Origin: Novosphingobium barchaimii LL02
Lineage (GTDB): Bacteria > Pseudomonadota > Alphaproteobacteria > Sphingomonadales > Sphingomonadaceae
DNA: 64,000 nucleotides
Direction of reading: 5' to 3'
Assembly (NCBI RefSeq): GCF_001046635.1
Contig: NZ_KQ130454.1
Location: 7,501-71,500 of the forward strand
This document shows positions 1 to 64,000 of the stretch, in pieces; position 1 is the stretch's first letter; every line of letters begins with the position of its first letter. The notes under the pieces were generated by a model. The model searched no databases. It worked only from the letters and a program-made list of their open reading frames with translations, and was not told where the DNA came from. The position numbers were made by a program, and so were the translations under genes.

Positions 1-1139
1 CCTCCAGCTATCTGTTCCTGCCGCTGGCTGTAGTGCCGATGGCGCTGCTCGCCCGCGAGATGCGTTTCGACCGGCATTTTGCGATCAACGTAGGCGGCGC
101 CGCGGTGCAGGCCAGCGTGGCGGTGACGCTGGGCGCGCTCGGCTATTCGTCCTACGCCCTTGCCTGGGCGACGGTCGGGGCGGGGCTGGCGCGGGGGCTG
201 ATCGCGCAAGCACTGCGCCCCGCCCTGCCCTGGCCTCCGCGCCTCGACGGGCTGAGCAAGGTGATCGGCTTTGGCACACGTTCCAGCGTGCTATATCTTA
301 CCGGCGCGCTGGGCACGCGCACCCCCGACCTTATTCTCGGCAAGCTGGTGACGCTTACTTCCGTGGGCCTTTACAGCCGTGCGGCCAGCCTTTCGGACCA
401 GTTCCGCACGCTGATCTCGGGCGCGATCGGCAGCGTCTTTTTTCCGGCCTTCGCCCGTATCCGCGACCGGGGTGAGGACCTCGGCCCGCCTTATCTGCGC
501 GTCTGCGCAGGGTACTCGGCCGTAGTCTGGCCCGGCATGGCAGGCCTGGCGCTGGCCGCCGAGCCGATCGTGCGCTTGCTCTACGGCGAGAACTGGATGG
601 GCGTCGCCCCGCTTCTGACGATGATCTCGCTGACCGAGATCCTGCTCGTCGCGCTTCCGCTGGTCAGCGACATGCCGATCCTGCTTGGCAAGATGAACCG
701 CCTGCTCGCCTACAACGTCGCCGACACCGTGCTTTCGCTGATCCTGCTGGCGGGCGGTGCATGGCTGGGCGGCGTCGAGGGAGCGGCGGCATCGCGGCTC
801 GTCTATGCGGTGGGTTGGCTGGCGATCTACGCCGGGTTCATGCATCACCTCGTCCGGTTCGACGTGCGCGGCCTGTTCGCCATCTATGTGCGCAGCGCGA
901 TGGCGACCGTGGCCGCCATCCTGCCGCTCGCACTGGTCTATGTCTTCTGGGCGGGACCGGCGAGCATCGGCTTCGCTGCGCTGCTTGTCGCGGTGGCGCT
1001 CGGCGGCGTGTGCTGGTTTGTCGCACTGGCAGTGCTGCGCCACCCCGCGCTCGACGAGATCCTTGGTATGGCCTGCGCCCTGCCGCCACTGCGCCCGCTG
1101 GCGGCGCGGCTTCGCCCGCACCTTGCCGGAAAGACCTGA
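1..1139 (+). CDS. Polysaccharide flippase (Wzx/MOP-type), 5'-truncated by the window edge
   Basis: Multi-spanning membrane protein of the oligosaccharide/lipopolysaccharide flippase type, expected to move lipid-linked glycans across the inner membrane. The reading frame is open from base 3, before any good start codon, so the true start lies upstream; about 378 residues are visible. The sequence is a series of hydrophobic helices with short charged loops. The typical central part reads GTRTPDLILGKL and VGLYSRAASLSDQFR, as in proteins carrying the polysaccharide biosynthesis C-terminal domain. The stop codon overlaps the start of the next glycosyltransferase, so the two belong to one glycan operon whose remainder is outside the window. 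Family assignment is firm; the glycan is unknown. Confidence 0.85.
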   Translation, partial: SSYLFLPLAVVPMALLAREMRFDRHFAINVGGAAVQASVAVTLGALGYSSYALAWATVGAGLARGLIAQALRPALPWPPRLDGLSKVIGFGTRSSVLYLTGALGTRTPDLILGKLVTLTSVGLYSRAASLSDQFRTLISGAIGSVFFPAFARIRDRGEDLGPPYLRVCAGYSAVVWPGMAGLALAAEPIVRLLYGENWMGVAPLLTMISLTEILLVALPLVSDMPILLGKMNRLLAYNVADTVLSLILLAGGAWLGGVEGAAASRLVYAVGWLAIYAGFMHHLVRFDVRGLFAIYVRSAMATVAAILPLALVYVFWAGPASIGFAALLVAVALGGVCWFVALAVLRHPALDEILGMACALPPLRPLAARLRPHLAGKT

Positions 1140-2281
1140 TGACCCCGCTTTCCACCTGCCGTATCGCTTCCGACAGCCCGGTCCGGCGCGTGCCCCCTCG
1201 CCCGCCGGAACTGCGCAACTCCGCCTACGCTGGGCAGTTCGACTGGGACACCCTGTTCTACGACGTGTACCGCGTTGGCCGTCACGTGGTGTTTCAGGGC
1301 CCTCCCCTGCTGAACCTGCGCGCACCGGCGGAGCAGAGCGGCTACCTGGCGCAGCGCCTGCGCGGCCTGTTTCCCCGCGCGCGCCTGATCGAGCGCAACC
1401 GCAGCAGCGAATACTGGGTGCGCGAGGATGCCGACCGGATCGCCCTCGACGGACCGCTCGGCCATTACGAGATCGCCGTCCAGCCCAACCTGAGCGCGCG
1501 CTTCGCCGGGCGACGGGTGCTGCACACGCTTTCGCGCAACAACGACATTGCCTGGATACTCGACTGGGTGCGCTTCTACGTCGCCGTGCACGGCGCCGAC
1601 GCGGTGTTGCTCTATGACAACGGCTCGACCGACTATGCCTCCGACGACCTGCGCGCTTCCTTGCGCGAAACCTTCCCCGCCCTCGTCACCGAAGTGGTGG
1701 ACTGGCCGTTTGCCTATGGCCCGCAAGGGGGCATGGCCGGGGCGGTGGACGGCGCGGAAACGCCGTGGGATTCCGATTACTGCCAGACCGGCTCGCTTCA
1801 GCACGCGCGGTTCCGCTTTCTGCGCGAGGCGCGCAGCGTGCTCAACGTCGATATCGACGAACTGGTGCTATCCCCACGGGGCACATCGATCTTCGCGGCG
1901 ACCGAGCAGAGCCGGCGCGGCTTCATCAAGTTCGAGGGGCGATGGGTAAGCGCCACTACGCCCCATGCGGTGCCGCGCGGACAGGGCCTGCACGGCGATT
2001 TCTGGCTGCGCGACGCGGAGGAAACCGACGAATGCCCGCCCAAGTGGTGCGCGGTGCCGCGCAAGGCCAACCGCGTGAAGCACTGCTGGTCCGTCCACAA
2101 CCTGTTCGGCGCGCGGGCCAACAGGCGGATATCTTGCGAATTCGCTTACGCCCACATGCGCGGCATCTCGCAAGGCTGGAAGGAGAACCGCTGGGACGCG
2201 GTCGATCATGACCCGGCCCGCTTCGCCCCTGACGAAACATTGCGCGCGGCCTTCGAGAAAGCTGGAATGCTGCGCGAATAG
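1139..2281 (+). CDS. Glycosyltransferase family 2-like protein (Glyco_tranf_2_4/GT92-like)
   Basis: 380-residue putative glycosyltransferase. The ATG shares one base with the flippase stop (TGATG), which fixes the start and shows translational coupling. Residues 130-166 contain the nucleotide-sugar fold entry ending in YDNGSTDY (159-166). A DxD-type metal/nucleotide site, NVDIDELV, follows with D238 and D240. No signal peptide or membrane helix is visible, so it should act at the cytoplasmic face of the membrane. The family resembles GT2_4/GT92 proteins, which often lie in surface polysaccharide clusters. Donor and acceptor cannot be told from sequence. Confidence 0.82.
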   Translation: MTPLSTCRIASDSPVRRVPPRPPELRNSAYAGQFDWDTLFYDVYRVGRHVVFQGPPLLNLRAPAEQSGYLAQRLRGLFPRARLIERNRSSEYWVREDADRIALDGPLGHYEIAVQPNLSARFAGRRVLHTLSRNNDIAWILDWVRFYVAVHGADAVLLYDNGSTDYASDDLRASLRETFPALVTEVVDWPFAYGPQGGMAGAVDGAETPWDSDYCQTGSLQHARFRFLREARSVLNVDIDELVLSPRGTSIFAATEQSRRGFIKFEGRWVSATTPHAVPRGQGLHGDFWLRDAEETDECPPKWCAVPRKANRVKHCWSVHNLFGARANRRISCEFAYAHMRGISQGWKENRWDAVDHDPARFAPDETLRAAFEKAGMLRE

Positions 2282-2397
2282 CTGAGGGCCGAGCGGCGCA
2301 TGATCGTTACACAATTTATAGTGCGCTGCGTAATTTCATGATAGATTTCCTCCAGCGATAAAAAAAAGGCGAGGCCGCACCTTGCCGGGAGGATGCA

Positions 2398-3309
2398 ATG
2401 TCGGGAATAAGCCTGGCGCTGGCGATGCTGATCGCCAACCCCGTCATCCTGGGTGCTACGCCCGGTCCGATCACAGGCTCCGAAACGCCCGCCGATACCC
2501 TGCAGGCGGAAATGGATCTGCACGCCCGCATGACCATCGATGTCGAGGTCCACGGCCTTGGTCCCTATCGCTTCCTGATCGATACCGGATCGCAGCGCAC
2601 CGTCGTCTCGACCGCGCTGGCCGTTACGCTGGGGCTCTCGATGGGACCACAGGTGCGCGTCGTCGGCATTGCCGGAGTGCATGATGTCGCCACCGCGCAG
2701 ATCGATTCGATCGATATCGGCCCCCGCTCGTTCTATGATCTCACCGTGCCGTTGCTGGAACGACGGCACATGGGCGCCGACGGCATTCTGGGCACGGACA
2801 GCCTGCAGCACCAGCGCGTGTTGCTGGACTTCGCCCGCAACACCATCCGCATCGGCGATCCCAAGGATCTGGGCGGGAAACGCGATTTTGAGATCGTCGT
2901 CCAGGCCAGGCAGCGCTCGGGCCGCCTGATCCTGACCGATGCGGTGATCGACGGCGTGCGAACCGCCGTGGTGATCGACACCGGCGCCAGCGGCACCGTA
3001 GGCAACCGCGCACTGCAACGCGCGCTTGCCAGGAAATCGCGCGCTCACGATAAGATGACCGGCACAGTGGCCAGTGTCACCGGGCAGGAACTGCCGGTCG
3101 ACCTTGCCGTCGCCGGGAAGCTGGAACTGGGCCACATCGGTGTGGCCAATGTCCTGATCGCCTATGCCGATGCGCCCGCCTTTTACGAACTCAAGCTGGA
3201 CAAGCGCCCGGCGATTTTCCTCGGAATGCGGGAATTGCGCGCCTTCAAACGCATCGCCATCGATTTTTCGACGCGCAAGGTGCTGTTCGATCTGGTCGAG
3301 CCGCAATGA
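2398..3309 (+). CDS. Exported retropepsin-like aspartyl protease family protein
   Basis: 303-residue protein with two retropepsin-like halves. Each carries an aspartyl protease motif: LIDTGSQRTVV with D62 and VIDTGASGT with D194. A single chain with two DTG motifs could form the active site without dimerising. The N-terminus is hydrophobic (residues 5-20) and looks like a signal peptide or anchor, so the mature protein is probably periplasmic. The ATG at 2398 follows a good ribosome site (GGGAGG, about 6 bases upstream). It stands alone between the glycosyltransferase and the Atm1 exporter. Substrate unknown; a peptidase role is inferred from the motifs only. Confidence 0.8.
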   Translation: MSGISLALAMLIANPVILGATPGPITGSETPADTLQAEMDLHARMTIDVEVHGLGPYRFLIDTGSQRTVVSTALAVTLGLSMGPQVRVVGIAGVHDVATAQIDSIDIGPRSFYDLTVPLLERRHMGADGILGTDSLQHQRVLLDFARNTIRIGDPKDLGGKRDFEIVVQARQRSGRLILTDAVIDGVRTAVVIDTGASGTVGNRALQRALARKSRAHDKMTGTVASVTGQELPVDLAVAGKLELGHIGVANVLIAYADAPAFYELKLDKRPAIFLGMRELRAFKRIAIDFSTRKVLFDLVEPQ

Positions 3310-3391
3310 TCGGCGGTGGTGTTATGAGGCAGCTTGACGGTCCTCACCGTTTCCCGATTGTTTCAGCTCACGCCTTCCCTACATAGCCCAG

Positions 3392-5212
3392 ATGCCTCCA
3401 GATACCGCCGTTCCCGATTCCGCCGCCCGCCATGACGGCTGGCGCACGCTCCTGCGCTTCATGCCCTACCTCTGGCCCGACAACGACCGGGGGCTGCGGT
3501 GGCGGATCGTTTGGGCCTGCGTATTTATCCTGCTGTCCACGGGCACGCAGCTTGTGCTGCCTTACCTGATGAAGTGGGCGGTCGACCTGATGGGCACGAC
3601 CGGGCCGAAACTTCTGCAACTCGCGATGCTGGTGGTGTTGGGCTATGCTGCGGGGCGGCTGCTGCAGACCCTGTTCGACAACTTGCGCAACATCGTGTTC
3701 GAGCGGGTTGGCCAGGACGCCACCCGCGCGCTGGCGGAGAATGTCTTCGGCCAGTTGCACCGCCTGTCCCTGCGCTTCCACCTCGCGCGCCGCACCGGCG
3801 AGGTCACCAAGACCATCGAGCGCGGCACCAAGAGCATCGACACGATGCTCTACTTCATGCTCTTCAACATCGCCCCGACCATCCTGCAACTGCTGGTGGT
3901 GGGGGTGATCTTCTACATCAACTTCGGCCCCGGGCTGGTGATCGCCACCGCCGTCGCCATCGCCGTCTATATCTGGGTGACACGCACGATCACCGAGTGG
4001 CGCTCCAAGCTGCGCGAACAGATGAACCGCCTCGACGGACAGGCCCTGTCGCGCGCCGTCGATTCGCTGCTGAACTACGAGACGGTGAAATACTTCTCCG
4101 CCGAAGCGCGCGAGGCAGACCGCTATGCGCAGGCAACCCGCGCCTACGCCGTGGCTGCGGTAAAGAGCGAGAACTCACTGGGACTGCTCAACATCGTGCA
4201 GGGCGTGGTCATCAACCTGCTGATGGCCGGCGCGCTCGGCTGGACGGTGTGGGGCTGGTACAAGGGGCAATACACGGCAGGCCAGCTGGTCTTCGTGCAG
4301 ACCTATCTGACACAGCTGTTCCGCCCGCTCGACATGCTGGGCATGGTCTATCGCACCATCCGCCAAGGCCTGATCGACATGGCAGAGATGTTCCGCCTGC
4401 TCGACACCGCTGTCGAGGTGCCCGACGCCCCCGGTGCCCCGGCACTGGTGATCCGCCAGCCCTCCATCGTCTTCGACAACGTCGTGTTCGGCTATGACCC
4501 CGACCGCACGATCCTGCATGGCCTGTCCTTCGAAGTGCCGGCCGGAGAGGCTTTCGCGGTCGTCGGCCCTTCGGGCGCGGGCAAGTCCACCCTCGCCCGG
4601 CTGCTGTTCCGATTCTACGACCCGCAATCGGGCCGCATCCTGATCGACGGGCAGGACATCGCGCAAGTAACGCAGGCTTCCCTGCGCGCCGCGATCGGCA
4701 TCGTGCCGCAGGATTCGGTGCTGTTCAACGACACCATCGGCTACAACATCGGCTATGGCCGTGACGGTGCCGGCGCGGAGGAGATCGACGCCGCCGCGCG
4801 CGGCGCGGCGCTGACCGGCCTGATCGAACGGCTGCCCAAGGGCCTCGCCACCGAAGTGGGCGAGCGCGGCCTGAAGCTTTCGGGCGGTGAGAAGCAGCGC
4901 GTGGCCATCGCCCGCACCCTGGTCAAGAACCCGCCGATCCTGATCCTGGACGAAGCCACCAGCGCACTCGACACCCGCACCGAGCAGGACATCCTGGCGA
5001 CGCTGCACCGCGTGGCCGAGCACCGCACCTCGCTTTCGATAGCGCACCGTCTTTCGACAATCGCCGATGCCAACCGCATTCTCGTGCTGAACGAAGGACG
5101 CCTCGCGGAAAGCGGCACTCACACACAGTTGCTGCGCCGTGAGGGTCTTTACGCCGAAATGTGGATGCGCCAGGCAGCAGAAGCCGAAGCGATGACCGAG
5201 GCGGCGGAGTAA
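3392..5212 (+). CDS. atm1: Atm1/HMT1-type ABC exporter (fused permease-ATPase)
   Basis: 606-residue half-transporter with an N-terminal six-helix ABC exporter domain (about residues 25-330) and a C-terminal ATPase. Walker A is GPSGAGKST at 392-400, the signature is LSGGEKQ at 496-502, and Walker B is ILILDEATSALD. The protein matches my memory of the Novosphingobium aromaticivorans Atm1 closely along its whole length, including the stretch from NLRNIVFERVGQDATR to RRTGEV. Atm1 proteins export glutathione-derived compounds and take part in heavy-metal detoxification and iron-sulfur homeostasis. It should work as a homodimer in the inner membrane. Start ATG at 3392; no strong ribosome site. Confidence 0.93.
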   Translation: MPPDTAVPDSAARHDGWRTLLRFMPYLWPDNDRGLRWRIVWACVFILLSTGTQLVLPYLMKWAVDLMGTTGPKLLQLAMLVVLGYAAGRLLQTLFDNLRNIVFERVGQDATRALAENVFGQLHRLSLRFHLARRTGEVTKTIERGTKSIDTMLYFMLFNIAPTILQLLVVGVIFYINFGPGLVIATAVAIAVYIWVTRTITEWRSKLREQMNRLDGQALSRAVDSLLNYETVKYFSAEAREADRYAQATRAYAVAAVKSENSLGLLNIVQGVVINLLMAGALGWTVWGWYKGQYTAGQLVFVQTYLTQLFRPLDMLGMVYRTIRQGLIDMAEMFRLLDTAVEVPDAPGAPALVIRQPSIVFDNVVFGYDPDRTILHGLSFEVPAGEAFAVVGPSGAGKSTLARLLFRFYDPQSGRILIDGQDIAQVTQASLRAAIGIVPQDSVLFNDTIGYNIGYGRDGAGAEEIDAAARGAALTGLIERLPKGLATEVGERGLKLSGGEKQRVAIARTLVKNPPILILDEATSALDTRTEQDILATLHRVAEHRTSLSIAHRLSTIADANRILVLNEGRLAESGTHTQLLRREGLYAEMWMRQAAEAEAMTEAAE

Positions 5213-5216
5213 GCCG

Positions 5217-5531
5217 TCAATACCCGGCCGCCGCGCACAGCGAATCCAGCTTCAGAATTCTGGCATCGTCCGACCCATATTTCTCGCGCAGCGCCGGGCG
5301 GTTATCGCAGAACCGCTTTTGGCGGGCGATATCCTGACGCGTCAGCGCGGCGGGTCTGGCAACCTGAGCGGCCTTTCCCTCACGCTGCCGCCGAGCCTGT
5401 TCCTCCATGCGCGAACGGTTAAAGATGCCCTCCGCCGCCTGTCCGGGGGAAATGATCGGAGCGATATCCTGCGCCGCAAGCGGCGCCGTGGGAGCAGTCA
5501 TGACCAATACGGCCATCATCCTGCGGAACAT
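5217..5531 (-). CDS. Small exported hypothetical protein
   Basis: 104-residue protein that I do not recognise. It opens with MFRRMMAVLVMTAPTAPLAA, a plausible Sec signal peptide with cleavage after AQ near residue 22. The mature part is rich in Arg, Gln and Ala and contains two Cys (in FCDNRP and LCAAAGY) that could form a disulfide. It converges on the Atm1 gene with four bases between the stops. The coding pattern is plausible for this genome, and exported small proteins of this kind occur in sphingomonads, but no function can be assigned. Confidence 0.6.
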   Translation of the reverse strand: MFRRMMAVLVMTAPTAPLAAQDIAPIISPGQAAEGIFNRSRMEEQARRQREGKAAQVARPAALTRQDIARQKRFCDNRPALREKYGSDDARILKLDSLCAAAGY

Positions 5532-5728
5532 GGTGTTCTCCCAAGCTTGATGTGCGTAGTATCGGCAGGCTGCCCAACCACCCCCAATCGAGCAAGCTGA
5601 AACCCCGCGGGCCGTGCGGCAATCGCGGCGAAGCCGCCACGCGTCGTTACCGGCGTCGGGGTGGGGAACCGGCGCCCCGCTCGACGGTTAGGCTTGATGA
5701 CACCATCGTTGCCAAAGGTTCCAGACCG

Positions 5729-5935
5729 ATGAAGCCGTTTCTGGTGGGGCTAGGCTCGCTGATACTCGCCGCTACCCCGCTCGCTGCCATTCCCCTTGCC
5801 GTGCCGCAGCATTTCACGTCTGTGAGGGACAGGCAAGCGCCACCGGCAATAATCGCCGAGGCCGCACGGGATGCCCGCGCTCCTCAGGATTTACACACAG
5901 AACCAACACGCCAGCCGGATCAGGCCATCACTTGA
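5729..5935 (+). CDS. Possible very small exported protein
   Basis: 68-residue frame starting at ATG 5729. It has a signal-like N-terminus (MKPFLVGLGSLILAATPLAA) and a polar remainder ending in Ala-Ile-Thr. The stop runs 8 bases into the 3' end of the convergent DUF1737 gene. I do not recognise it. The signal-peptide shape is the main argument that it is real; short length and the overlap argue against it. Confidence 0.35.
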   Translation: MKPFLVGLGSLILAATPLAAIPLAVPQHFTSVRDRQAPPAIIAEAARDARAPQDLHTEPTRQPDQAIT

Positions 5936-6128
5936 CCACGTCGGCTTCATGCCAGACCACGGCCTGCGCAGCCTTCATGCAATTTTCCGCCGTGTCCCAG
6001 GCAAGTGTAGGCGAACCGTAAAGACGCCACCCCTGCGCCAGCGCCTCGGACACCCGCTCGCAAAAGGCGCGGTCGTCCGCACCGGTGAGAAGGCGGTATA
6101 CAGGGCGATCTTCAGGCGTCTGGTACAT
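5928..6128 (-). CDS. DUF1737 domain protein
   Basis: 66-residue protein that fits the DUF1737 family along its whole length. The family pattern is YRLLTGADDRAFCERVSEAL followed by a Gly-Trp/Tyr-x-Leu-Tyr-Gly-Ser-Pro segment (WRLYGSPTLAWD) and a terminal AAQAVVW. Proteins of this family are small, soluble and of unknown function. It lies downstream of the PhyH-like gene on the same strand with 24 bases between them, so it may be co-transcribed. Confidence 0.8.
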   Translation of the reverse strand: MYQTPEDRPVYRLLTGADDRAFCERVSEALAQGWRLYGSPTLAWDTAENCMKAAQAVVWHEADVVK

Positions 6129-6152
6129 GGCAGAGTGTTCCTCAATCCGATG

Positions 6153-6839
6153 TCAGATGCCTAGCCACTCCAGCCCCGCTGGCAAGTCCCCCCGCGCGTA
6201 ATCCACCTGCAACACCCGCCGCCTCCTGCCGGGCCGTGCGGCGTTCGAGGCATGCAGCACCGGAGTGCGATAGACCCACACATCCCCCGTCTCCGCAAGG
6301 CAGGCATGAACCGCCAACCCGGCCGCCACACCGTCCACTTCTGCAGCAGGAACCCGGCCAAGTCGGTGTGATCCTGCCGCGATGAGCAAAGGCGCATTAT
6401 TCGCGTCCACCGGATCGAGATGGATACGTACGGTCAGCATCGCTTCAATCAGGGCAAAAGGCGGCTCGACATGGGTGATCCCCTGCTTGACCGACCAAGG
6501 GCCAAAGCCGTCCGCTTCGGCAACGGCGCGTACCGCGATGGTGCGGTCCTGATGCCAGCCCAGCGCCCAATCCGCGCGGTCGTGCTTGTCGAAAAGGACT
6601 GCCCTGACAGGCCGGGCATCTGAACCGAGGACAAGACAAGCGGTGCCACCGATCGGCCCCGCCGGCCCCAGCAACCGCGCAAGGCCGGGATCGCCCGCGA
6701 TACGCACCCCGGCACACCCGTCGGGCCATTTTGCAAGGACAGCCTCGAAATCGGAAAGCTGCGCACAAGCCAGGCCCGGATGCAGGCAGGCGCCGTCCCG
6801 GTCCAGTTCCAGCCGGGCGAGGACAGTGCTTTCACTCAC
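6153..6839 (-). CDS. Phytanoyl-CoA dioxygenase (PhyH)-like Fe(II)/2-oxoglutarate oxygenase
   Basis: 228-residue protein with the arrangement expected of PhyH-like non-haem iron oxygenases: HxD at H96 and D98 (WHQDRT), distal iron ligand H196 in PVLHASNAA, and a basic RRRRVLQVDY segment soon after that could bind 2-oxoglutarate. It is shorter than classical PhyH (about 290 residues), as many bacterial members are. Its ATG overlaps the stop of the upstream GFA-family gene by four bases (ATGA), so the pair is translationally coupled. The substrate is unknown. Confidence 0.75.
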   Translation of the reverse strand: MSESTVLARLELDRDGACLHPGLACAQLSDFEAVLAKWPDGCAGVRIAGDPGLARLLGPAGPIGGTACLVLGSDARPVRAVLFDKHDRADWALGWHQDRTIAVRAVAEADGFGPWSVKQGITHVEPPFALIEAMLTVRIHLDPVDANNAPLLIAAGSHRLGRVPAAEVDGVAAGLAVHACLAETGDVWVYRTPVLHASNAARPGRRRRVLQVDYARGDLPAGLEWLGI

Positions 6840-7234
6840 CCCGGATAACGCTCGAACTCAGGCAGGGCCGCGAGGTCATTCATCCAGCCGAGCCGTTCGG
6901 CCACCTGGATCTGCGCCTGAGGCGGCAGGGCGTCAGGATCGTCGAGCGTCGCGACCTGGATGTCGACGAGGCCCGGCAGGTACTCCTCGTTGACGAAATA
7001 GAGCCCGGTTCCGCATGTCGCGCAAAAATGACGCATTGACGCCCCGCTCGAATTGTAGACCGCCGCCGCTCCCTTGGTCAGTGCGAATTCCGCAGTCTTG
7101 AACGCCCCCCACGCCACCGTCGGCGCCCCGGTCGACTTGCGGCAATCGCTGCAATGGCACAGCGCGACGTGCTCGGGCACGCCCTCAACGCTGTAGCGCA
7201 CCGCGCCGCACTGGCATCCACCTTCTAGGTTCAT
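6836..7234 (-). CDS. GFA-family (CENP-V/Mss4-like) zinc protein
   Basis: 132-residue protein of the glutathione-dependent formaldehyde-activating (GFA)/CENP-V fold. Zinc-binding cysteines are in the usual places: C7 and C9 (CQCGAVRY), C26, C28 and C31 (CHCSDCRK), C71 and C74 (CATCG). I chose the ATG at 7234 because an AAGGAGA ribosome site lies just upstream and because the fold starts right after it; a longer in-frame extension to 7405 has no family similarity. Most members with this domain have unknown substrates, and the link to formaldehyde comes from a few enzymes only. Confidence 0.85.
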   Translation of the reverse strand: MNLEGGCQCGAVRYSVEGVPEHVALCHCSDCRKSTGAPTVAWGAFKTAEFALTKGAAAVYNSSGASMRHFCATCGTGLYFVNEEYLPGLVDIQVATLDDPDALPPQAQIQVAERLGWMNDLAALPEFERYPG

Positions 7235-7283
7235 CGCGATTCTCCTTCCCCTGAAGGCTAGTCTATTCATAAGAACATTCAAT

Positions 7284-7317
7284 GAACAAAAAGGCGCGGG
7301 CATGATGCTCGCGCCTT
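7284..7317 (-). terminator. Rho-independent terminator of hslU
   Basis: Read on the minus strand, a GC-rich hairpin with arms AAGGCGCG and CGCGCCTT (extendable by G-C pairs across a small loop) is followed by TTTTTGTTC. It begins 27 bases after the hslU stop, the expected place and orientation to end the hslVU transcript. Confidence 0.85.
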
Positions 7318-7343
7318 CTTCGCCCGTGACCGGAAAATGCCGG

Positions 7344-8642
7344 TTACAGGATGTACTTCGACAGGTCCGCGTTGCTGGCCAGGCCTTCCAGCTTGGCGCG
7401 CACATAGGCTTCGTCGATCGTCACCGTCTCGCCCTTGCGGTCCTCGGCCTCGAAGCTGAGTTCCTCCAGCAGCTTTTCCATCACTGTCTGCAAGCGGCGG
7501 GCACCGATGTTCTCGACGCTTTCGTTGACCTGCGCGGCGATGCGGGCGACTTCGCGGATTGCGTCCGCAGTCACTTCTATGGTCAGTTCCTCGGTGGCGA
7601 GGAGCGCCTTGTACTGCGCGATGAGGTTGGCGCGGGTTTCCGACAGGATCCGCACGAAGTCCTCCTCGGTCAGCGCCTGCAGTTCGACACGGATCGGCAG
7701 GCGCCCCTGAAGTTCGGGCAGCATGTCGCTGGGCTTGGCGACATGGAACGCGCCGCTGGCGATGAACAGGACGTGGTCGGTCTTCATCGGGCCGTACTTG
7801 GTGGCGACCGTAGTGCCCTCGATCAGCGGCAGCAGGTCGCGCTGTACGCCTTCGCGGCTGACCGAGCCGCCGCGCACGTCGGACACGGCGATCTTGTCGA
7901 TTTCGTCGAGAAAGACGATGCCGTTGGCCTCCGCGTTCGACAGCGCCACGCGGGCGACGTCATCCTGGTCCATGCGCTTTTCAGACTCTTCGTCGACCAG
8001 CTTGTCCCAGGCGTCGGGCACCTTCATCTTGCGGCGCTTCATGCGGCTGCCGCCCATCTTGCCCATGATGTCCGACAAGTTGATCATGCCGACCGAACCG
8101 CCCATGCCGGGGATCTCCATCGGCGAGGATGGACTGTCCTCAACCTCAAGTTCCACTTCGGTGTCGTTCATAGCGTTTTCGGTGATCCGCTGGTGGAAGG
8201 CGGCGCGAGTGGCCTCCGAAGCGCCATCGCCGACCAGCGCGTTGAGCAGGCGGTCCATTGCTGCCTTGCTGGCTGCCTCGCGCACCGATTCGCGGCGGCG
8301 TTCCTTTTCCAGCCGGATCGCTTCTTCGACAAGGTCGCGGGCGATCTGCTCGACGTCGCGGCCGACATAGCCGACTTCGGTGAACTTGGTCGCTTCCACC
8401 TTCACGAAAGGCGCGTCGGCCAGCTTCGCCAGGCGGCGGCTGATCTCGGTCTTGCCGCAGCCGGTCGGGCCGATCATCAGGATGTTCTTGGGGGTCACCT
8501 CGTCGCGCAGGTCCGCATCGAGATGCTGGCGGCGCCAGCGGTTGCGCAGCGCGACGGCGACGGCCTTCTTGGCGTCGGTCTGGCCGATGATATGCGCATC
8601 CAGCGCAGCAACGATCGCCTTGGGAGTGAGATTGTCGTTCAT
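7344..8642 (-). CDS. hslU: HslU, ATPase subunit of the HslUV protease
   Basis: 432-residue AAA+ unfoldase that feeds substrates to the HslV peptidase. Walker A is GPTGCGKT at 58-65 and Walker B is [11 protein letters not shown]. The family's I-domain (about residues 110-230) is present and shortened in the usual alphaproteobacterial way, with an MGG/MIN-rich segment. The C-terminus SKYIL carries the conserved tail that inserts between HslV subunits. It lies 11 bases downstream of hslV on the same strand and is followed by a strong terminator. Confidence 0.97.
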
Positions 8643-8653
8643 GGTGGTCCCCC

Positions 8654-9226
8654 TCAGACGGTCTCGACCGTCACGCGGTCGTTGGTGAAGACGCAGATGT
8701 CGGCGGCGACCTGCATGGCCTTGCGCGCGATCGTCTCGGCATCTTCCTCGTAAGCGTCGATTGCGCGGGCGGCGGCCAGCGCATAGTTGCCGCCCGATCC
8801 GATCGCGGTGATCTGGCTGTGAGTGCCGCCTTCCGGCTCAAGCACATCGCCGTTGCCCGTCAGCACCAGCAGCGTTTCGGCATCAGCGACGATCATCAAC
8901 GCCTCGAGATTGCGCAGATACTTATCGGTGCGCCAGTCCTTGGCGAGTTCGACGGCCGAGCGCATCAGCTGGCCGCGATATTGCTCCAGCTTGCGTTCAA
9001 GGCGCTCGAAAAGGGTGAAGGCGTCAGCGGTGGCACCGGCGAAACCCGCAATCACTTTCCCGCCTTCACCGATGCGGCGCACCTTGCGCGCATTCGGCTT
9101 CATGACGGTGTTGCCCATGGAAACCTGACCGTCACCGGCGATGACGGTCTTGCCGCCCTTTCGCACACCGATGATGGTCGTACCGTGCCACTCGATCAGG
9201 CCGTGGCTAGCCCCGTTGCTGTTCAT
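8654..9226 (-). CDS. hslV: HslV, peptidase subunit of the HslUV protease
   Basis: 190-residue threonine peptidase with a proteasome beta-type fold. I chose the ATG at 9226; it gives a 15-residue propeptide ending in HG before the nucleophile T16 ([13 protein letters not shown]), in line with alphaproteobacterial HslV. A TTG nine codons further upstream is in frame but unnecessary. Conserved features include GDGQVS and [13 protein letters not shown]. It forms a double ring capped by HslU. Probably in an operon with hslU, possibly also with bamE upstream. Confidence 0.96.
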
Positions 9227-9284
9227 GCCGGGGATATATGACGGTGGCTGCAAGGTTCAAGTCGCAACCACCAGATCACCCGGA

Positions 9285-9791
9285 TCAGCTGCCGTTAGGA
9301 CCCGGACCCTGCGGCGCTGCGCCCGAACCACCACCCGCGCCAACCGCGCCGATGTTGCCGAACAGATCTTCCAGCAGGCTGCGGTGACGGCCCAGCGTCG
9401 GCGTGGTGTGGCCGTCGGGGCTGATGCTCGCGACCTGCTCGATGCCGCGCTTGTCGACACCGGCGACGTTGCCGGAGGGATCGAAGCGCACGCGCATCAC
9501 CGTCTGCTCCGCCGTGCGAGCGCGGCGGAAGGGCGGGGTCTTCACGGTCTGCGAGACGTAGTACCAGTCCTTCTGCCCGAACTGGCTTTCAAAGGTCGGA
9601 CGGCCGAGGGTCTTTTCCACCGACATGCGGTTATCGATGCCGGGCTGGACCGAATCGATCAGCGCCTGGTCGATCAGGTAGCCGCGATGGTCGCTAACCG
9701 ACGTGCAGCCGCCCGTCAGCACGACAAGCGCCGCAGCCATGCCTGCCACGGCGAGCTTCGCCCCATTAGCCTTGAGGCTCACCTTGCGCAT
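9285..9791 (-). CDS. bamE: BamE-family outer-membrane assembly lipoprotein
   Basis: 168-residue SmpA/OmlA (BamE) lipoprotein, part of the complex that inserts beta-barrel proteins into the outer membrane. A lipobox LTGGC places the lipidated cysteine at C29 after a hydrophobic signal. The BamE domain follows (QALIDSVQPGIDNRMSVEKTLGRPTFES, in segments), then WYYVSQ. The C-terminus ends in a Gly/Pro-rich low-complexity tail that is longer than in enterobacterial BamE. It is divergent from the cytochrome bc1 chaperone gene. Confidence 0.92.
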   Translation of the reverse strand: MRKVSLKANGAKLAVAGMAAALVVLTGGCTSVSDHRGYLIDQALIDSVQPGIDNRMSVEKTLGRPTFESQFGQKDWYYVSQTVKTPPFRRARTAEQTVMRVRFDPSGNVAGVDKRGIEQVASISPDGHTTPTLGRHRSLLEDLFGNIGAVGAGGGSGAAPQGPGPNGS

Positions 9792-9965
9792 TTCAACACT
9801 CCAAAACGTAAGGCAGAACGGCGCCGGCCATTGCCAGCAGCCACCAGACCCATATATCGCCAGTTGGCCTTAAGGCTCCTGATGCGCCCGCGCAATGGGC
9901 GTTGGGGCCGACCGCTTGAATTGCCGCTGAACGAATATGCCCCGAACGAAAGGCCTACCCCGCCC

Positions 9966-10493
9966 GTGTCCCTGATATCCCGCCTGCTCGGCAAGCGTTC
10001 CGATACCCGCGGCGCGGTGCGCCCGCTGTGGCACCGCGTGGTAGAGATCGCCCGCGAAAAACCCTGGTATGCGGCAGGCGGCATAGCCGACACGGTGCCG
10101 GGCCGCTTCGATGCGGTGACGCTGGTGCTGGCCCTCCTCATGCTGCGCATGGAGCGCGACAAGGCAGCGGACGATGGGCTGATCGAACCTTCCGTGCGGC
10201 TGACCGAGCTGTTCGTCGAGGACATGGACGGCCAGCTGCGCCAGTCGGGCGTGGGCGATCTGGGCGTGGGCAAGCGCATGGGCAAGCTGATGAGCGTGCT
10301 GGGCGGGCGCATCGGCGCACTTCGCGAAGCCTTGCCGTTGGACGATACGGCGCTGATCGCCGTACTGGAGCGCAACGTCACCCTCACCGAGAACGCGGAC
10401 AGGGCGCACCTTGCCGCGCAAGTACGAACCCTCCACGCCCAGCTGGATGCGCTTTCGGACGAAGATATCATGAACGCCAGGATCGAACGATGA
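9966..10493 (+). CDS. Ubiquinol-cytochrome c chaperone (CBP3-like) family protein
   Basis: About 175 residues, matching the ubiquinol-cytochrome c chaperone family (mitochondrial CBP3 homologues), which helps assemble the cytochrome bc1 complex. Typical segments are RPLWHRVVEIAREKPWY, FDAVTLVLALLMLRM and LTELFVEDMDGQLRQSGVGD followed by GKRMGKLMSVLGGR. I chose the GTG at 9966 because family similarity begins there; an ATG at 9879 would add 29 residues. Its stop overlaps the next start (ATGA), coupling it to the YceD gene, an order common in sphingomonads. Confidence 0.88.
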   Translation: MSLISRLLGKRSDTRGAVRPLWHRVVEIAREKPWYAAGGIADTVPGRFDAVTLVLALLMLRMERDKAADDGLIEPSVRLTELFVEDMDGQLRQSGVGDLGVGKRMGKLMSVLGGRIGALREALPLDDTALIAVLERNVTLTENADRAHLAAQVRTLHAQLDALSDEDIMNARIER

Positions 10494-11032
10494 GCGACGC
10501 ACCCATTCCCGCCGCCGGGCCGCGGCCCGAATTCTCCCTCTCGCTCGACGTGCGCCAGGCCGAAGGCAAGGCCCCGCACCTCGAAGCGGGCGAGGCCGAG
10601 CGCGCGGCGATCGCCAAGCGCTTTTCACTGGTGCGGATCGACCGGCTGGTAGCCGACCTCGAACTTCACCGGCAGGACCGCGTGGTCGAGGCGCGCGGGC
10701 GCTTGCAGGCGGACTTCGTGCAGTCCTGCGCCGTCTCGGCCGAGGATATGGACGTCTCGGTCGACGAGCCGCTGTACTTTCGCTTCGTGCCGGAAACCAC
10801 CATCTACGCGCCCGACGAGGAAGTGGAACTGAGCGCCGAGGACTACGACGAGATCGAATATTCCGGCACTCACTTCGATATCGGCGAGGCGGTGACGCAG
10901 AGCCTGGGGCTGGCGATCGACCCGTTCCTCACCGGCCCCGATGCCGATACCGCGCGCAATACCGTCATGGGCAAGGCGGAAGACCAGGGGCCGTTCGCCG
11001 CCCTCAAAGCCCTGAAGCTCGACAAGGACTGA
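10490..11032 (+). CDS. YceD/DUF177 family protein
   Basis: 180-residue soluble acidic protein of the YceD (DUF177) family, which in many bacteria is linked to 23S rRNA accumulation and precedes rpmF. The family core is the segment with LQADFVQSCAVSAEDM (the usual CxR.CL segment is relaxed here) and the acidic region EEVELSAEDYDEIEY. The start overlaps the preceding chaperone stop by four bases. No rpmF follows; an 8-bp hairpin lies just after the stop. Confidence 0.85.
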   Translation: MSDAPIPAAGPRPEFSLSLDVRQAEGKAPHLEAGEAERAAIAKRFSLVRIDRLVADLELHRQDRVVEARGRLQADFVQSCAVSAEDMDVSVDEPLYFRFVPETTIYAPDEEVELSAEDYDEIEYSGTHFDIGEAVTQSLGLAIDPFLTGPDADTARNTVMGKAEDQGPFAALKALKLDKD

Positions 11033-11039
11033 CGGCTCC

Positions 11040-11059
11040 GGCGGTTTTCGCAAACCGCC
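11040..11059. terminator. Hairpin after the YceD gene
   Basis: Perfect inverted repeat with arms GGCGGTTT and AAACCGCC around a four-base loop, 7 bases after the YceD stop. There is no T-run on either strand, so terminator activity is inferred from position only. Confidence 0.45.
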
Positions 11060-11124
11060 ACAAGACCTTCATGCCGCCGCAATAGCACTTTCACACGAGC
11101 CCCCTAGACGCAGGCGTAGCGACC

Positions 11125-12159
11125 ATGCTGCGAAGTCCGGGGGGATCGACTCGCGTGAAGCACCTGACGAAGATGTCCATTACGGGGGCCGCGGCCCTCA
11201 TCGTCCTGAACATGTCGCGCCCGTCTCCGGCGGCAGCGCCCGAATGGCCTGTTGTCGCTGTGCGGGACGACGGGGTGCTTTCGGTGATGACCTTCAACGT
11301 CAAGGGCCTGCCCTTCCCGCTGGCGCACGGCCGCGCTGAGGCGCTTTCGCAGATCGCCGAGCGGCTGCGCAAGCTGCGCCGCTCGGGCCGGCAACCCGAC
11401 GTGATCGTGCTGCAGGAAGCTTTCATCCCCGAAGCGAAGGAAATCGCCCGGCGTGCAGGCTATGCCCATGTCGCCATCGGCTCGGGCACTGACGATCCCG
11501 TGGCCGGAAACCGCGACAAGGCCGACGATTTCGCCCACGAAGCGTCCTGGCTGCGCGGCGAGGCGGTGGGCCGATGGATCGACAGCGGGCTGGTGATCCT
11601 GTCCGATCATCCCATCGTCAAAACGCGGCGCATGGCCTTTCCCGAGGGAATGTGCGCGGGCTTCGATTGTCTTGCGTCCAAGGGTGTGCTGCTGGCGTGG
11701 ATCGCGGTGCCGGGGCGCGTCCGCCCCGTCGCCATCGCCGATACGCATCTTAATTCGCGCAAGGCTTCCGGCGCTGCGATCAAGCGGGCCAACACCGCTT
11801 TCGCGCGTCAGGCCAACGCCGCACGCGCCTTCATCCGCGCCAACGTCGACGCCGGGACAGATCTGATTTTTGGCGGTGATTTCAACATCGGCAAGGATGA
11901 AGCGCGGATCGCGGCAGTGCGCGGTCTCGTCGCCGGAGGGCGCGAGGCGACGGAAAGCGTCGACTGCGCCGCCTGCTCGCCCGACCTTCAGGCAGACCTG
12001 GCGGCGATCCGCGATCGCGGCAAGGACAAGCTATATTACCGCTCGGGCGCCGGGGGCGCGATGCGGCTGCGTGACCTGGAAGTGCCCTTCGGCTCGCGAA
12101 ACGGTGCCGATACGCTGTCAGACCACATGGGCTACGTCGCCCGCTACACGTTCTCGTAG
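11125..12159 (+). CDS. Exported endonuclease/exonuclease/phosphatase-family hydrolase
   Basis: 344-residue protein of the EEP superfamily (DNase I/sphingomyelinase fold). The metal-site strands are visible in order: VMTFNVKG, PDVIVLQEAF (metal-binding Glu), ADTHLN (catalytic His region), IFGGDFNI (GDFN) and LSDHMGY (terminal SDH). The N-terminus contains a hydrophobic stretch (TGAAALIVLNMSRPSPAAA), suggesting export. It resembles sphingomyelinase-like phosphodiesterases more than nucleases, but the substrate is not decidable. The start could also be the GTG at 11155, giving a more compact signal peptide. Confidence 0.82.
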   Translation: MLRSPGGSTRVKHLTKMSITGAAALIVLNMSRPSPAAAPEWPVVAVRDDGVLSVMTFNVKGLPFPLAHGRAEALSQIAERLRKLRRSGRQPDVIVLQEAFIPEAKEIARRAGYAHVAIGSGTDDPVAGNRDKADDFAHEASWLRGEAVGRWIDSGLVILSDHPIVKTRRMAFPEGMCAGFDCLASKGVLLAWIAVPGRVRPVAIADTHLNSRKASGAAIKRANTAFARQANAARAFIRANVDAGTDLIFGGDFNIGKDEARIAAVRGLVAGGREATESVDCAACSPDLQADLAAIRDRGKDKLYYRSGAGGAMRLRDLEVPFGSRNGADTLSDHMGYVARYTFS

Positions 12160-12167
12160 CGGGCGAC
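12136..12167. terminator. 12-bp hairpin spanning the stop codon of the EEP gene
   Basis: Perfect inverted repeat, GTCGCCCGCTAC and GTAGCGGGCGAC, around an eight-base loop. The second arm contains the TAG stop of the upstream gene. It sits between convergent genes (EEP hydrolase and ssb) and may act as a bidirectional terminator; no T-run is present. Confidence 0.5.
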
Positions 12168-12181
12168 CTGCAAGGGCTGGA

Positions 12182-12757
12182 TCAGAACGGAATATCGTCG
12201 TCGAGATCGTCGCCGAAGCCGCCGCCCGAGGACGAACCGCCGGTCTTGCCCCACTCGCTTCCGCCGGAGGAACCGCCGCCCGACGAGCCGCCGCTACGGC
12301 CCCAGTCGTCGCCGCCTGACGAACGTCCGCCGCCCGAAGAACCACCCTCGTTCCAGCCGCCGCCGCCGCCGCCGCGCTGGCCGCCACCGCCGCCGCCGCC
12401 GCCCTGGGCGCCGTCGAGCATGGTCAGCACGCCGCCGATGCCGCCTACCGAGACTTCGGTGGTGTAGCGGTCGTTACCGTTCTGGTCCTGCCACTTGCGG
12501 GTACGCAGTTGGCCTTCGATGTAGACCTTGGAGCCCTTCTTGAGGAAGCGCTCGGCCACGCCGACGAGACCGTCGGACTGGAGCACGACCGAGTGCCACT
12601 CGGTACGCTCCTTGCGCTCTCCGGTGGCCTTGTCCTTCCAGGTTTCCGATGTGGCGATGCGCAGGTTGGCGATACGCCCGCCGTTCTGGAACGACTTCAC
12701 CTCGGGGTCGGCCCCCAGGTTGCCCACGATGATGACCTTGTTGACGCTGCCTGCCAT
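12182..12757 (-). CDS. ssb: Single-stranded DNA-binding protein
   Basis: 191-residue SSB. The OB-fold occupies about residues 1-115 ([19 protein letters not shown], then [12 protein letters not shown] and RTEWHSVV). It is followed by a Gly/Ser/Trp-rich disordered linker and the acidic partner-binding tail ending in DDDIPF, the canonical SSB tip. It binds ssDNA as a tetramer and recruits repair and replication proteins. I chose the ATG at 12757; the frame stays open upstream but the OB-fold starts here. Confidence 0.96.
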
Positions 12758-12837
12758 GGGGAATCGCTTTCGTAACTGAATTTGGCGAACGGGGTAGCGA
12801 AACGCGGCGGCGGGAGCGAGTCGGCCCGGCCGGTTGT

Positions 12838-14682
12838 CTACAGCCCTGCCGCCACCGCGATCCAATAGGTCACGCCTGCCGATATATAGGCCAGCACGAA
12901 GAGGTAGACGAGCATGAACGTCGGCCACTTCCAGCCATTGGTCTCGCGCCGGGTCACCGCGATCGTCGACATGCACTGCGGGGCGAAGACGAACCACGCC
13001 AGGAACGCCAGCGCCATCGGCAGGGTCCAGCGGGCCTTGAGCTGGTCTCCCAGCTCCGCCGCCTGCTCGTCCTCGTTGTCACCGGCGTCGACCGCATAAG
13101 TCGTCGCCAGCGAGGAAACCGCGACTTCGCGCGCGGCCATCGCCGGGATCAGCGCCAGGGCCATGTCGCGATTGAAGCCGATCGGCTCCACCACCACGGC
13201 CAGGCCGCTGGCGATCTTGCCCGCGATGGAGGCATCGACCTGGCTTTCGCCCGGCCCGGCCTTCGGGAAGTTGAGCATCAGCCACAGCACCACGGTGACC
13301 ATGAAGATGATCGTGCCGGCGCGGCGCAGAAAAATCCAGGCACGCTGCCACAGGCCGATCGCCATGTCCTTGAGACGGGGCATCTGGTACTTGGGCATTT
13401 CCATGATGAAGCCGGAGGCCGCACCCTTGGTCATCGAACTGCGCATCAGCAGCGCCACCGCCATCGCCCCCAGCACACCCGCAAGGTACAGCACCAGAAG
13501 CACCAGGCCCTGCAAGCCCACCCCGGCGCCGACGTTGGTATTGGGAATGAACGCGGCGATGATCACCGCGTAGACCGGCAGGCGCGCGGAGCAGGTCATC
13601 ATCGGCGCAATCAGGATCGTCGTCAGCCGGTCCTTGGGATCGGTGATCGAACGAGTTGCCATGATGCCGGGAATGGCGCAGGCGAAGCTGGACAGCAGCG
13701 GAATGAAACTGCGCCCCGAAAGCCCCACGCCCGCCATCATCCGGTCCATCAGGAAGGCTGCGCGGGCCATGTAGCCAGAGGCTTCCATCGCCAGGATGAA
13801 GGCGAAGAGGATGACGATCTGCGGTAGGAACACGATCACCGAACCGACGCCGGAGATCACGCCGTCGGTCAGGAGGTCGCGCAGCAGGCTTTCCGGCAAA
13901 GTTGCCTTCACGGTGTCGTGCAGCCAGCCGACACTGGCCTCCAGCGCATCGGCGAAAGGCGTCGCCCAGGCGAACACCGCCTGGAACACCACGAACAGGA
14001 TGCCCAGCAGGATCAGCGGGCCCAGCCACGGGTTGAGCAGCAGGCGATCAAGGCTGGCATGCAGACGGTACTGCCGCGATTCGGACAGGATCGCCGCGCC
14101 CGCCATGGCGTGGGCGGCGACGCGGCGCTCTGTCGGGCCGATGTCGGTCAGGCCTGGGCCGGCGTGACGCTGCCCGGCATTGGCGATCGCCTCCCCCAGT
14201 TCAGCCAGACCGCGCCGGCGCACCGCCACGGTCGAGATCACGGGCACGCCCAGTTCCTCGGCCAGCACAGCGGCGTCGAGTACAAGCCCGTCCCGTTCGG
14301 CCAGGTCGACCATGTTGAGCGCGATGACGCTGGGTTTGCCCAGCGCCAGCACTTCCTGCGCAAAGACCAGGTGCTGTTCGAGATTCGAAGCGTCGAGCAC
14401 AATCACCAGCACGTCAGGCACCGCCTCGCCCTCGAAAGCGCCGCGAATGACCTTGGAGGTCACTTCCTCGTCCGGGCTGGTGGGGTCGAGGCCGTAGGCG
14501 CCGGGAAGGTCGGTCATCTCCACCGGTTCGCCGGTGGGCAGCACGAAGCGGCCCGACTTGCGCTCTACGGTGACACCCGGATAATTGGCGATCTTCTGGC
14601 GGGCCCCGGTCAGGGCATTGAACAACGCGCTTTTGCCGGCATTGGGGTTGCCGACCAGTGCGACTTTGCGTTGACGACTCAT
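12838..14682 (-). CDS. feoB: Ferrous iron transporter FeoB
   Basis: 614-residue FeoB. The N-terminal G domain has G1 GNPNAGKS at residues 11-18, the switch YPGVTVE, G3 DLPGAY and G4 NMVD. A helical spacer follows, then the membrane domain with paired gate motifs, including [17 protein letters not shown] and [14 protein letters not shown]. It imports Fe2+ across the inner membrane. Its ATG overlaps the feoA stop by four bases. No feoC-like gene follows; the next gene downstream is ssb. Confidence 0.96.
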
Positions 14683-14933
14683 TTACCAGTGCTTTCCAGG
14701 ACTTCGACTTCCATGGCGGCGGCATGGGCGCGGCGCACGGCCACGGTCATGCGGCCCACGGTGATGGCGATGGGATCGCGGCCGCCCAGGATGCCCCGGT
14801 GCGCGATGGAAATACGGGCCCCCTCCTCAAGCCCGAGCGCGCGCAGACGCCGGGCTTCTTCCTGAACGAGAGCGGACCAGTCGACCGCGACAATGCGCGC
14901 GCCCTGGCCGATGGGAAGCAGGTCTAAGGTCAT
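14679..14933 (-). CDS. feoA: FeoA-family protein
   Basis: 84-residue SH3-like FeoA domain protein, partner of FeoB. Recognisable segments are RRLRALGLEEGARISI and GRMTVAVRRAHAAAMEV. I chose the ATG at 14933, where similarity begins; the frame is open further upstream without family similarity. It overlaps feoB by four bases, so feoAB is one translational unit. A weak iron-box-like palindrome lies 31-45 bases upstream of the start. Confidence 0.92.
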   Translation of the reverse strand: MTLDLLPIGQGARIVAVDWSALVQEEARRLRALGLEEGARISIAHRGILGGRDPIAITVGRMTVAVRRAHAAAMEVEVLESTGK

Positions 14934-14963
14934 GGCGACGCGCTGCCAGATAACGCCATCATT

Positions 14964-14978
14964 TGCAACTGGATCGCA
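14964..14978. promoter_or_regulatory. Weak iron-box-like palindrome upstream of feoA
   Basis: TGCAACTGGATCGCA has outer arms TGC...GCA like the better sites near tonB (31598) and 42003, but the inner bases pair poorly. Suggested only by position upstream of feoAB. Confidence 0.25.
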
Positions 14979-15096
14979 ATAGCTGAAACGTGAGTTTGGC
15001 GCATCGCAAGTTGCGGGCAACATGGCTTGCGGGGGCGCGTTCGCCGCCGGGTTCACACTTCGCCCGGCACGGCGAAGGCCAAACGTGCGGCCCGCA

Positions 15097-15753
15097 TCAC
15101 CGCGCGGGGTAGCGCATCCGGCCAAGCAGGCGGGTCATGCTGAAACGCTCGTCCGGCTTACGCAGAAGCTGTGACTTGGCTTTTTCGAAGCGCATGATGC
15201 CCTGGATGCGGCGATCGAGGAAGGCGGCGGTCTCTGCCTTGTCTTCACTCTTGTCGCGGGCGAAGACGTGAAGCGTGGCGGCGTAGATGCTACCCAGTAT
15301 CGCACGCTTGGTATAATGATTGTAATCGGTGGCCTTGTCGCCGGCCAGCCGCCACATCGAATCCGCACTGCGCCACCCCAGCCGAGTCGAGGCGGCAAGG
15401 TTCTGCGGCATCGCCATGATGGTGAGCGCGCGAATCAGCGCTTCCTCGCGTCCGGCAACGGCTTCGAGCCGAGTCCATACCAGCCGGCGGATGCGCTCGC
15501 GGATCGGCTGGTTGGACAGAGCGGCAGGCGTCACCGCGCCGACCATGGTCCAGTCCACATGATCGATCCATGCCGTGATCATCGCCATGGCACCATCCCT
15601 GAAGGCGAAAGCGGCCAGTTCGGGATCGGTCCCGGTCGCGGCGGCGGCCTGGGCCACCGCCTGCGCGGTCCAGCCATCAAATACAGCGGCATCGGCAATG
15701 GCGGGCGCCAGCCGGCGGCGCAGTTCGTCGAGGGTTGCGGCGTCTTGCGTCAT
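15097..15753 (-). CDS. COQ9 family ubiquinone-biosynthesis protein
   Basis: 218-residue helical protein with a TetR-like fold of the COQ9 family, which in mitochondria binds lipid and supports COQ7-dependent ubiquinone hydroxylation. Typical segments are FDGWTAQAVAQAAAATG near the N-terminus, RERIRRLVWTRLEAV, and WRSADSMWRLAGDKATDYNHYTKR with the conserved Asp-Tyr-Asn-His-Tyr region. The ATG at 15753 starts exactly at the family N-terminus. It follows the ankyrin gene on the same strand with a 10-base gap. Confidence 0.88.
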   Translation of the reverse strand: MTQDAATLDELRRRLAPAIADAAVFDGWTAQAVAQAAAATGTDPELAAFAFRDGAMAMITAWIDHVDWTMVGAVTPAALSNQPIRERIRRLVWTRLEAVAGREEALIRALTIMAMPQNLAASTRLGWRSADSMWRLAGDKATDYNHYTKRAILGSIYAATLHVFARDKSEDKAETAAFLDRRIQGIMRFEKAKSQLLRKPDERFSMTRLLGRMRYPAR

Positions 15754-15763
15754 TGTCACGGCC

Positions 15764-16405
15764 TCAGAACGTCGGGCCATAGACGGGCTTGGCCGACTTG
15801 ACGTTCTTCTTCGCATACGTGTCGATCGTAGTGAGCAGGTTCTGCCCGCCCCCTTCGAGCTTGGCATAATCGCGCGCGCTGCGGCCGGAATTGTCGGAGC
15901 GATCGGGATTGGCACCGGCATCGAGCAACGCCTTCATCATGTTCGCATCCTTGCGGTGGACAGCGAAGATCAGCGGCGTCTCGCCCGCGTCGTTCGAGGG
16001 ATCGGGCGATGCCTTCTGTTCGAGCAGCACCGTCGCCCCTTCGCGCCAGCCCAGGTTCACCGCGAGTTCCAGCGCGGTGCGGCCGCGATCATCGGCGCCG
16101 TTCACGTTGGCGCCCTTGGCGATGAGATAGTTGAGCCAGGTCAGGTCGCGGCGGGCGGTGACGATGTGCAGCGCGGTCTCGCCGGAGGTGATGTCCTTGG
16201 CATTGACGATCTGGGAGGACTTCATCAGCGCCTCCTCAACCTTGTCACCTTCCTTCTTCTTCACCGCTTCGAGGAATTTGTAGCCTTCCGAGAAATCGGC
16301 CCGCGCGGGGCTGGCGATCAGCAGGCTGGCCGCGAAAACCGGAATGGCAATCTTCAGGATCTCGCGTGAGAGGCCTAACACACCGCGGATCGAAATCTTC
16401 AACAC
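15764..16405 (-). CDS. Exported ankyrin-repeat protein
   Basis: 213-residue protein. An N-terminal signal (IAIPVFAASLLIASPARA) ends around residue 36. About four ankyrin repeats follow, with typical GETALHIVTARRDLTWLNYL, RGRTALELAV, GETPLIFAVHR and SGRSARDYA turns. The last 25 residues are basic. Probably a periplasmic protein-binding module; partner unknown. Divergent from the SCO gene and probably co-transcribed with the COQ9 gene downstream. Confidence 0.82.
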   Translation of the reverse strand: MLKISIRGVLGLSREILKIAIPVFAASLLIASPARADFSEGYKFLEAVKKKEGDKVEEALMKSSQIVNAKDITSGETALHIVTARRDLTWLNYLIAKGANVNGADDRGRTALELAVNLGWREGATVLLEQKASPDPSNDAGETPLIFAVHRKDANMMKALLDAGANPDRSDNSGRSARDYAKLEGGGQNLLTTIDTYAKKNVKSAKPVYGPTF

Positions 16406-16482
16406 CTTGAATTTCCTCCAAGCACAGGATTTTCAGACACGGCCCCGCCACCCGCGCCTTGCATGGCGGCGTTTAGCAGGTC

Positions 16483-17100
16483 ATGAACCGGCGCGCCATG
16501 ACCTACCTTTTGCGCCGCTTCGCTTTCCTTGCACTTGGGCTTGCCCTTGCCGTGCCGCTTGCCGCCTGCCAGCAGCAATCTTCGGCAGAGGCGCCGCCGC
16601 TGGAGGGCGCCGCCATCGGCGGGCCTTTCACGCTGATCGACAAGGACGGCAAGACGGTGACCTGGGACCAGTTCAAGGGCCGCTGGCGGATCGTCTACTT
16701 CGGCTATACCTTCTGCCCCGACGCCTGCCCGCTCGACGTGCAGGCAATGATGCGCGGCTTCTCGCTGTTCGAAAAAGCCCACGCCGCGCAGGCCGCCAAG
16801 GTCCAGCCGATCTTCATCACCATCGACCCCGCGCGCGATACGCCGAAGGTGGTCGGTGAATGGACCGCCGCCTTCGGTCCGCGCCTGCTGGGCCTGACCG
16901 GCAGCCCGGACCAGATCGACAAGGCGGCCAAGGCCTTCGCCTCCTATTACAAGAAGGGCGAGGAAACGCCCGGCGGCTACCTGATGGACCACAGCCGCAT
17001 CGCCTTCCTGATGGACCCGGACGGCAAGCCCATCGCCATGCTGCCGATCGATAAAGGCCCCGAGGAAGTCTCGGCCGAACTCGCCAAGTGGGTTAAGTGA
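16483..17100 (+). CDS. SCO family copper chaperone (SenC/PrrC-like lipoprotein)
   Basis: 205-residue thioredoxin-fold SCO1/SenC protein that delivers copper to the CuA site of cytochrome oxidase or acts as a thiol reductant. The lipobox (VPLAAC) puts the lipid on C29. The copper-binding CxxxC is C78 and C82 in FCPDACP, and the third ligand is H170 in MDHSRIAF. The start could also be the ATG five codons later. It overlaps the downstream YcgN gene (GTGA), so the two are coupled. Confidence 0.92.
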
Positions 17101-17636
17101 GCGCGCCTAAAACCTCCGGCAAGCCCTTCTGGGAGCGCCCTCTCGACCAGCTCAGCCGCGACGAGTGGGAAGCGCTGTGCGACGGCTGCGGCCAGTGCTG
17201 CCTGCACAAGGTCGAGGACGAGGACACCGGCGAGATCTACCACACCAACGTCGCCTGCAAGCTGCTTAACCTCAAGACCGCGCAGTGCAGTGACTATGCC
17301 AATCGCCGCAAGTTCGTGCCCGACTGCATGAAGCTGACGCCGGAGACGGCAGGCTCGCTCGCCTGGCTCCCGCCCAGCTGTGCTTACCGCCTGCGCGCCG
17401 ATGGCGATCCGCTGCCGGAATGGCACTACCTTGTGAGCGGGGACCGCGATGCGGTGCACCGGGCGGGCATGTCGGTGGCCGGCAAGGTCATCTCCGAAAC
17501 CGTGGCCGGTCCGCTGGAGAACCATATCGTCTGGCCCTACGGCGATGACGGCGACTTCGACGACGAAGAAGACGGCGACGACGGGAGCGAGGGCGACGCC
17601 CCCTGGGCGGTCCTGCATCCGGGGCGGAAGGACTAG
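17097..17636 (+). CDS. YcgN/UPF0260 cysteine-cluster protein
   Basis: 179-residue protein of the UPF0260 (YcgN) family, with a zinc/iron-chelating-type cysteine cluster: CDGCGQCC near residue 28, then VACKLLN, CSDYANR, DCMKL and SCAYRL, in the family order. The GTG start overlaps the SCO stop by four bases. The C-terminus carries an extra acidic tail ([18 protein letters not shown]) not needed for the family fold. Biochemical role unknown. Confidence 0.88.
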
Positions 17637-17641
17637 CCGCG

Positions 17642-18367
17642 ATGCTCGACTGGCTGCGGCGCGACCCCAAGGACGAGGCCATCGTCGAAGTCGCGGGGCG
17701 GTATCTGCCGGTGGTGATCCGCCGGCTGGAACGCGCGCGCCGCATGACCATGCGCCTCGCCCCCGACGGCAGCGAAGTACGCATCTCGATCCCGCGCTGG
17801 ACCCGCACCGCAGAGGCCCTCACGTTCGCGCAGAGCCGCCGCGACTGGCTGGTCCGACAGCTCGAAGCCCTGCCCGGCGCAAATCCGGTCGCCAACGGTG
17901 CTACTCTCCCGTTCCGGGGAGAAACGCTGGCGATCGTCCACGATCCGCTGGCTCCGCGCCGCCCGCTCGTCGCCGGAGGTGAATTGCGCGCGGGGGGGCC
18001 GTGCGATTCGCTTAGCCAGCGCCTCGCCCGCTGGCTTCAGGCCGAGGCGCGTGAACTGCTCGCCGCCGACCTCGCCGAATATTGCGAGCGCGCCGCCCAG
18101 CCCTGCCCGGCGCTGGGCCTGTCCAGCGCGCAGCGCCGCTGGGGATCGTGCGCGCACGACGGTTCGATCCGCATCAATTGGCGGCTCATCATGGCACCGG
18201 ACATGGTGCGCCGATCGGTGGTTGCGCACGAGGTCGCCCACCTCGTCCACTTCGATCATTCGCCCGCGTTCCACCACTGCCTCAAGACGATCTTCGAAGG
18301 ATCGGTTCACGAGGCCAATCGCTGGCTGAAGGCAAACGGCCGCACCCTCTATGTGCCGTTCGGGTAG
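17642..18367 (+). CDS. YgjP-like (M48/DUF45) zinc metallopeptidase
   Basis: 241-residue protein of the YgjP/DUF45 (SprT-like) metallopeptidase family. The zinc site is HEVAH at 196-200 with H206 in FDHSPAFH. The family hallmark RRWGSCAHDGSIRINWRL precedes it. Soluble, no signal peptide. It starts 5 bases after the YcgN stop, so it is likely the third gene of the SCO-YcgN-YgjP operon. Substrate unknown. Confidence 0.9.
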   Translation: MLDWLRRDPKDEAIVEVAGRYLPVVIRRLERARRMTMRLAPDGSEVRISIPRWTRTAEALTFAQSRRDWLVRQLEALPGANPVANGATLPFRGETLAIVHDPLAPRRPLVAGGELRAGGPCDSLSQRLARWLQAEARELLAADLAEYCERAAQPCPALGLSSAQRRWGSCAHDGSIRINWRLIMAPDMVRRSVVAHEVAHLVHFDHSPAFHHCLKTIFEGSVHEANRWLKANGRTLYVPFG

Positions 18368-18399
18368 ATTTAGGTGCGGTTAGGCACTAGATAGCGCGC

Positions 18400-18891
18400 A
18401 TGTCCCCGTTCAAGCGCTCCGGAATCTGGAAAGACGTCTCCCCCACCGGCATGGTCGGGGATTTCGTGGAAGTGTGGAAGCAGGCCGGCGCCCACCGCTG
18501 GCGCATCGCCGCCGTTTCCGCCGCCTGCACGTTCGGCGTGTTCTACCTGATGACCACGCAGGAAGGCAAAGCCCCGCACCTGCCGCCCAAGGTCACTTAC
18601 ATCTCCGTGTTCAAGGCGCACCGTACCGATGCGCAGATCATGGAATCGAACCTCGCGAACCAGAAGAACAAGGAAGCCTGGGCCCGCGAGATGGCACGCC
18701 GCGACAAGGACGTGCGCGAGATGTACAAGACCATCGGGCGCATGTCCGGCATCGACGTCGACAAGATCGCCCGCGAAGCCGACGCCGAGGACGCAGCCAG
18801 GGACAAGGCAGAGCGCGAACGCATAGAGGCTACTCTCAAGCGTTCGGGCATCGCCAATCCGAAACTTTCGCCGGAACCTGCCGGCCAGTGA
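18400..18891 (+). CDS. Conserved single-pass membrane protein, function unknown
   Basis: 163-residue protein that I do not recognise by name. One membrane helix lies at about residues 36-50 ([16 protein letters not shown]). After it comes a long charged alpha-helical, probably coiled-coil domain (residues 75-150, rich in Lys, Glu, Arg and Ala) that should face the periplasm. Its stop overlaps the ribD start (GTGA), so it is the leading gene of a ribD-ribE operon; whether it relates to riboflavin synthesis is unclear. Confidence 0.72.
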
Positions 18892-19874
18892 GGGATGATG
18901 CGCGCTGGCTCGCGGCGGCCGCCGCGCTGGCCGCACGCGCACGTCCTCTCAGCCGGCCTAATCCGGGCGTCGGCGCTATCGTGGTCCGCGATGGCCGCGT
19001 AGTGGCGCGTGGCTGGACGCAGGCAGGCGGACGCCCCCATGCCGAAGCCGTGGCGCTGACTGCCGCCGGCGACGCCGCCCGGGGCGCGACGCTCTACGTC
19101 ACGCTGGAGCCCTGCGCCCACCGCTCGGCGCGCGGCCCCGCCTGTGCGGATCTGGTAAGCGAATCGGGCCTTGCCCGTGTCGTCGTCGGCTGTATGGACC
19201 CCGATCCGCGCACCTCGGGCGCCGGTATCGCACGCATCCGCGAGGCCGGGATAGCCGCTGATTTCCTGCCCTCGCCCGCCTGCGCACGCAGCCTGTCCGG
19301 CTACCTTGTCTCAAAGCGGCTAGGGAGGCCCGAGGTCACCCTGAAGCTTGCCCTCTCGCTCGACGGCTGCATCGCCCTGACCAGCGGCGAAAGCCAGTGG
19401 ATCACCGGGGCTCAGGCCCGCGCCCATACCCATGCGATGCGCGCCCGTTCGGACGCGATTCTGGTCGGCCGCGGCACTCTGCGCGCTGACAATCCGCGCC
19501 TCGACGTGCGCCTGCCCGGACTGGAGGATCGCAGCCCGCAGCGCTGGGTGCTCACCCACGGGCCCGTGCCCGAGGGCTGGCGCGCTCTGTCCTCGCCCAC
19601 GGATATCTTCCGCATGGAGGGCGTGCTGCACCTTTTCGTCGAGGGCGGGGCGAAGACGGCCACGGCCTTCCTCGCCGCCGGGCTGGTCGATCGGCTGCTG
19701 ATCTACCGCGCCCCGGTCCTGCTGGGCGGCCGCCCTGCGCTGGGCGACTTTGGCTTGTCCGCACTGGCCCAGGCCCACGGCCAATGGCGCCTGACCGAGC
19801 GCCGCCAGCTTGGCAGCGACACGCTCGAAGTCTACGACGCTCGAAATCCAACCGACAGCTCCTCGGAAAGCTAG
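18888..19874 (+). CDS. ribD: Bifunctional riboflavin deaminase/reductase RibD
   Basis: 328-residue RibD. The N-terminal deaminase has the zinc site H51-A-E53 (PHAEAVAL), with C76 and C86 in [12 protein letters not shown]. The C-terminal reductase begins near residue 145 ([13 protein letters not shown]) and contains the NADPH/substrate segments [20 protein letters not shown] and [18 protein letters not shown]. It catalyses the second and third steps of riboflavin synthesis from GTP. The GTG at 18888 overlaps the upstream stop and is the only sensible start. No FMN riboswitch is visible upstream. Confidence 0.95.
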
Positions 19875-19878
19875 ACCC

Positions 19879-20496
19879 ATGTTCACCGGAATCGTCACCG
19901 CCGTCGGCACCATCCGCGAAGCCCGCCAGGCGGGCGACCTGCGCGCCGTCATCGCCTGCCCTTTCGATCCCTCGGGTATTGCCATAGGCGCCTCGATCGC
20001 CTGCTCGGGCGTGTGCCTGACCGTGGTGGACAAGGGCGGCACCGCCGGCGATGCCTGGTTCGCGGTCGACATCTCCGCCGAATCGGTGGCCCGCACCGTT
20101 CCGGAGCGCTGGCGGCAGGGCGGCCACCTCAACCTCGAACCCGCACTCAAGCTGGGTGACGAACTGGGCGGCCACATCGTCACCGGCCATGTTGACGGTG
20201 TCGGCTCCGTGGTCAGCATCGAACCGGTGGGCGATTCGCACCGCGTTGTGATCGCTGCGCCCAAGGAACTGGCTCCTTACCTTGCCCCCAAGGGCTCGAT
20301 CACCGTGGACGGCATTTCGCTGACCGTGAACGAGGTAAGCGACGAAGCTGACGGCTCGTGCCGCTTTACGCTCAACATCATCCCCCACACCGCAGAAGTA
20401 ACCACCATCGGCGCAATGCGCGAAGGAGACGGGGTGAATCTGGAGATCGACGTACTGGCCCGCTATCTCCAGCGAATGCAGTCGCTGCGCGGTTGA
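19879..20496 (+). CDS. ribE: Riboflavin synthase alpha subunit
   Basis: 205-residue riboflavin synthase, which dismutates two 6,7-dimethyl-8-ribityllumazines. It has the classic MFTGIV N-terminus and two lumazine-binding barrels, each with the family signature: IACSGVCLTVVD in the first half, SITVDGISLTVNEV in the second. GGHIVTGHVDGVG lies between them. It starts 4 bases after ribD. Lumazine synthase and RibBA genes are not in this window. Confidence 0.95.
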   Translation: MFTGIVTAVGTIREARQAGDLRAVIACPFDPSGIAIGASIACSGVCLTVVDKGGTAGDAWFAVDISAESVARTVPERWRQGGHLNLEPALKLGDELGGHIVTGHVDGVGSVVSIEPVGDSHRVVIAAPKELAPYLAPKGSITVDGISLTVNEVSDEADGSCRFTLNIIPHTAEVTTIGAMREGDGVNLEIDVLARYLQRMQSLRG

Positions 20497-20651
20497 GTTA
20501 AAGATCTGAATTTCAGGCCCTTTCATGCGCACCCTCCAACCGTTCCTCTCGCCTGTCGCCCGTTTCACGGCAGGGCTGTGGCAACCCCGACAAACTTCGG
20601 GTGTTGCGAAGGGGATAATTGGAAGAGGGACAATAATGCGCGGGACACTGC

Positions 20652-21752
20652 TTGCCTGAACCGATCAGCGCCGAAGCGCGCCGCCGATCCGATGCGATCC
20701 GCGTTGCCCGTGTCATCTGCATAACCGGCGTCGTCTACGTCCATGCCTGGACGGGGCTCGACGGATACAGTCTCGAACTGGCCCGGGGCACCCCGCAGGA
20801 AGTATTCCGCTGGGTGCTGATGGAAGTGTTCGGCCGCAGCGCTGTGCCCTTGCTTGGCCTCATTTCCGGCTGGCTGGTCGCAGGATCGAGCCGCACGCAG
20901 GACTGGCGCTCGCACATCGCCCGAAAAGCCCGCACGATATTGCTGCCGATGGCGCTGTGGAACGTACTGGCGATCATCCTCGTATCGGGTGCGGCATGGC
21001 TTCTGGGCCTCGCCGCACCGATGCCGCAGTCACTACGCTGGGTGATGGAGGAAACGCTGATCCTCACTCACCCGCCCGACATCAACGTGCAGATGCCGTT
21101 CCTGCGCGATCTGTTCCTGTGCATGGTGCTGGCCCCGCTGCTGGTACGTCTGCCGACGTGGACCCTGGGCCTGCTCGCGCTTGCCGCAGGGGCCTGCCAT
21201 ATCGCCGGTATCGGCCCGCCGGTGATCCTGCGCGCCTCGATCCTGATGTTCTTCACCATCGGCATCATCGCCCGCCGCAACGGCCTTGCCGAGCGCGTGG
21301 CCTTCGCGCCGCTGGTGCTTACCGCCCTGCCCTTCGCGGTGCTGATGCCACTGCACCTGTATGTTTCGCTCGGCGATGCGAGGCCGTTCGACGACGCCTC
21401 GACCGCCGCGCTGGACCTTGCCGCGCGCGTCGCCGCCTCTATCGCCGTCTGGCGCCTTGCCTGGGAACTGGCGGCGAGCCGCGCGGCGCGGCCTCTCCAG
21501 CGGATAGAGCCCTACATGTTCTTCTATTTCTGCGCCCACCTCATCCTGCTGTGGCTGTTCGGGCCGCTGGTGGGCAAGCTGACCGGAAAGCTCGGCTCGC
21601 CGCTTTACCCGGTTTACCTCCTGGCCCAGCCGTTCCTGATCCTGGCCGCCGTGATCGCGGTAGCACAGGGCCTGATCCGGGTAGCTCCAGGCGCGGCGAA
21701 AGTGCTTAGCGGAGGCAGGTTGACGCGCATCACCCCCGCCGCCGCGGCCTGA
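20652..21752 (+). CDS. Acyltransferase-3 (OafA-like) family membrane protein
   Basis: About 366-residue integral membrane acyltransferase (acyltransferase family 3). Such proteins acylate surface glycans or other exported molecules. Near the N-terminus the RVICITGVVYVHAW segment carries the family His; then come about ten hydrophobic helices. The start is uncertain: the TTG at 20652 is the furthest upstream plausible codon and no strong ribosome site is present. It converges on the TSUP gene with six bases between stops. Substrate unknown. Confidence 0.78.
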   Translation: MPEPISAEARRRSDAIRVARVICITGVVYVHAWTGLDGYSLELARGTPQEVFRWVLMEVFGRSAVPLLGLISGWLVAGSSRTQDWRSHIARKARTILLPMALWNVLAIILVSGAAWLLGLAAPMPQSLRWVMEETLILTHPPDINVQMPFLRDLFLCMVLAPLLVRLPTWTLGLLALAAGACHIAGIGPPVILRASILMFFTIGIIARRNGLAERVAFAPLVLTALPFAVLMPLHLYVSLGDARPFDDASTAALDLAARVAASIAVWRLAWELAASRAARPLQRIEPYMFFYFCAHLILLWLFGPLVGKLTGKLGSPLYPVYLLAQPFLILAAVIAVAQGLIRVAPGAAKVLSGGRLTRITPAAAA

Positions 21753-21758
21753 CGCCGG

Positions 21759-22547
21759 TCACATTCGGAAAAACAGGGGGCCCGGCGCAAGCGTCAGCGA
21801 GATGAGGCCCCAGAGCGCGACGGCGATCAGCACCCCGCCGATCCACTGCGTCATGTTCCTGCCCGAGGCGCGCCGGGTCACCAGCGCCCCCAGCGGCGCG
21901 GCGACGACGCCGCCGATCAGCAGGCCCGAGGCGGCAAGCGCGAAGGACTGCAGCCCCAGCGAACCGATGAACGCCGAAAGCACGGTAACCGACACGAAGA
22001 ACTCGGCGGCATTGACCGTACCCACCGCCATGCGCGGGGTCATGCCCTGCGCGATCAGGCTGCCGGTCGTCACCGGCCCCCAGGCGCCCCCGAACGAATC
22101 CAGGAAACCCGCGACCAGCCCCAGCGGGCCGACCATGCGCATCCGCCGATAGGCCTGCGCCCGCCGCGCCCCGCGCCAGATGAGGTAGATCCCCACTGCC
22201 GCCAGATAGACCAGCACCACCGGCCGCACGAAATCGAGATGCAGGTGCGTCACCGCCCATACGCCGGTCAGGCCACCGGCAATCCCGGGGATGACGAGGC
22301 GCGAGAACAGAGGCCAGTCGACATTGCGCTGCAAGGCGTGGGAAATGCCCGAGACGCCGCTGGTGAAACTTTCCACGGTATGGGTAACCGAGGATGCCAT
22401 CGCCGGTGGCAGACCGAGCACCACCAGCAGCGAATTGGCGATGACCCCGAAGGCCATGCCCAATGCGCTGTCGACCAGTTGGGCCAGAAACCCCGCGATG
22501 ATGAAGGGGGCAAGGTCCGCCCAGGGAATCGCAGAAAGATCGATCAT
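21759..22547 (-). CDS. TSUP (TauE/SafE) family transporter
   Basis: 262-residue, mostly hydrophobic protein of the TSUP/TauE-SafE family of putative sulfite, sulfonate or organosulfur exporters. It has about eight helices in two pseudo-repeats; the family Gly-rich turns are seen in FLAQLVDSALGMAFGVIAN and FLDSFGGAWGPVTTGSLIAQG. The ATG at 22547 overlaps the stop of the upstream ATP-grasp gene by four bases, so both are made from one transcript. The transported molecule is unknown. Confidence 0.88.
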   Translation of the reverse strand: MIDLSAIPWADLAPFIIAGFLAQLVDSALGMAFGVIANSLLVVLGLPPAMASSVTHTVESFTSGVSGISHALQRNVDWPLFSRLVIPGIAGGLTGVWAVTHLHLDFVRPVVLVYLAAVGIYLIWRGARRAQAYRRMRMVGPLGLVAGFLDSFGGAWGPVTTGSLIAQGMTPRMAVGTVNAAEFFVSVTVLSAFIGSLGLQSFALAASGLLIGGVVAAPLGALVTRRASGRNMTQWIGGVLIAVALWGLISLTLAPGPLFFRM

Positions 22548-23926
22548 GCCCCGCCTCCCTTGCGCGCGCCGGTCCTTCGCCGCGACTTGCCGAAGCGGCC
22601 CGCCGGAGCGGTCAGCAGGAACAGGACCGGGAAGCTCAGAGCCAGCACCGAAAGAACGCCGCTGACGATCGCGTCGGCACCGACCAGCCATGGCAGCACC
22701 GCCGCCCAGATCGCTACCGCCAGCACGACCATGAGCGTGCGTTCCTGCGCACGGTCGTCGAGGTGGTTGAGTTCGGACGCCACACGCCCTTCGAACAGCG
22801 AGCGAAGGCCGACCCCTACCGGGCTGCGGCGATCGACCAGCATCCGGGGGAAGCTGGCCTGCACCAGCGCGCCGATCCCGGTCGCGACCATGCGCAGGCC
22901 CACGGCGCTGGCAAAACGGCGGAACTCGGTATTGCGGTCGGTCAGCGCGCGCAGGCCCGCGCGGCCTCCGAAGACCATGTCGGAAAGCGCCGTGCTTTCA
23001 GCCGGCAGCGGCTCGCGTTCCCGTGCGGCGTCCTGCGTAGAGGCGACCCATTCGAGAATGGCGGTTGGCACGTCCATGCCGGTCGCCCTTTCCAACCCCT
23101 GAAATCCGGGTGCGGAATTGGCCTCGCAGATACGATAGCCGTCCTCGTCGAACAGGATGTCGATGCCGGTGATGTCCAGTTCCAGCACATCGGCCGCCTG
23201 CACCGCCAGTTCGGCCATCTCCTGCGGCGGGTTATAGGCAACCCCGACCCCGCCCAGCGAGACGTTGGACTTGAAGCCGCCCGTCAGCGAACGCCGCTCC
23301 ATCGCGGCGACGACCCGGCCGCCCACCACCAGTACACGCACGTCGCGGCCATGGCTGGCGCGCACGTAATGCTGGAGGATGAAGTCCGCCTTGGCATCGG
23401 CGCTTTCGAGCAGACCGGCGAGATCCTCGAACTGGCTGCGATCCTCGCACTTGAGAACGCCCGCCCCGCGCGTGCCCTTCAGCGTCTTGACGATCACCGG
23501 GAAGCCCAGTTCGCGCTCGACCAGGTCGATGTCGATCGGGAACGTGCCCAGGATCGTGCGCGGGATCGGCAGCCCGGCGCGGTTGAGGGTCTGGAGGGTG
23601 TGCAGTTTGTCCGCCACCGTCTCGATCGTCGCGGGGCCATTGACCAGCCGCACTCCGCGCCGCTCGATATGGCGCAAAAGGGCCAGCGTGAAATAGTCGG
23701 TCTCGGCGCCGGTACGGCAGATCACGAAGTCGGGCCGCGCCACCGGCTGGCCCTGGTACTTCATCGCCCAGTCTCCTCCGGTGCCCACCACCAGTTCGAA
23801 GCGGTGCGGCTGGAAGACGTGCATCTCGATGCCCATCGCCCCCGCCGCTTCCTGGAAACGGAACACCTCGGGCACTTCCGGGATCGCCGGGTCGAGTTCA
23901 TGCTGAAAGAGAATCCAGCCGCGCAA
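22544..23926 (-). CDS. RimK-like ATP-grasp ligase with C-terminal membrane anchor
   Basis: 460-residue protein. The first roughly 310 residues are an ATP-grasp ligase of the RimK/glutathione-synthetase type: NGPATIETVADKLHTLQTL, then FPVIVKTLKGTRGAGV with the ATP-binding lysine, and the metal site GIDILFDEDGYRICEANSAPG. The remaining 150 residues are unusual for RimK. They contain an amphipathic stretch (FRRFASAVGLRMVATGIG) and, at about 397-440, two transmembrane helices, followed by a very basic tail. RimK-type enzymes join an amino acid to a carboxylate; the substrate here is unknown. Coupled to the TSUP transporter. Confidence 0.82.
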   Translation of the reverse strand: MRGWILFQHELDPAIPEVPEVFRFQEAAGAMGIEMHVFQPHRFELVVGTGGDWAMKYQGQPVARPDFVICRTGAETDYFTLALLRHIERRGVRLVNGPATIETVADKLHTLQTLNRAGLPIPRTILGTFPIDIDLVERELGFPVIVKTLKGTRGAGVLKCEDRSQFEDLAGLLESADAKADFILQHYVRASHGRDVRVLVVGGRVVAAMERRSLTGGFKSNVSLGGVGVAYNPPQEMAELAVQAADVLELDITGIDILFDEDGYRICEANSAPGFQGLERATGMDVPTAILEWVASTQDAAREREPLPAESTALSDMVFGGRAGLRALTDRNTEFRRFASAVGLRMVATGIGALVQASFPRMLVDRRSPVGVGLRSLFEGRVASELNHLDDRAQERTLMVVLAVAIWAAVLPWLVGADAIVSGVLSVLALSFPVLFLLTAPAGRFGKSRRRTGARKGGGA

Positions 23927-24115
23927 AGCGATACGTCTCCCTATAGGCAGTTGTCATGGTGCGAAAAACGGGATGGTCTCCGCGCATACGGTAGACCGGC
24001 CTTTCAGGTGTAAATCTTGCGGCTGCTGGGAATTTCAGGCTGATGGCGCCTGTTGTCCTGCCTTGCCGTGCGCCCTAGGTAAGGCGCAATCTCCGGGCAG
24101 GAAAGGCCTTATCGC

Positions 24116-25117
24116 TTGCAGACCACCGACAACGCGCCCGACACCCCAGATATGCCCGCCGACATGATCGCGGTCCCCGGCGGCACTTTCACGATGGGAT
24201 CGGAGCGCTTCTATCCTGAGGAAGCGCCCCTGCGCCGGGTCTCGGTGGACGCGTTCCTGATCGACCGGACGCCGGTGACCAACCGCCAGTTCGCCGCTTT
24301 CGTCGAGGCCACCGGCCATGTCACCGTCGCCGAGATCGCGCCCGACCCCAAGGACTACCCCGACATGCTGCCCGGCATGGACCGCCCCGGATCGCTGGTC
24401 TTCCACAAAAGCGCCGCTCCGGTCGACACGTCGAACCCGGCCAACTGGTGGCGCTTCGAATTCGGTGCCTGCTGGCGTCAGCCGCTTGGCCCGGATAGCG
24501 ATATCGACAGCCTGGATCTGTGGGACCACCCGGTCGTCCAGATCGCCTACGGCGATGCCGAGGCCTATGCGAAGTGGGCGGGCAAGGACCTTCCTACCGA
24601 AGCCGAATTCGAATTCGCCGCGCGCGGCGGACTGGAAGGCAAGGACTATGCCTGGGGCGACGAACTTTCTCCCGGCGGCACCATGATGGCCAATACCTGG
24701 CAGGGCCTGTTCCCCTTCGCCAACCAGATGCTGGACGGCTGGGAGCGCACTTCGCCGGTCGGCACGTATGCCCCGAACGGCTACGGCCTCGTCGACATGA
24801 TCGGCAATACCTGGGAATGGACCAGCGACTGGTGGAGCGAGAAGCCCGAAACCCCGAAGAAGGCGGCCGGTAAATCGTGCTGCACCCTCAGCAATCCGCG
24901 CGGCGGCAGGCTGAAGGACAGCCTCGACCCCGCGCAGCCGGGCGTGCGTATCGGGCGCAAGGTACTCAAGGGCGGATCGCACCTTTGCGCCCCCAACTAC
25001 TGCCAGCGCTACCGCCCCGCCGCTCGCCATCCCGAGATGATCGACACGTCCACCTCGCACATCGGTTTTCGCTGTGTGTTGCGCAAACCCCGATCGCTGC
25101 CCGCCCGAATCAAATGA
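24116..25117 (+). CDS. Formylglycine-generating enzyme (SUMF1/FGE) homologue with intact active-site cysteines
   Basis: 333-residue FGE-sulfatase-domain protein. The opening is typical (MIAVPGGTFTMGSERFYPEE). The catalytic copper-binding pair is present: C291 and C296 in GGSHLCAPNYCQRYR, followed by ARHPEM and SHIGFRC. Many FGE-fold proteins lack this pair, so this one is likely a true formylglycine-generating oxidase that activates sulfatases. No signal peptide is seen, so it acts in the cytoplasm. No sulfatase gene is in the window. The TTG start at 24116 has an AGGAAAGG site; ATG codons follow at 24152 and 24164. Confidence 0.88.
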   Translation: MQTTDNAPDTPDMPADMIAVPGGTFTMGSERFYPEEAPLRRVSVDAFLIDRTPVTNRQFAAFVEATGHVTVAEIAPDPKDYPDMLPGMDRPGSLVFHKSAAPVDTSNPANWWRFEFGACWRQPLGPDSDIDSLDLWDHPVVQIAYGDAEAYAKWAGKDLPTEAEFEFAARGGLEGKDYAWGDELSPGGTMMANTWQGLFPFANQMLDGWERTSPVGTYAPNGYGLVDMIGNTWEWTSDWWSEKPETPKKAAGKSCCTLSNPRGGRLKDSLDPAQPGVRIGRKVLKGGSHLCAPNYCQRYRPAARHPEMIDTSTSHIGFRCVLRKPRSLPARIK

Positions 25118-25190
25118 ACGGTTTGTTTAGGACAACCTGCTAAGCGAGCTTCACGCGAGACGGGGCTCGTGAGACGGGGTTCGGGGTTAC

Positions 25191-26372
25191 ATGGCGGTTG
25201 ATGCGCAAACGATGATGTTGCTGACGGATGGCATTGCCTTCGTCGCCGCGACATTCCTCCTGATCGAGTGGCGTTCGCTGCGCGAGCGCTTCCTCCTGAG
25301 CTTTGCGCTGGGCTTCCTGTGCATCGTCGTCGGCTGCTCACTGGCGCCGCTGCGAGAGGTTGGATCGTTCTATATCGGCATCTGGCTTTCCAACTCCATG
25401 GTTCCGCTTGCGCACTTATGCTTCCTGCATGGGGCTGCCGCTCTCGCCGGTCGCCGGCTGGGGCGCGCATGGTTCTTCGCCCCGGCCGCGTGTTCGGCGC
25501 TGATGGCGGTGCCGGGCATGGACGCCCAGGCTCTCTCGCTGTTCAACGCCGGCTGTGTGGCCGTGCTCTCGCTTCGCGCCGCGGGCATACTGCTCGCCGA
25601 CAGGCGAACGAACGGCTCGGAGACGCAGATGCTGCTATGCACTTTCCTGTTTCATGGCGGCTTTTACGCCGTGAAGGCCTTTTGCGCCTTCGCTCCCGGC
25701 GCTTTCATCAGCCTTTACAACTACACGGGCACCATGATCGTGATTTCGCTGTTCGAGGGCGTCCTGGTGGCGGTCGCCCTGGCGATGTCGGTCGCAGGGG
25801 CACTTCGTCGCCGCCGCGAGCACCGGGTTACCCAGTTGGCTGAAAGCGATCCGCTTACCGGTCTGCTCAACCGCCGCGGTTTCGAGGCGCAAGCCAAATC
25901 CCTGCTTGCCCGCGCCGGGAAAAACGGCGGCGCCCTGCTGCTGATCGACGTCGACCATTTCAAGACTGTCAACGACAGCTTCGGCCACCACGAAGGCGAC
26001 CGCCTGCTGGTCGCCCTTGCCGACTACCTGAAGCTCAAGACCCCGATCGATGCCGTGATCGGCAGACTTGGCGGAGACGAATTCGTCGTCATCCTGCCCC
26101 GGCTCGACGAAGCCGCCGCCCTGCAGTTCGCGCAAGGCCTGTGCTCTGGGTTCGGCCGCGGCGTGGGGCCGCAACACTGCGGCACACTCAGCATCGGCTG
26201 CGCCGCATTCGGTGCAGGCACCAGTGACCTGACCGAAGTCCATCTGCAGGCCGACCGGGGTCTCTACGACGCCAAGAGCAAGGGCCGCAACCGCCCCGGA
26301 CTCGGCCCGCGAGACCTCGGCAGCTACGAAGACGACGGACCCTTCTTCTTCCCCTTCGCAGCGGCCGGGTGA
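25191..26372 (+). CDS. Membrane-bound diguanylate cyclase (GGDEF)
   Basis: 393 residues. The N-terminal 205 hold six or seven hydrophobic helices, a membrane sensor of unknown ligand. A GGDEF domain follows (SDPLTGLLNRRGFE, then LLLIDVDHFKTVNDSFGH) with an intact active site GGDEF at 294-298, so it should make cyclic di-GMP from GTP. The inhibitory RxxD site that normally precedes GGDEF is missing (TPIDAVIGRL), so product inhibition is probably absent. It lies upstream of, and on the same strand as, the large hybrid kinase. Confidence 0.9.
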   Translation: MAVDAQTMMLLTDGIAFVAATFLLIEWRSLRERFLLSFALGFLCIVVGCSLAPLREVGSFYIGIWLSNSMVPLAHLCFLHGAAALAGRRLGRAWFFAPAACSALMAVPGMDAQALSLFNAGCVAVLSLRAAGILLADRRTNGSETQMLLCTFLFHGGFYAVKAFCAFAPGAFISLYNYTGTMIVISLFEGVLVAVALAMSVAGALRRRREHRVTQLAESDPLTGLLNRRGFEAQAKSLLARAGKNGGALLLIDVDHFKTVNDSFGHHEGDRLLVALADYLKLKTPIDAVIGRLGGDEFVVILPRLDEAAALQFAQGLCSGFGRGVGPQHCGTLSIGCAAFGAGTSDLTEVHLQADRGLYDAKSKGRNRPGLGPRDLGSYEDDGPFFFPFAAAG

Positions 26373-26523
26373 CTCGACCGCCAAGGCCTCCTGCCGTTCG
26401 CCTTTCAGGGCTTCACGCAATTCACCGATTGACCGGGAACCCCCTGAAGGAAGAAGTGTTTTTCGCCTGCGAATGGCGTACGGCGAATGCGCCGGACGGG
26501 GCGCGAAGGGACACTCAAGGCGA

Positions 26524-29500
26524 ATGATGCGCAGCGAAGAGAGTGACGCCGGGTTCATGGGACTCGCTGGCGATCTCGCGCGCCGTATCGCCATGCATGA
26601 TTGGGCCTCGACTGCGGTCGGCCCGATCGAGGACTGGCCGGTCAGCCTTCGCCATACCGTGAGCATGATGCTGCCGTCCCCGGTCCCGCTGGTGTTGCTG
26701 TGGGGCCCGGAAGGCGTGATGCTCTACAACGACGCCTATTCCAGGTTTGCGGGCGGCCGCGACAGCCGCCTGCTCGGCTCCAATGTCCTCGACGGCTGGA
26801 ACGAAGTCGCCGACTTCAACGAAAACGTGATGCGCGTCGGCCTGGCCGGGGGAACGCTGAGCTACCGCGATCATGCGCTCACCCTTTACCGGAACGGCCA
26901 GGCCGAGGAATTGCGGCTGAACCTCGACTACTCGCCGGTCCCTGGTGACGATGGCAGGCCTGCCGGGGTGATCGCTGTCGTGATCGAAACCACGCAGGCC
27001 TGCAACGCCCGCAAGGTGCTGGAGGAAAGCGAGACGCGCCTGCGCTTCCTCGACACGCTTTCCCGCGCCGTGACGGATTGCCAGGGCGCGAACCAGATCC
27101 TTGAGATCACCGCCAGGCTCACCGCGCAGCACCTTGGCCTCTCGAACTGCGCTTATGCCGATATGGACGAGACGGGCGACGGTTTCACCATTCGCGGCAA
27201 CTGGCATGCTCCCGGATCGCCCTCGATCGTCGGGCACTACCGCCTGTCCGACTTCGGCACGCTGGCGGTGCGCAAACTGAATGCCGGACAGGCGCTGGTC
27301 ATCAACGACAACACCGCCGAACTGTCGCCTGAGGAGGCCAGGACCTTCCAGTCCATGGGCGTCGCCGCCACGATCTGCATGCCGCTGGTCAAGGAAGGCC
27401 GCCTGACCGCGCTCATGGCCATTCACGACAGCAGCCCGCACCATTGGAGCGATTACGAACTGAGCGTAATTCGCGAGGTAACCGAACGGTCCTGGGCGCA
27501 CGTCCAGCGCGTGGGCGCGGAAGTGCTGCTACGCGAGCGTGAGGAGTACAACCGCCAGATACTCGACGGGGCGACGGACTACGGCATCGTCGCAACCGAC
27601 CTGCGCGGCAACATCACCCTATGGAACGCCGGGGCGAAAGAAATGCTCGGCTGGACGGAAGCGGAAGTGCTGGGCAAGCCGATCGACCTGGTGTTCAGCG
27701 CAGAGGACCGCGACGCCGGACGCCCCGCCATAAAGCGGCACGAGGCGCTCCAAACCGGCCGTGCCCACGATGCACGCTGGCTTGTGCGCAAATCGGGCGA
27801 GCGGTTCTGGGGCTTGGGTGAGATGACCCCGCTCCGCGACGACGGCGGCGCCGTCATCGGCTTCGTCAAGCTGCTGCGCGACCGCACGCACGAGCATGAA
27901 GCGCAGGAAGCCCTGCGTCTGAGCGAGGACCAGTTGCGCCGCGCCCAGGTGGCAGGCGGCATCGGCCTGTTCTCGGTGGACATCGCCGCGAACACGATGA
28001 CCTGCACCGACGAACTTTGCCGGATCTTCGGCGTCGAGCAGCAGGGCGTCTTCGCACCGGAGATATTCGAGAACATGGTCGTTCCCGAAGACCGCGAGAG
28101 AGCCTCAAATTTATCGAGGCGGCACGGCGGCGCCGCCGCGCTCGATGTCGAATACCGCATTCACCGCGCCGATACCGGCGAGGAACGTACGGTCGCCCGC
28201 AAGGCCGATTTCGAATTGGACGATGCCGGCGATCCCGTACGTATGGTCGGCGTGGTGCAGGACGTTACCGACCGGCATCGCACCCAGCTCGCCCTCGAAA
28301 AAAGCGAGGCGCAGTTCAGCACCCTTGCGCAAAACATGCCGACGCAAGTGTGGACTGCGCGCGCCGATGGCCGGATGGATTGGTTCAACGACCGGGCCTA
28401 CGCTTATGCGGGCGAACAGCGCGGCAGCTTCGAGGCGGATGGCTGGTCCCGAATCGTCCATCCCGACGAGCGCGGTGCCGTGCTCGAACGGTGGGCCGAG
28501 TCAGTCGCCACTGGCGAGGTCTACGACACCGAAATGCGCCTGCGCGATGCGAACGGGCACTACCGCTGGCACCTTGTCCGCGCCCTGCCGCTCACCGATG
28601 CGCGCGGGGCCATCTCCGCATGGGTCGGCACCAACACCGAGATCGAGGCGCAGAAAAAGGCCGAAGCCGCGTTTGCCCAGGACCGCGACCGGCTGTGGAC
28701 GATCACCCGCGACCTGATGCTGGTCTGCGATTTCAACGGCACCATCACGGCGGTCAACCCATCCGCGGAACGTCTGCTCGGCTGGCACGAGGGCGAGATG
28801 CTGGGCCGCCGCATCGCGACCTTCATCCACCCCGAAGACCTTGAGTCGACGGCCGCTGAAGTCGTCAAGCTGTCCACCGGCAAGCGGACCGTCGCTTTCG
28901 AGAACCGCTACCGCGCGCGCGACGGCGATTACCGCCTGCTGGCCTGGACCGCCGTGCCTGACGAACAGCGCATCCATGCCATCGGCCGCGACATCACCGA
29001 TCAGCGCACCGTCGAGGAGGCTTTGCGCCAGAGCCAGAAGATGGAAGCGGTCGGCCAGCTTACCGGCGGCATCGCGCATGATTTCAACAACCTGCTACAG
29101 GGCATCACCGGCAGCCTCGACGTCATGCACAACCGCCTCGCGCAGGGCCGCACCGGCGACCTCGAACGCTGGCTGACCGGCGCGCGCGCCTCGGCGGAGC
29201 GGGCGGCGGGCCTGACGCACCGCCTGCTGGCCTTCTCGCGTCGTCAGCCGCTCGATCCCCGCCCGGTTCGCACCAATCCGCTGGTCGCCTCGATGGAGGA
29301 CATGCTGCGCCGCACGCTGGGCGAGCATATCGAGCTGGAATTCGTGCTGGCCGGCGGCCTGTGGCTGACGCAGTGCGACCCAAACCAGCTGGAAAGCGCG
29401 ATCCTCAACCTGGTCATCAACGCGCGCGATGCCATGCCGGGCGGCGGCAGGTTGACGATCGAAACCTGCAACGCCCACCTCGACGGCCACTATGCCGCCC

Positions 29501-30168
29501 GCCAACGCGACGTGAAGCCGGGCCAATACGTGTGCATCGCCATCACGGATACCGGCGTGGGCATGAGCCGGGCAACCGCCGCGCGCGCTTTCGAGCCGTT
29601 CTTCACCACCAAGCCGATGGGTCAGGGCACCGGGCTGGGTCTGTCGATGATCTACGGCTTCGCACGGCAGTCCGAAGGCTATGCCCGGATCTATTCCGAG
29701 GAAGGTATCGGCAGCACGATCAAGCTCTACCTGCCCCGCCACCACGGCGCAGAGAACACGCCGGATGAGCCTGGCTCGCAGGACAGCCTGCCGATTGCCC
29801 GCCAAGGCGAAGTGGTGCTGGTGGTGGAGGACGAACCGGTCGTGCGCGGGCTCATCCTCGAAGTGCTGGACGAATTGGGCTATCAGGCGATCGAGGCTTC
29901 GGACGGCCCGTCGGGACTGGCGATCCTGCAATCCCGGCGCCGCATCGACCTGCTCATCACCGACATCGGCCTACCCGGTCTCAACGGCCGCCAGGTCGCC
30001 GATGGTGGCCGCGCCTCGCGTCCCGGGCTCAAAGTGCTGTTCATGACCGGCTATGCCGAGAATGCGGCAATGGCTTCAGGCTTCCTCGAACCGGGGATGG
30101 CGATGATAACCAAGCCTTTCGCAATCGACATGCTCGCGGGACGAATAAGAGAGATCATAGAAGGGTAA
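26524..30168 (+). CDS. Soluble multi-PAS/GAF hybrid histidine kinase
   Basis: About 1214 residues from the ATG at 26524; an in-frame ATG at 26473 would add 17. No membrane helix is visible. Approximate order: PAS (20-160), GAF (170-325), four PAS/PAC units (335-835, the first with the [16 protein letters not shown] motif), HisKA with phospho-His H852 in [12 protein letters not shown], HATPase ([24 protein letters not shown]), and a receiver domain with D1147 in [11 protein letters not shown]. The repeated PAS domains suggest sensing of light, redox or small ligands. A single-domain response regulator follows 82 bases downstream. Confidence 0.9.
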
Positions 30169-30250
30169 AACGCGGCTTGCCGAAATCCGAGCACGCTGCC
30201 AAGAGTTCGACACAATTCAGTGCGCTTCGTGCATTTTCAAGGGTCGGACG

Positions 30251-30634
30251 ATGTCTGAGGAACCATCCAGCTTAAATGGAATGCGCGTGCTGGTGGCGGA
30301 AGACGAGTTTCTCGTCTCAATGCTGCTGGAGGAAATGCTGGCCGATCTGGGCTGCGAAGTCGTCGGACCATACGCCACGCTTTCGGCCGCGCTGGACGGC
30401 GCCCGCAAAGAAGCATTCGATGTCGCCGTGATCGACCTCAATCTCGCCGGCGAGAAGGCCGACCCGATCATCGCCGAAGTCGCCGCGCGGGAAATTCCCC
30501 TGGCCATCGCCAGTGGCGGCTATGACGCCGCAAGCGGCCACCGGCCGACCGTGCTGCTGGACAAACCCTACAGCTCCGCCCAGCTGGAGCGGGCGATGCA
30601 GGTGCTTCGCGAGGCGCTGGACGCCGGCGAATAG
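30251..30634 (+). CDS. Single-domain response regulator
   Basis: 127-residue receiver domain with no output domain. Acidic pocket VAEDEF, phosphoacceptor in VIDLNLAG, and conserved lysine in LLDKPYSS. The region that usually holds the switch Thr reads AIASGGYDAAS, similar to but not identical with the FAT GUY motif of alphaproteobacterial single-domain regulators. It probably exchanges phosphate with the kinase just upstream. Confidence 0.88.
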   Translation: MSEEPSSLNGMRVLVAEDEFLVSMLLEEMLADLGCEVVGPYATLSAALDGARKEAFDVAVIDLNLAGEKADPIIAEVAAREIPLAIASGGYDAASGHRPTVLLDKPYSSAQLERAMQVLREALDAGE

Positions 30635-30670
30635 CCGGCGCGGTATCCCCGCAAAGTCAGGGCTTCTGGA

Positions 30671-30734
30671 GACCGTTTGAAAATGCGCACAGGAGCGCAT
30701 TTTGAATGCGGCAACAGCCCATTCTCTAACGGTC
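30671..30734. terminator. Nested inverted repeat between convergent genes
   Basis: Inner hairpin AAAATGCGC/GCGCATTTT (six-base loop, 30680-30703) inside an outer repeat GACCGTT (30671) / AACGGTC (30728). The T-rich right arm of the inner hairpin, with its A-rich mirror on the left, makes this a likely bidirectional terminator for the response regulator (+) and tonB (-). Confidence 0.6.
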
Positions 30735-30754
30735 TGTGAACGCTCAGTTCCAAA

Positions 30755-31573
30755 TCAGGCCGTGACCAACACGAACGGTATCGTCACGTAACCGCGCACC
30801 GACATTGCCGTGCCGCCAGCGATCGTCGGCGACCAGCGCCAGCGCTTTACCGCCTGCAGAGCTGCCCGGTCGAGCCGCTGACTACCACTGCTGCCCGCGA
30901 CCTGGATGTCCCTGACCGTCCCATCGGCACCCACCAGCACCAGCAGCTTCACAGTGCCCTGCTCGTGCGAGCGACGTGCCTCGGTCGGATAGGTCGGCGG
31001 CTTGGCGAAGATAACCTTGCTCGACAGATCGCCGCCCTCCATCGTCGTTGAAGGTGCCGGAGCCACGGCCGGGGCCGCGATGGCCTTTACACCTTCGCTG
31101 GTGACCGTAGGCGGCGCGGGCGGCGGCGGCGCTTCGACCATGACCTGTACCGGACCGGGCGCGGGAAGCTCGATCATAGGCCTAGGCGCGACGGTCTGGG
31201 TGATTGCCGCTTCGGGGGTTTCAAGCTTGGTCGGCTCTGGCGGGGGAGGCGGGGTCACGTCGAGATCGCGCACATCCACGGTCGTCAGGCGCGCGTGTTC
31301 CTTATGCGTGGCAGCCATGTTGAGCGTGGCCATCGCCGCCGCGATAGCCAGGATCGCCCCTGCCGATGCGAGGAACGCCACGGGCCGCGCCCGGCTGGAG
31401 GCCTGATAGACCGATCGTTCATAGGCGACGTGCGCGGTCGCATCCGTCATCGCCGCCGATTCGCCCGCAGGGTGCCAAAGCCTGCCCGCGAACTCGACGG
31501 CAGGCTCGCGGATCACATCCGAAACCGGAATACGGGCGAACTCATCAAGTCGGGGAACCGCGAGTGTCGCCAA
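30755..31573 (-). CDS. tonB: TonB energy transducer
   Basis: 272-residue TonB-family protein that transmits proton-motive force to outer-membrane receptors. A cytoplasmic N-terminal segment (YERSVYQASS) precedes the single membrane helix (VAFLASAGAILAIAAAM). A Pro-rich periplasmic linker follows (TPPPPPEPTKLETPEAA and later APPPPAPP), then the TonB C-terminal domain (YPTEARRSHEQGTVKLLVLV to AVKRWRWSP). I chose the TTG at 31573 because AGGAG lies seven bases upstream; an ATG at 31450 is an alternative without a ribosome site. It stands divergent from the PepSY gene across a Fur-like palindrome. Confidence 0.9.
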   Translation of the reverse strand: MATLAVPRLDEFARIPVSDVIREPAVEFAGRLWHPAGESAAMTDATAHVAYERSVYQASSRARPVAFLASAGAILAIAAAMATLNMAATHKEHARLTTVDVRDLDVTPPPPPEPTKLETPEAAITQTVAPRPMIELPAPGPVQVMVEAPPPPAPPTVTSEGVKAIAAPAVAPAPSTTMEGGDLSSKVIFAKPPTYPTEARRSHEQGTVKLLVLVGADGTVRDIQVAGSSGSQRLDRAALQAVKRWRWSPTIAGGTAMSVRGYVTIPFVLVTA

Positions 31574-31597
31574 TTGTAATCTCCTGCCAACCACTAT

Positions 31598-31612
31598 TGC
31601 GAGTGATTTGCA
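31598..31612. promoter_or_regulatory. Fur-like operator between tonB and the PepSY gene
   Basis: TGCGAGTGATTTGCA is a 15-base imperfect palindrome (5 of 7 base pairs match) with the same TGC/GCA-type arms as other iron boxes here. It lies 25 bases upstream of the tonB TTG and 111 bases upstream of the divergent gene, so it could repress both when iron is plentiful. Assignment to Fur rather than another iron regulator is inference. Confidence 0.5.
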
Positions 31613-31722
31613 TATACACTAAGCATTGGGTCGTCCAGAGGGAACACAGCTTTTCCGGCATGCCCGGCGCCGTAGTATTGCTGATTTTTCACCCCTCCCC
31701 AGGAATACAAGGATGCGACACG

Positions 31723-32463
31723 TTGGAAGCTGCCGATGCCCTTGAACAACGCGCCGACAATCCGCGCGTGACGGGTGTTCCGACCGGCGGCGGACCCGCG
31801 CAGGCCATGCCTGCTCCGCGCGGCTCGAAGAGCCCGAAACCCGGCAAGAAGAACAAGAAGGCCCGCGCCTTCTGGCTCAAGCAGTTGCACACATGGCACT
31901 GGGTGAGTGCGGCGATCTCTCTGGCAGCCATGTTCCTGTTTTCGGTTACCGGCATAACCTTGAACCATGCCGCCTCGATCGGTGCGGAGCCGGTGGTGAC
32001 CAAAAGCGAGGGAACGTTGCCCGCCGTCCTGCTGGCCAGGCTCCACCCCCCCGGCGACGCGACCGACCCGCTACCCGCCGAGGTAGCGAAAGCCGTGGCC
32101 GGCGCAGTGGCGCTGAACCCCGCGGGCCGCGCCGCCGACTGGTCCGCCGAAGACGAAGTCTACATCGCCATGCCCGGCCCCGGGCGCGACGCCTGGGTCA
32201 GTATCGACCGCAACACCGGCCAGGTCGCGGCCGAAGTGACTGATCGTGGCTGGATTTCCTATCTCAACGACCTCCACAAGGGCCGCAATACCGGCGATGC
32301 GTGGTTCTGGTTCATCGACCTGTTCGCGGCCGCCTGCGTACTGTTCACGTTGACCGGCCTGCTTCTGCTGCAACTTCACGCCAGGCATCGGCCCATGACC
32401 TGGCCGCTGGTGATCCTCAGCCTCATTGCGCCGCTACTGCTGGCGCTCCTGTTCATCCATTGA
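31723..32463 (+). CDS. PepSY-associated transmembrane protein (putative periplasmic reductase)
   Basis: About 246 residues. A basic N-terminal segment (KPGKKNKKARAFW) leads into a helix starting WLKQLHTWHWVSAAISL. A periplasmic PepSY-like domain sits in the middle (VSIDRNTGQVAAEVTDRGWISYLNDLHKG), and two C-terminal helices follow. Histidines H56, H59 and H82 at the helix ends and the one in DLHKGRNTGD fit bis-His haem binding seen in PepSY-TM proteins, which move electrons across the membrane. I chose the TTG at 31723 because AGGA precedes it; an ATG at 31807 is possible. First gene of a PepSY-DUF2271-DUF4198-apbE cluster. Confidence 0.82.
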   Translation: MEAADALEQRADNPRVTGVPTGGGPAQAMPAPRGSKSPKPGKKNKKARAFWLKQLHTWHWVSAAISLAAMFLFSVTGITLNHAASIGAEPVVTKSEGTLPAVLLARLHPPGDATDPLPAEVAKAVAGAVALNPAGRAADWSAEDEVYIAMPGPGRDAWVSIDRNTGQVAAEVTDRGWISYLNDLHKGRNTGDAWFWFIDLFAAACVLFTLTGLLLLQLHARHRPMTWPLVILSLIAPLLLALLFIH

Positions 32464-32477
32464 CGAGAAAGCCCGTG

Positions 32478-32978
32478 ATGACACGAACCCAGACTCTGCC
32501 AAAAATCCTGCCCGCGCTTCCCCTGCTGGTCGCCGGCACCATTGCCACCCCCGCTTTGGCCGCATCGGTGACGATCACGATAACCCAGATCAAGGTGGCC
32601 GAATACCACCGCCCCTACGTGGCCGGCTGGGTAGAGCCTGTGGCAGGCGGCAACGCGCGGACGATCTTCGTATGGTACGACGTCAAGAAGGCTGGCCGCG
32701 AGCCCGGCACAAAGTGGCTGGCAGACCTGCGCACCTGGTGGCGCAAGGGCGGCAGTTCGATGAAGATGCCTGCGGACGGCCTAACCGGCGCCACCCGCGC
32801 ACCCGGCAGCTATACCGTGGCGATCCCCGCCAATCTTCCCGCCGGGCAATACGTCCTGAAGGTAGAGGCGGCGCGTGAAACCGGCGGACGCGAACTGGTT
32901 TCGGTGCCGTTCTCGGTCCCCGCCAAGGGCGGCTCCGCATCGGGCAAGACCGAATTGGGCACCATCACCATCCGCTGA
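32478..32978 (+). CDS. Exported DUF2271 protein with ApbE flavinylation motif
   Basis: 166-residue DUF2271 protein with a clear signal peptide (LPALPLLVAGTIATPALAA, cleavage near residue 29). Residues 100-106 read DGLTGAT, matching the ApbE target motif in which the last Thr (T106) receives FMN. It should therefore be a covalent flavoprotein in the periplasm. The ATG follows 14 bases after the PepSY stop; a GTG lies directly before it. Together with the PepSY membrane protein and ApbE this suggests a short electron chain. The DUF2271 assignment is firm, the flavin inferred from the motif. Confidence 0.85.
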   Translation: MTRTQTLPKILPALPLLVAGTIATPALAASVTITITQIKVAEYHRPYVAGWVEPVAGGNARTIFVWYDVKKAGREPGTKWLADLRTWWRKGGSSMKMPADGLTGATRAPGSYTVAIPANLPAGQYVLKVEAARETGGRELVSVPFSVPAKGGSASGKTELGTITIR

Positions 32979-33051
32979 GCCGGCACCATCCGCTGAGCCG
33001 TGAGCACTCACTGACTTTCATGACCGTTTTCTTCCAAACAGGGGAATTGAA

Positions 33052-33972
33052 ATGCGTTTCCGCACCTTTCTGATCGCCGCCGCCGTATCCTCGGCGCTGG
33101 CAACGCCGGCCCTTGCGCACCGCATGTGGCTGCTGCCTTCGACCACCACGCTGGCCGGGACGAGCGAATATGTCACCGTCGATGCCGCCGTATCGAATGA
33201 CCTGTTCTACCCCGACCATATGGCGCTGGATCCCGCGCAAGTCTCGGTCTGGGCACCCGATGGCAGCGAAGGGAAAGTCGAGAACCCGTCCAAGGGCCGG
33301 TATCGTGGCACTTTCGACGTTGCGATCGACAAGCCGGGCACCTGGAAGATCGGCATGAACCGCTCCTCCATCGGCGGCACGTTCAAGGTCGGTGCGGAGC
33401 AATGGCGCGTAGGCGGACGCGGCCGTCCCGCGGGCCCTCCGGGCGCGCCCGGAGCCGGCGGTTCAGGTGCAGGTGGCCCCGGCGCAGGTCGTCCAGGTGG
33501 TCCGGGCGGCCCCGGTGGACAGCCGCCGCGTATGGTCGCCACAGTCGCCGATATCCCGGCCAATGCGACCGACATCAAGCTGAGCGAATCGCTGACCTCC
33601 TACGCCATCTACGTGTCGTCCGATGCGCCGACCAAAGGCGTGCTGACGCCGACCGGCAAGGGCCTGGAGTTCGATCCGATCACCCATCCCGACGCGCTCG
33701 TCTCGGACGAGGAAGCCAGCTTCCGCTTCCTCATCGACGGCAAACCGGCTGCTGGCGTGAAGGTCACCCTGATCCCGGGCGGCAAGAAATACCGCGAGGC
33801 CGAAGACGGTCAGGAACTGACCACTGGCGCCGACGGCGTGCTGCGCATCAAGTGGCCGGTCGCCGGCATGTACTGGATGAGCGCCAGCGCCGAGGACAAC
33901 AAGCCCAGCGACAAGCGCGCGCAGACCCGCCGCATGTCCTTCTCCAGCACGCTGGAAGTCGTGGCGCCCTGA
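33052..33972 (+). CDS. Exported DUF4198 protein with collagen-like Gly/Pro insert
   Basis: 306-residue DUF4198 protein, signal peptide MRFRTFLIAAAVSSALATPA with cleavage before HRMWLLPS, the usual mature start with its metal-binding-type His. Two beta-rich halves are separated by about 40 residues of Gly/Pro-rich low complexity (about 123-163, repeats such as GAPGAGGSGAGGPGAG). DUF4198 proteins are periplasmic and often lie next to TonB receptors; some are thought to bind metals or siderophores. It is the third gene of the flavin/iron cluster. The exact role is unknown. Confidence 0.85.
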   Translation: MRFRTFLIAAAVSSALATPALAHRMWLLPSTTTLAGTSEYVTVDAAVSNDLFYPDHMALDPAQVSVWAPDGSEGKVENPSKGRYRGTFDVAIDKPGTWKIGMNRSSIGGTFKVGAEQWRVGGRGRPAGPPGAPGAGGSGAGGPGAGRPGGPGGPGGQPPRMVATVADIPANATDIKLSESLTSYAIYVSSDAPTKGVLTPTGKGLEFDPITHPDALVSDEEASFRFLIDGKPAAGVKVTLIPGGKKYREAEDGQELTTGADGVLRIKWPVAGMYWMSASAEDNKPSDKRAQTRRMSFSSTLEVVAP

Positions 33973-33991
33973 TCGCCTGACATCCCAAGCC

Positions 33992-34978
33992 ATGCGTTTC
34001 GCCGTCCCGCTAGAGATCGACCCGACCTGCTTCGCCACCTGGCGGCAGGACAATCAGGTCGCCTCGATGGACGGCGAGACCATGGGGACTGCCTGGCACG
34101 TCAAGCTCTCCGCTCCGGCGGACTTCGACCGCAGGCCCCTGAAGGCCGCGATCGAAGCGAGGCTGGAAGCCATTCTTGCGCAGATGAGCCATTGGCGCGA
34201 GGACTCGGTGCTCGGCCGCTTCAACCGCGCACCCGGCGGAACGTGGTACGCCCTGCCCGCCGACTTCGCGCTGGTGATGGACGCTGCGCTGGATATCGCG
34301 GAACGCTCCGCCGGGGCCTTCGACCCGGCAATCGGCGCGCTCGTGGATATCTGGGGCCATGGTCCCGTCCAGACCACACGCCCGCCTGACCGGACCGAGA
34401 TCGAACAGGCGATGGCCGTCTCAGGCTTCACCCGCCTCGCACACGACCGCGATGCACGGCGCCTGCGCCAACCGGGCGGGCTGCACCTCGACCTTTCCGG
34501 CATCGCCAAGGGTTTCGCGGTGGATGCGCTGTCCCGGCTGCTGCGGGAAAGCTGCTTTCACCACGCCCTTGTCGAGATTGGCGGCGAACTGTTCGGGTCA
34601 GGCCTCCGGCCTGATGGCGACCCTTGGTGGGTAGACCTCGAAACGCCCGCAGATAGCGTCATTCCCATGCGTGTTGCCCTGCATCAGCTCGCGGCGGCGA
34701 CCTCAGGCGACTATGTGCGCGGGCGCCACACGATCGATCCACGCAGCGGCCTCCCAGTGGAACACGCCATGGCCGTCACGGTGATCCATCCCTCCGCCAT
34801 GCTGGCCGACGCATGGGCGACCGCCCTGAGCGTCCACACACAAGGCGTCATGCAGGCCCTCGCCACGCGCGAAAAGCTGGCCGTGCGCGCGCTGATCCGC
34901 CGCGGCGAATCGATCGCCGAATGGATCAGTCCCGCCCTGCAATCCATGCTGGAGCCTGAAGATCAACCGCGCGGCTAG
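33992..34978 (+). CDS. apbE: FAD:protein FMN transferase ApbE
   Basis: 328-residue ApbE that transfers FMN from FAD to a Thr or Ser in target proteins. Family motifs: MDGETMGTAWHVK near residue 26, SAGAFDPAIGALVDIWG, HLDLSGIAKGFAVDAL, VEIGGELFGSG and HTIDPRSGLPVEHAMAVTVI ending with the Asp-Ala region MLADAWATAL. It most likely modifies T106 of the DUF2271 protein two genes upstream. There is no signal peptide or lipobox: it starts MRFAVPLEIDPT just 19 bases after the DUF4198 stop. Many ApbE proteins are periplasmic lipoproteins, so this is unusual. Confidence 0.93.
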   Translation: MRFAVPLEIDPTCFATWRQDNQVASMDGETMGTAWHVKLSAPADFDRRPLKAAIEARLEAILAQMSHWREDSVLGRFNRAPGGTWYALPADFALVMDAALDIAERSAGAFDPAIGALVDIWGHGPVQTTRPPDRTEIEQAMAVSGFTRLAHDRDARRLRQPGGLHLDLSGIAKGFAVDALSRLLRESCFHHALVEIGGELFGSGLRPDGDPWWVDLETPADSVIPMRVALHQLAAATSGDYVRGRHTIDPRSGLPVEHAMAVTVIHPSAMLADAWATALSVHTQGVMQALATREKLAVRALIRRGESIAEWISPALQSMLEPEDQPRG

Positions 34979-35089
34979 ATATCGCCAGCGCCGCGCGCGC
35001 CGCCACCTGCGGATCGCCGGTCGCAAACAGCGAACAGCCTGACATTCGCTACTCGAAAAGACGATGAAATAATTCGCAACATTCGCCTT

Positions 35090-35108
35090 GATAATGATAG
35101 TGACTCTC
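35090..35108. promoter_or_regulatory. Fur box upstream of the siderophore receptor
   Basis: GATAATGATAGTGACTCTC matches the classical 19-base Fur consensus at 15 positions, with a perfect left half. It lies 38 bases upstream of the receptor start and explains iron-dependent control of this gene. Confidence 0.65.
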
Positions 35109-35145
35109 AATATCAGGCCCTTCGTCAACATACGAAGGGGGAAAC

Positions 35146-37482
35146 ATGTCCATCAAGCCATCCAAGGCGGCTGCTCGCCGCACATTCCTTGCGCTGTCCT
35201 GCATCGCACCGGTTTTCGCGCCGGCAGCGCACGCGCAAACCGCAGACTCCGCCGAACGCAGCCTGGGCGGCGTCACCGTTTCGGACACCGCGATCGCCGA
35301 ACCCGGCCGCCAGCTTGAATCGCCCAAGCGCACCCGTACCGTGCGCGACACGCCCCAGACGATCACCGTCCTCACCAGGGAAGTGATCGAGCAGCAGAAC
35401 CTGCTGACCCTGCGCGACGTGCTTTCCACCGTACCGGGCATTACCTTCGGCGCGGGCGAAGGCGGCACCGGGCCCGGCGACAACATCACCTTCCGCGGCT
35501 ACAGCGCCGCCAACGACATCACCATCGACGGCGTGCGCGACAGCGCCCAGATCACCCGCACCGATCCGTTCAACCTCGATCAGGTCGAAGTCACCAATGG
35601 CGCCAACTCGGTGATCTCGGGTGCCGGTTCGGTCGGCGGCAACATCAACATCGTCACCAAGCGCCCCAAGGCCGACGACGCCTATGTCGCGACCGCGGGC
35701 GTGGGCACCGACGACTACTACCGCGCCACCGTCGATCTGAACAAGCGCGTGAACGATCTCGTCGCCTTCCGCCTCAACGCGATGTGGCACCGCAACGACC
35801 TGCCGGGCCGCGACGTCGAGAACTACAAGCGCTGGGGCGTCGCCCCGTCGCTGACGATCGGTATCGACAGCCCGACCCGCCTGACGCTGCAGTATTCGCA
35901 CCAGGAGGACGACAACGTGCCGCAGTACGGCGTGCCATACTACAGCGGCACCGTTCCGGGCGTCCACCGCAGCGACTATTTCGGCTATCGCAACGTCGAC
36001 AAGCAGCGCATCAACGTTGACCAGATGACGGCGATCTTCGAGCACGAGTTCAGCGATACCGCATCGATCCGCAATCTCGCCCGCTGGCAGGATTCGCGCC
36101 AGCTCACGGTGGTCTCGCCGCCGCAGGGCACGTATTGCCTCGCCAGCGGCGTCACGCCGACCGGCGGCAGCTGCGGCACCGTGCCCGCCGGCTACTACCA
36201 GCCGTCTGGCCCGCGCGGGACCACGCGTGACATCCGCAACCAGCTGATGTTCGACCAGCTCGACATCAAGGCGGTGTTCAACACCGGTGCGATCGAACAC
36301 ACGATCGACTTGGGCGGCGCCGCGACCTGGGAAAAGTACGACCTGTACAACGGCAACTCGCTGCGCAACGCCAACGGCACCGCCGGCTTCACCACCTTGC
36401 CGCTGATCAACATCGACAATCCCAACGATGTCATCGCCGGCCCCGGCGCCTTCACCTACGGCAGCAACCTCTACACCGGTGCAATCAACTTCATCCGTAC
36501 CGGCCACACCGTCGGCGAGCAGACCAACGTCGCCGGTTATCTGTTCGACACCATGAAGCTGGGCAAGTTCGAGCTGAACGCAGGCGCCCGCGTCGAGCGC
36601 AACACCGGCACCTCGCGCACCGATGCGATCGCAGCCACCACCACCGCCCTCGTGACGCAGGGCCAGGTCACGCCCGGCACTACCGCCCGTAATGCCGATA
36701 CGCTGTTCTCCTACCGCGTCGGCCTCGTCTACAAGCCGGTCGAGGCGGTCAGCCTCTACGCCGCCTACGGCAACTCGCAGACGCCCTCGAAGAACTCGGT
36801 CAACGGTGCCTGCACCATCTCGGCTCCGGGCGTCGTCGGTGCGACCTGCAACATCGACCCCGAAGAAGCGCGCAACTACGAGATCGGCGCCAAGGCGGAA
36901 CTGTTCGACGGCGGCCTGCTGCTGACGGCGTCGGCCTTCCGCAACGAGCGCAACAAGTACGCTGTCGCTTCGGCAAACCCGCTCGTCGAGCCCGAGCAGC
37001 AGCTTGACGGCAAATCGCGCGTGGACGGCATCGCCCTTGGCGCAAGTGGCACGATCACCCCGAACTGGACGATCACCGCCAACTACACCTACCTCAAGGG
37101 CAAGCTGATCCGCTCGCTCGACAAGGATTCGACTGCGATCGACTACGCTGCCGGGTCGCAGCTGACCCAGACGCCCAAGCACTCGGGCAGCCTGTTCACT
37201 ACCTATCGCCTGCCGTTCGGCCTGACGATCGGCTACGGCGCGACTTACCAAGGCAAGTTCGCGTTCAACACGCCTTCGGCGACGGTGCCAGGCGTGCTCT
37301 ACTCGCACGACTACATCGTCCACAACGGCCTGCTGTCCTACGAGTTTTCGCCCAATCTTTCGGCGCAGCTCAACGTCAAGAACATCGGCAACAAGCTGTA
37401 CTACCAGCGTATCCGCAACAACGGCTGGGCCACGCCGGGCGATGCCCGCTCGGCCACGCTGACGCTCATCGCGAAGATGTAA
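35146..37482 (+). CDS. TonB-dependent catecholate-siderophore receptor (Fiu-like)
   Basis: 778-residue outer-membrane receptor. A signal peptide ends at AHAQ (near residue 30). The plug domain follows (VRDTPQTITVLTREVIEQQN, then ITFRGYSAANDITIDGVRD and SVISGAGSVGGNINIVTKRPK), then a beta-barrel with the typical NYEIGAKAELFDGGLLLTAS segment. The pattern is that of Fiu/PiuA receptors for monomeric catechol siderophores. It is preceded by a Fur box and followed by piuC, the usual partner. The C-terminus ends TLTLIAKM, without the terminal Phe usual for outer-membrane proteins. Confidence 0.93.
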   Translation: MSIKPSKAAARRTFLALSCIAPVFAPAAHAQTADSAERSLGGVTVSDTAIAEPGRQLESPKRTRTVRDTPQTITVLTREVIEQQNLLTLRDVLSTVPGITFGAGEGGTGPGDNITFRGYSAANDITIDGVRDSAQITRTDPFNLDQVEVTNGANSVISGAGSVGGNINIVTKRPKADDAYVATAGVGTDDYYRATVDLNKRVNDLVAFRLNAMWHRNDLPGRDVENYKRWGVAPSLTIGIDSPTRLTLQYSHQEDDNVPQYGVPYYSGTVPGVHRSDYFGYRNVDKQRINVDQMTAIFEHEFSDTASIRNLARWQDSRQLTVVSPPQGTYCLASGVTPTGGSCGTVPAGYYQPSGPRGTTRDIRNQLMFDQLDIKAVFNTGAIEHTIDLGGAATWEKYDLYNGNSLRNANGTAGFTTLPLINIDNPNDVIAGPGAFTYGSNLYTGAINFIRTGHTVGEQTNVAGYLFDTMKLGKFELNAGARVERNTGTSRTDAIAATTTALVTQGQVTPGTTARNADTLFSYRVGLVYKPVEAVSLYAAYGNSQTPSKNSVNGACTISAPGVVGATCNIDPEEARNYEIGAKAELFDGGLLLTASAFRNERNKYAVASANPLVEPEQQLDGKSRVDGIALGASGTITPNWTITANYTYLKGKLIRSLDKDSTAIDYAAGSQLTQTPKHSGSLFTTYRLPFGLTIGYGATYQGKFAFNTPSATVPGVLYSHDYIVHNGLLSYEFSPNLSAQLNVKNIGNKLYYQRIRNNGWATPGDARSATLTLIAKM

Positions 37483-37490
37483 CCGCCATT

Positions 37491-37533
37491 GGAAGCCCGG
37501 CGGGCGCTTGCCGACTGCGCACGCCGGGCTTCC
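37491..37533. terminator. Terminator-like hairpin between the receptor and piuC
   Basis: Perfect 12-bp arms GGAAGCCCGGCG and CGCCGGGCTTCC around a 19-base loop, starting 8 bases after the receptor stop, followed by GTCCCTTG. It may end or weaken transcription into piuC. Confidence 0.55.
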
Positions 37534-37586
37534 GTCCCTTGATCACGGTCATTGTCACACCCCGAATATTAGGCAAGAGAGACCGC

Positions 37587-38267
37587 ATGGTCATCGAAAT
37601 TCCCGAGCTTTTCGACGCATCCGAAGCGCGCGAAATCCGCAATGCCCTCGAAAACGCGGACTGGTCCGACGGACGCGCCACCGCCGGTCACCGCGCCGCC
37701 CGCGTCAAGGAGAACGAGCAGCTCGCGCTCGACCATCCGCTGGCCCGGCAACTGGCGGACCGTGTCCTTGCCCGGCTTGCCCAGACCCCGCTGTTCATCG
37801 CCGCCGCCCTGCCCGCGCGCGTGCTGCAGCCGCGCTTCTCGCGCTATGACGGGCGCGGCCATTACGGCAACCATGTCGACAACGCGATCTTCCCCATTCC
37901 CGGCACCGGCGACCACTTGCGTTCCGACGTGTCGAGCACCCTGTTTCTCAGCGACCCCGAGGATTACGAAGGCGGCGAACTTGTCATCGAGGACATGTTC
38001 GGCACCCACACCGCCAAGCTGCCCGCCGGGCACCTGATCGTCTATCCCGGCTCCAGCCTGCACAGGGTCATGCCGGTAACGCGGGGCACGCGCCTCGTCT
38101 CGTTCTTCTGGACGCAGAGCTTCGTCGCCTCGCCCGAGAAGCGGCGGCTGATGTTCGAACTGGACGGCGCGATCCAGTCTGTCGCTACCGACCATCCCGA
38201 ACATGCCTCGGTCGACACTCTCACCCAGGTCTATCACAACCTGCTGCGCCAGTGGTCCGCCACGTGA
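37587..38267 (+). CDS. piuC: PiuC, Fe(II)/2-oxoglutarate-dependent PKHD-type hydroxylase
   Basis: 226-residue PKHD-type dioxygenase. Iron ligands are H96 and D98 (NHVDNAIF) and H159 (SSLHRVMPVTRG); R169 should bind 2-oxoglutarate (TRLVSFFW). PiuC proteins are Fur-regulated partners of Fiu/PiuA receptors and may modify siderophores or receptor-related substrates; the reaction is not known. The ATG at 37587 fits the family N-terminus (MVIEIPELF). Its stop overlaps the start of the hydroxy-acid oxidase (GTGA). Confidence 0.93.
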   Translation: MVIEIPELFDASEAREIRNALENADWSDGRATAGHRAARVKENEQLALDHPLARQLADRVLARLAQTPLFIAAALPARVLQPRFSRYDGRGHYGNHVDNAIFPIPGTGDHLRSDVSSTLFLSDPEDYEGGELVIEDMFGTHTAKLPAGHLIVYPGSSLHRVMPVTRGTRLVSFFWTQSFVASPEKRRLMFELDGAIQSVATDHPEHASVDTLTQVYHNLLRQWSAT

Positions 38268-39385
38268 GCGAAGGCCCGCTGCCGCCGCTGACCGCGATCC
38301 CCGCCAGCCTGCGCAGCCTGGCCGACTACGAAGCCCGCGCCCCGCAGCACATGACAACCCAAGCCTGGCACCACATCCGGGAAGGCGCCGGCCGCGAGGT
38401 CACCTTGCGCGAAAACCGCGCCGCCTTCGACCGCATCGGCCTGCTGCCCCGCGCCATGGCCGAGCTGGACGGCGACACCCGCATCGACCTTTTCGGCCGC
38501 TCCCACGCCTCGCCGATCCTGCTCGCGCCGCTGGCCTACATGTGCCTTGCCCACCCGGAGGGCGAACTGGCCGCCGTGCGCGCCGCAGCCGCGCTGGATA
38601 CCGGGATGGTGGTCAGCACCCTCGCCAGCGTATCGCTGGAGGACATCGCCGCCGCCAGCCGATCGCTTTCGCAGGAACTTGGCAGGCCGCCCGCTCCGCT
38701 GTGGTTCCAGCTCTACCTCCAGCCGGAGCGCGAACACAGCCTGCAGCTGCTGCGCCGTGCCGAAGACGCCGGTTACGAAGCGATCGTGCTGACGATCGAT
38801 GCCGGGCTGAAACCTGCCGGCATCGCCCTGCCGCCGGGGGTAGACGCCGTGAACCTTGCCGGAATGCCGCGCCCGCGTCAGACCTCGGTCCCCGGTGGCC
38901 GTATCCTTCTGGGCACCCCGCTGACCGACGCCGCGCCCAAGTGGGCCGATCTTGCCTGGCTGCGCTCAGCCACGACCTTGCCGATCCTCGTCAAAGGTCT
39001 GGTGCTGGGTGACGACGCCCGCCGAACCGTGGACGAAGGCGCGGACGGCCTGATCGTTTCAAACCACGGCGGCCGCGTGCTGGACGGCCTGCCCAGCGCG
39101 CTGGACCTGCTTCCGGCAGTGGCCGAAACGGTGCGGGACCAGGTGCCGCTGCTGCTCGACGGCGGCGTTCGGCAGGGCACCGACGTGGTCAAGGCGCTGG
39201 CGCTGGGCGCCCGCGCCGTACTGGTGGGCCGCCCGCAGATGCACGCGCTGGCGGTGGCGGGAATGCCCGGCCTAGCCCATGTGATCCACCTGCTTCGAAC
39301 CGAGCTGGAGGCGGCGATGGCGCAATTGGGCTGTCCCCGCGTTGACCTGCTCGGCCCCGAGCGCCTGGTGGCCCTGGGCGCCTAG
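38264..39385 (+). CDS. FMN-dependent alpha-hydroxy-acid oxidase/dehydrogenase
   Basis: 373-residue TIM-barrel flavoenzyme of the lactate/glycolate oxidase family. Motifs in order: PILLAPLAYMCLAHPEGE near the N-terminus, FQLYLQ, the Lys in LPILVKGLV, catalytic H268 with its Arg partner in SNHGGRVLDG, and the FMN phosphate loop LLDGGVRQGTDVVKALALGA. It oxidises an alpha-hydroxy acid to the keto acid; substrate not decidable. The GTG start overlaps the piuC stop, so both are coupled, which suggests a role in iron metabolism. Its stop overlaps the convergent gene by four bases. Confidence 0.9.
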   Translation: MSEGPLPPLTAIPASLRSLADYEARAPQHMTTQAWHHIREGAGREVTLRENRAAFDRIGLLPRAMAELDGDTRIDLFGRSHASPILLAPLAYMCLAHPEGELAAVRAAAALDTGMVVSTLASVSLEDIAAASRSLSQELGRPPAPLWFQLYLQPEREHSLQLLRRAEDAGYEAIVLTIDAGLKPAGIALPPGVDAVNLAGMPRPRQTSVPGGRILLGTPLTDAAPKWADLAWLRSATTLPILVKGLVLGDDARRTVDEGADGLIVSNHGGRVLDGLPSALDLLPAVAETVRDQVPLLLDGGVRQGTDVVKALALGARAVLVGRPQMHALAVAGMPGLAHVIHLLRTELEAAMAQLGCPRVDLLGPERLVALGA

Positions 39386-41874
39386 CCGACCGGCAGCTTC
39401 ACCGCCGTGCCCGGCGCATCCCTGAGTCGCACATAGAGCGCCCCATCCGCGGGCCTGGGCACCTTCAGCGCGGAGCCGGTATAGCCCGGCGGCACGGTCG
39501 CGGCTTTGGCGAACCCGGCATCCGCGCCCACAGCATCTACAAGGAACAGGGAACGCGCGGTGATCGTGCATTCCTCACCTTCGCATACTACATCCTCGAT
39601 GCCCGGCAGGCGCACCAGCGTCGCCAATGGCTGCCAGTCGCCCGCCGTATCGCCGCCGCGCAGCAGCCGGAAGCGCAAGGGGCCGAAGGTTCCTGCGGGA
39701 ATATCCGCGCCCTTGAGGCGCGCCACCAGCACTTCGGGGCTTTCCAGCGTGAGGCCCTTGCCCGCACTCAGCCGCACGACGCTTTCGCCCTCGGCCGCCG
39801 CGATCTCCACCGTGTCTAGCGGCCCCAGCTTCATGCCGGCCCCGGCCTTTACCGAGAACACCAGTTCTCCGGTATCCGGCAGCAGATCTCCGGCCGCGCC
39901 GAGATCCAGCGTGCGCGCGCCCTTGGCGACGGCTGCCGGATTGACGGTGCGGTTCAGCAGCGAGACTTGCGGGCGCGGCGGGCCGACGCGGACCTGCATG
40001 GGCAGGCTGCGCCCATCCTCCAGCTTGACGATGGCCTTGGCCGCGTCGCCCTGTTCGGGTGCATGGCCGGTGCCCTGTGCGGTCAGCCTCAGCCGGTCGA
40101 CCGCGCCTTCGCGGGTCAGCCCATCGGGACGAAACTCGACATCGCCCACCATCAGCGTGCGCACCTGATCGAGCCGCTGCCCGCTCAGGCTGGCATGGGT
40201 GTCCCCCGCATGAAGTTCCAGCGCATCCAGCCGGCTTGCCTCGGCGCGGGCCCTGAGAGTGACGGCCACCGGGTCCTTCGCGCCCTGATACCGCACCTCG
40301 ATACGCATATCGCCCGGACGCGCACCTTCCAGCGGCACCGTCACGGCAATGCGATTGTCCTGCACGGTCCGCCACTTGAGCGGGGTGGCCGCACCGTTCC
40401 CCTGCCGCAGCGTAACTTCCTCGACGCAGGACGGAGCGCTGCCTTCAAGCTGCACGTCGTTGTCACGGCCGACGATCATGCCGTCGGCGGCGTCCTGCCC
40501 CTGCCCCGCCACTTTCCAGGCGCTGCCATCGGGCCGCTGGAGCACGAAGTCCGGCCCCTCGAACCCCGCGAAACCCCATAGGCCGTGGAGGTGCGCCCGC
40601 ACGGTGCCGGTAAAGGCCGCGGGCAGGCTTTCGGCGGCAAGCCTATAACCGCCCTTTTCCGCGCGCGGCATCGCCGCAACTTCCAGCACCTGCCCCGCTG
40701 CCGAAGTAAGGCGAACCTGCATGGCGTGGGCGAACTGAGTGGAAAACACCAGCGGCGCGCCTTCCACCGGCAGCACGGCGCCGGCCTGCGCGGCGCAGAC
40801 CGGACCCTTGGCGGTGCTGCGCAGCTGCGGAGGAATGTCCGCCTCGATCGCGGGCAGCGCGGTGACCATGACCGACTTGGGCTTCTGAAACGATGGCGCG
40901 GCATTGAGCAGCAGCGACATCGTATCGTCGTTACGCACGCTCAGCGTCGGCAGATAGTTGAAGGATGGGTTGCTGAACGCGCCGAAGATGCGCGCGATAT
41001 CGCGCGCGACCCCGATGTACGCGCTGTAATACCCCGCCCCCCCTTCGCGCGTAGCGCTTAGCTGCAGGGCAAGGTCGGTCGGCGTGCCGGTAAGCGTATC
41101 GGCGATCGAACTGGAATGAACGTCACTCAGCACCAGCGATTCGCGGTTCTGCACCAGACATGAAGCCTGCTGTTCGATCACCTTGGACAGACAATCGGCC
41201 TGCAGCTTGACCGACAAGCTGCTGGCCAGCGTCGGCGCGACGGTGCGCAGGTATTCCGGCCCGTTATCGTCCTGGGCACGGATCGCGGCCATGAAGGCGA
41301 TCAGACGCGAATGGTCCAGGCTGGCCTGGTTGAGGTCCTGACTGGCGCGCACGAATTCACCGGGCTTGCCGCGCACCGCATCGACCAGCGCGCCTTCCGC
41401 GCCGCCGGTTTCCGGCACCAGCAGGAGTACCAGCTGGCGCGCGCCCTTGGGCACGGTCAGGGTGAGCGCCTTGTCCTTTTCCTTGGACTTCCAGGTACGG
41501 GCAATGTCGATCCAGTCCTTGGGCGGCGGATTGGTGGCGCCGCGCAGGAAGGCGGAAACCAGCACGAAATTGGCGCCCTGATCTTCGGAGAATGCGCCCT
41601 CGACGACCACTTTGTCTCCCGCGGCAAGGCTGGGGACCTTGGCGATCGGCAGGGTCTTTTCCCCGCGCGTGACCTCGATCCGCAAGTCCGGCCCGGTCAG
41701 TTCGAACGGCGCCGGATCGGCGGCGGCAGTCACAGGGATCGCGCACGTTGCAGCGGCCAACAACGATGGCAGCAGGGGCCGAAAGGCCGGGTGGTTCGTC
41801 AAATCGTTCGGCAAGGAGCGAAAATTCCCGTCGTTGGTCCTGACACTGCGCCCCCGCAGCCCCCTTAGCCGCAT
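39382..41874 (-). CDS. Large exported protein of unknown function
   Basis: About 830 residues from the ATG at 41874; I do not recognise a family. The N-terminal region ends in a signal-like segment (FRPLLPSLLAAATCAIPVTAAA). The mature part looks beta-rich with many short repeats of charged and hydrophobic residues, and has few cysteines, which sit in local pairs (ADCLSK with ASCLVQ, and VCEGEECTI). It may be built of Ig-like or similar domains. It converges on the piuC operon and lies beside an iron-box-containing region. The start is uncertain: no ribosome site, and the frame stays open upstream to 42147. Confidence 0.75.
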   Translation of the reverse strand: MRLRGLRGRSVRTNDGNFRSLPNDLTNHPAFRPLLPSLLAAATCAIPVTAAADPAPFELTGPDLRIEVTRGEKTLPIAKVPSLAAGDKVVVEGAFSEDQGANFVLVSAFLRGATNPPPKDWIDIARTWKSKEKDKALTLTVPKGARQLVLLLVPETGGAEGALVDAVRGKPGEFVRASQDLNQASLDHSRLIAFMAAIRAQDDNGPEYLRTVAPTLASSLSVKLQADCLSKVIEQQASCLVQNRESLVLSDVHSSSIADTLTGTPTDLALQLSATREGGAGYYSAYIGVARDIARIFGAFSNPSFNYLPTLSVRNDDTMSLLLNAAPSFQKPKSVMVTALPAIEADIPPQLRSTAKGPVCAAQAGAVLPVEGAPLVFSTQFAHAMQVRLTSAAGQVLEVAAMPRAEKGGYRLAAESLPAAFTGTVRAHLHGLWGFAGFEGPDFVLQRPDGSAWKVAGQGQDAADGMIVGRDNDVQLEGSAPSCVEEVTLRQGNGAATPLKWRTVQDNRIAVTVPLEGARPGDMRIEVRYQGAKDPVAVTLRARAEASRLDALELHAGDTHASLSGQRLDQVRTLMVGDVEFRPDGLTREGAVDRLRLTAQGTGHAPEQGDAAKAIVKLEDGRSLPMQVRVGPPRPQVSLLNRTVNPAAVAKGARTLDLGAAGDLLPDTGELVFSVKAGAGMKLGPLDTVEIAAAEGESVVRLSAGKGLTLESPEVLVARLKGADIPAGTFGPLRFRLLRGGDTAGDWQPLATLVRLPGIEDVVCEGEECTITARSLFLVDAVGADAGFAKAATVPPGYTGSALKVPRPADGALYVRLRDAPGTAVKLPVG

Positions 41875-42002
41875 CCACCAGCTGCGTACATGCCCATGGT
41901 AATCCGGCGGCAGGCCCGGATGTTCCCTGAAATGCCGGCGCGCGCCGCCCCTGATGCCCGCCCCTGAAACGAACTGGCAGGAATTGTTACAATTCTCCAT
42001 AT

Positions 42003-42017
42003 TGAGAATCATTCGCA
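42003..42017. promoter_or_regulatory. Fur-like palindrome in the divergent intergenic region
   Basis: TGAGAATCATTCGCA is a 15-base palindrome with 6 of 7 pairs matching around a central C. It lies 119 bases upstream of the small gene starting at 42136 and 129 bases upstream of the divergent large exported protein, so it could control either or both. The rest of this 261-base gap shows nothing else clear. Confidence 0.55.
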
Positions 42018-42135
42018 AATATTGTCTAAGAAGATCAAGGAACAGGGGACGTGGACAAAGGAGATCAGGCGCCATGGCGCAGCGACAGTCCCGATCATCG
42101 ATTGCCGCCCCTGGCGCGGCGCCAGGCAGGACATC

Positions 42136-42552
42136 ATGATGATGCACTCCGCCATCACCCCTGCCGCCACCGCAACCCGCAGGCAGGTTTCACCTTCCGC
42201 TCTCGTGACGTCCGTCGCCCGCCGCTGGCGCGCTGCGCGCGATCATGGACTGCCGGCACAGGCGCGGCTTTATGCCCTGCTTTCGCCGCGTCACTGGGAG
42301 ATGATGACCCCTGCCTTCGACAGCCTCATGGCCCTGTGCGAAAGTGCGCTAAGCCGCCCTTTCGCCACCGGGACCGGCCGGAACCTGACTCGGGACGAGG
42401 CGATGCTGATCGGACTGCTCGACGGCTCGGTGCCGCAGGACGATTGCATCGATTGCCCGGCGGGAACGGCCCGCGCACTCGACAGCGCGATACGCTCGAC
42501 CAGGATCATGATGGTGCTGATGATGAGCGGGCCGGTCGGGACCCGGCTCTGA
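42136..42552 (+). CDS. Small protein of unknown function, probably iron-regulated
   Basis: 138-residue soluble protein that I do not recognise. The central part (RLYALLSPRHWEMMTPAFDS, then NLTRDEAMLIGLLDGS) is helical and looks conserved rather than random. A Cys pair, DDCIDCPAGTARAL, stands at about 100 and could bind metal. The C-terminus is Met-rich. I chose the ATG at 42136 because AGGA precedes it by six bases. A Fur-like palindrome lies upstream. It converges on the glycosyltransferase gene. Confidence 0.65.
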   Translation: MMMHSAITPAATATRRQVSPSALVTSVARRWRAARDHGLPAQARLYALLSPRHWEMMTPAFDSLMALCESALSRPFATGTGRNLTRDEAMLIGLLDGSVPQDDCIDCPAGTARALDSAIRSTRIMMVLMMSGPVGTRL

Positions 42553-42568
42553 TCGCCCCGCCCAAGGC

Positions 42569-43720
42569 TCAGGCCGTGACCGCTTCCTGAACAGGAGGAG
42601 CATTGCCCTGCGCCTCGGGAATAACGCCTTCAAGCGCCAGACGGCAGTGCCGGTCCCAGCAGAAGTTCTGAACGGCAAAGGCCCGGGCATTCTCGCCGAG
42701 TTTGCGGCGATAGACCGGATCGCGGGCAAGAAGCGCCACTGCCGCGCGGATTTCCGACGGAACACGGCCATCGACGACCAGTCCGTCCACACCGTCGCGG
42801 ACCAGTTCAGCCGGCCCGCCATCACGCCCGACGATACAGGGAATGCCCTGCACCATTGCATCCGCCACGCTCAGGCCAAAACCTTCCATCTCGGCGCCGC
42901 CTTCCAGTGCGATCTGCGGGTGGAGGAAGATGTCGGCGGTGCGGTAGCGCTGCGCCAGTTCCTCGTCGCCGACATAGCCGGTCATGGCGATGCCCCCGGG
43001 TTCGGCTAGGACCGCGCCGTCGGCAACGGCTTCGCGCACGGCCGGCTCGTCCTCTCCCCGGCCGATCACGGCATAGTCTATGGCGATGCCCCCGGCGCGG
43101 CAGTTCGACACCGCACGCACGGCGGCGGCGACGTTCTTGCGCGCCACCAGCCGGCATACGGTGATGATGCGCGGCACGGCATTGCCGGTTTCGGCGCGCT
43201 GAGGGGGAACCACCACGCCGTTCCATGCCGCCACGCAGCGATCGGCCAGCGCCGGCAGGCGTGACAGCGTCAGGACCCGCGTCGCATCGCTGACCGCGAC
43301 AATCCGCGCCGTGTGTGAAAGCACGGCGCTCATCAGGCGAAAGGCAACGCCTGCGGGCCGTCCAACCTCGCGTCCATGCACGGTCACGATCAACGGCCGG
43401 GGAAACGGCAGCGCCGGGATAGCCGCCCGCCAGGTGCAGGCATGGACAGCATCCGGCCGCTCTCCCCCCGCCCACGCCCGCGCCATCGCAATAACCAGCC
43501 GTGCATAGACGCCCAGCTGCGAAGCAGGGCCGACGTCGATGAGAGTGATAGATCCGTCGACCACGCGGCGCGGCCCTGCCGAGGATTTGGCGAAGACGGT
43601 GACCTCCCGGCCCGCGCGCGCGTAGCCCTGTGCCACTTGCGCCACGTAAGTCTGCACGCCGCCCTCATCCGGCCCGTGAACCCGCGCGACAACCCAGATG
43701 CGGGACCGGCCCTCACTCAT
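42569..43720 (-). CDS. GT4-family glycosyltransferase
   Basis: 383-residue GT-B-fold glycosyltransferase. N-terminal half: VVARVHGPDEGGVQTYVAQV with the Gly-rich loop. C-terminal half: ITVCRLVARKNVAAAVRA, GYVGDEELAQRYRTADIFLHP, and the family E-x7-E region EGGAEMEGFGLSVADAM that binds the sugar nucleotide. No membrane helix, so it acts at the cytoplasmic membrane face. Its start overlaps the stop of the upstream gene by eight bases, so the two form one operon. Sugar and acceptor unknown. Confidence 0.87.
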   Translation of the reverse strand: MSEGRSRIWVVARVHGPDEGGVQTYVAQVAQGYARAGREVTVFAKSSAGPRRVVDGSITLIDVGPASQLGVYARLVIAMARAWAGGERPDAVHACTWRAAIPALPFPRPLIVTVHGREVGRPAGVAFRLMSAVLSHTARIVAVSDATRVLTLSRLPALADRCVAAWNGVVVPPQRAETGNAVPRIITVCRLVARKNVAAAVRAVSNCRAGGIAIDYAVIGRGEDEPAVREAVADGAVLAEPGGIAMTGYVGDEELAQRYRTADIFLHPQIALEGGAEMEGFGLSVADAMVQGIPCIVGRDGGPAELVRDGVDGLVVDGRVPSEIRAAVALLARDPVYRRKLGENARAFAVQNFCWDRHCRLALEGVIPEAQGNAPPVQEAVTA

Positions 43721-44945
43721 GGACGAGAACAGTGCTTCCCGAGCGCCCCGCTTGCGGCAGGCGTCCGCTGCCGCGCGTCGCCTGACGGCGGGCCAGGAAA
43801 TCTCCCACCGCGGTGGCCGCACGCGCCGACGAACGCCCCGCCTCACGGTCGAACGTATCGGCCACGCCCTGCCGCTGGGTGGGGGCGTAGACGTCGTGAT
43901 CGACCATGGCGGTCGCCACCTTGCCAACGATCCCCTCGCTGCTGCGGTGGACCGGGCCATATTGCCAGTGGCGATAGTTGGGGTTGCCCTCCCACTGCGC
44001 GTCGTGGGCATCGAGGAACAGGCAGGGGCGCGGGCGCACCACGAATTCGTAGACCTGGCTGCTGACGTCACCAAGGTAGACCGAAGCCGCGCGGGTATAG
44101 CGCATGTCCACGCTTGCCGGGCTACCCAGATCGATATGGATGTTCGGCAGATTGCTGAATTCGGCAAGTTGCCGCTCCATCCGGGCACGGCGGCGGCGAT
44201 TGTCGTAAAGGCGGATGTGCGGCGCGACGATCAGGTTGAAGCGGTCATCCCCAGCGAACTGACGGATCAGGTCGAGCCCCATCTCCGGCCACGACGAGAG
44301 CCGCTTCGAGAAATGCGGGTTGTAGAGCACGATCGGCCGGTCTTCGGGAAACAGCCGGCCCGGCAGGCCGCGTTCGGTCAGATCGAACTTGCCGTAGCCG
44401 ACGACGGCGTAATGGCCCTCGCGGATCAGGCGCTTTTCCAGCATGCGGCGCCGCTGCTTTTCGCCGGCCAGCAGCACGAAATCGAACTGCCGAATGCGGC
44501 GGTCATAGCCGACCGCCCGGTCTCCGGCGCCGTGGCAGGTATGAATAAACGCCGTGCGGTGCAGGCCCGCAAAGCGCAGCAGCAGTGAGGTGCGCTCGGG
44601 CACGACGATCGCGTCGTAACCCGACAGCAGCGACCGCGCTGCCGCCAATGCGGGCAACTTGGGCGGCGTCGCGCCGCCGGTGAGACTGCTGATCGCCGAC
44701 AGCAACGGGCTGCCCACGCGCAGGATGTCGAGGTTTCCGGCGCCGTGGCGGGCGGCGATATCCTTTGCCAGCGCAACATGATCCTCGGTCATCGCGACGA
44801 TATCGACCGCGAACCGCGGATCGTGCGACATCTCGACCGCCAGCGGCATGGCATGGAAAACGTGGTGCAACTGCGCGTTGAAAAAGAAGCAGACTTTCTG
44901 CGGCGCTGCCGGACCGGCGCGAAGCTCGATCGGTCGGTGGAGCAT
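43713..44945 (-). CDS. CDP-glycerol glycerophosphotransferase-like protein
   Basis: 410-residue GT-B-like protein. The late motif YLGDVSSQVYEFVVRPRPCLFL resembles the SDYSS-x-x-(F/Y)-(D/E)-F signature of CDP-glycerol:poly(glycerophosphate) transferases, and VLYNPHFSKRLSSW that of the nucleotide loop. The central HTCHGAGDR is also typical. Such proteins build teichoic-acid-like or phosphoglycerol-decorated glycans; in Gram-negatives the product is usually a capsule or LPS modification. The ATG at 44945 has a GGAGAAGG site. Translationally coupled to the GT4 gene. Confidence 0.75.
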   Translation of the reverse strand: MLHRPIELRAGPAAPQKVCFFFNAQLHHVFHAMPLAVEMSHDPRFAVDIVAMTEDHVALAKDIAARHGAGNLDILRVGSPLLSAISSLTGGATPPKLPALAAARSLLSGYDAIVVPERTSLLLRFAGLHRTAFIHTCHGAGDRAVGYDRRIRQFDFVLLAGEKQRRRMLEKRLIREGHYAVVGYGKFDLTERGLPGRLFPEDRPIVLYNPHFSKRLSSWPEMGLDLIRQFAGDDRFNLIVAPHIRLYDNRRRRARMERQLAEFSNLPNIHIDLGSPASVDMRYTRAASVYLGDVSSQVYEFVVRPRPCLFLDAHDAQWEGNPNYRHWQYGPVHRSSEGIVGKVATAMVDHDVYAPTQRQGVADTFDREAGRSSARAATAVGDFLARRQATRGSGRLPQAGRSGSTVLVHE

Positions 44946-45177
44946 GGCCTTCTCCGTTCCTAGCCTTGGTGCATTGCGGCTATTCCCGTCCCGTTGCCTG
45001 CGAATTTCAGCGTATCTCAACCTCCCCGGGCCGATGCAACAATCGCGCGGCAGCCTGCCCTGCATGCCGGGCAAGCGGGATCGGCGCGGCGAAGTTGCAG
45101 ATGCTGCGCCAACAAAGGGCAACCGCGTCCATCAGTGCCCGATCAGATGAAGCACGACCTTCGCATCGCCCGTGATG

Positions 45178-46359
45178 CTATCCCTTGGGCACCAGGGGCG
45201 CCGCCCCGATTTCGTCGACCTGCCCCTGCATGACCGGCAGGCGCACCGTGAACGTGCTGCCCTTGCCCTGCCCCCCGCTGGTAACCGAGATGCTGCCCCC
45301 GTGCAGCGAGACCAGCCGCCGCACCAGCGCGAGGCCGATACCAAGGCCGCCCTGGGCATGGGCACGGTGGTTTTCCACCTGGGTGAATATTTCGAAAATA
45401 CGCGCCTGCATGTCTGCCGGGATGCCCACGCCGTTGTCCGAGACGCGGATTTCCACCCCGGCCTCGTCCGCCGACGCGGACAGGCCGATCTCCCCGCCTG
45501 CGGGCGTATATTTGGCCGCATTGTTCAGCAGGTTGGCGACGATCTGCGCCAGCCGGGTATAGTCGGCCTCCAGCCATACCGGCGTCTCGGGCATTTCCAC
45601 CGTCAGGCTATGGCCGGCAGCGTCGATGTTGTGCCGGCTGCCCTCGACGGCCGAGAGCAGGACATCCTCCAGCGAGATCCGCCCGGTCTTGAGCGAAACC
45701 TTGCCTTCGCTGATCCGCGACACGTCGAGCAGATCCTCGACCAGACGGGCGAGGTGGAACAGCATCCGCTCCATCTGGCCGCGGATCATCTCCGCCTGGT
45801 CGGGCGCGCGCTGACGGTTCAGCAGGTCCAGCCCGCTCATCAGCGCGGCAACGGGATTGCGCAGTTCGTGGGCCAAAACCGCAAGGAACTGGTCCTTGGC
45901 GCGGTCCGCCTCGCGCAGCGCCGCCGCCGAAACCGCCAGTTCGTCACGCTGGGCCGCGATCTGACGGCGCTGGCAATAAAGGTCGATGAATACGTTCGCC
46001 TTGCTGCGCAGCACATGCGGTTCGATCGGCTTGGCGATGAAATCCACCGCCCCTGCCTCGTACCCGCGAAACTGGCGCTGGCTGTCGGAACTGCCTGCCG
46101 TCACGAAGATGATCGGGACGTGCCGCGTGCGTTCGGAGCCGCGCATGATTTCGGCCAGTTCGAAGCCGTCCATGCCCGGCATCTGCACGTCCAGCAGGGC
46201 CAGTGCGACGTCGTTCTGCAGCAGCAGTTCCAGCGCTTCCTCGCCGGACTGCGCCTTAAGCAGGACAAGGTCGTCGCGCTGCAGCAGGCCTTCGAGCGCA
46301 AGCAGGTTGGCGGAGAGGTCGTCCACCAGCAGCACGGGAACGGGTGCGTTGGTCGCCAT
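45178..46359 (-). CDS. Response regulator-histidine kinase hybrid (REC-HisKA-HATPase)
   Basis: 393 residues with a receiver at the N-terminus (LLVDD, phospho-Asp D57 in LLDVQMPGMDGF, Lys in FIAKPIEP), then HisKA with H164 in LAVLAHELRNPV, and HATPase (LLNNAAKY, DNGVGIP, GLGIGLAL). No sensor or membrane part, so it should receive phosphate or partner signals rather than external ligands. The ATG shares one base with the cheB stop, placing it as the last gene of the kinase-cheR-cheB-kinase operon. Confidence 0.92.
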   Translation of the reverse strand: MATNAPVPVLLVDDLSANLLALEGLLQRDDLVLLKAQSGEEALELLLQNDVALALLDVQMPGMDGFELAEIMRGSERTRHVPIIFVTAGSSDSQRQFRGYEAGAVDFIAKPIEPHVLRSKANVFIDLYCQRRQIAAQRDELAVSAAALREADRAKDQFLAVLAHELRNPVAALMSGLDLLNRQRAPDQAEMIRGQMERMLFHLARLVEDLLDVSRISEGKVSLKTGRISLEDVLLSAVEGSRHNIDAAGHSLTVEMPETPVWLEADYTRLAQIVANLLNNAAKYTPAGGEIGLSASADEAGVEIRVSDNGVGIPADMQARIFEIFTQVENHRAHAQGGLGIGLALVRRLVSLHGGSISVTSGGQGKGSTFTVRLPVMQGQVDEIGAAPLVPKG

Positions 46360-46952
46360 CACCGCCTGCCCGCCGCCAGCAGCGCCGCAACGATCCCGTC
46401 GAGCGACATCCTGCGCGCCGCACGGCACGCTTTCAGCGCCGCCTCGGGCATCGCGCGCGCATAAGCACTCGCCGGATCCTGCACGAGCGTCACCCCTCCC
46501 GCCTGCGCCACGGCGGCGAGACCCTGCGCCCCGTCCTCGTTGGCTCCCGTCAGCACCACGCCGACAAGAGCCGGACCATAGGCGTCCGCGGCGCTTTCGA
46601 ACAGCACGTCGATGGAGGGACGCGAGAAGAACACCTGCTCATCGCGTGAGAGCGAGATCGTCCCGCCCGGCTCCACCAGCATATGGTAATCGGGCGGCGC
46701 GAATGTCACGGTGCCGGGCAGGATGGGCTCCTTGTCCTCACCCTCGGCCACCGGCAGACGGCACTTGGCCGCGAACAGCGCCGTCAGTTCACTGCGCCGG
46801 CCCGCAGGGACGTGGACGACGATCAGCACTGGCAGCGTATAGTCTTCCGGCAGCGCGGGCAGGATGTGAAGCAGGGCCTGGATCGCCCCGGCCGAGGCGC
46901 CGATCACGACTGCATTGGGCGCCCCGCCCGCGCTTTGGCTCTGTTCGCTCAA
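46359..46952 (-). CDS. CheB-type methylesterase without receiver domain
   Basis: 197-residue stand-alone CheB catalytic domain. Catalytic triad: S20 in GASAG, H47 in VVHVPAG, D140 in GANEDGAQG. Chemotaxis CheB has an N-terminal receiver; this one does not, so regulation must come from elsewhere. No MCP, CheA or CheW gene is in the window. It overlaps cheR by four bases and the downstream kinase by one. Probably deamidates or demethylates a protein in a non-chemotaxis pathway. Confidence 0.9.
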   Translation of the reverse strand: MSEQSQSAGGAPNAVVIGASAGAIQALLHILPALPEDYTLPVLIVVHVPAGRRSELTALFAAKCRLPVAEGEDKEPILPGTVTFAPPDYHMLVEPGGTISLSRDEQVFFSRPSIDVLFESAADAYGPALVGVVLTGANEDGAQGLAAVAQAGGVTLVQDPASAYARAMPEAALKACRAARRMSLDGIVAALLAAGRR

Positions 46953-47776
46953 GCCTGGCGCCTCTGGTAGATCTTTTCCTCACGCACGAATTCCGAGAAG
47001 GCGCCGACATGTTCGGAAAAGCGCAAGGTTTCCTTCGAGCCCAGGCCGAGGAAACCGCCCCGCCCCAGCGAATCGCGAAACAGGCCGACCGCCCGGTCCT
47101 GAAGATCGCGATCGAAATAGATCATCACGTTGCGGCACGAGATCAGCTGCATCTCGGAAAACACCGCATCGGTGACCAGGCTGTGGTCGGAAAAGACCAC
47201 TCGGTCGCGCAGGGACTTGTCGAACACCGCGCCGCCGTAGCCCGTGCTGTAATAGTCCGAAAGCGATGCCTTGCCGCCCGCAAGCCGGTAGTTTTCGGTG
47301 AAGGCCTTCATCCGGTCCAACGGGTAGATGCCGCGCGATGCAGCCTCCAGCGCGTCCTGGTTGATGTCGGTTGCATAAAACAGCGTGCGGTCCTCCAGCC
47401 CTTCCTCACGGAACAGGATCGCGAAGGAATGGAGTTCCTCGCCCGCGCTGCACCCCGCGATCCAGACTTTCAGCGAGGGGTAGGTCTTGAGGTGCGGCAC
47501 CACCGTCTCGCGGATCGCCTTGAAGTACGACGGGTCGCGGAAGAAATCGCTGACCTGCACGGTCAGGAAACGCAGCACCCCTGCGGCGGCGGCGGGATCG
47601 TGCAGCAGCTTGTCCTGAAGCGCGGAGTACGTCGCCACCCCCTGCCGATCGCGCGCCTGCCGCAGCCGGCGCTTGATCGAAGCCTGCGCGTAATTGCGGA
47701 AGTCGTAGTGATAACGCCGGTAGAGCGCCTCCAGCAGGAGGCGGATCTCGATGTCCTCGATCTTTTCGTCTTCCAT
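46949..47776 (-). CDS. CheR-type protein methyltransferase
   Basis: 275-residue CheR: N-terminal helical domain (LLLEALYRRYHYDFRNYAQAS) followed by the SAM-binding fold with VWIAGCSAGEELHSFAI, TDINQDALEAA and ISCRNVMIYFD. It methylates Glu side chains using S-adenosylmethionine; the target here is not an obvious chemoreceptor and may be the kinase in the same operon. I chose the ATG at 47776, which matches the family start. It lies 13 bases downstream of the large kinase gene. Confidence 0.93.
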   Translation of the reverse strand: MEDEKIEDIEIRLLLEALYRRYHYDFRNYAQASIKRRLRQARDRQGVATYSALQDKLLHDPAAAAGVLRFLTVQVSDFFRDPSYFKAIRETVVPHLKTYPSLKVWIAGCSAGEELHSFAILFREEGLEDRTLFYATDINQDALEAASRGIYPLDRMKAFTENYRLAGGKASLSDYYSTGYGGAVFDKSLRDRVVFSDHSLVTDAVFSEMQLISCRNVMIYFDRDLQDRAVGLFRDSLGRGGFLGLGSKETLRFSEHVGAFSEFVREEKIYQRRQA

Positions 47777-47789
47777 GGTGCCCGCACCC

Positions 47790-50700
47790 TTAACGCGGCA
47801 TCCAGACGCGGACCAGCGAGAGCAGCTTGTCCACGTCCAGAGGCTTTGCCATGTAGTCGTTCGCACCGGATTCGATGCAGCGTTCCTGGTCGTCCGGCAT
47901 GGCCTTGGCGGTCAGTGCGATGACCGGTAGCTTGGTCCAGCGCGGGTCCTGCCGGATCGCACGGGTAGCGGTCAGCCCGTCCATGACCGGCATCATCACG
48001 TCCATCAGCACAAGATCTATACGCCGCGCCTCATCGCCTGATGCAGCTTCGAGCGCGTCGAGCGCTTCCTGCCCGTTGCGCGCGATTTCCACCACCGCGC
48101 CCTGCGGTTCGAGGATGTTGGTAAGCGAGAAGACGTTGCGCACGTCGTCCTCCACCACAAGGATGCGGCGACCTTCCAGGATGGCATCGCGGTTGCGCGC
48201 GGCACGGATCATGGTCTGCTGCTCGGGCGGCAGTTCGGTGACGACCTGGTGCAGGAACAGCGAGACCTCGTCGAGCAGGCGCTCGGGGGAACGCGCGCCC
48301 TTGATGATGATCGAATCCGAATAACGGCGCAGGCGCTGCTCGTCCTCGGCGGTAAGGTCGTGGCCGGTGTAGACGATCACCGGCGGGAACGAGTAGGCGT
48401 TCTCCTTCGAAAGCGTCTCCAGCAGCGAGAAGCCACTGGCATCCGGCAGGTTGAGGTCCAGCACCATACAATCGAACGTCTGCGTCCTGAGCGCTTCGAG
48501 ACACTCGGCGGCCGTGGCCACGCCAACCGTCTCCACCTCGCCCGTGGCGAGCAGCCTGCCCACCGCATCGCGCTGGACGTCATCGTCCTCAACGATCAGC
48601 ACGCGCCGCGCGTCGGACGCCAGCTTGGCGGTCAGCGCATCCAGCACACTGGCCAATTCCTCGCGCTTCACCGGCTTGATGAGGTAGCCGATCGCGCCGA
48701 GCGACAGCGCGGTCTGGGTGTGATCGCTGCCCGAGACGACGTGGACCGGGATGTGCCGCGTCTCGACGTCGCGCTTGAGGCGGTCAAGCAAAGCAAGACC
48801 CGACTGGTCGGGCAGGCCCACGTCCAGCACCACGGCATGCGGCTTGAAGGTGCGGGCAAGGTGCAACGCTTCCTCGGCGGTGCCGGTGACGAGGCACTGG
48901 AAGCCCATCTCCCGCGATATGTCGCGCACGATGCCCGCGAAGGAGGCGTCATCCTCCACTACCAGCAGCACGCGCTGGGTGGAGGTGAGCGCATCGCGGT
49001 CGTCTTCCACCTGCCGCTGCAAGGGCGCGGGGCGCGCCTTGGCGACCGGCGGGGCGGTGGCCGCCATCGGTGCGCGCAGACTTGCGGCTACAGGCTCCAC
49101 GCGCGCCGCCACCTCGCCGGGGTCATAGGCGACCGGCAGCGAAAGGGTGAAGCGACTGCCTTTTCCGGCCACGCTGGCAAGCGATATCGAGCCGCCAAGC
49201 AGACGCGCCAGTTCGCGCGAGATTGAAAGGCCAAGGCCGGTGCCGCCGTATTTGCGACTGACGGTGCCATCGGCCTGGCGGAACGCTTCGAAGATCGCCT
49301 TCTGCTGTTCCTCGGGAATGCCGATGCCGGTATCCACGACGGAAATCAGGAGGCGCTCATCGCCGTCCGGCTCCACTTCCAGACGGACGCTGCCTGCCTC
49401 GGTGAACTTGAATGCGTTGGAAAGCAGGTTCTTGAGAATCTGCTCGATACGCTGGCGATCGGTCTCGATCATGCTCGCCGAGCCGGGCGCGACGGCGATC
49501 TCGAAGGCCAGCTTGCGGTTCATGGCGATGGGCTGGAACACTTGCCGCAGATCGCCTGCCAGACGCTCGACCAGCACCGATTCCGGCCTGATCTGGAGGT
49601 GGCCCGCCTCGATCTTCGACAAGTCGAGAATGTCGTTGATGAGCGCCAGCAGATCGTTGCCGGCGGACTCGATCGTGCGGGCATACTGGACCTGCTCGCC
49701 GGTCAGGTTTTCGCCCCGATTGTCGCCCAGCAGCTTGGAAAGGATCAAAAGCGAATTGAGCGGCGTGCGCAGCTCATGGCTCATGTTCGCAAGGAAGTCG
49801 GACTTGTAGCGGCTCGCCTGTTCCAGCTCGCGCGCCTTGAGTTCGACGGCGGAGTTGGACCGGGCCAGATCGTCGCGCTGGGATTCCAGAAGCTGCGCCT
49901 GTTCCTCAAGCTGCGAGTTGGTCTGCTCGAGCTCGACCTGCTGCTGTTCGAGGTTCGCGGCCGATTCCTTGAGCGCACGGCCCTGCTCTTCCAGCTCCTC
50001 GTTGGATACGCGCAGTTCCTCGCTCTGGACCTGCAATTCCTCGGTATGGTGCTGCAATTGCGCGCGGTAGCGGGCCGAACGCAGGCCCACGCCCACCGCG
50101 CCAGAAATCTCGGACAAGAACGCCAGAATCTGGTTATCGACCGGTTGCAGGAAGCCCAGCTCGATCACACCCTGCACCGTCTTGTCCGCAAAGACCGGCG
50201 CGATCAGCAGATGGCGCGGCTTGTCGCTGCCGAAGGTGGAGCCGATGGTCAGGTAGCCATCGGGAATGTCGGCCAGCAGGACCGGCTCGCCGTCCGCCGC
50301 GACTTGGCCCAGCAGGCCCTGACGCAAGGAAAAACGCTCCACCAGCTGCGCATCGGCCGGTACGCCGTAGGAGGCGACGCGCCGGTAATGCCCGCCCTCA
50401 GCGGCGAACATCGCCCCGGCCTGCGCGCCTGTGAAACGGACCAGAAAGGCCAGCACGCTCTCGCCCAGCTGCTCGCTGTTCTGGTCTCCCAGCATGACGG
50501 CGCCGAGATCGACCTGCCCGGCCTGAAGCCACTGCTGGCGATCGGCCGCGACTGCCGCGCGGCGAATCAGCAGGCCGATCGCCAGCGTCAGGACGATTCC
50601 CAATGCGCAGGACAGCACGCCGCTGACCCATGCCGAGCGATAGGCCTGCGCCATCTCTGCCTGCCGGTCGAGTCGCAGCCGCGCTTCTTCCTGATGCATG

Positions 50701-51209
50701 GTGTCGAGCTGCGCGCGTACTTCGTCCATCTCGATCTTGCCGCGATCGGTCTCGACGATGGCAAGCGCGGCGCCGATGCCGACATTCTTGCGCACCTCGA
50801 CGGTTTCCTTCAGCTCCGCCAGCTTGCCGTCGATATGGCGGCGCAGGGGCTCAAGCCGGGCCTGCTGCTGCGAATTGTCGCGCGTCAGGGTCGCGATGGT
50901 CTCGAAGCGCTGGTCGACGTCGGCCACCGCACGATTGTAGGGCGCAAGATAGCTGTCCTTGCCGGTTAACAGATAGCCGCGCTGGCCGGTCTCGGCGTCC
51001 TGCAAGGAGGACACCAGCGCATTCACAGCCACGATCACCTCGTGCGAATGGGCGATCTTCTGCGCATCGTCGCGCAGCACGCGGACGTTGAAATAGGCGA
51101 CCGTCCCGCTGACGAGGAAGAACAGCACCGCCACAATAAGGCCGAATGCGGAGCGGGGATCGAGGCCGCGTTTCGAAGGAGAGCCAACGCGATGAGACGT
51201 AACTTGCAT
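47790..51209 (-). CDS. CHASE3-GAF hybrid histidine kinase with three receiver domains
   Basis: 1139 residues. Membrane helix 21-40, CHASE3 periplasmic sensor (about 45-195, with the DAETGQRGYLLTG motif), helix 197-215, GAF (about 240-375), a long coiled coil (380-470), HisKA with H478 in ANMSHELRTPLNS, HATPase (NLLSNAFKFTE, DTGIGIP, GTGLGLSI), and three receivers (about 765-880, 890-1005, 1020-1135; LDVGLPDQ, LDLNLPDAS, MDVMMPVMDG). First gene of a four-gene operon with cheR, cheB and a REC-kinase; together they look like one adaptive signalling unit. Confidence 0.95.
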   Translation of the reverse strand: MQVTSHRVGSPSKRGLDPRSAFGLIVAVLFFLVSGTVAYFNVRVLRDDAQKIAHSHEVIVAVNALVSSLQDAETGQRGYLLTGKDSYLAPYNRAVADVDQRFETIATLTRDNSQQQARLEPLRRHIDGKLAELKETVEVRKNVGIGAALAIVETDRGKIEMDEVRAQLDTMHQEEARLRLDRQAEMAQAYRSAWVSGVLSCALGIVLTLAIGLLIRRAAVAADRQQWLQAGQVDLGAVMLGDQNSEQLGESVLAFLVRFTGAQAGAMFAAEGGHYRRVASYGVPADAQLVERFSLRQGLLGQVAADGEPVLLADIPDGYLTIGSTFGSDKPRHLLIAPVFADKTVQGVIELGFLQPVDNQILAFLSEISGAVGVGLRSARYRAQLQHHTEELQVQSEELRVSNEELEEQGRALKESAANLEQQQVELEQTNSQLEEQAQLLESQRDDLARSNSAVELKARELEQASRYKSDFLANMSHELRTPLNSLLILSKLLGDNRGENLTGEQVQYARTIESAGNDLLALINDILDLSKIEAGHLQIRPESVLVERLAGDLRQVFQPIAMNRKLAFEIAVAPGSASMIETDRQRIEQILKNLLSNAFKFTEAGSVRLEVEPDGDERLLISVVDTGIGIPEEQQKAIFEAFRQADGTVSRKYGGTGLGLSISRELARLLGGSISLASVAGKGSRFTLSLPVAYDPGEVAARVEPVAASLRAPMAATAPPVAKARPAPLQRQVEDDRDALTSTQRVLLVVEDDASFAGIVRDISREMGFQCLVTGTAEEALHLARTFKPHAVVLDVGLPDQSGLALLDRLKRDVETRHIPVHVVSGSDHTQTALSLGAIGYLIKPVKREELASVLDALTAKLASDARRVLIVEDDDVQRDAVGRLLATGEVETVGVATAAECLEALRTQTFDCMVLDLNLPDASGFSLLETLSKENAYSFPPVIVYTGHDLTAEDEQRLRRYSDSIIIKGARSPERLLDEVSLFLHQVVTELPPEQQTMIRAARNRDAILEGRRILVVEDDVRNVFSLTNILEPQGAVVEIARNGQEALDALEAASGDEARRIDLVLMDVMMPVMDGLTATRAIRQDPRWTKLPVIALTAKAMPDDQERCIESGANDYMAKPLDVDKLLSLVRVWMPR

Positions 51210-51316
51210 TTACCTGCCAGAATGGGATCGCCGGAAGGGTCTCGCTTGCGGTGATTCCGAGGCAAGATCAAGGTATTCCGACCATGCCCGCGCCGGATCG
51301 GCACCCTGACCCCGCC

Positions 51317-51784
51317 TCACCGTCGCTGACGGCGGGGCCGCAGCGCATCTCGCATCGCGAAGCTGGAACTGATCCGCGTCACCCCCGGCAGGCGTGAGAG
51401 GACTTCGCCGTGGATTGCCTCGTAGGCGGCCACGCTTTCCGTACGCAGGCGCAGCCAGTAATCCACATCGCCGGTCATCAGGAAGCATTCACGAACTTCC
51501 GGGCATTGGCGCACCGCATGTTCGAAGCGCGAAAGATAATCGTCGGTCTGCCGGTCGAGCGTGACCTGGACCAGGATGTCGACGCCGCGGTCATCGTCTT
51601 CATGCGGGCCCGTGATCACCGTGTAGCCGCGAATCACGCCGCGATCCTCAAGGATCTTGATCCGGCGCAGACAGGCCGAAGGCGACAGGCCCACGTCCTG
51701 CGCGATCTCGGAATTCGGACGCCGCCCGTCGACGCGCAGCAGGCGCAGGATGGCGCGATCGATGTTGTCGGGAGTCCATGACAT
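51317..51784 (-). CDS. Lrp/AsnC-family regulator (DadR-like)
   Basis: 155-residue Lrp-type regulator: N-terminal winged helix (IDRAILRLLRVDGRRPNSEIA and LSPSACLRRIKILEDRGVI) and C-terminal ligand-binding RAM domain (CPEVRECFLMTGDVDYWLRL). It is divergent from the alanine racemase/dadA operon, the arrangement seen for DadR, which activates D-alanine catabolism on sensing alanine. I chose the ATG at 51784; a longer in-frame start exists upstream. Confidence 0.92.
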   Translation of the reverse strand: MSWTPDNIDRAILRLLRVDGRRPNSEIAQDVGLSPSACLRRIKILEDRGVIRGYTVITGPHEDDDRGVDILVQVTLDRQTDDYLSRFEHAVRQCPEVRECFLMTGDVDYWLRLRTESVAAYEAIHGEVLSRLPGVTRISSSFAMRDALRPRRQRR

Positions 51785-51816
51785 GGTATTGCACACACTT
51801 CGCATGAAGTTGCAGG

Positions 51817-51837
51817 ATACCGCACAATGTAGCGGAT
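51817..51837. promoter_or_regulatory. Possible Lrp-type operator in the dad divergent region
   Basis: ATACCGCACAATGTAGCGGAT has arms AT-x-CCGC and GCGG-AT around eight bases. It lies between the divergent Lrp-type gene and the racemase gene, the right place for a DadR-like site. Weak by sequence. Confidence 0.3.
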
Positions 51838-51870
51838 CATGCTGCTGTCTGGCAGAAAATTCGGTGGAGC

Positions 51871-53043
51871 ATGCGATATGATCATCCATCCGGCCAGCGC
51901 CGGGAAAACAACGCGGGGGCTTTCGTGACGGCCGGTGCAGTCCTGACCATCGATTTTGAGGCTCTGGCCGCGAATTATCGCCTGCTCTGCCGGCAGGTCG
52001 CACCGGCGCGGGTGGCCGGCGTGGTCAAGGCGGACGGCTATGGCCTGGGCGCCGCCAACGTCGCCCGCACCCTGATCGACGCAGGCTGCCGCCACCTTTT
52101 CGTGGCGCTGCTGGGCGAAGCCGAGGCGCTGATGCCAGACCTGCCCGGCGACATTCCGCTTTATGTCCTCAACGGCCTGATGCCGGGCGCCGAGGCCCAG
52201 TGCCTGGCGATCGGCGCGATCCCGGTGCTCAATTCTCTCGACCAGGTGGAACGCTGGGCCGCGCTGGCCGCAGCGCGGGGGCGCGTGCTGCCCGGTGTGC
52301 TGCAGGTCGACACCGGCATGTCGCGCATGGGTATGCCGGCGGATGAGATCGACGCGCTGCTGGCCGCCCCCGGCCTCCTCGAACACATCGACCTGCGCCT
52401 CATCATGAGCCACCTGGCCTGCGCGGACGAGCCTGCCGACGCCGCCAACGCCGCGCAGGCAAGCCGCTTCGAGGCGATCACCGCGCGGTTCCCGCATGTG
52501 CCGCGCGCGCTGGACAACAGCGGCGGCGCGTTCCTGGCCCGCGGCCATTTCGACATCGTGCGCGCCGGAATCGCCCTGTACGGCGGTGCGCCCTCGGACG
52601 GGGCGAACCCGATGCAGGCCGTCATCGCCCTCGACGCGCGCATTGCCCAGTTGCGCACGGTCCCCGCCGGCACCGGCGTGGGTTACGGCCTGACCCATCA
52701 CGTCACCCGCGAAAGCCGCATCGCCACGATCCCGGTGGGCTATGCCGATGGCTGGCCCCGCTGCCTGGGCAACCGGGGCAGCGCCTTCATCGCCGGCATC
52801 CGCGTGCCGGTGGTCGGCCGGGTGTCGATGGACAGTATCACCCTGGACGTGACCGAGGTTCCGCTTGAGCACCTTTATCCCGGTGCGCCGGTGGAACTGA
52901 TTGGGCCGCACCAGACCCTTGACGCTGTGGCAGCGGATGCGGGCACGATCTCCTACGAAATCCTCACCCAGCTCAGCCGCCGGTACGAACGGGTCCATCT
53001 GCCCGCCCAAGCCCGCGTGCCCGACCGGAGCAGCGCAGCATGA
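51871..53043 (+). CDS. dadX: Alanine racemase, catabolic (DadX-type)
   Basis: 390 residues from the ATG at 51871. PLP lysine K53 in [10 protein letters not shown]; second catalytic base Y272 in [10 protein letters not shown]; terminal [14 protein letters not shown]. It converts L-alanine to D-alanine for DadA. The first 19 residues are outside the family alignment, so the GTG at 51926 (giving [14 protein letters not shown]) may be the true start. Its stop overlaps the dadA start (ATGA). Position in a dad operon points to the catabolic rather than the wall-synthesis isozyme. Confidence 0.92.
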
Positions 53044-54317
53044 AGATCGCGATTCTCGGCAGCGGCGTCATCGGGGTGACCTCGGCGTGGTATCTGGCGC
53101 AGGCGGGGCACGAGGTCGTCGTCGTCGACCGCCAGAGCGGCCCGGCGCTGGAAACCAGCTTTGCCAATGCGGGCGAGATTTCGCCCGGATATGCCTCCCC
53201 CTGGGCGGCGCCGGGCATTCCCATGAAGGCCGTGCGCTGGCTGATGATGCGCCACGCACCGCTGATCCTGCGCCCCCACGCGGACATGGCGATGCTGCGC
53301 TGGCTGACGGCGATGCTGGGCAACTGCAATGCCCGCGACTATGCGATCAACAAGAGCCGCATGGTCCGCCTCGCCGAATTCAGCCGCGACCGTCTGATCG
53401 AGCTGCGCACGGGCACCGGCATCAGCTACGACGAGCGCAGCCAGGGCACGCTCCAGTTATTCCGCGAGCAGAAGCAGCTTGACGGAGTGGGCAAGGATAT
53501 CGCCGTGCTGAAGGCAGACGGCGTGCCGTTCGAGGTTCTCGACCCCGCCGGATGCGTGGCCGCCGAACCCGGCCTTGCCCATAGCGAGGTGCCGCTGGCG
53601 GGCGGTCTGCGCCTGCCGCACGACGAAACCGGAGACTGCTTCAAGTTCACCAATGCCCTTGCGCGAATGGCGGCGGCGCAGGGCGTGCGGTTCCTGAACG
53701 ACACTGCGGTCACCCGGCTTGCCGTCGACGGCGGGCGGATTGCCCACGTAGAGATCGCCCATCCCGAAACTGGCGCCGGAAACCTTGTCGCCGACGCCTA
53801 TCTGGTGGCGATGGGCAGCTATTCTCCGCAACTGGTGGCGCCGCTGGGCATTCGCCTGCCGGTCTACCCGGTGAAGGGCTATTCGATCACCGTGCCCATC
53901 GTGGACGAGGCGCGCGCGCCTGTCTCCACCCTGCTGGACGAAAGCTACAAGGTGGCGATCACCCGGTTGGGGGACCGTATCCGTGTTGGCGGCATGGCCG
54001 AGATTTCCGGCTTTACCAAGGACTTGCCGCCAGCCCGCCGGGCAACTCTGGAGCATTCGGCCGGCTCGCTGTTCCCCGGCGCCGGCGACATGTCGGCCGC
54101 ATCGTTCTGGTGCGGACTGCGCCCGATGACGCCGGACAGCACACCGGTGATCGGGGCGACCAGGGTGCCCAACCTGTTTCTCAATACCGGCCACGGCACG
54201 CTGGGCTGGACGATGGCCTGCGGATCGGCCCACGTCATCGCCGATATCATCGCCGGGCGCACCCCCGCGATCGAGACGGCGGACCTTGCGATCAGCCGCT
54301 ACCGTAATGCCGCTTAA
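53040..54317 (+). CDS. dadA: D-amino acid dehydrogenase DadA
   Basis: 425-residue FAD-dependent dehydrogenase that oxidises D-alanine to pyruvate and passes electrons to the respiratory chain. FAD-binding GxGxxG at residues 7-12 ([19 protein letters not shown]); family segments [31 protein letters not shown] and the C-terminal [16 protein letters not shown] plus [13 protein letters not shown]. Membrane-associated on the cytoplasmic side. Coupled to dadX upstream; ridA follows 42 bases downstream. Confidence 0.96.
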
Positions 54318-54359
54318 ACGCACCCAGCCGGACACGGCGACCACGCAAAAGGACCGACA

Positions 54360-54707
54360 ATGACCATCACCCGTATCGACCAGGGCGCCCGCATGAGCGA
54401 GGCCGTGATCCACGGCGACACCATCTACCTCGCCGGTCAGGTGGGCGAAGAAGGCGCCAGCGTTACCGAGCAGACGAAGACCACCCTCGCCGAAATCGAG
54501 GCCCTGCTGGAGAAGACCGGCAGCAGCAAGGACCACCTGCTGATGGCCACGATCTGGCTGGCCGATATTGCCGACTTCGAGGAAATGAACGCCGTGTGGG
54601 ATGCCTGGATCGCCGGCCACCCCGCCCCGGCCCGCGCCACCAGCGAAGGCAGGCTGGCCGCGCCCGGCTACAAGGTCGAGATCATCGTCACCGCCGCCAG
54701 GGCCTGA
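54360..54707 (+). CDS. RidA-family enamine/imine deaminase
   Basis: 115-residue YjgF/YER057c/UK114 (RidA) protein. It hydrolyses reactive enamine or imine intermediates released by amino-acid-converting enzymes, and so fits behind the racemase and DadA. Family segments: IYLAGQVGE, TKTTLAEIEALLEKTGSSKDHLL, and the active-site Arg region HPAPARATSEGRLA. ATG at 54360 with AAAGGA upstream. Last gene of the dad operon. Confidence 0.92.
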   Translation: MTITRIDQGARMSEAVIHGDTIYLAGQVGEEGASVTEQTKTTLAEIEALLEKTGSSKDHLLMATIWLADIADFEEMNAVWDAWIAGHPAPARATSEGRLAAPGYKVEIIVTAARA

Positions 54708-54763
54708 CGCGGAACTTGCGCGGCGCCTCCTCGGGCCCGCGCGCCGTGCCGTCGGCACCGATC

Positions 54764-54792
54764 TTGACATTAATAACCATATAGGTTATATG
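54764..54792 (+). promoter_or_regulatory. Strong sigma70-type promoter with embedded palindrome
   Basis: A perfect -35 TTGACA (54764-54769), a 17-base spacer and a -10-like TATATG (54787-54792). The spacer and -10 overlap the palindrome ATAACCATATAGGTTAT (54773-54789; six-base arms). This is the best sigma70-like promoter I see in the window. Expected transcription start is about 54799, directly before a foldable non-coding stretch. Confidence 0.6.
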
Positions 54793-54798
54793 CTGCGG

Positions 54799-55050
54799 CG
54801 TGACGGGTCGGGGGTGTGTAGCTGACACTCCATGCTCCCGGCGCGGCCGGCGTCCGGTGCGGACCGGACAAGCCGCAAATCAGGGATGCGTGGATGAACT
54901 TGAGGGTGTGCCCTCAGGGAAGAGGGCAAGAGTGCGAACCCGCCCCCTCACCCCCATGCACCGCAGGGTCGAGCTGGAAGTCCCACGAGGTCACGCCCCT
55001 TACCAGCCGTTCGCAGACAAAAGGCAGGGCCCAGCACTAGTCGCCTGATG
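54799..55050 (+). ncRNA. Candidate structured non-coding RNA in a 513-base gap
   Basis: The gap 54708-55220 holds no convincing gene. From the predicted start at 54799 the sequence can form nested stems: GCGGC 54843 with GCCGC 54872, enclosing GTCCG/CGGAC with a three-base loop; GAGGG 54902 with CCCTC 54911; and TGCGTGG 54887 with CCATGCA 54954 enclosing that hairpin. I found no match to RNase P, SRP RNA, 6S, tmRNA, cobalamin or TPP riboswitch landmarks. It may be an independent RNA, a decayed group II intron or other mobile relic, or a long leader of the MerC gene. An 82-codon open frame here (54800-55048) resembles nothing. Confidence 0.35.
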
Positions 55051-55170
55051 CTGGCGACCAAACCCAGCGCCGGCCGCAGCCCGTCCGCTGAATTTCCCTG
55101 GCGTTACCCCGCGCTCGCCGGCGGGCAATGGCGCGCGGCGAAATTCCTCGTCTCAACCATCTTGAAATTA

Positions 55171-55183
55171 TGATACGTTATCA
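55171..55183. promoter_or_regulatory. Zur-like operator upstream of the MerC-domain gene
   Basis: TGATACGTTATCA is a near-perfect palindrome 38 bases before the gene. Its TGATACGTTA core recurs upstream of the zinc-type receptor at 57859, suggesting common control by a Fur-family zinc regulator. Confidence 0.5.
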
Positions 55184-55220
55184 CATATCAATCTTTCAAG
55201 TTCCCAATCGAAAGACCGAT

Positions 55221-55622
55221 ATGACCGTTCAGACACCCGGCGCCCGCGTGGAAGGCATTCTGGACGGGTTCGCGGTCTGCGCCTCGTTCGCGTGCATGGT
55301 GCACTGCCTTGCACTGCCGCTGGTGCTGGCGGCGCTGCCCGCCGTGGCGGACCGGATCGACGCGGGCGAAGGCTTCCACGCGGTCGTCCTGCTGATCGCC
55401 TTGCCGACAAGCGCGCTGGCGCTGGTCGGGGGCTGGCGCCGTCACCGGGCTTTCGGTCCGCTGGTGGTCGGGATTGTAGGATTGCTGCTGATGGGCTTCG
55501 GACTGGTCTTCGCCGAGACGCATGCCCTGGAGACGGGGCTGACAGTCGCCGGCAGCCTGCTGCTTGCCGCAGCCCATATCGCCAACTGGCAGCGCCGCAG
55601 CGCGGTGCGCTGCGGCGGTTGA
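55221..55622 (+). CDS. MerC-domain membrane protein
   Basis: 133-residue MerC-domain protein with four hydrophobic helices. The first carries the family Cys/His site FAVCASFACMVHCLALPLVL. In mer operons MerC imports mercury, but no other mer gene is here. Next to a ZnuD-like receptor and behind a Zur-like box, zinc handling is more likely. I chose the ATG at 55221 (MTVQTPG); a longer frame would start upstream of the operator. It converges on the receptor gene with 10 bases between stops. Confidence 0.85.
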   Translation: MTVQTPGARVEGILDGFAVCASFACMVHCLALPLVLAALPAVADRIDAGEGFHAVVLLIALPTSALALVGGWRRHRAFGPLVVGIVGLLLMGFGLVFAETHALETGLTVAGSLLLAAAHIANWQRRSAVRCGG

Positions 55623-55632
55623 ACCGGCTCCT

Positions 55633-57771
55633 CTAGAAGTCCAGCTTGGCGGTCAGGCGGATATCGCGGCCGGACAGCGGGGCGTAGTCCTTGAGGAACG
55701 AGGCCGCGCGGCGGGCCACCACGTCGAAGATGTTATTCGCCGAAAGCGCGAAGCTGATCGGCCGCTCAGTGCCCCAGGGACGCACGTTCACCTCGGCGTT
55801 GACCATGGTGTAACCGTCGGTCGGGGTCTCGAAATCGGATATCCGCTTCTGGTTGGTCACATGCTCCACTTCGCCGCGCAGGTCGAACTTGGGCGCCTGG
55901 AAGCTGAGGCCGCCCAGCACGCGCAGCGGCGGGATGCGCGGCGCCGGGCCGACGCTGACGATGTTGGCGTGGACGTAGTCGCCCAGCGCATCGGCGACGA
56001 TCTTCGAATCCCCGAAGCGGGCCAGGGTCAGCGTGCCCTGCGCCTCGAACCCGTAATAGCGCGCATCGGCCTGGTACGACTGGTAGACCGGCAGGCCATC
56101 CTCCAGCGCGCCCGTCTGGCCTTCGTAGATGAAGTTCGAGAACCAGGTGTGATAGGCCGATGCCTCGAAGGTATAGTTCGTGCCCTTGCCGCGCAGGATC
56201 GCCTCGACGCCCCAGGACTTTTCGAGCTTGAAGTCGGGATTGCCGATTTCGAACGCCTCGGTTCCGGCATGGGGCCCATTGGCGAAAAGCTCCTCGGCGG
56301 AAGGCGCGCGTTCGGTGCGCGACAGGTTGAGGCCGACGCGCCAGTCATCCGACAGTGCATAGGATGCGCCCAGCGAGCCCGAGACCGCATCGAAAGTGCG
56401 GCTGCCGTCGAAGAACTGCGACTGGTCGGCAAGCGGGTTGGCGCTGAGGTTGGTATGCTCGTACCGCGCGCCGGCTTCTAACTTGAGCGCGCCGTAATCA
56501 AGCTGCTGAAGGGTGAAAAGGCCGACCTGGCTGGTCGAATTCTTCGGCAGGAAAGCCTCGTCGCCCACCACGTTGAAGTCGCGCGTGAACAGCTGGCCGC
56601 CGGTCACGCCGCGCCAGGCGCCCTGCTTGGCCTGGGTGAATTCCAGGCGGCCTTCCATGCCCTTGTTGTAGAACGCGGTGCCGACCGAGCCGTCTTCCTC
56701 CAGTTCGAAGTGCGAATAATCGGCATAGCCGAGCCGCATCGAGACCTTGTCGAGGAAGCCCGAGTTCACGTCGATCTCGGCGCGCGCATCGACGCGGTCC
56801 TGCTTGAGCTTGAGGCGCGGTGCTTCCTGCTCCTCGCCCGCCTGCGTCGCATAGCGCACCGGCACGCCGTAGAGGCTATCGTAATGGCCGTAGGAGACGC
56901 CGAAGTTGCCGCTGTCGCCGATGTAGGCGATGCCGGCCCCCGCGGTCCAGGTCTTGGCGGCGGTGTTGGGCAGCTTGCCCTTGATGCCTGCATTGGCGGC
57001 GAAGTCGATCGGCTCCGCGTCGGCGGGGTCGGCGGGCTGAAGGCTGGACGCCAGCGCCTCGCCCCGCAGCGCCGGTGTCAGCGCATGGCCGCCGATGCGC
57101 ACGTCATCGCTCTTGAGGTAGCTGCCGTCCACATGGGCGACCCACTGCGAGGACAGGGGCACATCCACCGCACCCGAGAAGGAGCGTTCGTCCGCGGCCG
57201 AACCATAGCTTGCCAGCGCGCCGACGTGGACCGCCTCGGTGGGCACCTTGGTGGGGATGCGCTTGTCGATCACGTTGACGACACCGCCGATGGCGGACGA
57301 ACCGTAGAGCAGCGACTGCGGCCCGCGCAGCACCTCGATCCGCTCTGCCAGCAGCGGGTTGACGACGACGGCGTGGTCCACCGACGTGTTCGACACATCG
57401 ATCGAACCGATGCCGTCGGTCAGGATGCGTACGCGCTCACCCTGCAGGCCGCGCAGCACCGGGCGCGAGGCGCTGGGGCCGAACGAGGTGGCCGAAACGC
57501 CGGGCTGGTGCTGCAGGGTCTCCCCGATGGAGGGGCGAAGCGACTGCGTCAGTTCGCTGCCCTGCACAACCGCCACGCTGGAAAGCATGTCCTGCCGATT
57601 GGTGGGCAGGACCCCGGTGACGACGATCTCGCTGCCCTGCCCGGCGTGGTAGGGATCGTCCTTCTTGGAAGTTGCCGCCGCATCCGCACCTGTGTCACTC
57701 GTTTCAGCGTAAGCAGCGGCAGGGAGCAGGACAGCGGCAAGCGCGCAGCCGGAAAGCAATCGAAACCTCAT
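55633..57771 (-). CDS. TonB-dependent receptor, ZnuD-like (putative zinc uptake)
   Basis: 712-residue outer-membrane receptor. Signal peptide LLSGCALAAVLLPAAAYAE; plug with EIVVTGVLPTN, SVAVVQGSEL, RPVLRGLQGERVRILTDGIG and EVLRGPQSLLYGSSAIGGVVNVID; barrel with the family C-terminus ARRAASFLKDYAPLSGRDIRL, close to the ZnuD-type signature, and a final Phe. ZnuD receptors import zinc and are Zur-repressed; a Zur-like motif lies 88 bases upstream of the start. The ATG at 57771 begins the signal peptide. Confidence 0.87.
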   Translation of the reverse strand: MRFRLLSGCALAAVLLPAAAYAETSDTGADAAATSKKDDPYHAGQGSEIVVTGVLPTNRQDMLSSVAVVQGSELTQSLRPSIGETLQHQPGVSATSFGPSASRPVLRGLQGERVRILTDGIGSIDVSNTSVDHAVVVNPLLAERIEVLRGPQSLLYGSSAIGGVVNVIDKRIPTKVPTEAVHVGALASYGSAADERSFSGAVDVPLSSQWVAHVDGSYLKSDDVRIGGHALTPALRGEALASSLQPADPADAEPIDFAANAGIKGKLPNTAAKTWTAGAGIAYIGDSGNFGVSYGHYDSLYGVPVRYATQAGEEQEAPRLKLKQDRVDARAEIDVNSGFLDKVSMRLGYADYSHFELEEDGSVGTAFYNKGMEGRLEFTQAKQGAWRGVTGGQLFTRDFNVVGDEAFLPKNSTSQVGLFTLQQLDYGALKLEAGARYEHTNLSANPLADQSQFFDGSRTFDAVSGSLGASYALSDDWRVGLNLSRTERAPSAEELFANGPHAGTEAFEIGNPDFKLEKSWGVEAILRGKGTNYTFEASAYHTWFSNFIYEGQTGALEDGLPVYQSYQADARYYGFEAQGTLTLARFGDSKIVADALGDYVHANIVSVGPAPRIPPLRVLGGLSFQAPKFDLRGEVEHVTNQKRISDFETPTDGYTMVNAEVNVRPWGTERPISFALSANNIFDVVARRAASFLKDYAPLSGRDIRLTAKLDF

Positions 57772-57858
57772 GGGGAACCTCGAACGTAATGGAATAACAT
57801 ATCTGAGTAGGCGCGAACGGGGGAGGACTCGCGCTTTCGTCGCGCTTACACCCTGCAA

Positions 57859-57876
57859 TGATACGTTACAACATCA
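57859..57876. promoter_or_regulatory. Zur-like motif upstream of the ZnuD-like receptor
   Basis: TGATACGTTACAACATCA shares TGATACGTTA with the site before the MerC gene and is itself an imperfect palindrome (TGAT...ATCA ends). It lies in the divergent gap shared with the yegD-like gene. Confidence 0.45.
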
Positions 57877-57992
57877 TTTCCGTATTGTTGCCAAATTCAT
57901 GCTGCACCTGCGAGGACAGCCGTTACGGTTGCGCGATTTGCCATCCGCTGTCATAGGCTCCGGCCGCTTGCGCTCAGAAGGAAATTCACGCC

Positions 57993-59303
57993 ATGTCCGC
58001 CGTGCAGGCCATTGGTATCGATTTCGGCACCACCAATTCGGTAGCCGCGCTGGCGACAGCGGATGGTGAGGCCAGCCTCGTCGAATTTCGCGCCCCCGGC
58101 GGCTCCGCCTCGGTGTTCCGCACGGCGCTCTGTTTCTGGCAGGATCCGGACGTTCGCGGCGGCCTGATGTCGGGCATCGCCCATGAGGCCGGGCCTTGGG
58201 CGATCTCGGAATTCCTCGACTTCCCGCAGGGCAGCCGCTTTCTCCAGTCGTTCAAGTCGGTGGCGGCGAACCCGCTGTTCGATCAGGCGACCATTTTCGA
58301 AAAGCGTCTGCGCTTCGAGGAACTGGGCCGCGTGTTTCTGGAGCACCTGATCGCGCACGGCGGCGCCGCGCTGAAGACCCTGCCGGAGCGCGTGGTTGTC
58401 GGCCGTCCGGTCCGCTACGTCGGTTCGCGCCCGGACGAGGCTCTGGCGCGCACGCGTTACGATGCGATGTTCGGGATGCTGGGGCGCGAGGTTCATTACG
58501 TCTACGAACCGCTCGGCGCCGCCTATGGTCACGCCTCGAAGCTGGAAGAAGCGGCGACATTGCTGGTGGCCGATTTCGGCGGCGGCACCAGCGATTTCTC
58601 GATCGTGCGGGTCGATGCCCCCGGCGCGGCGCGGCGCTGCGTGCCGCTAGGGTCGGCGGGTATCGGCATCGCCGGCGACCGCTTCGACTTTCGCATCATG
58701 GACCGCCTCGTCCTGCCTATGCTCGGCAAGGGCAGCACCTACCGCTCGTTCGACAAGGTGCTGGAAATCCCCGACGGCCACTTCACCGATTTCGGCGACT
58801 GGTCGCGCCTTGCTCTGATGCGCAACCGGCGCACGCTGGCGGAACTGGCGCGGCTACAGCACAGCGCCACCGATCCCGCCACCATCGGGCGCATGATCGC
58901 GGTGGTGGAGAACGAACTGGGCTATCCGCTCTACGAAGCGGTCGGCCGCCTCAAGCGCACCTTGTCGAGCCAGAGCCACGCGGCGTTCCGGTTTGAGAGC
59001 GACGACCTGACCATCGAGGCCGAAGTCAGCCGCGCCGAATTCGAAAGCTGGATCGCGCCGGACCTTGCGCAGATCGCCGAAACGCTCGACACCGCCCTAG
59101 CCAGCGCGGGCCTGCGCGCGGATCAGATCGACCGGGTGTTCCTGACCGGCGGCTCCTCGCTGATCCCCGCCGTGCGCGCCTTGTTCGAGCAGCGATTCGG
59201 CTCCGGCCGCATCGACAGCGGCAACGAGCTGACCTCGATCGCGCATGGCCTCGCCCTGATCGGACAGGCGGACGAACTGGCCGAGTGGACCGTCGCGGTT
59301 TAG
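57993..59303 (+). CDS. yegD: YegD-like Hsp70-family protein
   Basis: 436-residue member of the YegD branch of Hsp70. It has the ATPase half only: phosphate-1 loop GIDFGTTNSVAAL (residues 8-20), phosphate-2 LLVADFGGGTSDFSIV and adenosine motif FLTGGSSLIPAVRALFE. The peptide-binding half of DnaK is absent, as in other YegD proteins, so a DnaK-like folding role is doubtful; function unknown. AAGGA site nine bases before the ATG. No dnaJ or grpE nearby. Confidence 0.92.
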   Translation: MSAVQAIGIDFGTTNSVAALATADGEASLVEFRAPGGSASVFRTALCFWQDPDVRGGLMSGIAHEAGPWAISEFLDFPQGSRFLQSFKSVAANPLFDQATIFEKRLRFEELGRVFLEHLIAHGGAALKTLPERVVVGRPVRYVGSRPDEALARTRYDAMFGMLGREVHYVYEPLGAAYGHASKLEEAATLLVADFGGGTSDFSIVRVDAPGAARRCVPLGSAGIGIAGDRFDFRIMDRLVLPMLGKGSTYRSFDKVLEIPDGHFTDFGDWSRLALMRNRRTLAELARLQHSATDPATIGRMIAVVENELGYPLYEAVGRLKRTLSSQSHAAFRFESDDLTIEAEVSRAEFESWIAPDLAQIAETLDTALASAGLRADQIDRVFLTGGSSLIPAVRALFEQRFGSGRIDSGNELTSIAHGLALIGQADELAEWTVAV

Positions 59304-59488
59304 CCATCACGGCGCCTCGGATCAGGGCCGGATCAGTATCACGGCCCCGAATTGCTTCCCCTGTGTGTCTGACAGGCGTTTTTGCGCGCTCCCGGCTCGA
59401 CAACGGCGGCGTAACCGTGTTTGGGGGCACAGCGCTGGCCAATCGCTACGGCGATGCGCCCCCGGACGACTGAGGACAGGACTGGATA

Positions 59489-61762
59489 ATGGACGAGAAC
59501 CTTCGCCGCGCGGCACTTGATTACCACCTCCACCCGCGCCCGGGTAAGCTGGCGATCGAGCCCACCAAGCGCATGGTAAACCAACGCGACCTCGCGCTGG
59601 CCTACTCGCCCGGCGTCGCCGCGCCTTGCATGGAGATCGCCGCGGACCCGTCCAAGGCGCTGGACTATACCGCGCGCGGCAATCTCGTCGCGGTCATCAC
59701 CAACGGCACCGCCGTGCTGGGCCTTGGCGCGATCGGCGCGCTGGCATCCAAGCCGGTGATGGAAGGCAAGGCCGTCCTGTTCAAGAAGTTCGCGGACATC
59801 GACGTCTTCGACATCGAGGTCGACACCACCGACCCCGAAAAGTTCATCGAGGCGGTGGCCCTGCTCGAACCGACGTTCGGCGGCATCAACCTCGAAGACA
59901 TCAAGGCCCCGGAATGCTTCGCCATCGAGGCCGCGCTGAAAGAGCGCATGAACATCCCGGTGTTCCATGACGACCAGCACGGCACCGCCATCACCGTGGC
60001 CGCCGCCGTGCGCAACGCGCTGGTGCTGCAGGGCAAGACGCTGGCCGACGCGCGCCTCGTCACCTCGGGCGCGGGCGCTGCGGCGCTGGCCTGCGTCGAC
60101 CTGCTGGTGACGATGGGCCTGCCGATCGAGAACATCACGCTGACCGACAAGGACGGCGTCATCCATTCCGGCCGCGAAGGCATGCTGCCCAACATGGCCC
60201 GCTATGCCCGCGCCACCGACGCGCGCTCGCTGCCCGAGGTTCTGCCCGGCGCCAGCGTGTTCCTGGGCCTGTCCGCGCCCGGCGTGCTGAAGCCGGAATG
60301 GCTGCCGCTGCTGGCCCCCAATCCGCTGATCTTCGCGCTGGCCAACCCGGAGCCGGAAATCCGCCCGGAAATCGCCCGCGAAATCCGCCCCGACGCGATC
60401 ATCGCCACCGGCCGGTCGGACTATCCCAACCAGGTCAACAACGTCCTGTGCTTCCCCTACATCTTCCGCGGCGCGCTGGACGTGGGCGCGACGCAGATCA
60501 ACGAGGCGATGAAGGCCGCCGCCGCCGAGGCGATCGCCGCCCTCGCCCGCATTCCCGCCGATGACAGCGTGGCCCAGGCTTACGGCGGCCGCCGTCTGGT
60601 GTTCGGTCCCGAATACATCATCCCCACCCCGTTCGACCCGCGCCTGATCGCCGAGATCGCCCCCGCCGTCGCCAAGGCGGCGATGGACAGCGGTGTCGCG
60701 ACGCGCACGGTCGATCTGGCCGAATACAAGCGCTCGCTGGCCAGCCTCAACACGCGCTCGGCGCAGGTCATGCTGCCGGTTTTCCAGGCCGCGCGCGGCG
60801 CCGGCAAGCGCGTTGCCTACGGCGAGGGCGAGGACGACCGCGTGCTGCGCGCGGTGCAGGATGCCCTGCACGAAGGCATGGTGCGCCCTACCCTGGTCGC
60901 CCGGCGCCGTATCCTCGAACAGAAGCTGCCGGAACTGGGGCTCCAGTTCAAACTCGACGAGGACGTCGACGTGGTCGACCCCGAAACCGATCATGAACTG
61001 ATGAACGAGCTGGTCGAGGGATACCGCGCCGTCGCCGCGCGCAAGGGGGTGCCCGCCGCCGAAGTGCTGCGCCACGCCTATCGCCGCCCGACCATAACCG
61101 CCGCCATGCTGCTGCGCCTGGGTCACGTCGATGCGGCGCTGGTGGGCGGCAATTCGGAGTACTGGGGCCAGGTCGAACACGTCCTGCGCATCATCGACCG
61201 CACCCAGCCCCACGGCCGCGTCTATGCGCTGTCGGGCCTGATCCTCGATGCCGGCGCGCTGTTCATCACCGACACCCACATGGTTCCCGATCCCACCGCC
61301 GAACAGGTGGCGGAGATGAGCGTGCTGGCCGCTGCCGCCGTGCGCCGCTTCGGGCTGGAGCCGCGCGTGGCGCTGCTGTCGCACTCAAACTTCGGCTCCT
61401 CACACAGCCCCAGCGCACGCAAGATGCGGGCCGCGGCGGCCATGGTCCGCGCCTCGGCGCCGGACCTGCTGGTGGACGGCGAAATGCATGCCGATGCCGC
61501 GCTTAGCCAGGCGCTGCGCGACAAGCTGGTGCCCGACAGCCGCTTCGAAGGTGCGGCCAACCTGCTGGTCATGCCCAATCTGGACGCTGCCAACATCACC
61601 CTGACGGCGCTTTCCGCATCGTCCAGCTCGCCCACCATCGGGCCGATGCTGCTGGGCCTCGCGCAGCCGATCCATGTCCTGTCGCCAGGCGTCACCGCGC
61701 GCGGCATCCTCAACCTGACCAGCATCGCGGTCAGCGGCGTGGACGACGACGCCGAGGACTGA
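59489..61762 (+). CDS. maeB: NADP-dependent malic enzyme (MaeB type, with phosphotransacetylase-like domain)
   Basis: 757-residue MaeB. The malic enzyme half (about 1-425) has [25 protein letters not shown], the metal segment [20 protein letters not shown] and the nucleotide fold [16 protein letters not shown]. The C-terminal half (about 430-757) is a phosphotransacetylase-like regulatory domain that in other MaeB proteins responds to acetyl-CoA. It makes pyruvate, CO2 and NADPH from malate. It is preceded by a 185-base gap with GAGGACAGG before the ATG and followed by a long hairpin. Confidence 0.96.
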
Positions 61763-61777
61763 AACTGAAACGACGAA

Positions 61778-61818
61778 CGGGCCAATCCGGGGTGGTCGCA
61801 CCACCCCGGATTGGCCCG
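61778..61818. terminator. 18-bp perfect hairpin between convergent genes
   Basis: Arms CGGGCCAATCCGGGGTGG and CCACCCCGGATTGGCCCG pair without mismatch around the five-base loop TCGCA. It lies midway between the maeB stop (+) and the phosphatase stop (-). There is no T-run, so it is terminator-like by position and stability and would serve both strands. Confidence 0.65.
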
Positions 61819-61863
61819 CGACTGCACTGCTCGCGAAAGGAGAGTGCAGCCTTAACCCGGCGA

Positions 61864-63135
61864 TCAGTGCTTGGTCACTGTCACTTCATCAAGCGCCTCG
61901 CCCGTCGCGGTGAAAGCGCGGTAGATCAGCTTCTGCTGGTCCACGTCGATCACCTGATACGCCTGCGTGCGCGAGGCCGATTTTTTCGCCCAGGGCAGCG
62001 AGCCAACATCGTACATCTTCGGCCCCGCCACCGAGACGGCGTATGTCGAACCGGCATCGTCCGTGGTGGGACCGTCCGGGCCGATCGCGCCGCGTGCATA
62101 GCCATGGTCGTGGCCCTGCAGGACGAGGTCGACCTTGTACTTGTCGATCAGCGGTTTCAGCGCCGCGCGGACCTTGGGGTTGTCGCGGCCCGGCTCGCTT
62201 GAGAACAGCGGGAAGTGCAGGAACAATACCGTCCAGCGGCTGGGGTTCTTTGCCAGCAGGCCGTCCAGCCACTTCACGATCGCCTTCTGTGCGACGGGAT
62301 CGCGGTCGACCTGCATCGAATCGATCGAGATCAGGCGCAGGCCCTGGTAGTCGGTATACCAGTTCGTCTCGCGGCTGGCGGGCACGTCCACCGGGCCGTT
62401 TTCCGGCAGGGTGAACTGGCGGCGCCACTGGCCGTTGATGGACGAACCGGCGCGGGCCTTCTCGTCCTTGACGTATTCGTGGTTGCCCGGCGTCGGCATC
62501 TGCGGCGTCTGGCCATACAGGAACCCGCCCGAGGCGAACCATTCGCCCCATTCGGCATCGCTGTCGTGCTTGTTGATGAGATCGCCCGCGTGGATCACGA
62601 AGGCCGCGTCCCCTGCGTGCCGGAAAGCCATGCGCAAGGTGCGCGAGGCTTCGGACAGGATCTGGTTTTGCATGTCGCCCATGTAGATGAAGCGGAACGA
62701 CGCGTTCGTCTTTGCTGCGGTGTGGAACTGCAGCCACTCGGACCAGTGCGTGCCGTCGCCCACGCGGTAAGCGTAGACGGTGTCCGGCTCCAGCCCCTTG
62801 AGCACGGCGGAGTGGTAGGCGGCGCGAAACGCCGGGTCCTCGCGTACGGCCAGCATGGCATCGTCGGTCACGGCGGCCAGCGTCATGGGCGACTTCACGA
62901 AGTCCGGGCTGCTGGTGGCCTTGGCATATTCCACCTGTCCGGCCAGCCCCGGCGCCGAACGCCAGGTCACGGCCATCTCGGTCGCCGGGTCGGCGGTGAG
63001 GTTGAGGATGACTCGCTCCGGCGTCACGCTTGCCGGGGCGAGCGGGGCCGGGGCGGCGGGGGCATCAGCCGCCCCCACCGCTGCGAAGGGAAAAGCAGCG
63101 CCCAGAAGCAGGGCGCCGGCAAGGATCGTCTTCAT
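61864..63135 (-). CDS. Exported purple-acid-phosphatase-type metallophosphoesterase
   Basis: 423 residues: signal peptide (ILAGALLLGAAFPFAAVGAA), N-terminal fibronectin-III-like domain (RVILNLTADPATEMAVTWRS) and a metallophosphoesterase domain with the metal-binding blocks YMGDMQN, HAGDLINKH, GNHEYV, FLHFPLF and GHDHGYARG. The pattern is that of purple acid phosphatases, which release phosphate from organic esters outside the cytoplasm. The ATG has an AAGGGA site and sits 10 bases after the stop of the TonB-dependent receptor, so it is in one operon with it. Confidence 0.9.
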   Translation of the reverse strand: MKTILAGALLLGAAFPFAAVGAADAPAAPAPLAPASVTPERVILNLTADPATEMAVTWRSAPGLAGQVEYAKATSSPDFVKSPMTLAAVTDDAMLAVREDPAFRAAYHSAVLKGLEPDTVYAYRVGDGTHWSEWLQFHTAAKTNASFRFIYMGDMQNQILSEASRTLRMAFRHAGDAAFVIHAGDLINKHDSDAEWGEWFASGGFLYGQTPQMPTPGNHEYVKDEKARAGSSINGQWRRQFTLPENGPVDVPASRETNWYTDYQGLRLISIDSMQVDRDPVAQKAIVKWLDGLLAKNPSRWTVLFLHFPLFSSEPGRDNPKVRAALKPLIDKYKVDLVLQGHDHGYARGAIGPDGPTTDDAGSTYAVSVAGPKMYDVGSLPWAKKSASRTQAYQVIDVDQQKLIYRAFTATGEALDEVTVTKH

Positions 63136-63145
63136 ATCAATTCCC

Positions 63146-64000
63146 TTAGAAGATCGCGTTGAAGCCGACCGAAATGGTCCGCCCGTTCTTCACGTAGCCC
63201 CGGCTGGCGCCTTGCCCCGATGACACGGTTTCCCAGTACGTATGCGCATCGAAGAGGTTCTGGACCTGAAGCTGCACCGACGACTTCTTGAGGAAGGTCT
63301 TGCGAAACGTCAGGTCGACGAAGCTATAGGCCTGCTCATACGGGTTATTGCCGAAGTCGTTGATGCCGCCCATGAACTTGGACTGGTAGTTCCAGGCGCC
63401 GTAGATTTCGAAGCCCTTGTGCTCCCAGAACAGCTGGAGGTTGACGATGTTGTCCGGCGTTTCCATCAGCGGCAGGGTGTAGCCTTCCGGGTGCCACGAT
63501 AGGCCGGTCACCGCCTTGGATCGTTGCATGGTCACGTTTCCGCCCACACCCAGTCCGCCAAGCAGGCCGGGCAGCCAGTGGAGCTGCTGCTGGACGCTCA
63601 CTTCCACGCCGTAGACTTCCGCCCACTTGCCGTTGTTGGGCATGGAAATCGCCACGCCGGAAGGGTCTACGTTCTCACCCAGCGTTCCGTCGCGGATGTT
63701 GCTGGACGAGGAGCGGAACAGGAAGTTGGTGATGTGCTTGTAGAACAGCGCGACCGAATAGGCCCCGCTGTTGCCGGCATAATGCTCCAGCGACATGTCC
63801 AGGTTGACCGAACGCATCGGCTTGAGGTTCGGGTTACCCTGCTGGATCGCCAGTAGCACCCAGTCGGAGGTGGGGTTCTGCGTGCCGTCGCCATCGGGAT
63901 CGACATCGTAGGCATATTCGCGCGCGGAACTCATGCGGGCGATATCGGGACGGGCGAAGCTGGTCCACACCGCGCCGCGCAGCTTGGTACGGTTGTCGAA
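63146..64000 (-). CDS. TonB-dependent receptor, C-terminal part (truncated by window end)
   Basis: Only the last 284 codons are in the window; the frame runs on past base 64000 (FDNRTKLRGAVWTSFARPDI at the edge). Barrel segments ARPDIARMSSAREY, NPNLKPMRSVNLDMSLEHY and SFVDLTFRKTFLKKSSVQLQ are typical of TonB-dependent receptors of the large Caulobacter/sphingomonad type, and the chain ends in Phe (VGFNAIF). Sits directly upstream of the phosphatase gene, suggesting uptake of a phosphorylated or phosphatase-released nutrient. Confidence 0.9.
   Translation of the reverse strand, partial: FDNRTKLRGAVWTSFARPDIARMSSAREYAYDVDPDGDGTQNPTSDWVLLAIQQGNPNLKPMRSVNLDMSLEHYAGNSGAYSVALFYKHITNFLFRSSSSNIRDGTLGENVDPSGVAISMPNNGKWAEVYGVEVSVQQQLHWLPGLLGGLGVGGNVTMQRSKAVTGLSWHPEGYTLPLMETPDNIVNLQLFWEHKGFEIYGAWNYQSKFMGGINDFGNNPYEQAYSFVDLTFRKTFLKKSSVQLQVQNLFDAHTYWETVSSGQGASRGYVKNGRTISVGFNAIF

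Follow-up and report, generated by a model that had tools for sequence, protein, structure and literature searches.

Four genes, encoding a PepSY-like membrane protein, a DUF2271 protein, a DUF4198 protein and ApbE, follow one another on the + strand at about 31.8 to 34.98 kb of the window, by which we mean the whole 64,000-nucleotide stretch of DNA analysed (Table 1). Profile matches agree with the preliminary description on the presence, strand and order of these genes, and bear out its tonB gene, which faces the cluster across a palindrome resembling an iron box. The receptor that it called Fiu-type and placed after the cluster is a siderophore receptor by TIGR01783, over that model's cut-off; the best-scoring named model is indeed Fiu, with a score under its own cut-off. 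The gene block extends beyond position 34978 through this receptor to a PiuC/YbiX dioxygenase, a companion of the module that lay outside the earlier picture, and to an alpha-hydroxy-acid dehydrogenase, whose gene overlaps that of the dioxygenase by 16 bases. The start of the PepSY gene is uncertain, falling at 31660 or, from comparison with relatives, at 31807. The longest tonB reading frame reaches 31594, with the ATG at 31450 the likelier start, and that of the dioxygenase begins at 37539.

Table 1. Features of the locus, in window coordinates
Feature	Position	Strand	Basis
tonB	30755..31450	-	PF03544 81.7 bits; start judged by eye
Fur-like box between tonB and PepSY gene	31594..31616		28.2 bits (matrix from relatives' upstream regions, window left out)
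PepSY-like three-helix membrane protein, putative b-type cytochrome reductase	31807..32463	+	PF16357 (PepSY_TM_like_2) 251.7 bits; PF03929 42.2 bits
DUF2271 protein, Sec-type signal, ApbE target motif TGAT	32478..32978	+	PF10029 132.4 bits
DUF4198 periplasmic protein, predicted mature N-terminal histidine (metal site)	33052..33972	+	PF10670 161.7 bits
ApbE FAD:protein FMN transferase without signal peptide	33992..34978	+	PF02424 225.4 bits
Fur-like box before receptor	35091..35113		28.5 bits (same relatives-derived matrix)
TonB-dependent receptor, Fiu/PiuA/CciT type	35146..37482	+	TIGR01783 245.4 bits (cut-off 223.5); Fiu model 387.8 bits (cut-off 686)
PiuC/YbiX/CciO-type Fe(II)/2-oxoglutarate dioxygenase	37587..38267	+	NF003975 322.5 bits (cut-off 180); PKHD_C 62.3 bits
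FMN-dependent alpha-hydroxy-acid dehydrogenase	38252..39385	+	PF01070 362.3 bits

The dyad TGCGA-N5-TCGCA emerged de novo from the regions upstream of PepSY genes in relatives (34 of 186, versus 10 of 930 random stretches). The matrix derived from such regions, whose training set includes close relatives such as locus L009, reached at least 12 bits in 156 of 185 PepSY upstream regions and in 7 of 185 random stretches, the former share being partly by construction because the matrix was refined on those same regions. Across 20 simulated 64-kb sequences no score exceeded 18.1 bits. The dyad enrichment, and the box scores set against the simulated sequences, led us to reject a chance palindrome. 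The box upstream of the cluster is thus what would be expected in silico of a member of a Fur regulon. A third Fur-like box lies ahead of a short ORF preceding feoB.

Relation to known systems

In outline the cluster is an already-known type of flavinylation gene set with an iron role. PepSY-like flavinylation clusters were assigned to iron reduction by Meheust et al. (2021, eLife, PMC8238504), whose account already proposed that they serve iron, are regulated by Fur and have TonB genes nearby. With those clusters the locus shares a membrane protein of the PF03929 or PF16357 kind (here both profiles match), an ApbE gene together with a DUF2271 gene whose product has a signal and the [ST]GA[ST] motif, and a secreted DUF4198 protein. 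In contrast to the clusters of that survey, neither an NAD-binding domain nor a flavoreductase gene lies next to it, and a link to a dioxygenase was not found in the sections of the account that were consulted.

The PepSY, DUF2271, DUF4198 and ApbE genes also occur together in Caulobacter crescentus CC3059-63 (CCNA_03155-03159). That operon is bound by Fur and strongly induced by iron limitation (PMC3751524), and its transposon mutants have lower fitness in EDTA (PMC11870441), whereas the box here is a prediction. The fifth Caulobacter gene, for a sulphite-reductase-like flavoprotein, is missing here, and while cciT-cciO lies at a distant Caulobacter locus (CCNA_00027/28), here receptor and dioxygenase follow directly.

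In an evenly drawn family sample, 68 of the 74 regions around DUF2271 have the four-gene core, in the same order. ApbE is present in all 73 DUF2271-bearing family genomes, versus 13 of the 176 lacking DUF2271; 71 of the 73 have no FMN_bind protein, which is present in the other two. The DUF2271 motif region reads DGLTGATR, with an acceptor Thr106 that is invariant in eight aligned rows, and a scripted search of 203 relatives located [ST]xx[ST] in 188, the form being SGAT or TGAT in 150. A sequence search of solved structures with this protein gave no useful match. Covalent FMN is predicted from the motif, by analogy with a DUF2271 homologue of A. ursilacus that was flavinylated in E. coli, as reported in PMC8238504; for the flavinylation step, the earlier statement that biochemical proof was lacking is therefore out of date.

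Four histidines of the PepSY protein, H21, H147, H181 and H208 (in a predicted segment), are invariant in 48 aligned rows and H44 is kept in at least 90%, a pattern that suggests haem binding. Its structure model (pLDDT 87.5) shows an alpha/beta domain in addition to three long helices. With this model Foldseek returned no match at E 0.001, and VIA-align brought FoxB only to rank 32, with a poor superposition; a sequence search of solved structures gave a designed protein (E 1.6e-6) and a weak stretch of RnfG, both of which we judge to be chance. With FoxB (7abw), a siderophore reductase of Pseudomonas, the protein shares the PepSY type, a PF03929 match and conserved histidines lying towards both ends of the helices. 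FoxB has 360 residues, against a single three-helix unit of about 218 here, and the PepSY protein here, unlike FoxB, would work with a separate flavoprotein. A natural PepSY-DUF2271 fusion speaks for the iron-reduction scheme set out below.

The DUF4198 protein has the predicted mature N-terminal histidine and the fold of a metal-binding class. An ..A|H pattern occurs in 198 of 205 relatives (cleavage site judged from the sequence pattern), and H34 and H190 of the mature protein are each kept in 92% of those 198, H190 falling below 90% in a separate 39-row alignment. Foldseek matched Zcp (9mhm_B, E 5.5e-14) and a Ni-DUF4198 protein (9gcb_A, E 8.5e-9). Searching solved structures with the single sequence gave no useful match; a profile search did retrieve the Zcp entries, although under the name of a different enzyme. 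The fold is common to the Ideonella DUF4198 (9gcb) and Zcp (9mhi-9mhn), and the N-terminal histidine to the former, although identity is 13-16% and the protein here has a gly/pro-rich loop at 105-135. Metal binding, which others have shown in homologues, is predicted for this protein.

The receptor and dioxygenase resemble the Fiu-YbiX, PiuA-PiuC and CciT-CciO pairs, in which a Fiu-like siderophore receptor, preceded by an iron box (here predicted), is followed by an adjacent PKHD-type Fe(II) dioxygenase; unlike those pairs, they are joined to a flavin module, and an alpha-hydroxy-acid dehydrogenase gene comes after them. At 40 of 74 DUF2271 places PiuC lies no more than 12 kb away, where about 0.5 such places would be expected, and it occurs in 69 of 73 DUF2271-bearing genomes versus 59 of 176 without DUF2271 (genome completeness in the even samples is unstated). 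The cluster keeps the company of a CciT/PiuA-like receptor and PiuC even though the arrangement has changed at least 17 times among 97 loci; the samples contain related genomes and overlap, with at least five loci shared by the best-80 and family sets, so that pooled counts are slightly inflated. The phylum sample included 60 of the 61 non-family places over the cut-off, leaving out one in genome G506. PepSY is given as a neighbour of cciT in <25% of genomes in PMC12004943. The repeated joining of the flavin module to CciT/PiuC offers a concrete setting for what PiuC-type dioxygenases do in iron uptake.

ApbE and the place of flavin attachment

ApbE has been described as a secreted enzyme that acts outside the cytosol on secreted targets. 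The sequence here does not point to a periplasmic ApbE: the window protein has no export leader recognisable by our home-made hydrophobicity rule (which is not SignalP), and the same is true of nearly all its relatives: 11 of 173 pass, one with a real lipobox, where the 26 frames without ATG, GTG or TTG in the tested range were scored as not passing. When start codons are ignored, 10 of 173 have a hydrophobic run. DUF2271 passes in 141 of 181 cases, DUF4198 in 189 of 196 and PiuC in 3 of 87 (142, 189 and 12 with start codons ignored), after dropping proteins without an anchor (3 ApbE, 10 PiuC, 22 DUF2271, 9 DUF4198). The window ApbE otherwise aligns to a solved ApbE, 4xgw, over 21-323 (E 7e-44). 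In ApbE the histidine of HTIDPR is catalytic.

The lack of a leader is surprising because the only visible target of this ApbE, DUF2271, is exported. It contrasts with the extracytosolic ApbE of the survey, although the cluster call of that survey needs a signal on only one of the target genes (PMC8238504). A second, exported ApbE elsewhere in the genome was considered and rejected, since a single ApbE gene is present in 69 of the 73 family genomes with DUF2271 (67 give one match, and in G184 and G190 a pair of fragments is counted as one gene), and 27 of 37 cluster genomes have one match. More than one gene is found in G094, G223, G235 and G259. ApbE lies away from DUF2271 in three of the 73 (G108, G174, G205), and the N-termini of these were outside the leader test.

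Because ApbE has no leader, the FMN of DUF2271 is probably attached in the cytosol, either ahead of Sec export or while it proceeds. Flavinylation is possible on a short target peptide. Tat export of a folded, flavinylated DUF2271 was rejected: none of 181 signal regions contains an RRx[FLVMIA][LVIM] motif, although some RR is present in 42. It seems to us rather unlikely that the flavin is instead attached in the periplasm, by an ApbE that is exported along an unrecognised route or whose real start has been missed. Such a reading would accord with Salmonella ApbE, functional only when exported according to a review (PMC12052999), with ApbE-DUF2271 fusions that start with a leader-like stretch (L235, L236, L238, L239), with a lipoprotein leader on the ApbE in the same gene position of L209, and with the 26 frames whose true N-terminus is unsure. 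Yet many ApbE frames open only some 27 residues ahead of the conserved GETMGT, in a stretch that has acidic residues but lacks a hydrophobic run; runs remain scarce when start codons are ignored; and the test does detect leaders on other ApbEs, 8 of 20 passing, including Tat-like (L253, L255-L257, L267) and lipobox (L271, L272) examples.

We give about even weight to a broader proposal built on cytosolic attachment. In most DUF2271-type systems of Pseudomonadota a leaderless ApbE would flavinylate a periplasmic redox protein in the cytosol and the chain would then pass through Sec, with no export of FAD or ApbE, the reverse of the accepted topology; receptor, reductase and cytosolic dioxygenase would make up a single route, reassembled time and again, that handles one ferric ligand. 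A limited literature search found no published account of a leaderless ApbE paired with an exported DUF2271. The proposal raises the questions of whether the flavin is on before export and whether Sec can pass an FMN-bearing chain, and a large group of systems in which the only ApbE is leaderless while its only visible target is exported provides a sharp and cheap test.

Iron uptake and alternative readings

We think it fairly likely that the locus is the sphingomonad form of a reductive iron-uptake module under Fur control. Powered by TonB, the Fiu/CciT-type receptor would import a ferric chelate to the periplasm; electrons, with quinol as the probable donor, would pass via two putative bis-histidine haem sites of PepSY to FMN on periplasmic DUF2271, loaded by the leaderless ApbE as proposed above. 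The FMN-bearing DUF2271 would reduce Fe(III), and Fe(II) would enter via FeoB. DUF4198 may serve as a periplasmic metal-binding helper through its N-terminal histidine, and PiuC and the alpha-hydroxy-acid dehydrogenase may act on the imported ligand in the cytosol.

The iron role that the preliminary description proposed is well supported, mostly by published work (PMC8238504, PMC3751524 and PMC11870441), with which the box, co-occurrence and linkage agree; its electron path to a putative ferric-siderophore acceptor has a gap at the first step, because the usual electron-donor gene is missing here. Two other roles are to be weighed against iron reduction. PepSY might be an inner-membrane permease for ferric siderophores, in which case DUF2271 and DUF4198 would be binding proteins and would not carry electrons. 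An Alteromonas transcriptome paper (PMC7190382) predicted that PepSY proteins of 4-8 helices encoded beside receptors are siderophore permeases, and the model here, with its three long helices, gave no clear match to FoxB. Three helices are few for a permease, however, and the conservation of ApbE and its target motif with the PepSY gene, the tracking of DUF2271 by ApbE across genomes and the five conserved PepSY histidines all argue against it, so that we regard a permease as very unlikely.

A role centred on copper or nickel, with iron control only part of the story, is quite unlikely in our judgement. DUF4198 relatives of known structure bind Ni, Zn, Cu or Co, and copper resistance in Caulobacter involves CciT and CciO (PMC12004943); against this stand the enrichment of the Fur-like dyad upstream of PepSY genes the Fur binding and low-iron induction of the Caulobacter operon, and the ascription of EDTA stress to reduced intracellular iron in PMC11870441.

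As to the first electron step of the favoured iron-reduction scheme, the membrane flavoreductase that supplies electrons elsewhere is absent beside the cluster here, and we propose quinol, perhaps, as donor for that reason. The alpha-hydroxy-acid dehydrogenase was rejected as a substitute donor: some loci have both it and the flavoreductase (L164, L165, L196, L207), and it follows PiuC. All 19 loci holding this dehydrogenase, drawn from three samples with two genomes counted twice, have a PiuC gene nearby.

Gene content, regulation and published relatives of the module

The window system is a known type of cluster in a new form, and its leaderless ApbE is the feature deserving test. Pfam and NCBIfam matches give the order tonB, PepSY (PF16357), DUF2271, DUF4198, ApbE, receptor, dioxygenase, dehydrogenase, bearing out the preliminary description of tonB, a four-gene cluster and a Fiu-type receptor. 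The receptor is of the siderophore type, with Fiu as top-scoring named NCBIfam model; the dioxygenase is of the PKHD/PiuC type and the dehydrogenase an FMN-dependent alpha-hydroxy-acid dehydrogenase. The closest locus in a genome scan, among the best 80 of 592 confirmed loci, belongs to Novosphingobium sp. AP12 (L009; DUF2271 identity 92%) and holds the identical set of eight genes.

An eLife 2021 survey counted 3220 PepSY-like flavinylation clusters, with DUF2271 in 2833 and DUF4198 in 1500, and argued for their role in iron reduction and assimilation (PMC8238504); the preliminary description had already mentioned similar neighbourhoods. Its statement that biochemical proof is lacking does not hold for flavinylation, since the motif threonine of Amantichitinum ursilacus DUF2271 was shown in E. 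coli to be flavinylated by its own ApbE (PMC8238504). The Caulobacter CC3059-63 operon is strongly induced both when iron is limiting and when fur is mutated (fold changes of 12-44 and 16-51, in no particular order), and a lacZ test and Fur gel shift are also published (PMC3751524). Its transposon mutants have lower fitness in EDTA, as do cciT and cciO mutants (PMC11870441). Ni is bound by DUF4198 whose mature form starts with histidine (PMC12537917). Given the survey, the Caulobacter operon and the DUF4198 work, the four-gene module is therefore already known. An iron role for it is likely.

Of 186 regions upstream of PepSY genes, 34 contain the dyad TGCGA-N5-TCGCA; among 930 random stretches, 10 do. 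Extending this dyad with the window excluded gave a matrix, TATTGCGAATnATTCGCAATA, that reaches at least 12 bits in 156 of 185 PepSY upstreams (the same 185 used for its refinement) versus 7 of 185 random stretches; in 20 simulated 64-kb sequences no score exceeded 18.1. The iron-box palindrome claimed between tonB and PepSY exceeds this maximum and is thus more than a chance palindrome. An ORF behind the window's highest-scoring box, in which translation probably begins further downstream, encodes a large predicted exported protein that lacks Pfam matches and may be a new iron-regulated protein. A second TonB-dependent receptor gene has no strong Fur-like box nearby.

Features of the window discussed in the text
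Feature	Position	Strand	Remark
Fur-like box	31594-31616		between tonB and pepSY; 28.2 bits
Fur-like box	35091-35113		ahead of receptor gene; 28.5 bits
Fur-like box, window's highest	41999-42021		ahead of ORF 39382-42147; 32.9 bits
Fur-like box	14960-14982		directly before short ORF taken for feoA; 20.8 bits
ORF, 921 aa	39382-42147	-	behind the 32.9-bit box
feoB	12838-14682	-	FeoB_N, Gate, FeoB_C matches
feoA-like short ORF, before feoB	within feoB-feoA-box region, 12838-14982	-	identity is our reading
alpha-hydroxy-acid dehydrogenase, FMN-dependent	38252-39385	+	adjoins PiuC; family match
DUF4198 Gly/Pro-rich loop	33430-33523		mature residues ~105-135
second TonB-dependent receptor gene	55633-57858	-	

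Receptor, PiuC and the proposed electron route

In an even sample of 249 family genomes, 69 of the 73 with DUF2271 carry PKHD_C, against 59 of the 176 without it (Fisher test with kinship ignored: odds ratio 34, p 1e-20), and PKHD_C lies within 12 kb of DUF2271 at 40 of 74 places, where ~0.5 would be expected. A strong CciT-like receptor and PiuC are both present in 37 of the 74 family DUF2271 regions; in the phylum sample PiuC is near 15 of 41 PepSY loci. A FastTree phylogeny of 200 PepSY proteins has 41 changes of state against a shuffled mean of 90, and all four arrangements occur, with at least 17 arrangement changes among 97 PiuC-bearing loci. That module and PiuC stay together despite many rearrangements points to a single pathway of flavin module, receptor and PiuC. 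PepSY is reported as a neighbour of cciT/cciO in <25% of genomes (J. Bacteriol. 2025, PMC12004943).

Across 48 rows of PepSY proteins H21, H147, H181 and H208 are invariant and H44 is at least 90% conserved. The model (pLDDT 87.5; helices 5-44, 153-182 and 186-207) would place H21/H181 on the inner side and H44/H147/H208 on the outer side, an arrangement that would suit two haem sites. FoxB is absent from its Foldseek matches at E 0.001 and gave a weak match in a second structural look. On a Pseudoalteromonas plasmid (locus L007, 5473-6540) PepSY and DUF2271 are naturally fused in one protein, which would fit direct electron transfer between them and an outside PepSY C-terminus; this fusion adjoins a receptor and DUF4198, with no adjacent ApbE. 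The DUF4198 model (pLDDT 88.9) most closely resembles, by Foldseek, Ni-DUF4198 and Zcp structures carrying Cu, Zn or Co; its Gly/Pro-rich loop has low model confidence and is missing from most relatives.

Elsewhere the cluster is accompanied by a membrane flavoreductase, which we equate with Caulobacter CCNA_03159 via its annotation. A relative of the Acidovorax flavoreductase lies nearby in 41 of 60 phylum loci, at least nine of these 41 being weak matches with the PepSY core absent, but in 8 of 74 family loci. For the electron path proposed in the preliminary description the module genes are present, but the usual donor gene is absent from the searched 23-kb stretch of the window. In 16 of 28 cluster-bearing Sphingomonadaceae genomes, a genome-wide search with a second flavoreductase of this kind finds no relative at E 0.001, and four (G001, G004, G007, G014) have strong relatives at other loci. 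The sphingomonad form is therefore mostly without the usual donor; quinol might serve instead. The dehydrogenase tracks PiuC, which is near in all 19 loci holding it (two genomes counted twice), rather than the absence of the flavoreductase. It may work with PiuC on the ligand, whose hydroxylation and then oxidation after import is conceivable. The window's feoAB would merely provide the Fe(II) route inward; it is no special partner of the module, because FeoB_C occurs in 227 of 249 family genomes.

ApbE without a leader

Only 27 residues precede the conserved GETMGT of the window ApbE; they include acidic residues and no hydrophobic run, and there is no upstream alternative start in the same frame. 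The same short N-terminus occurs in Sphingomonadaceae, Cupriavidus, Andreprevotia and plasmid loci, and Lysobacter ApbE has a short one of a different kind. One leader rule of our own was applied to all proteins (a 10-residue charge-free stretch, mean Kyte-Doolittle at least 1.9, after any possible start). It was passed by 11/173 ApbE, 189/196 DUF4198, 141/181 DUF2271 and 3/87 PiuC proteins, or, with start codons ignored, by 10/173, 189/196, 142/181 and 12/87. The 11 passing ApbEs include one with a true lipobox (L209) and seven with a proline-broken VL[IV]P stretch.

The rule can detect leaders, since 8 of 20 other ApbEs pass, with RRR leaders (loci L253, L255, L256, L257, L267), lipoboxes (L271, L272) or a doubtful case (L268). 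As the other 12 fail, including FMN_bind-adjacent ones, a missing leader is not restricted to DUF2271 clusters. These leaderless ApbEs beside FMN_bind genes (L258, L259, L261, L262, L265) are of another type. The RRR leaders are Tat-like and belong to family ApbEs outside DUF2271 clusters, four of the five in genomes that carry FMN_bind and lack DUF2271.

DUF2271 scores above cut-off in 73 of the 249 family-sample genomes and ApbE in 86, including all 73. Thirteen genomes have FMN_bind, and DUF2271 accompanies it in G223 and G235 only; thus 71 of 73 DUF2271 genomes lack it, and 11 of the 13 ApbE genomes without DUF2271 contain it. Among the 37 genomes from which selected loci came, FMN_bind is missing in 34, and 27 have a single ApbE match. 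The Tat-type motif RRx[FLVMIA][LVIM] is found in 0 of 181 DUF2271 signals, which look Sec-type. The simplest reading of these sequences is that FMN would be loaded onto DUF2271 before export. According to a 2025 review, a bacterial ApbE lacking a leader serves a cytosolic fumarate reductase in Klebsiella, and Salmonella ApbE kept in the cytosol was unable to fill its periplasmic role (PMC12052999); the literature searched yielded no mention of a leaderless ApbE paired with an exported target.

ApbE-DUF2271 fusions (L235, L236, L238, L239) begin with a leader-like stretch, in contrast to ApbE encoded as a separate, leaderless protein. DUF2271 loci of a second kind lack the PepSY core (L240-L246, L249-L251); most have a larger flavoreductase-like gene nearby, and their ApbE, in which only a short N-terminus precedes the motif, is leaderless too.
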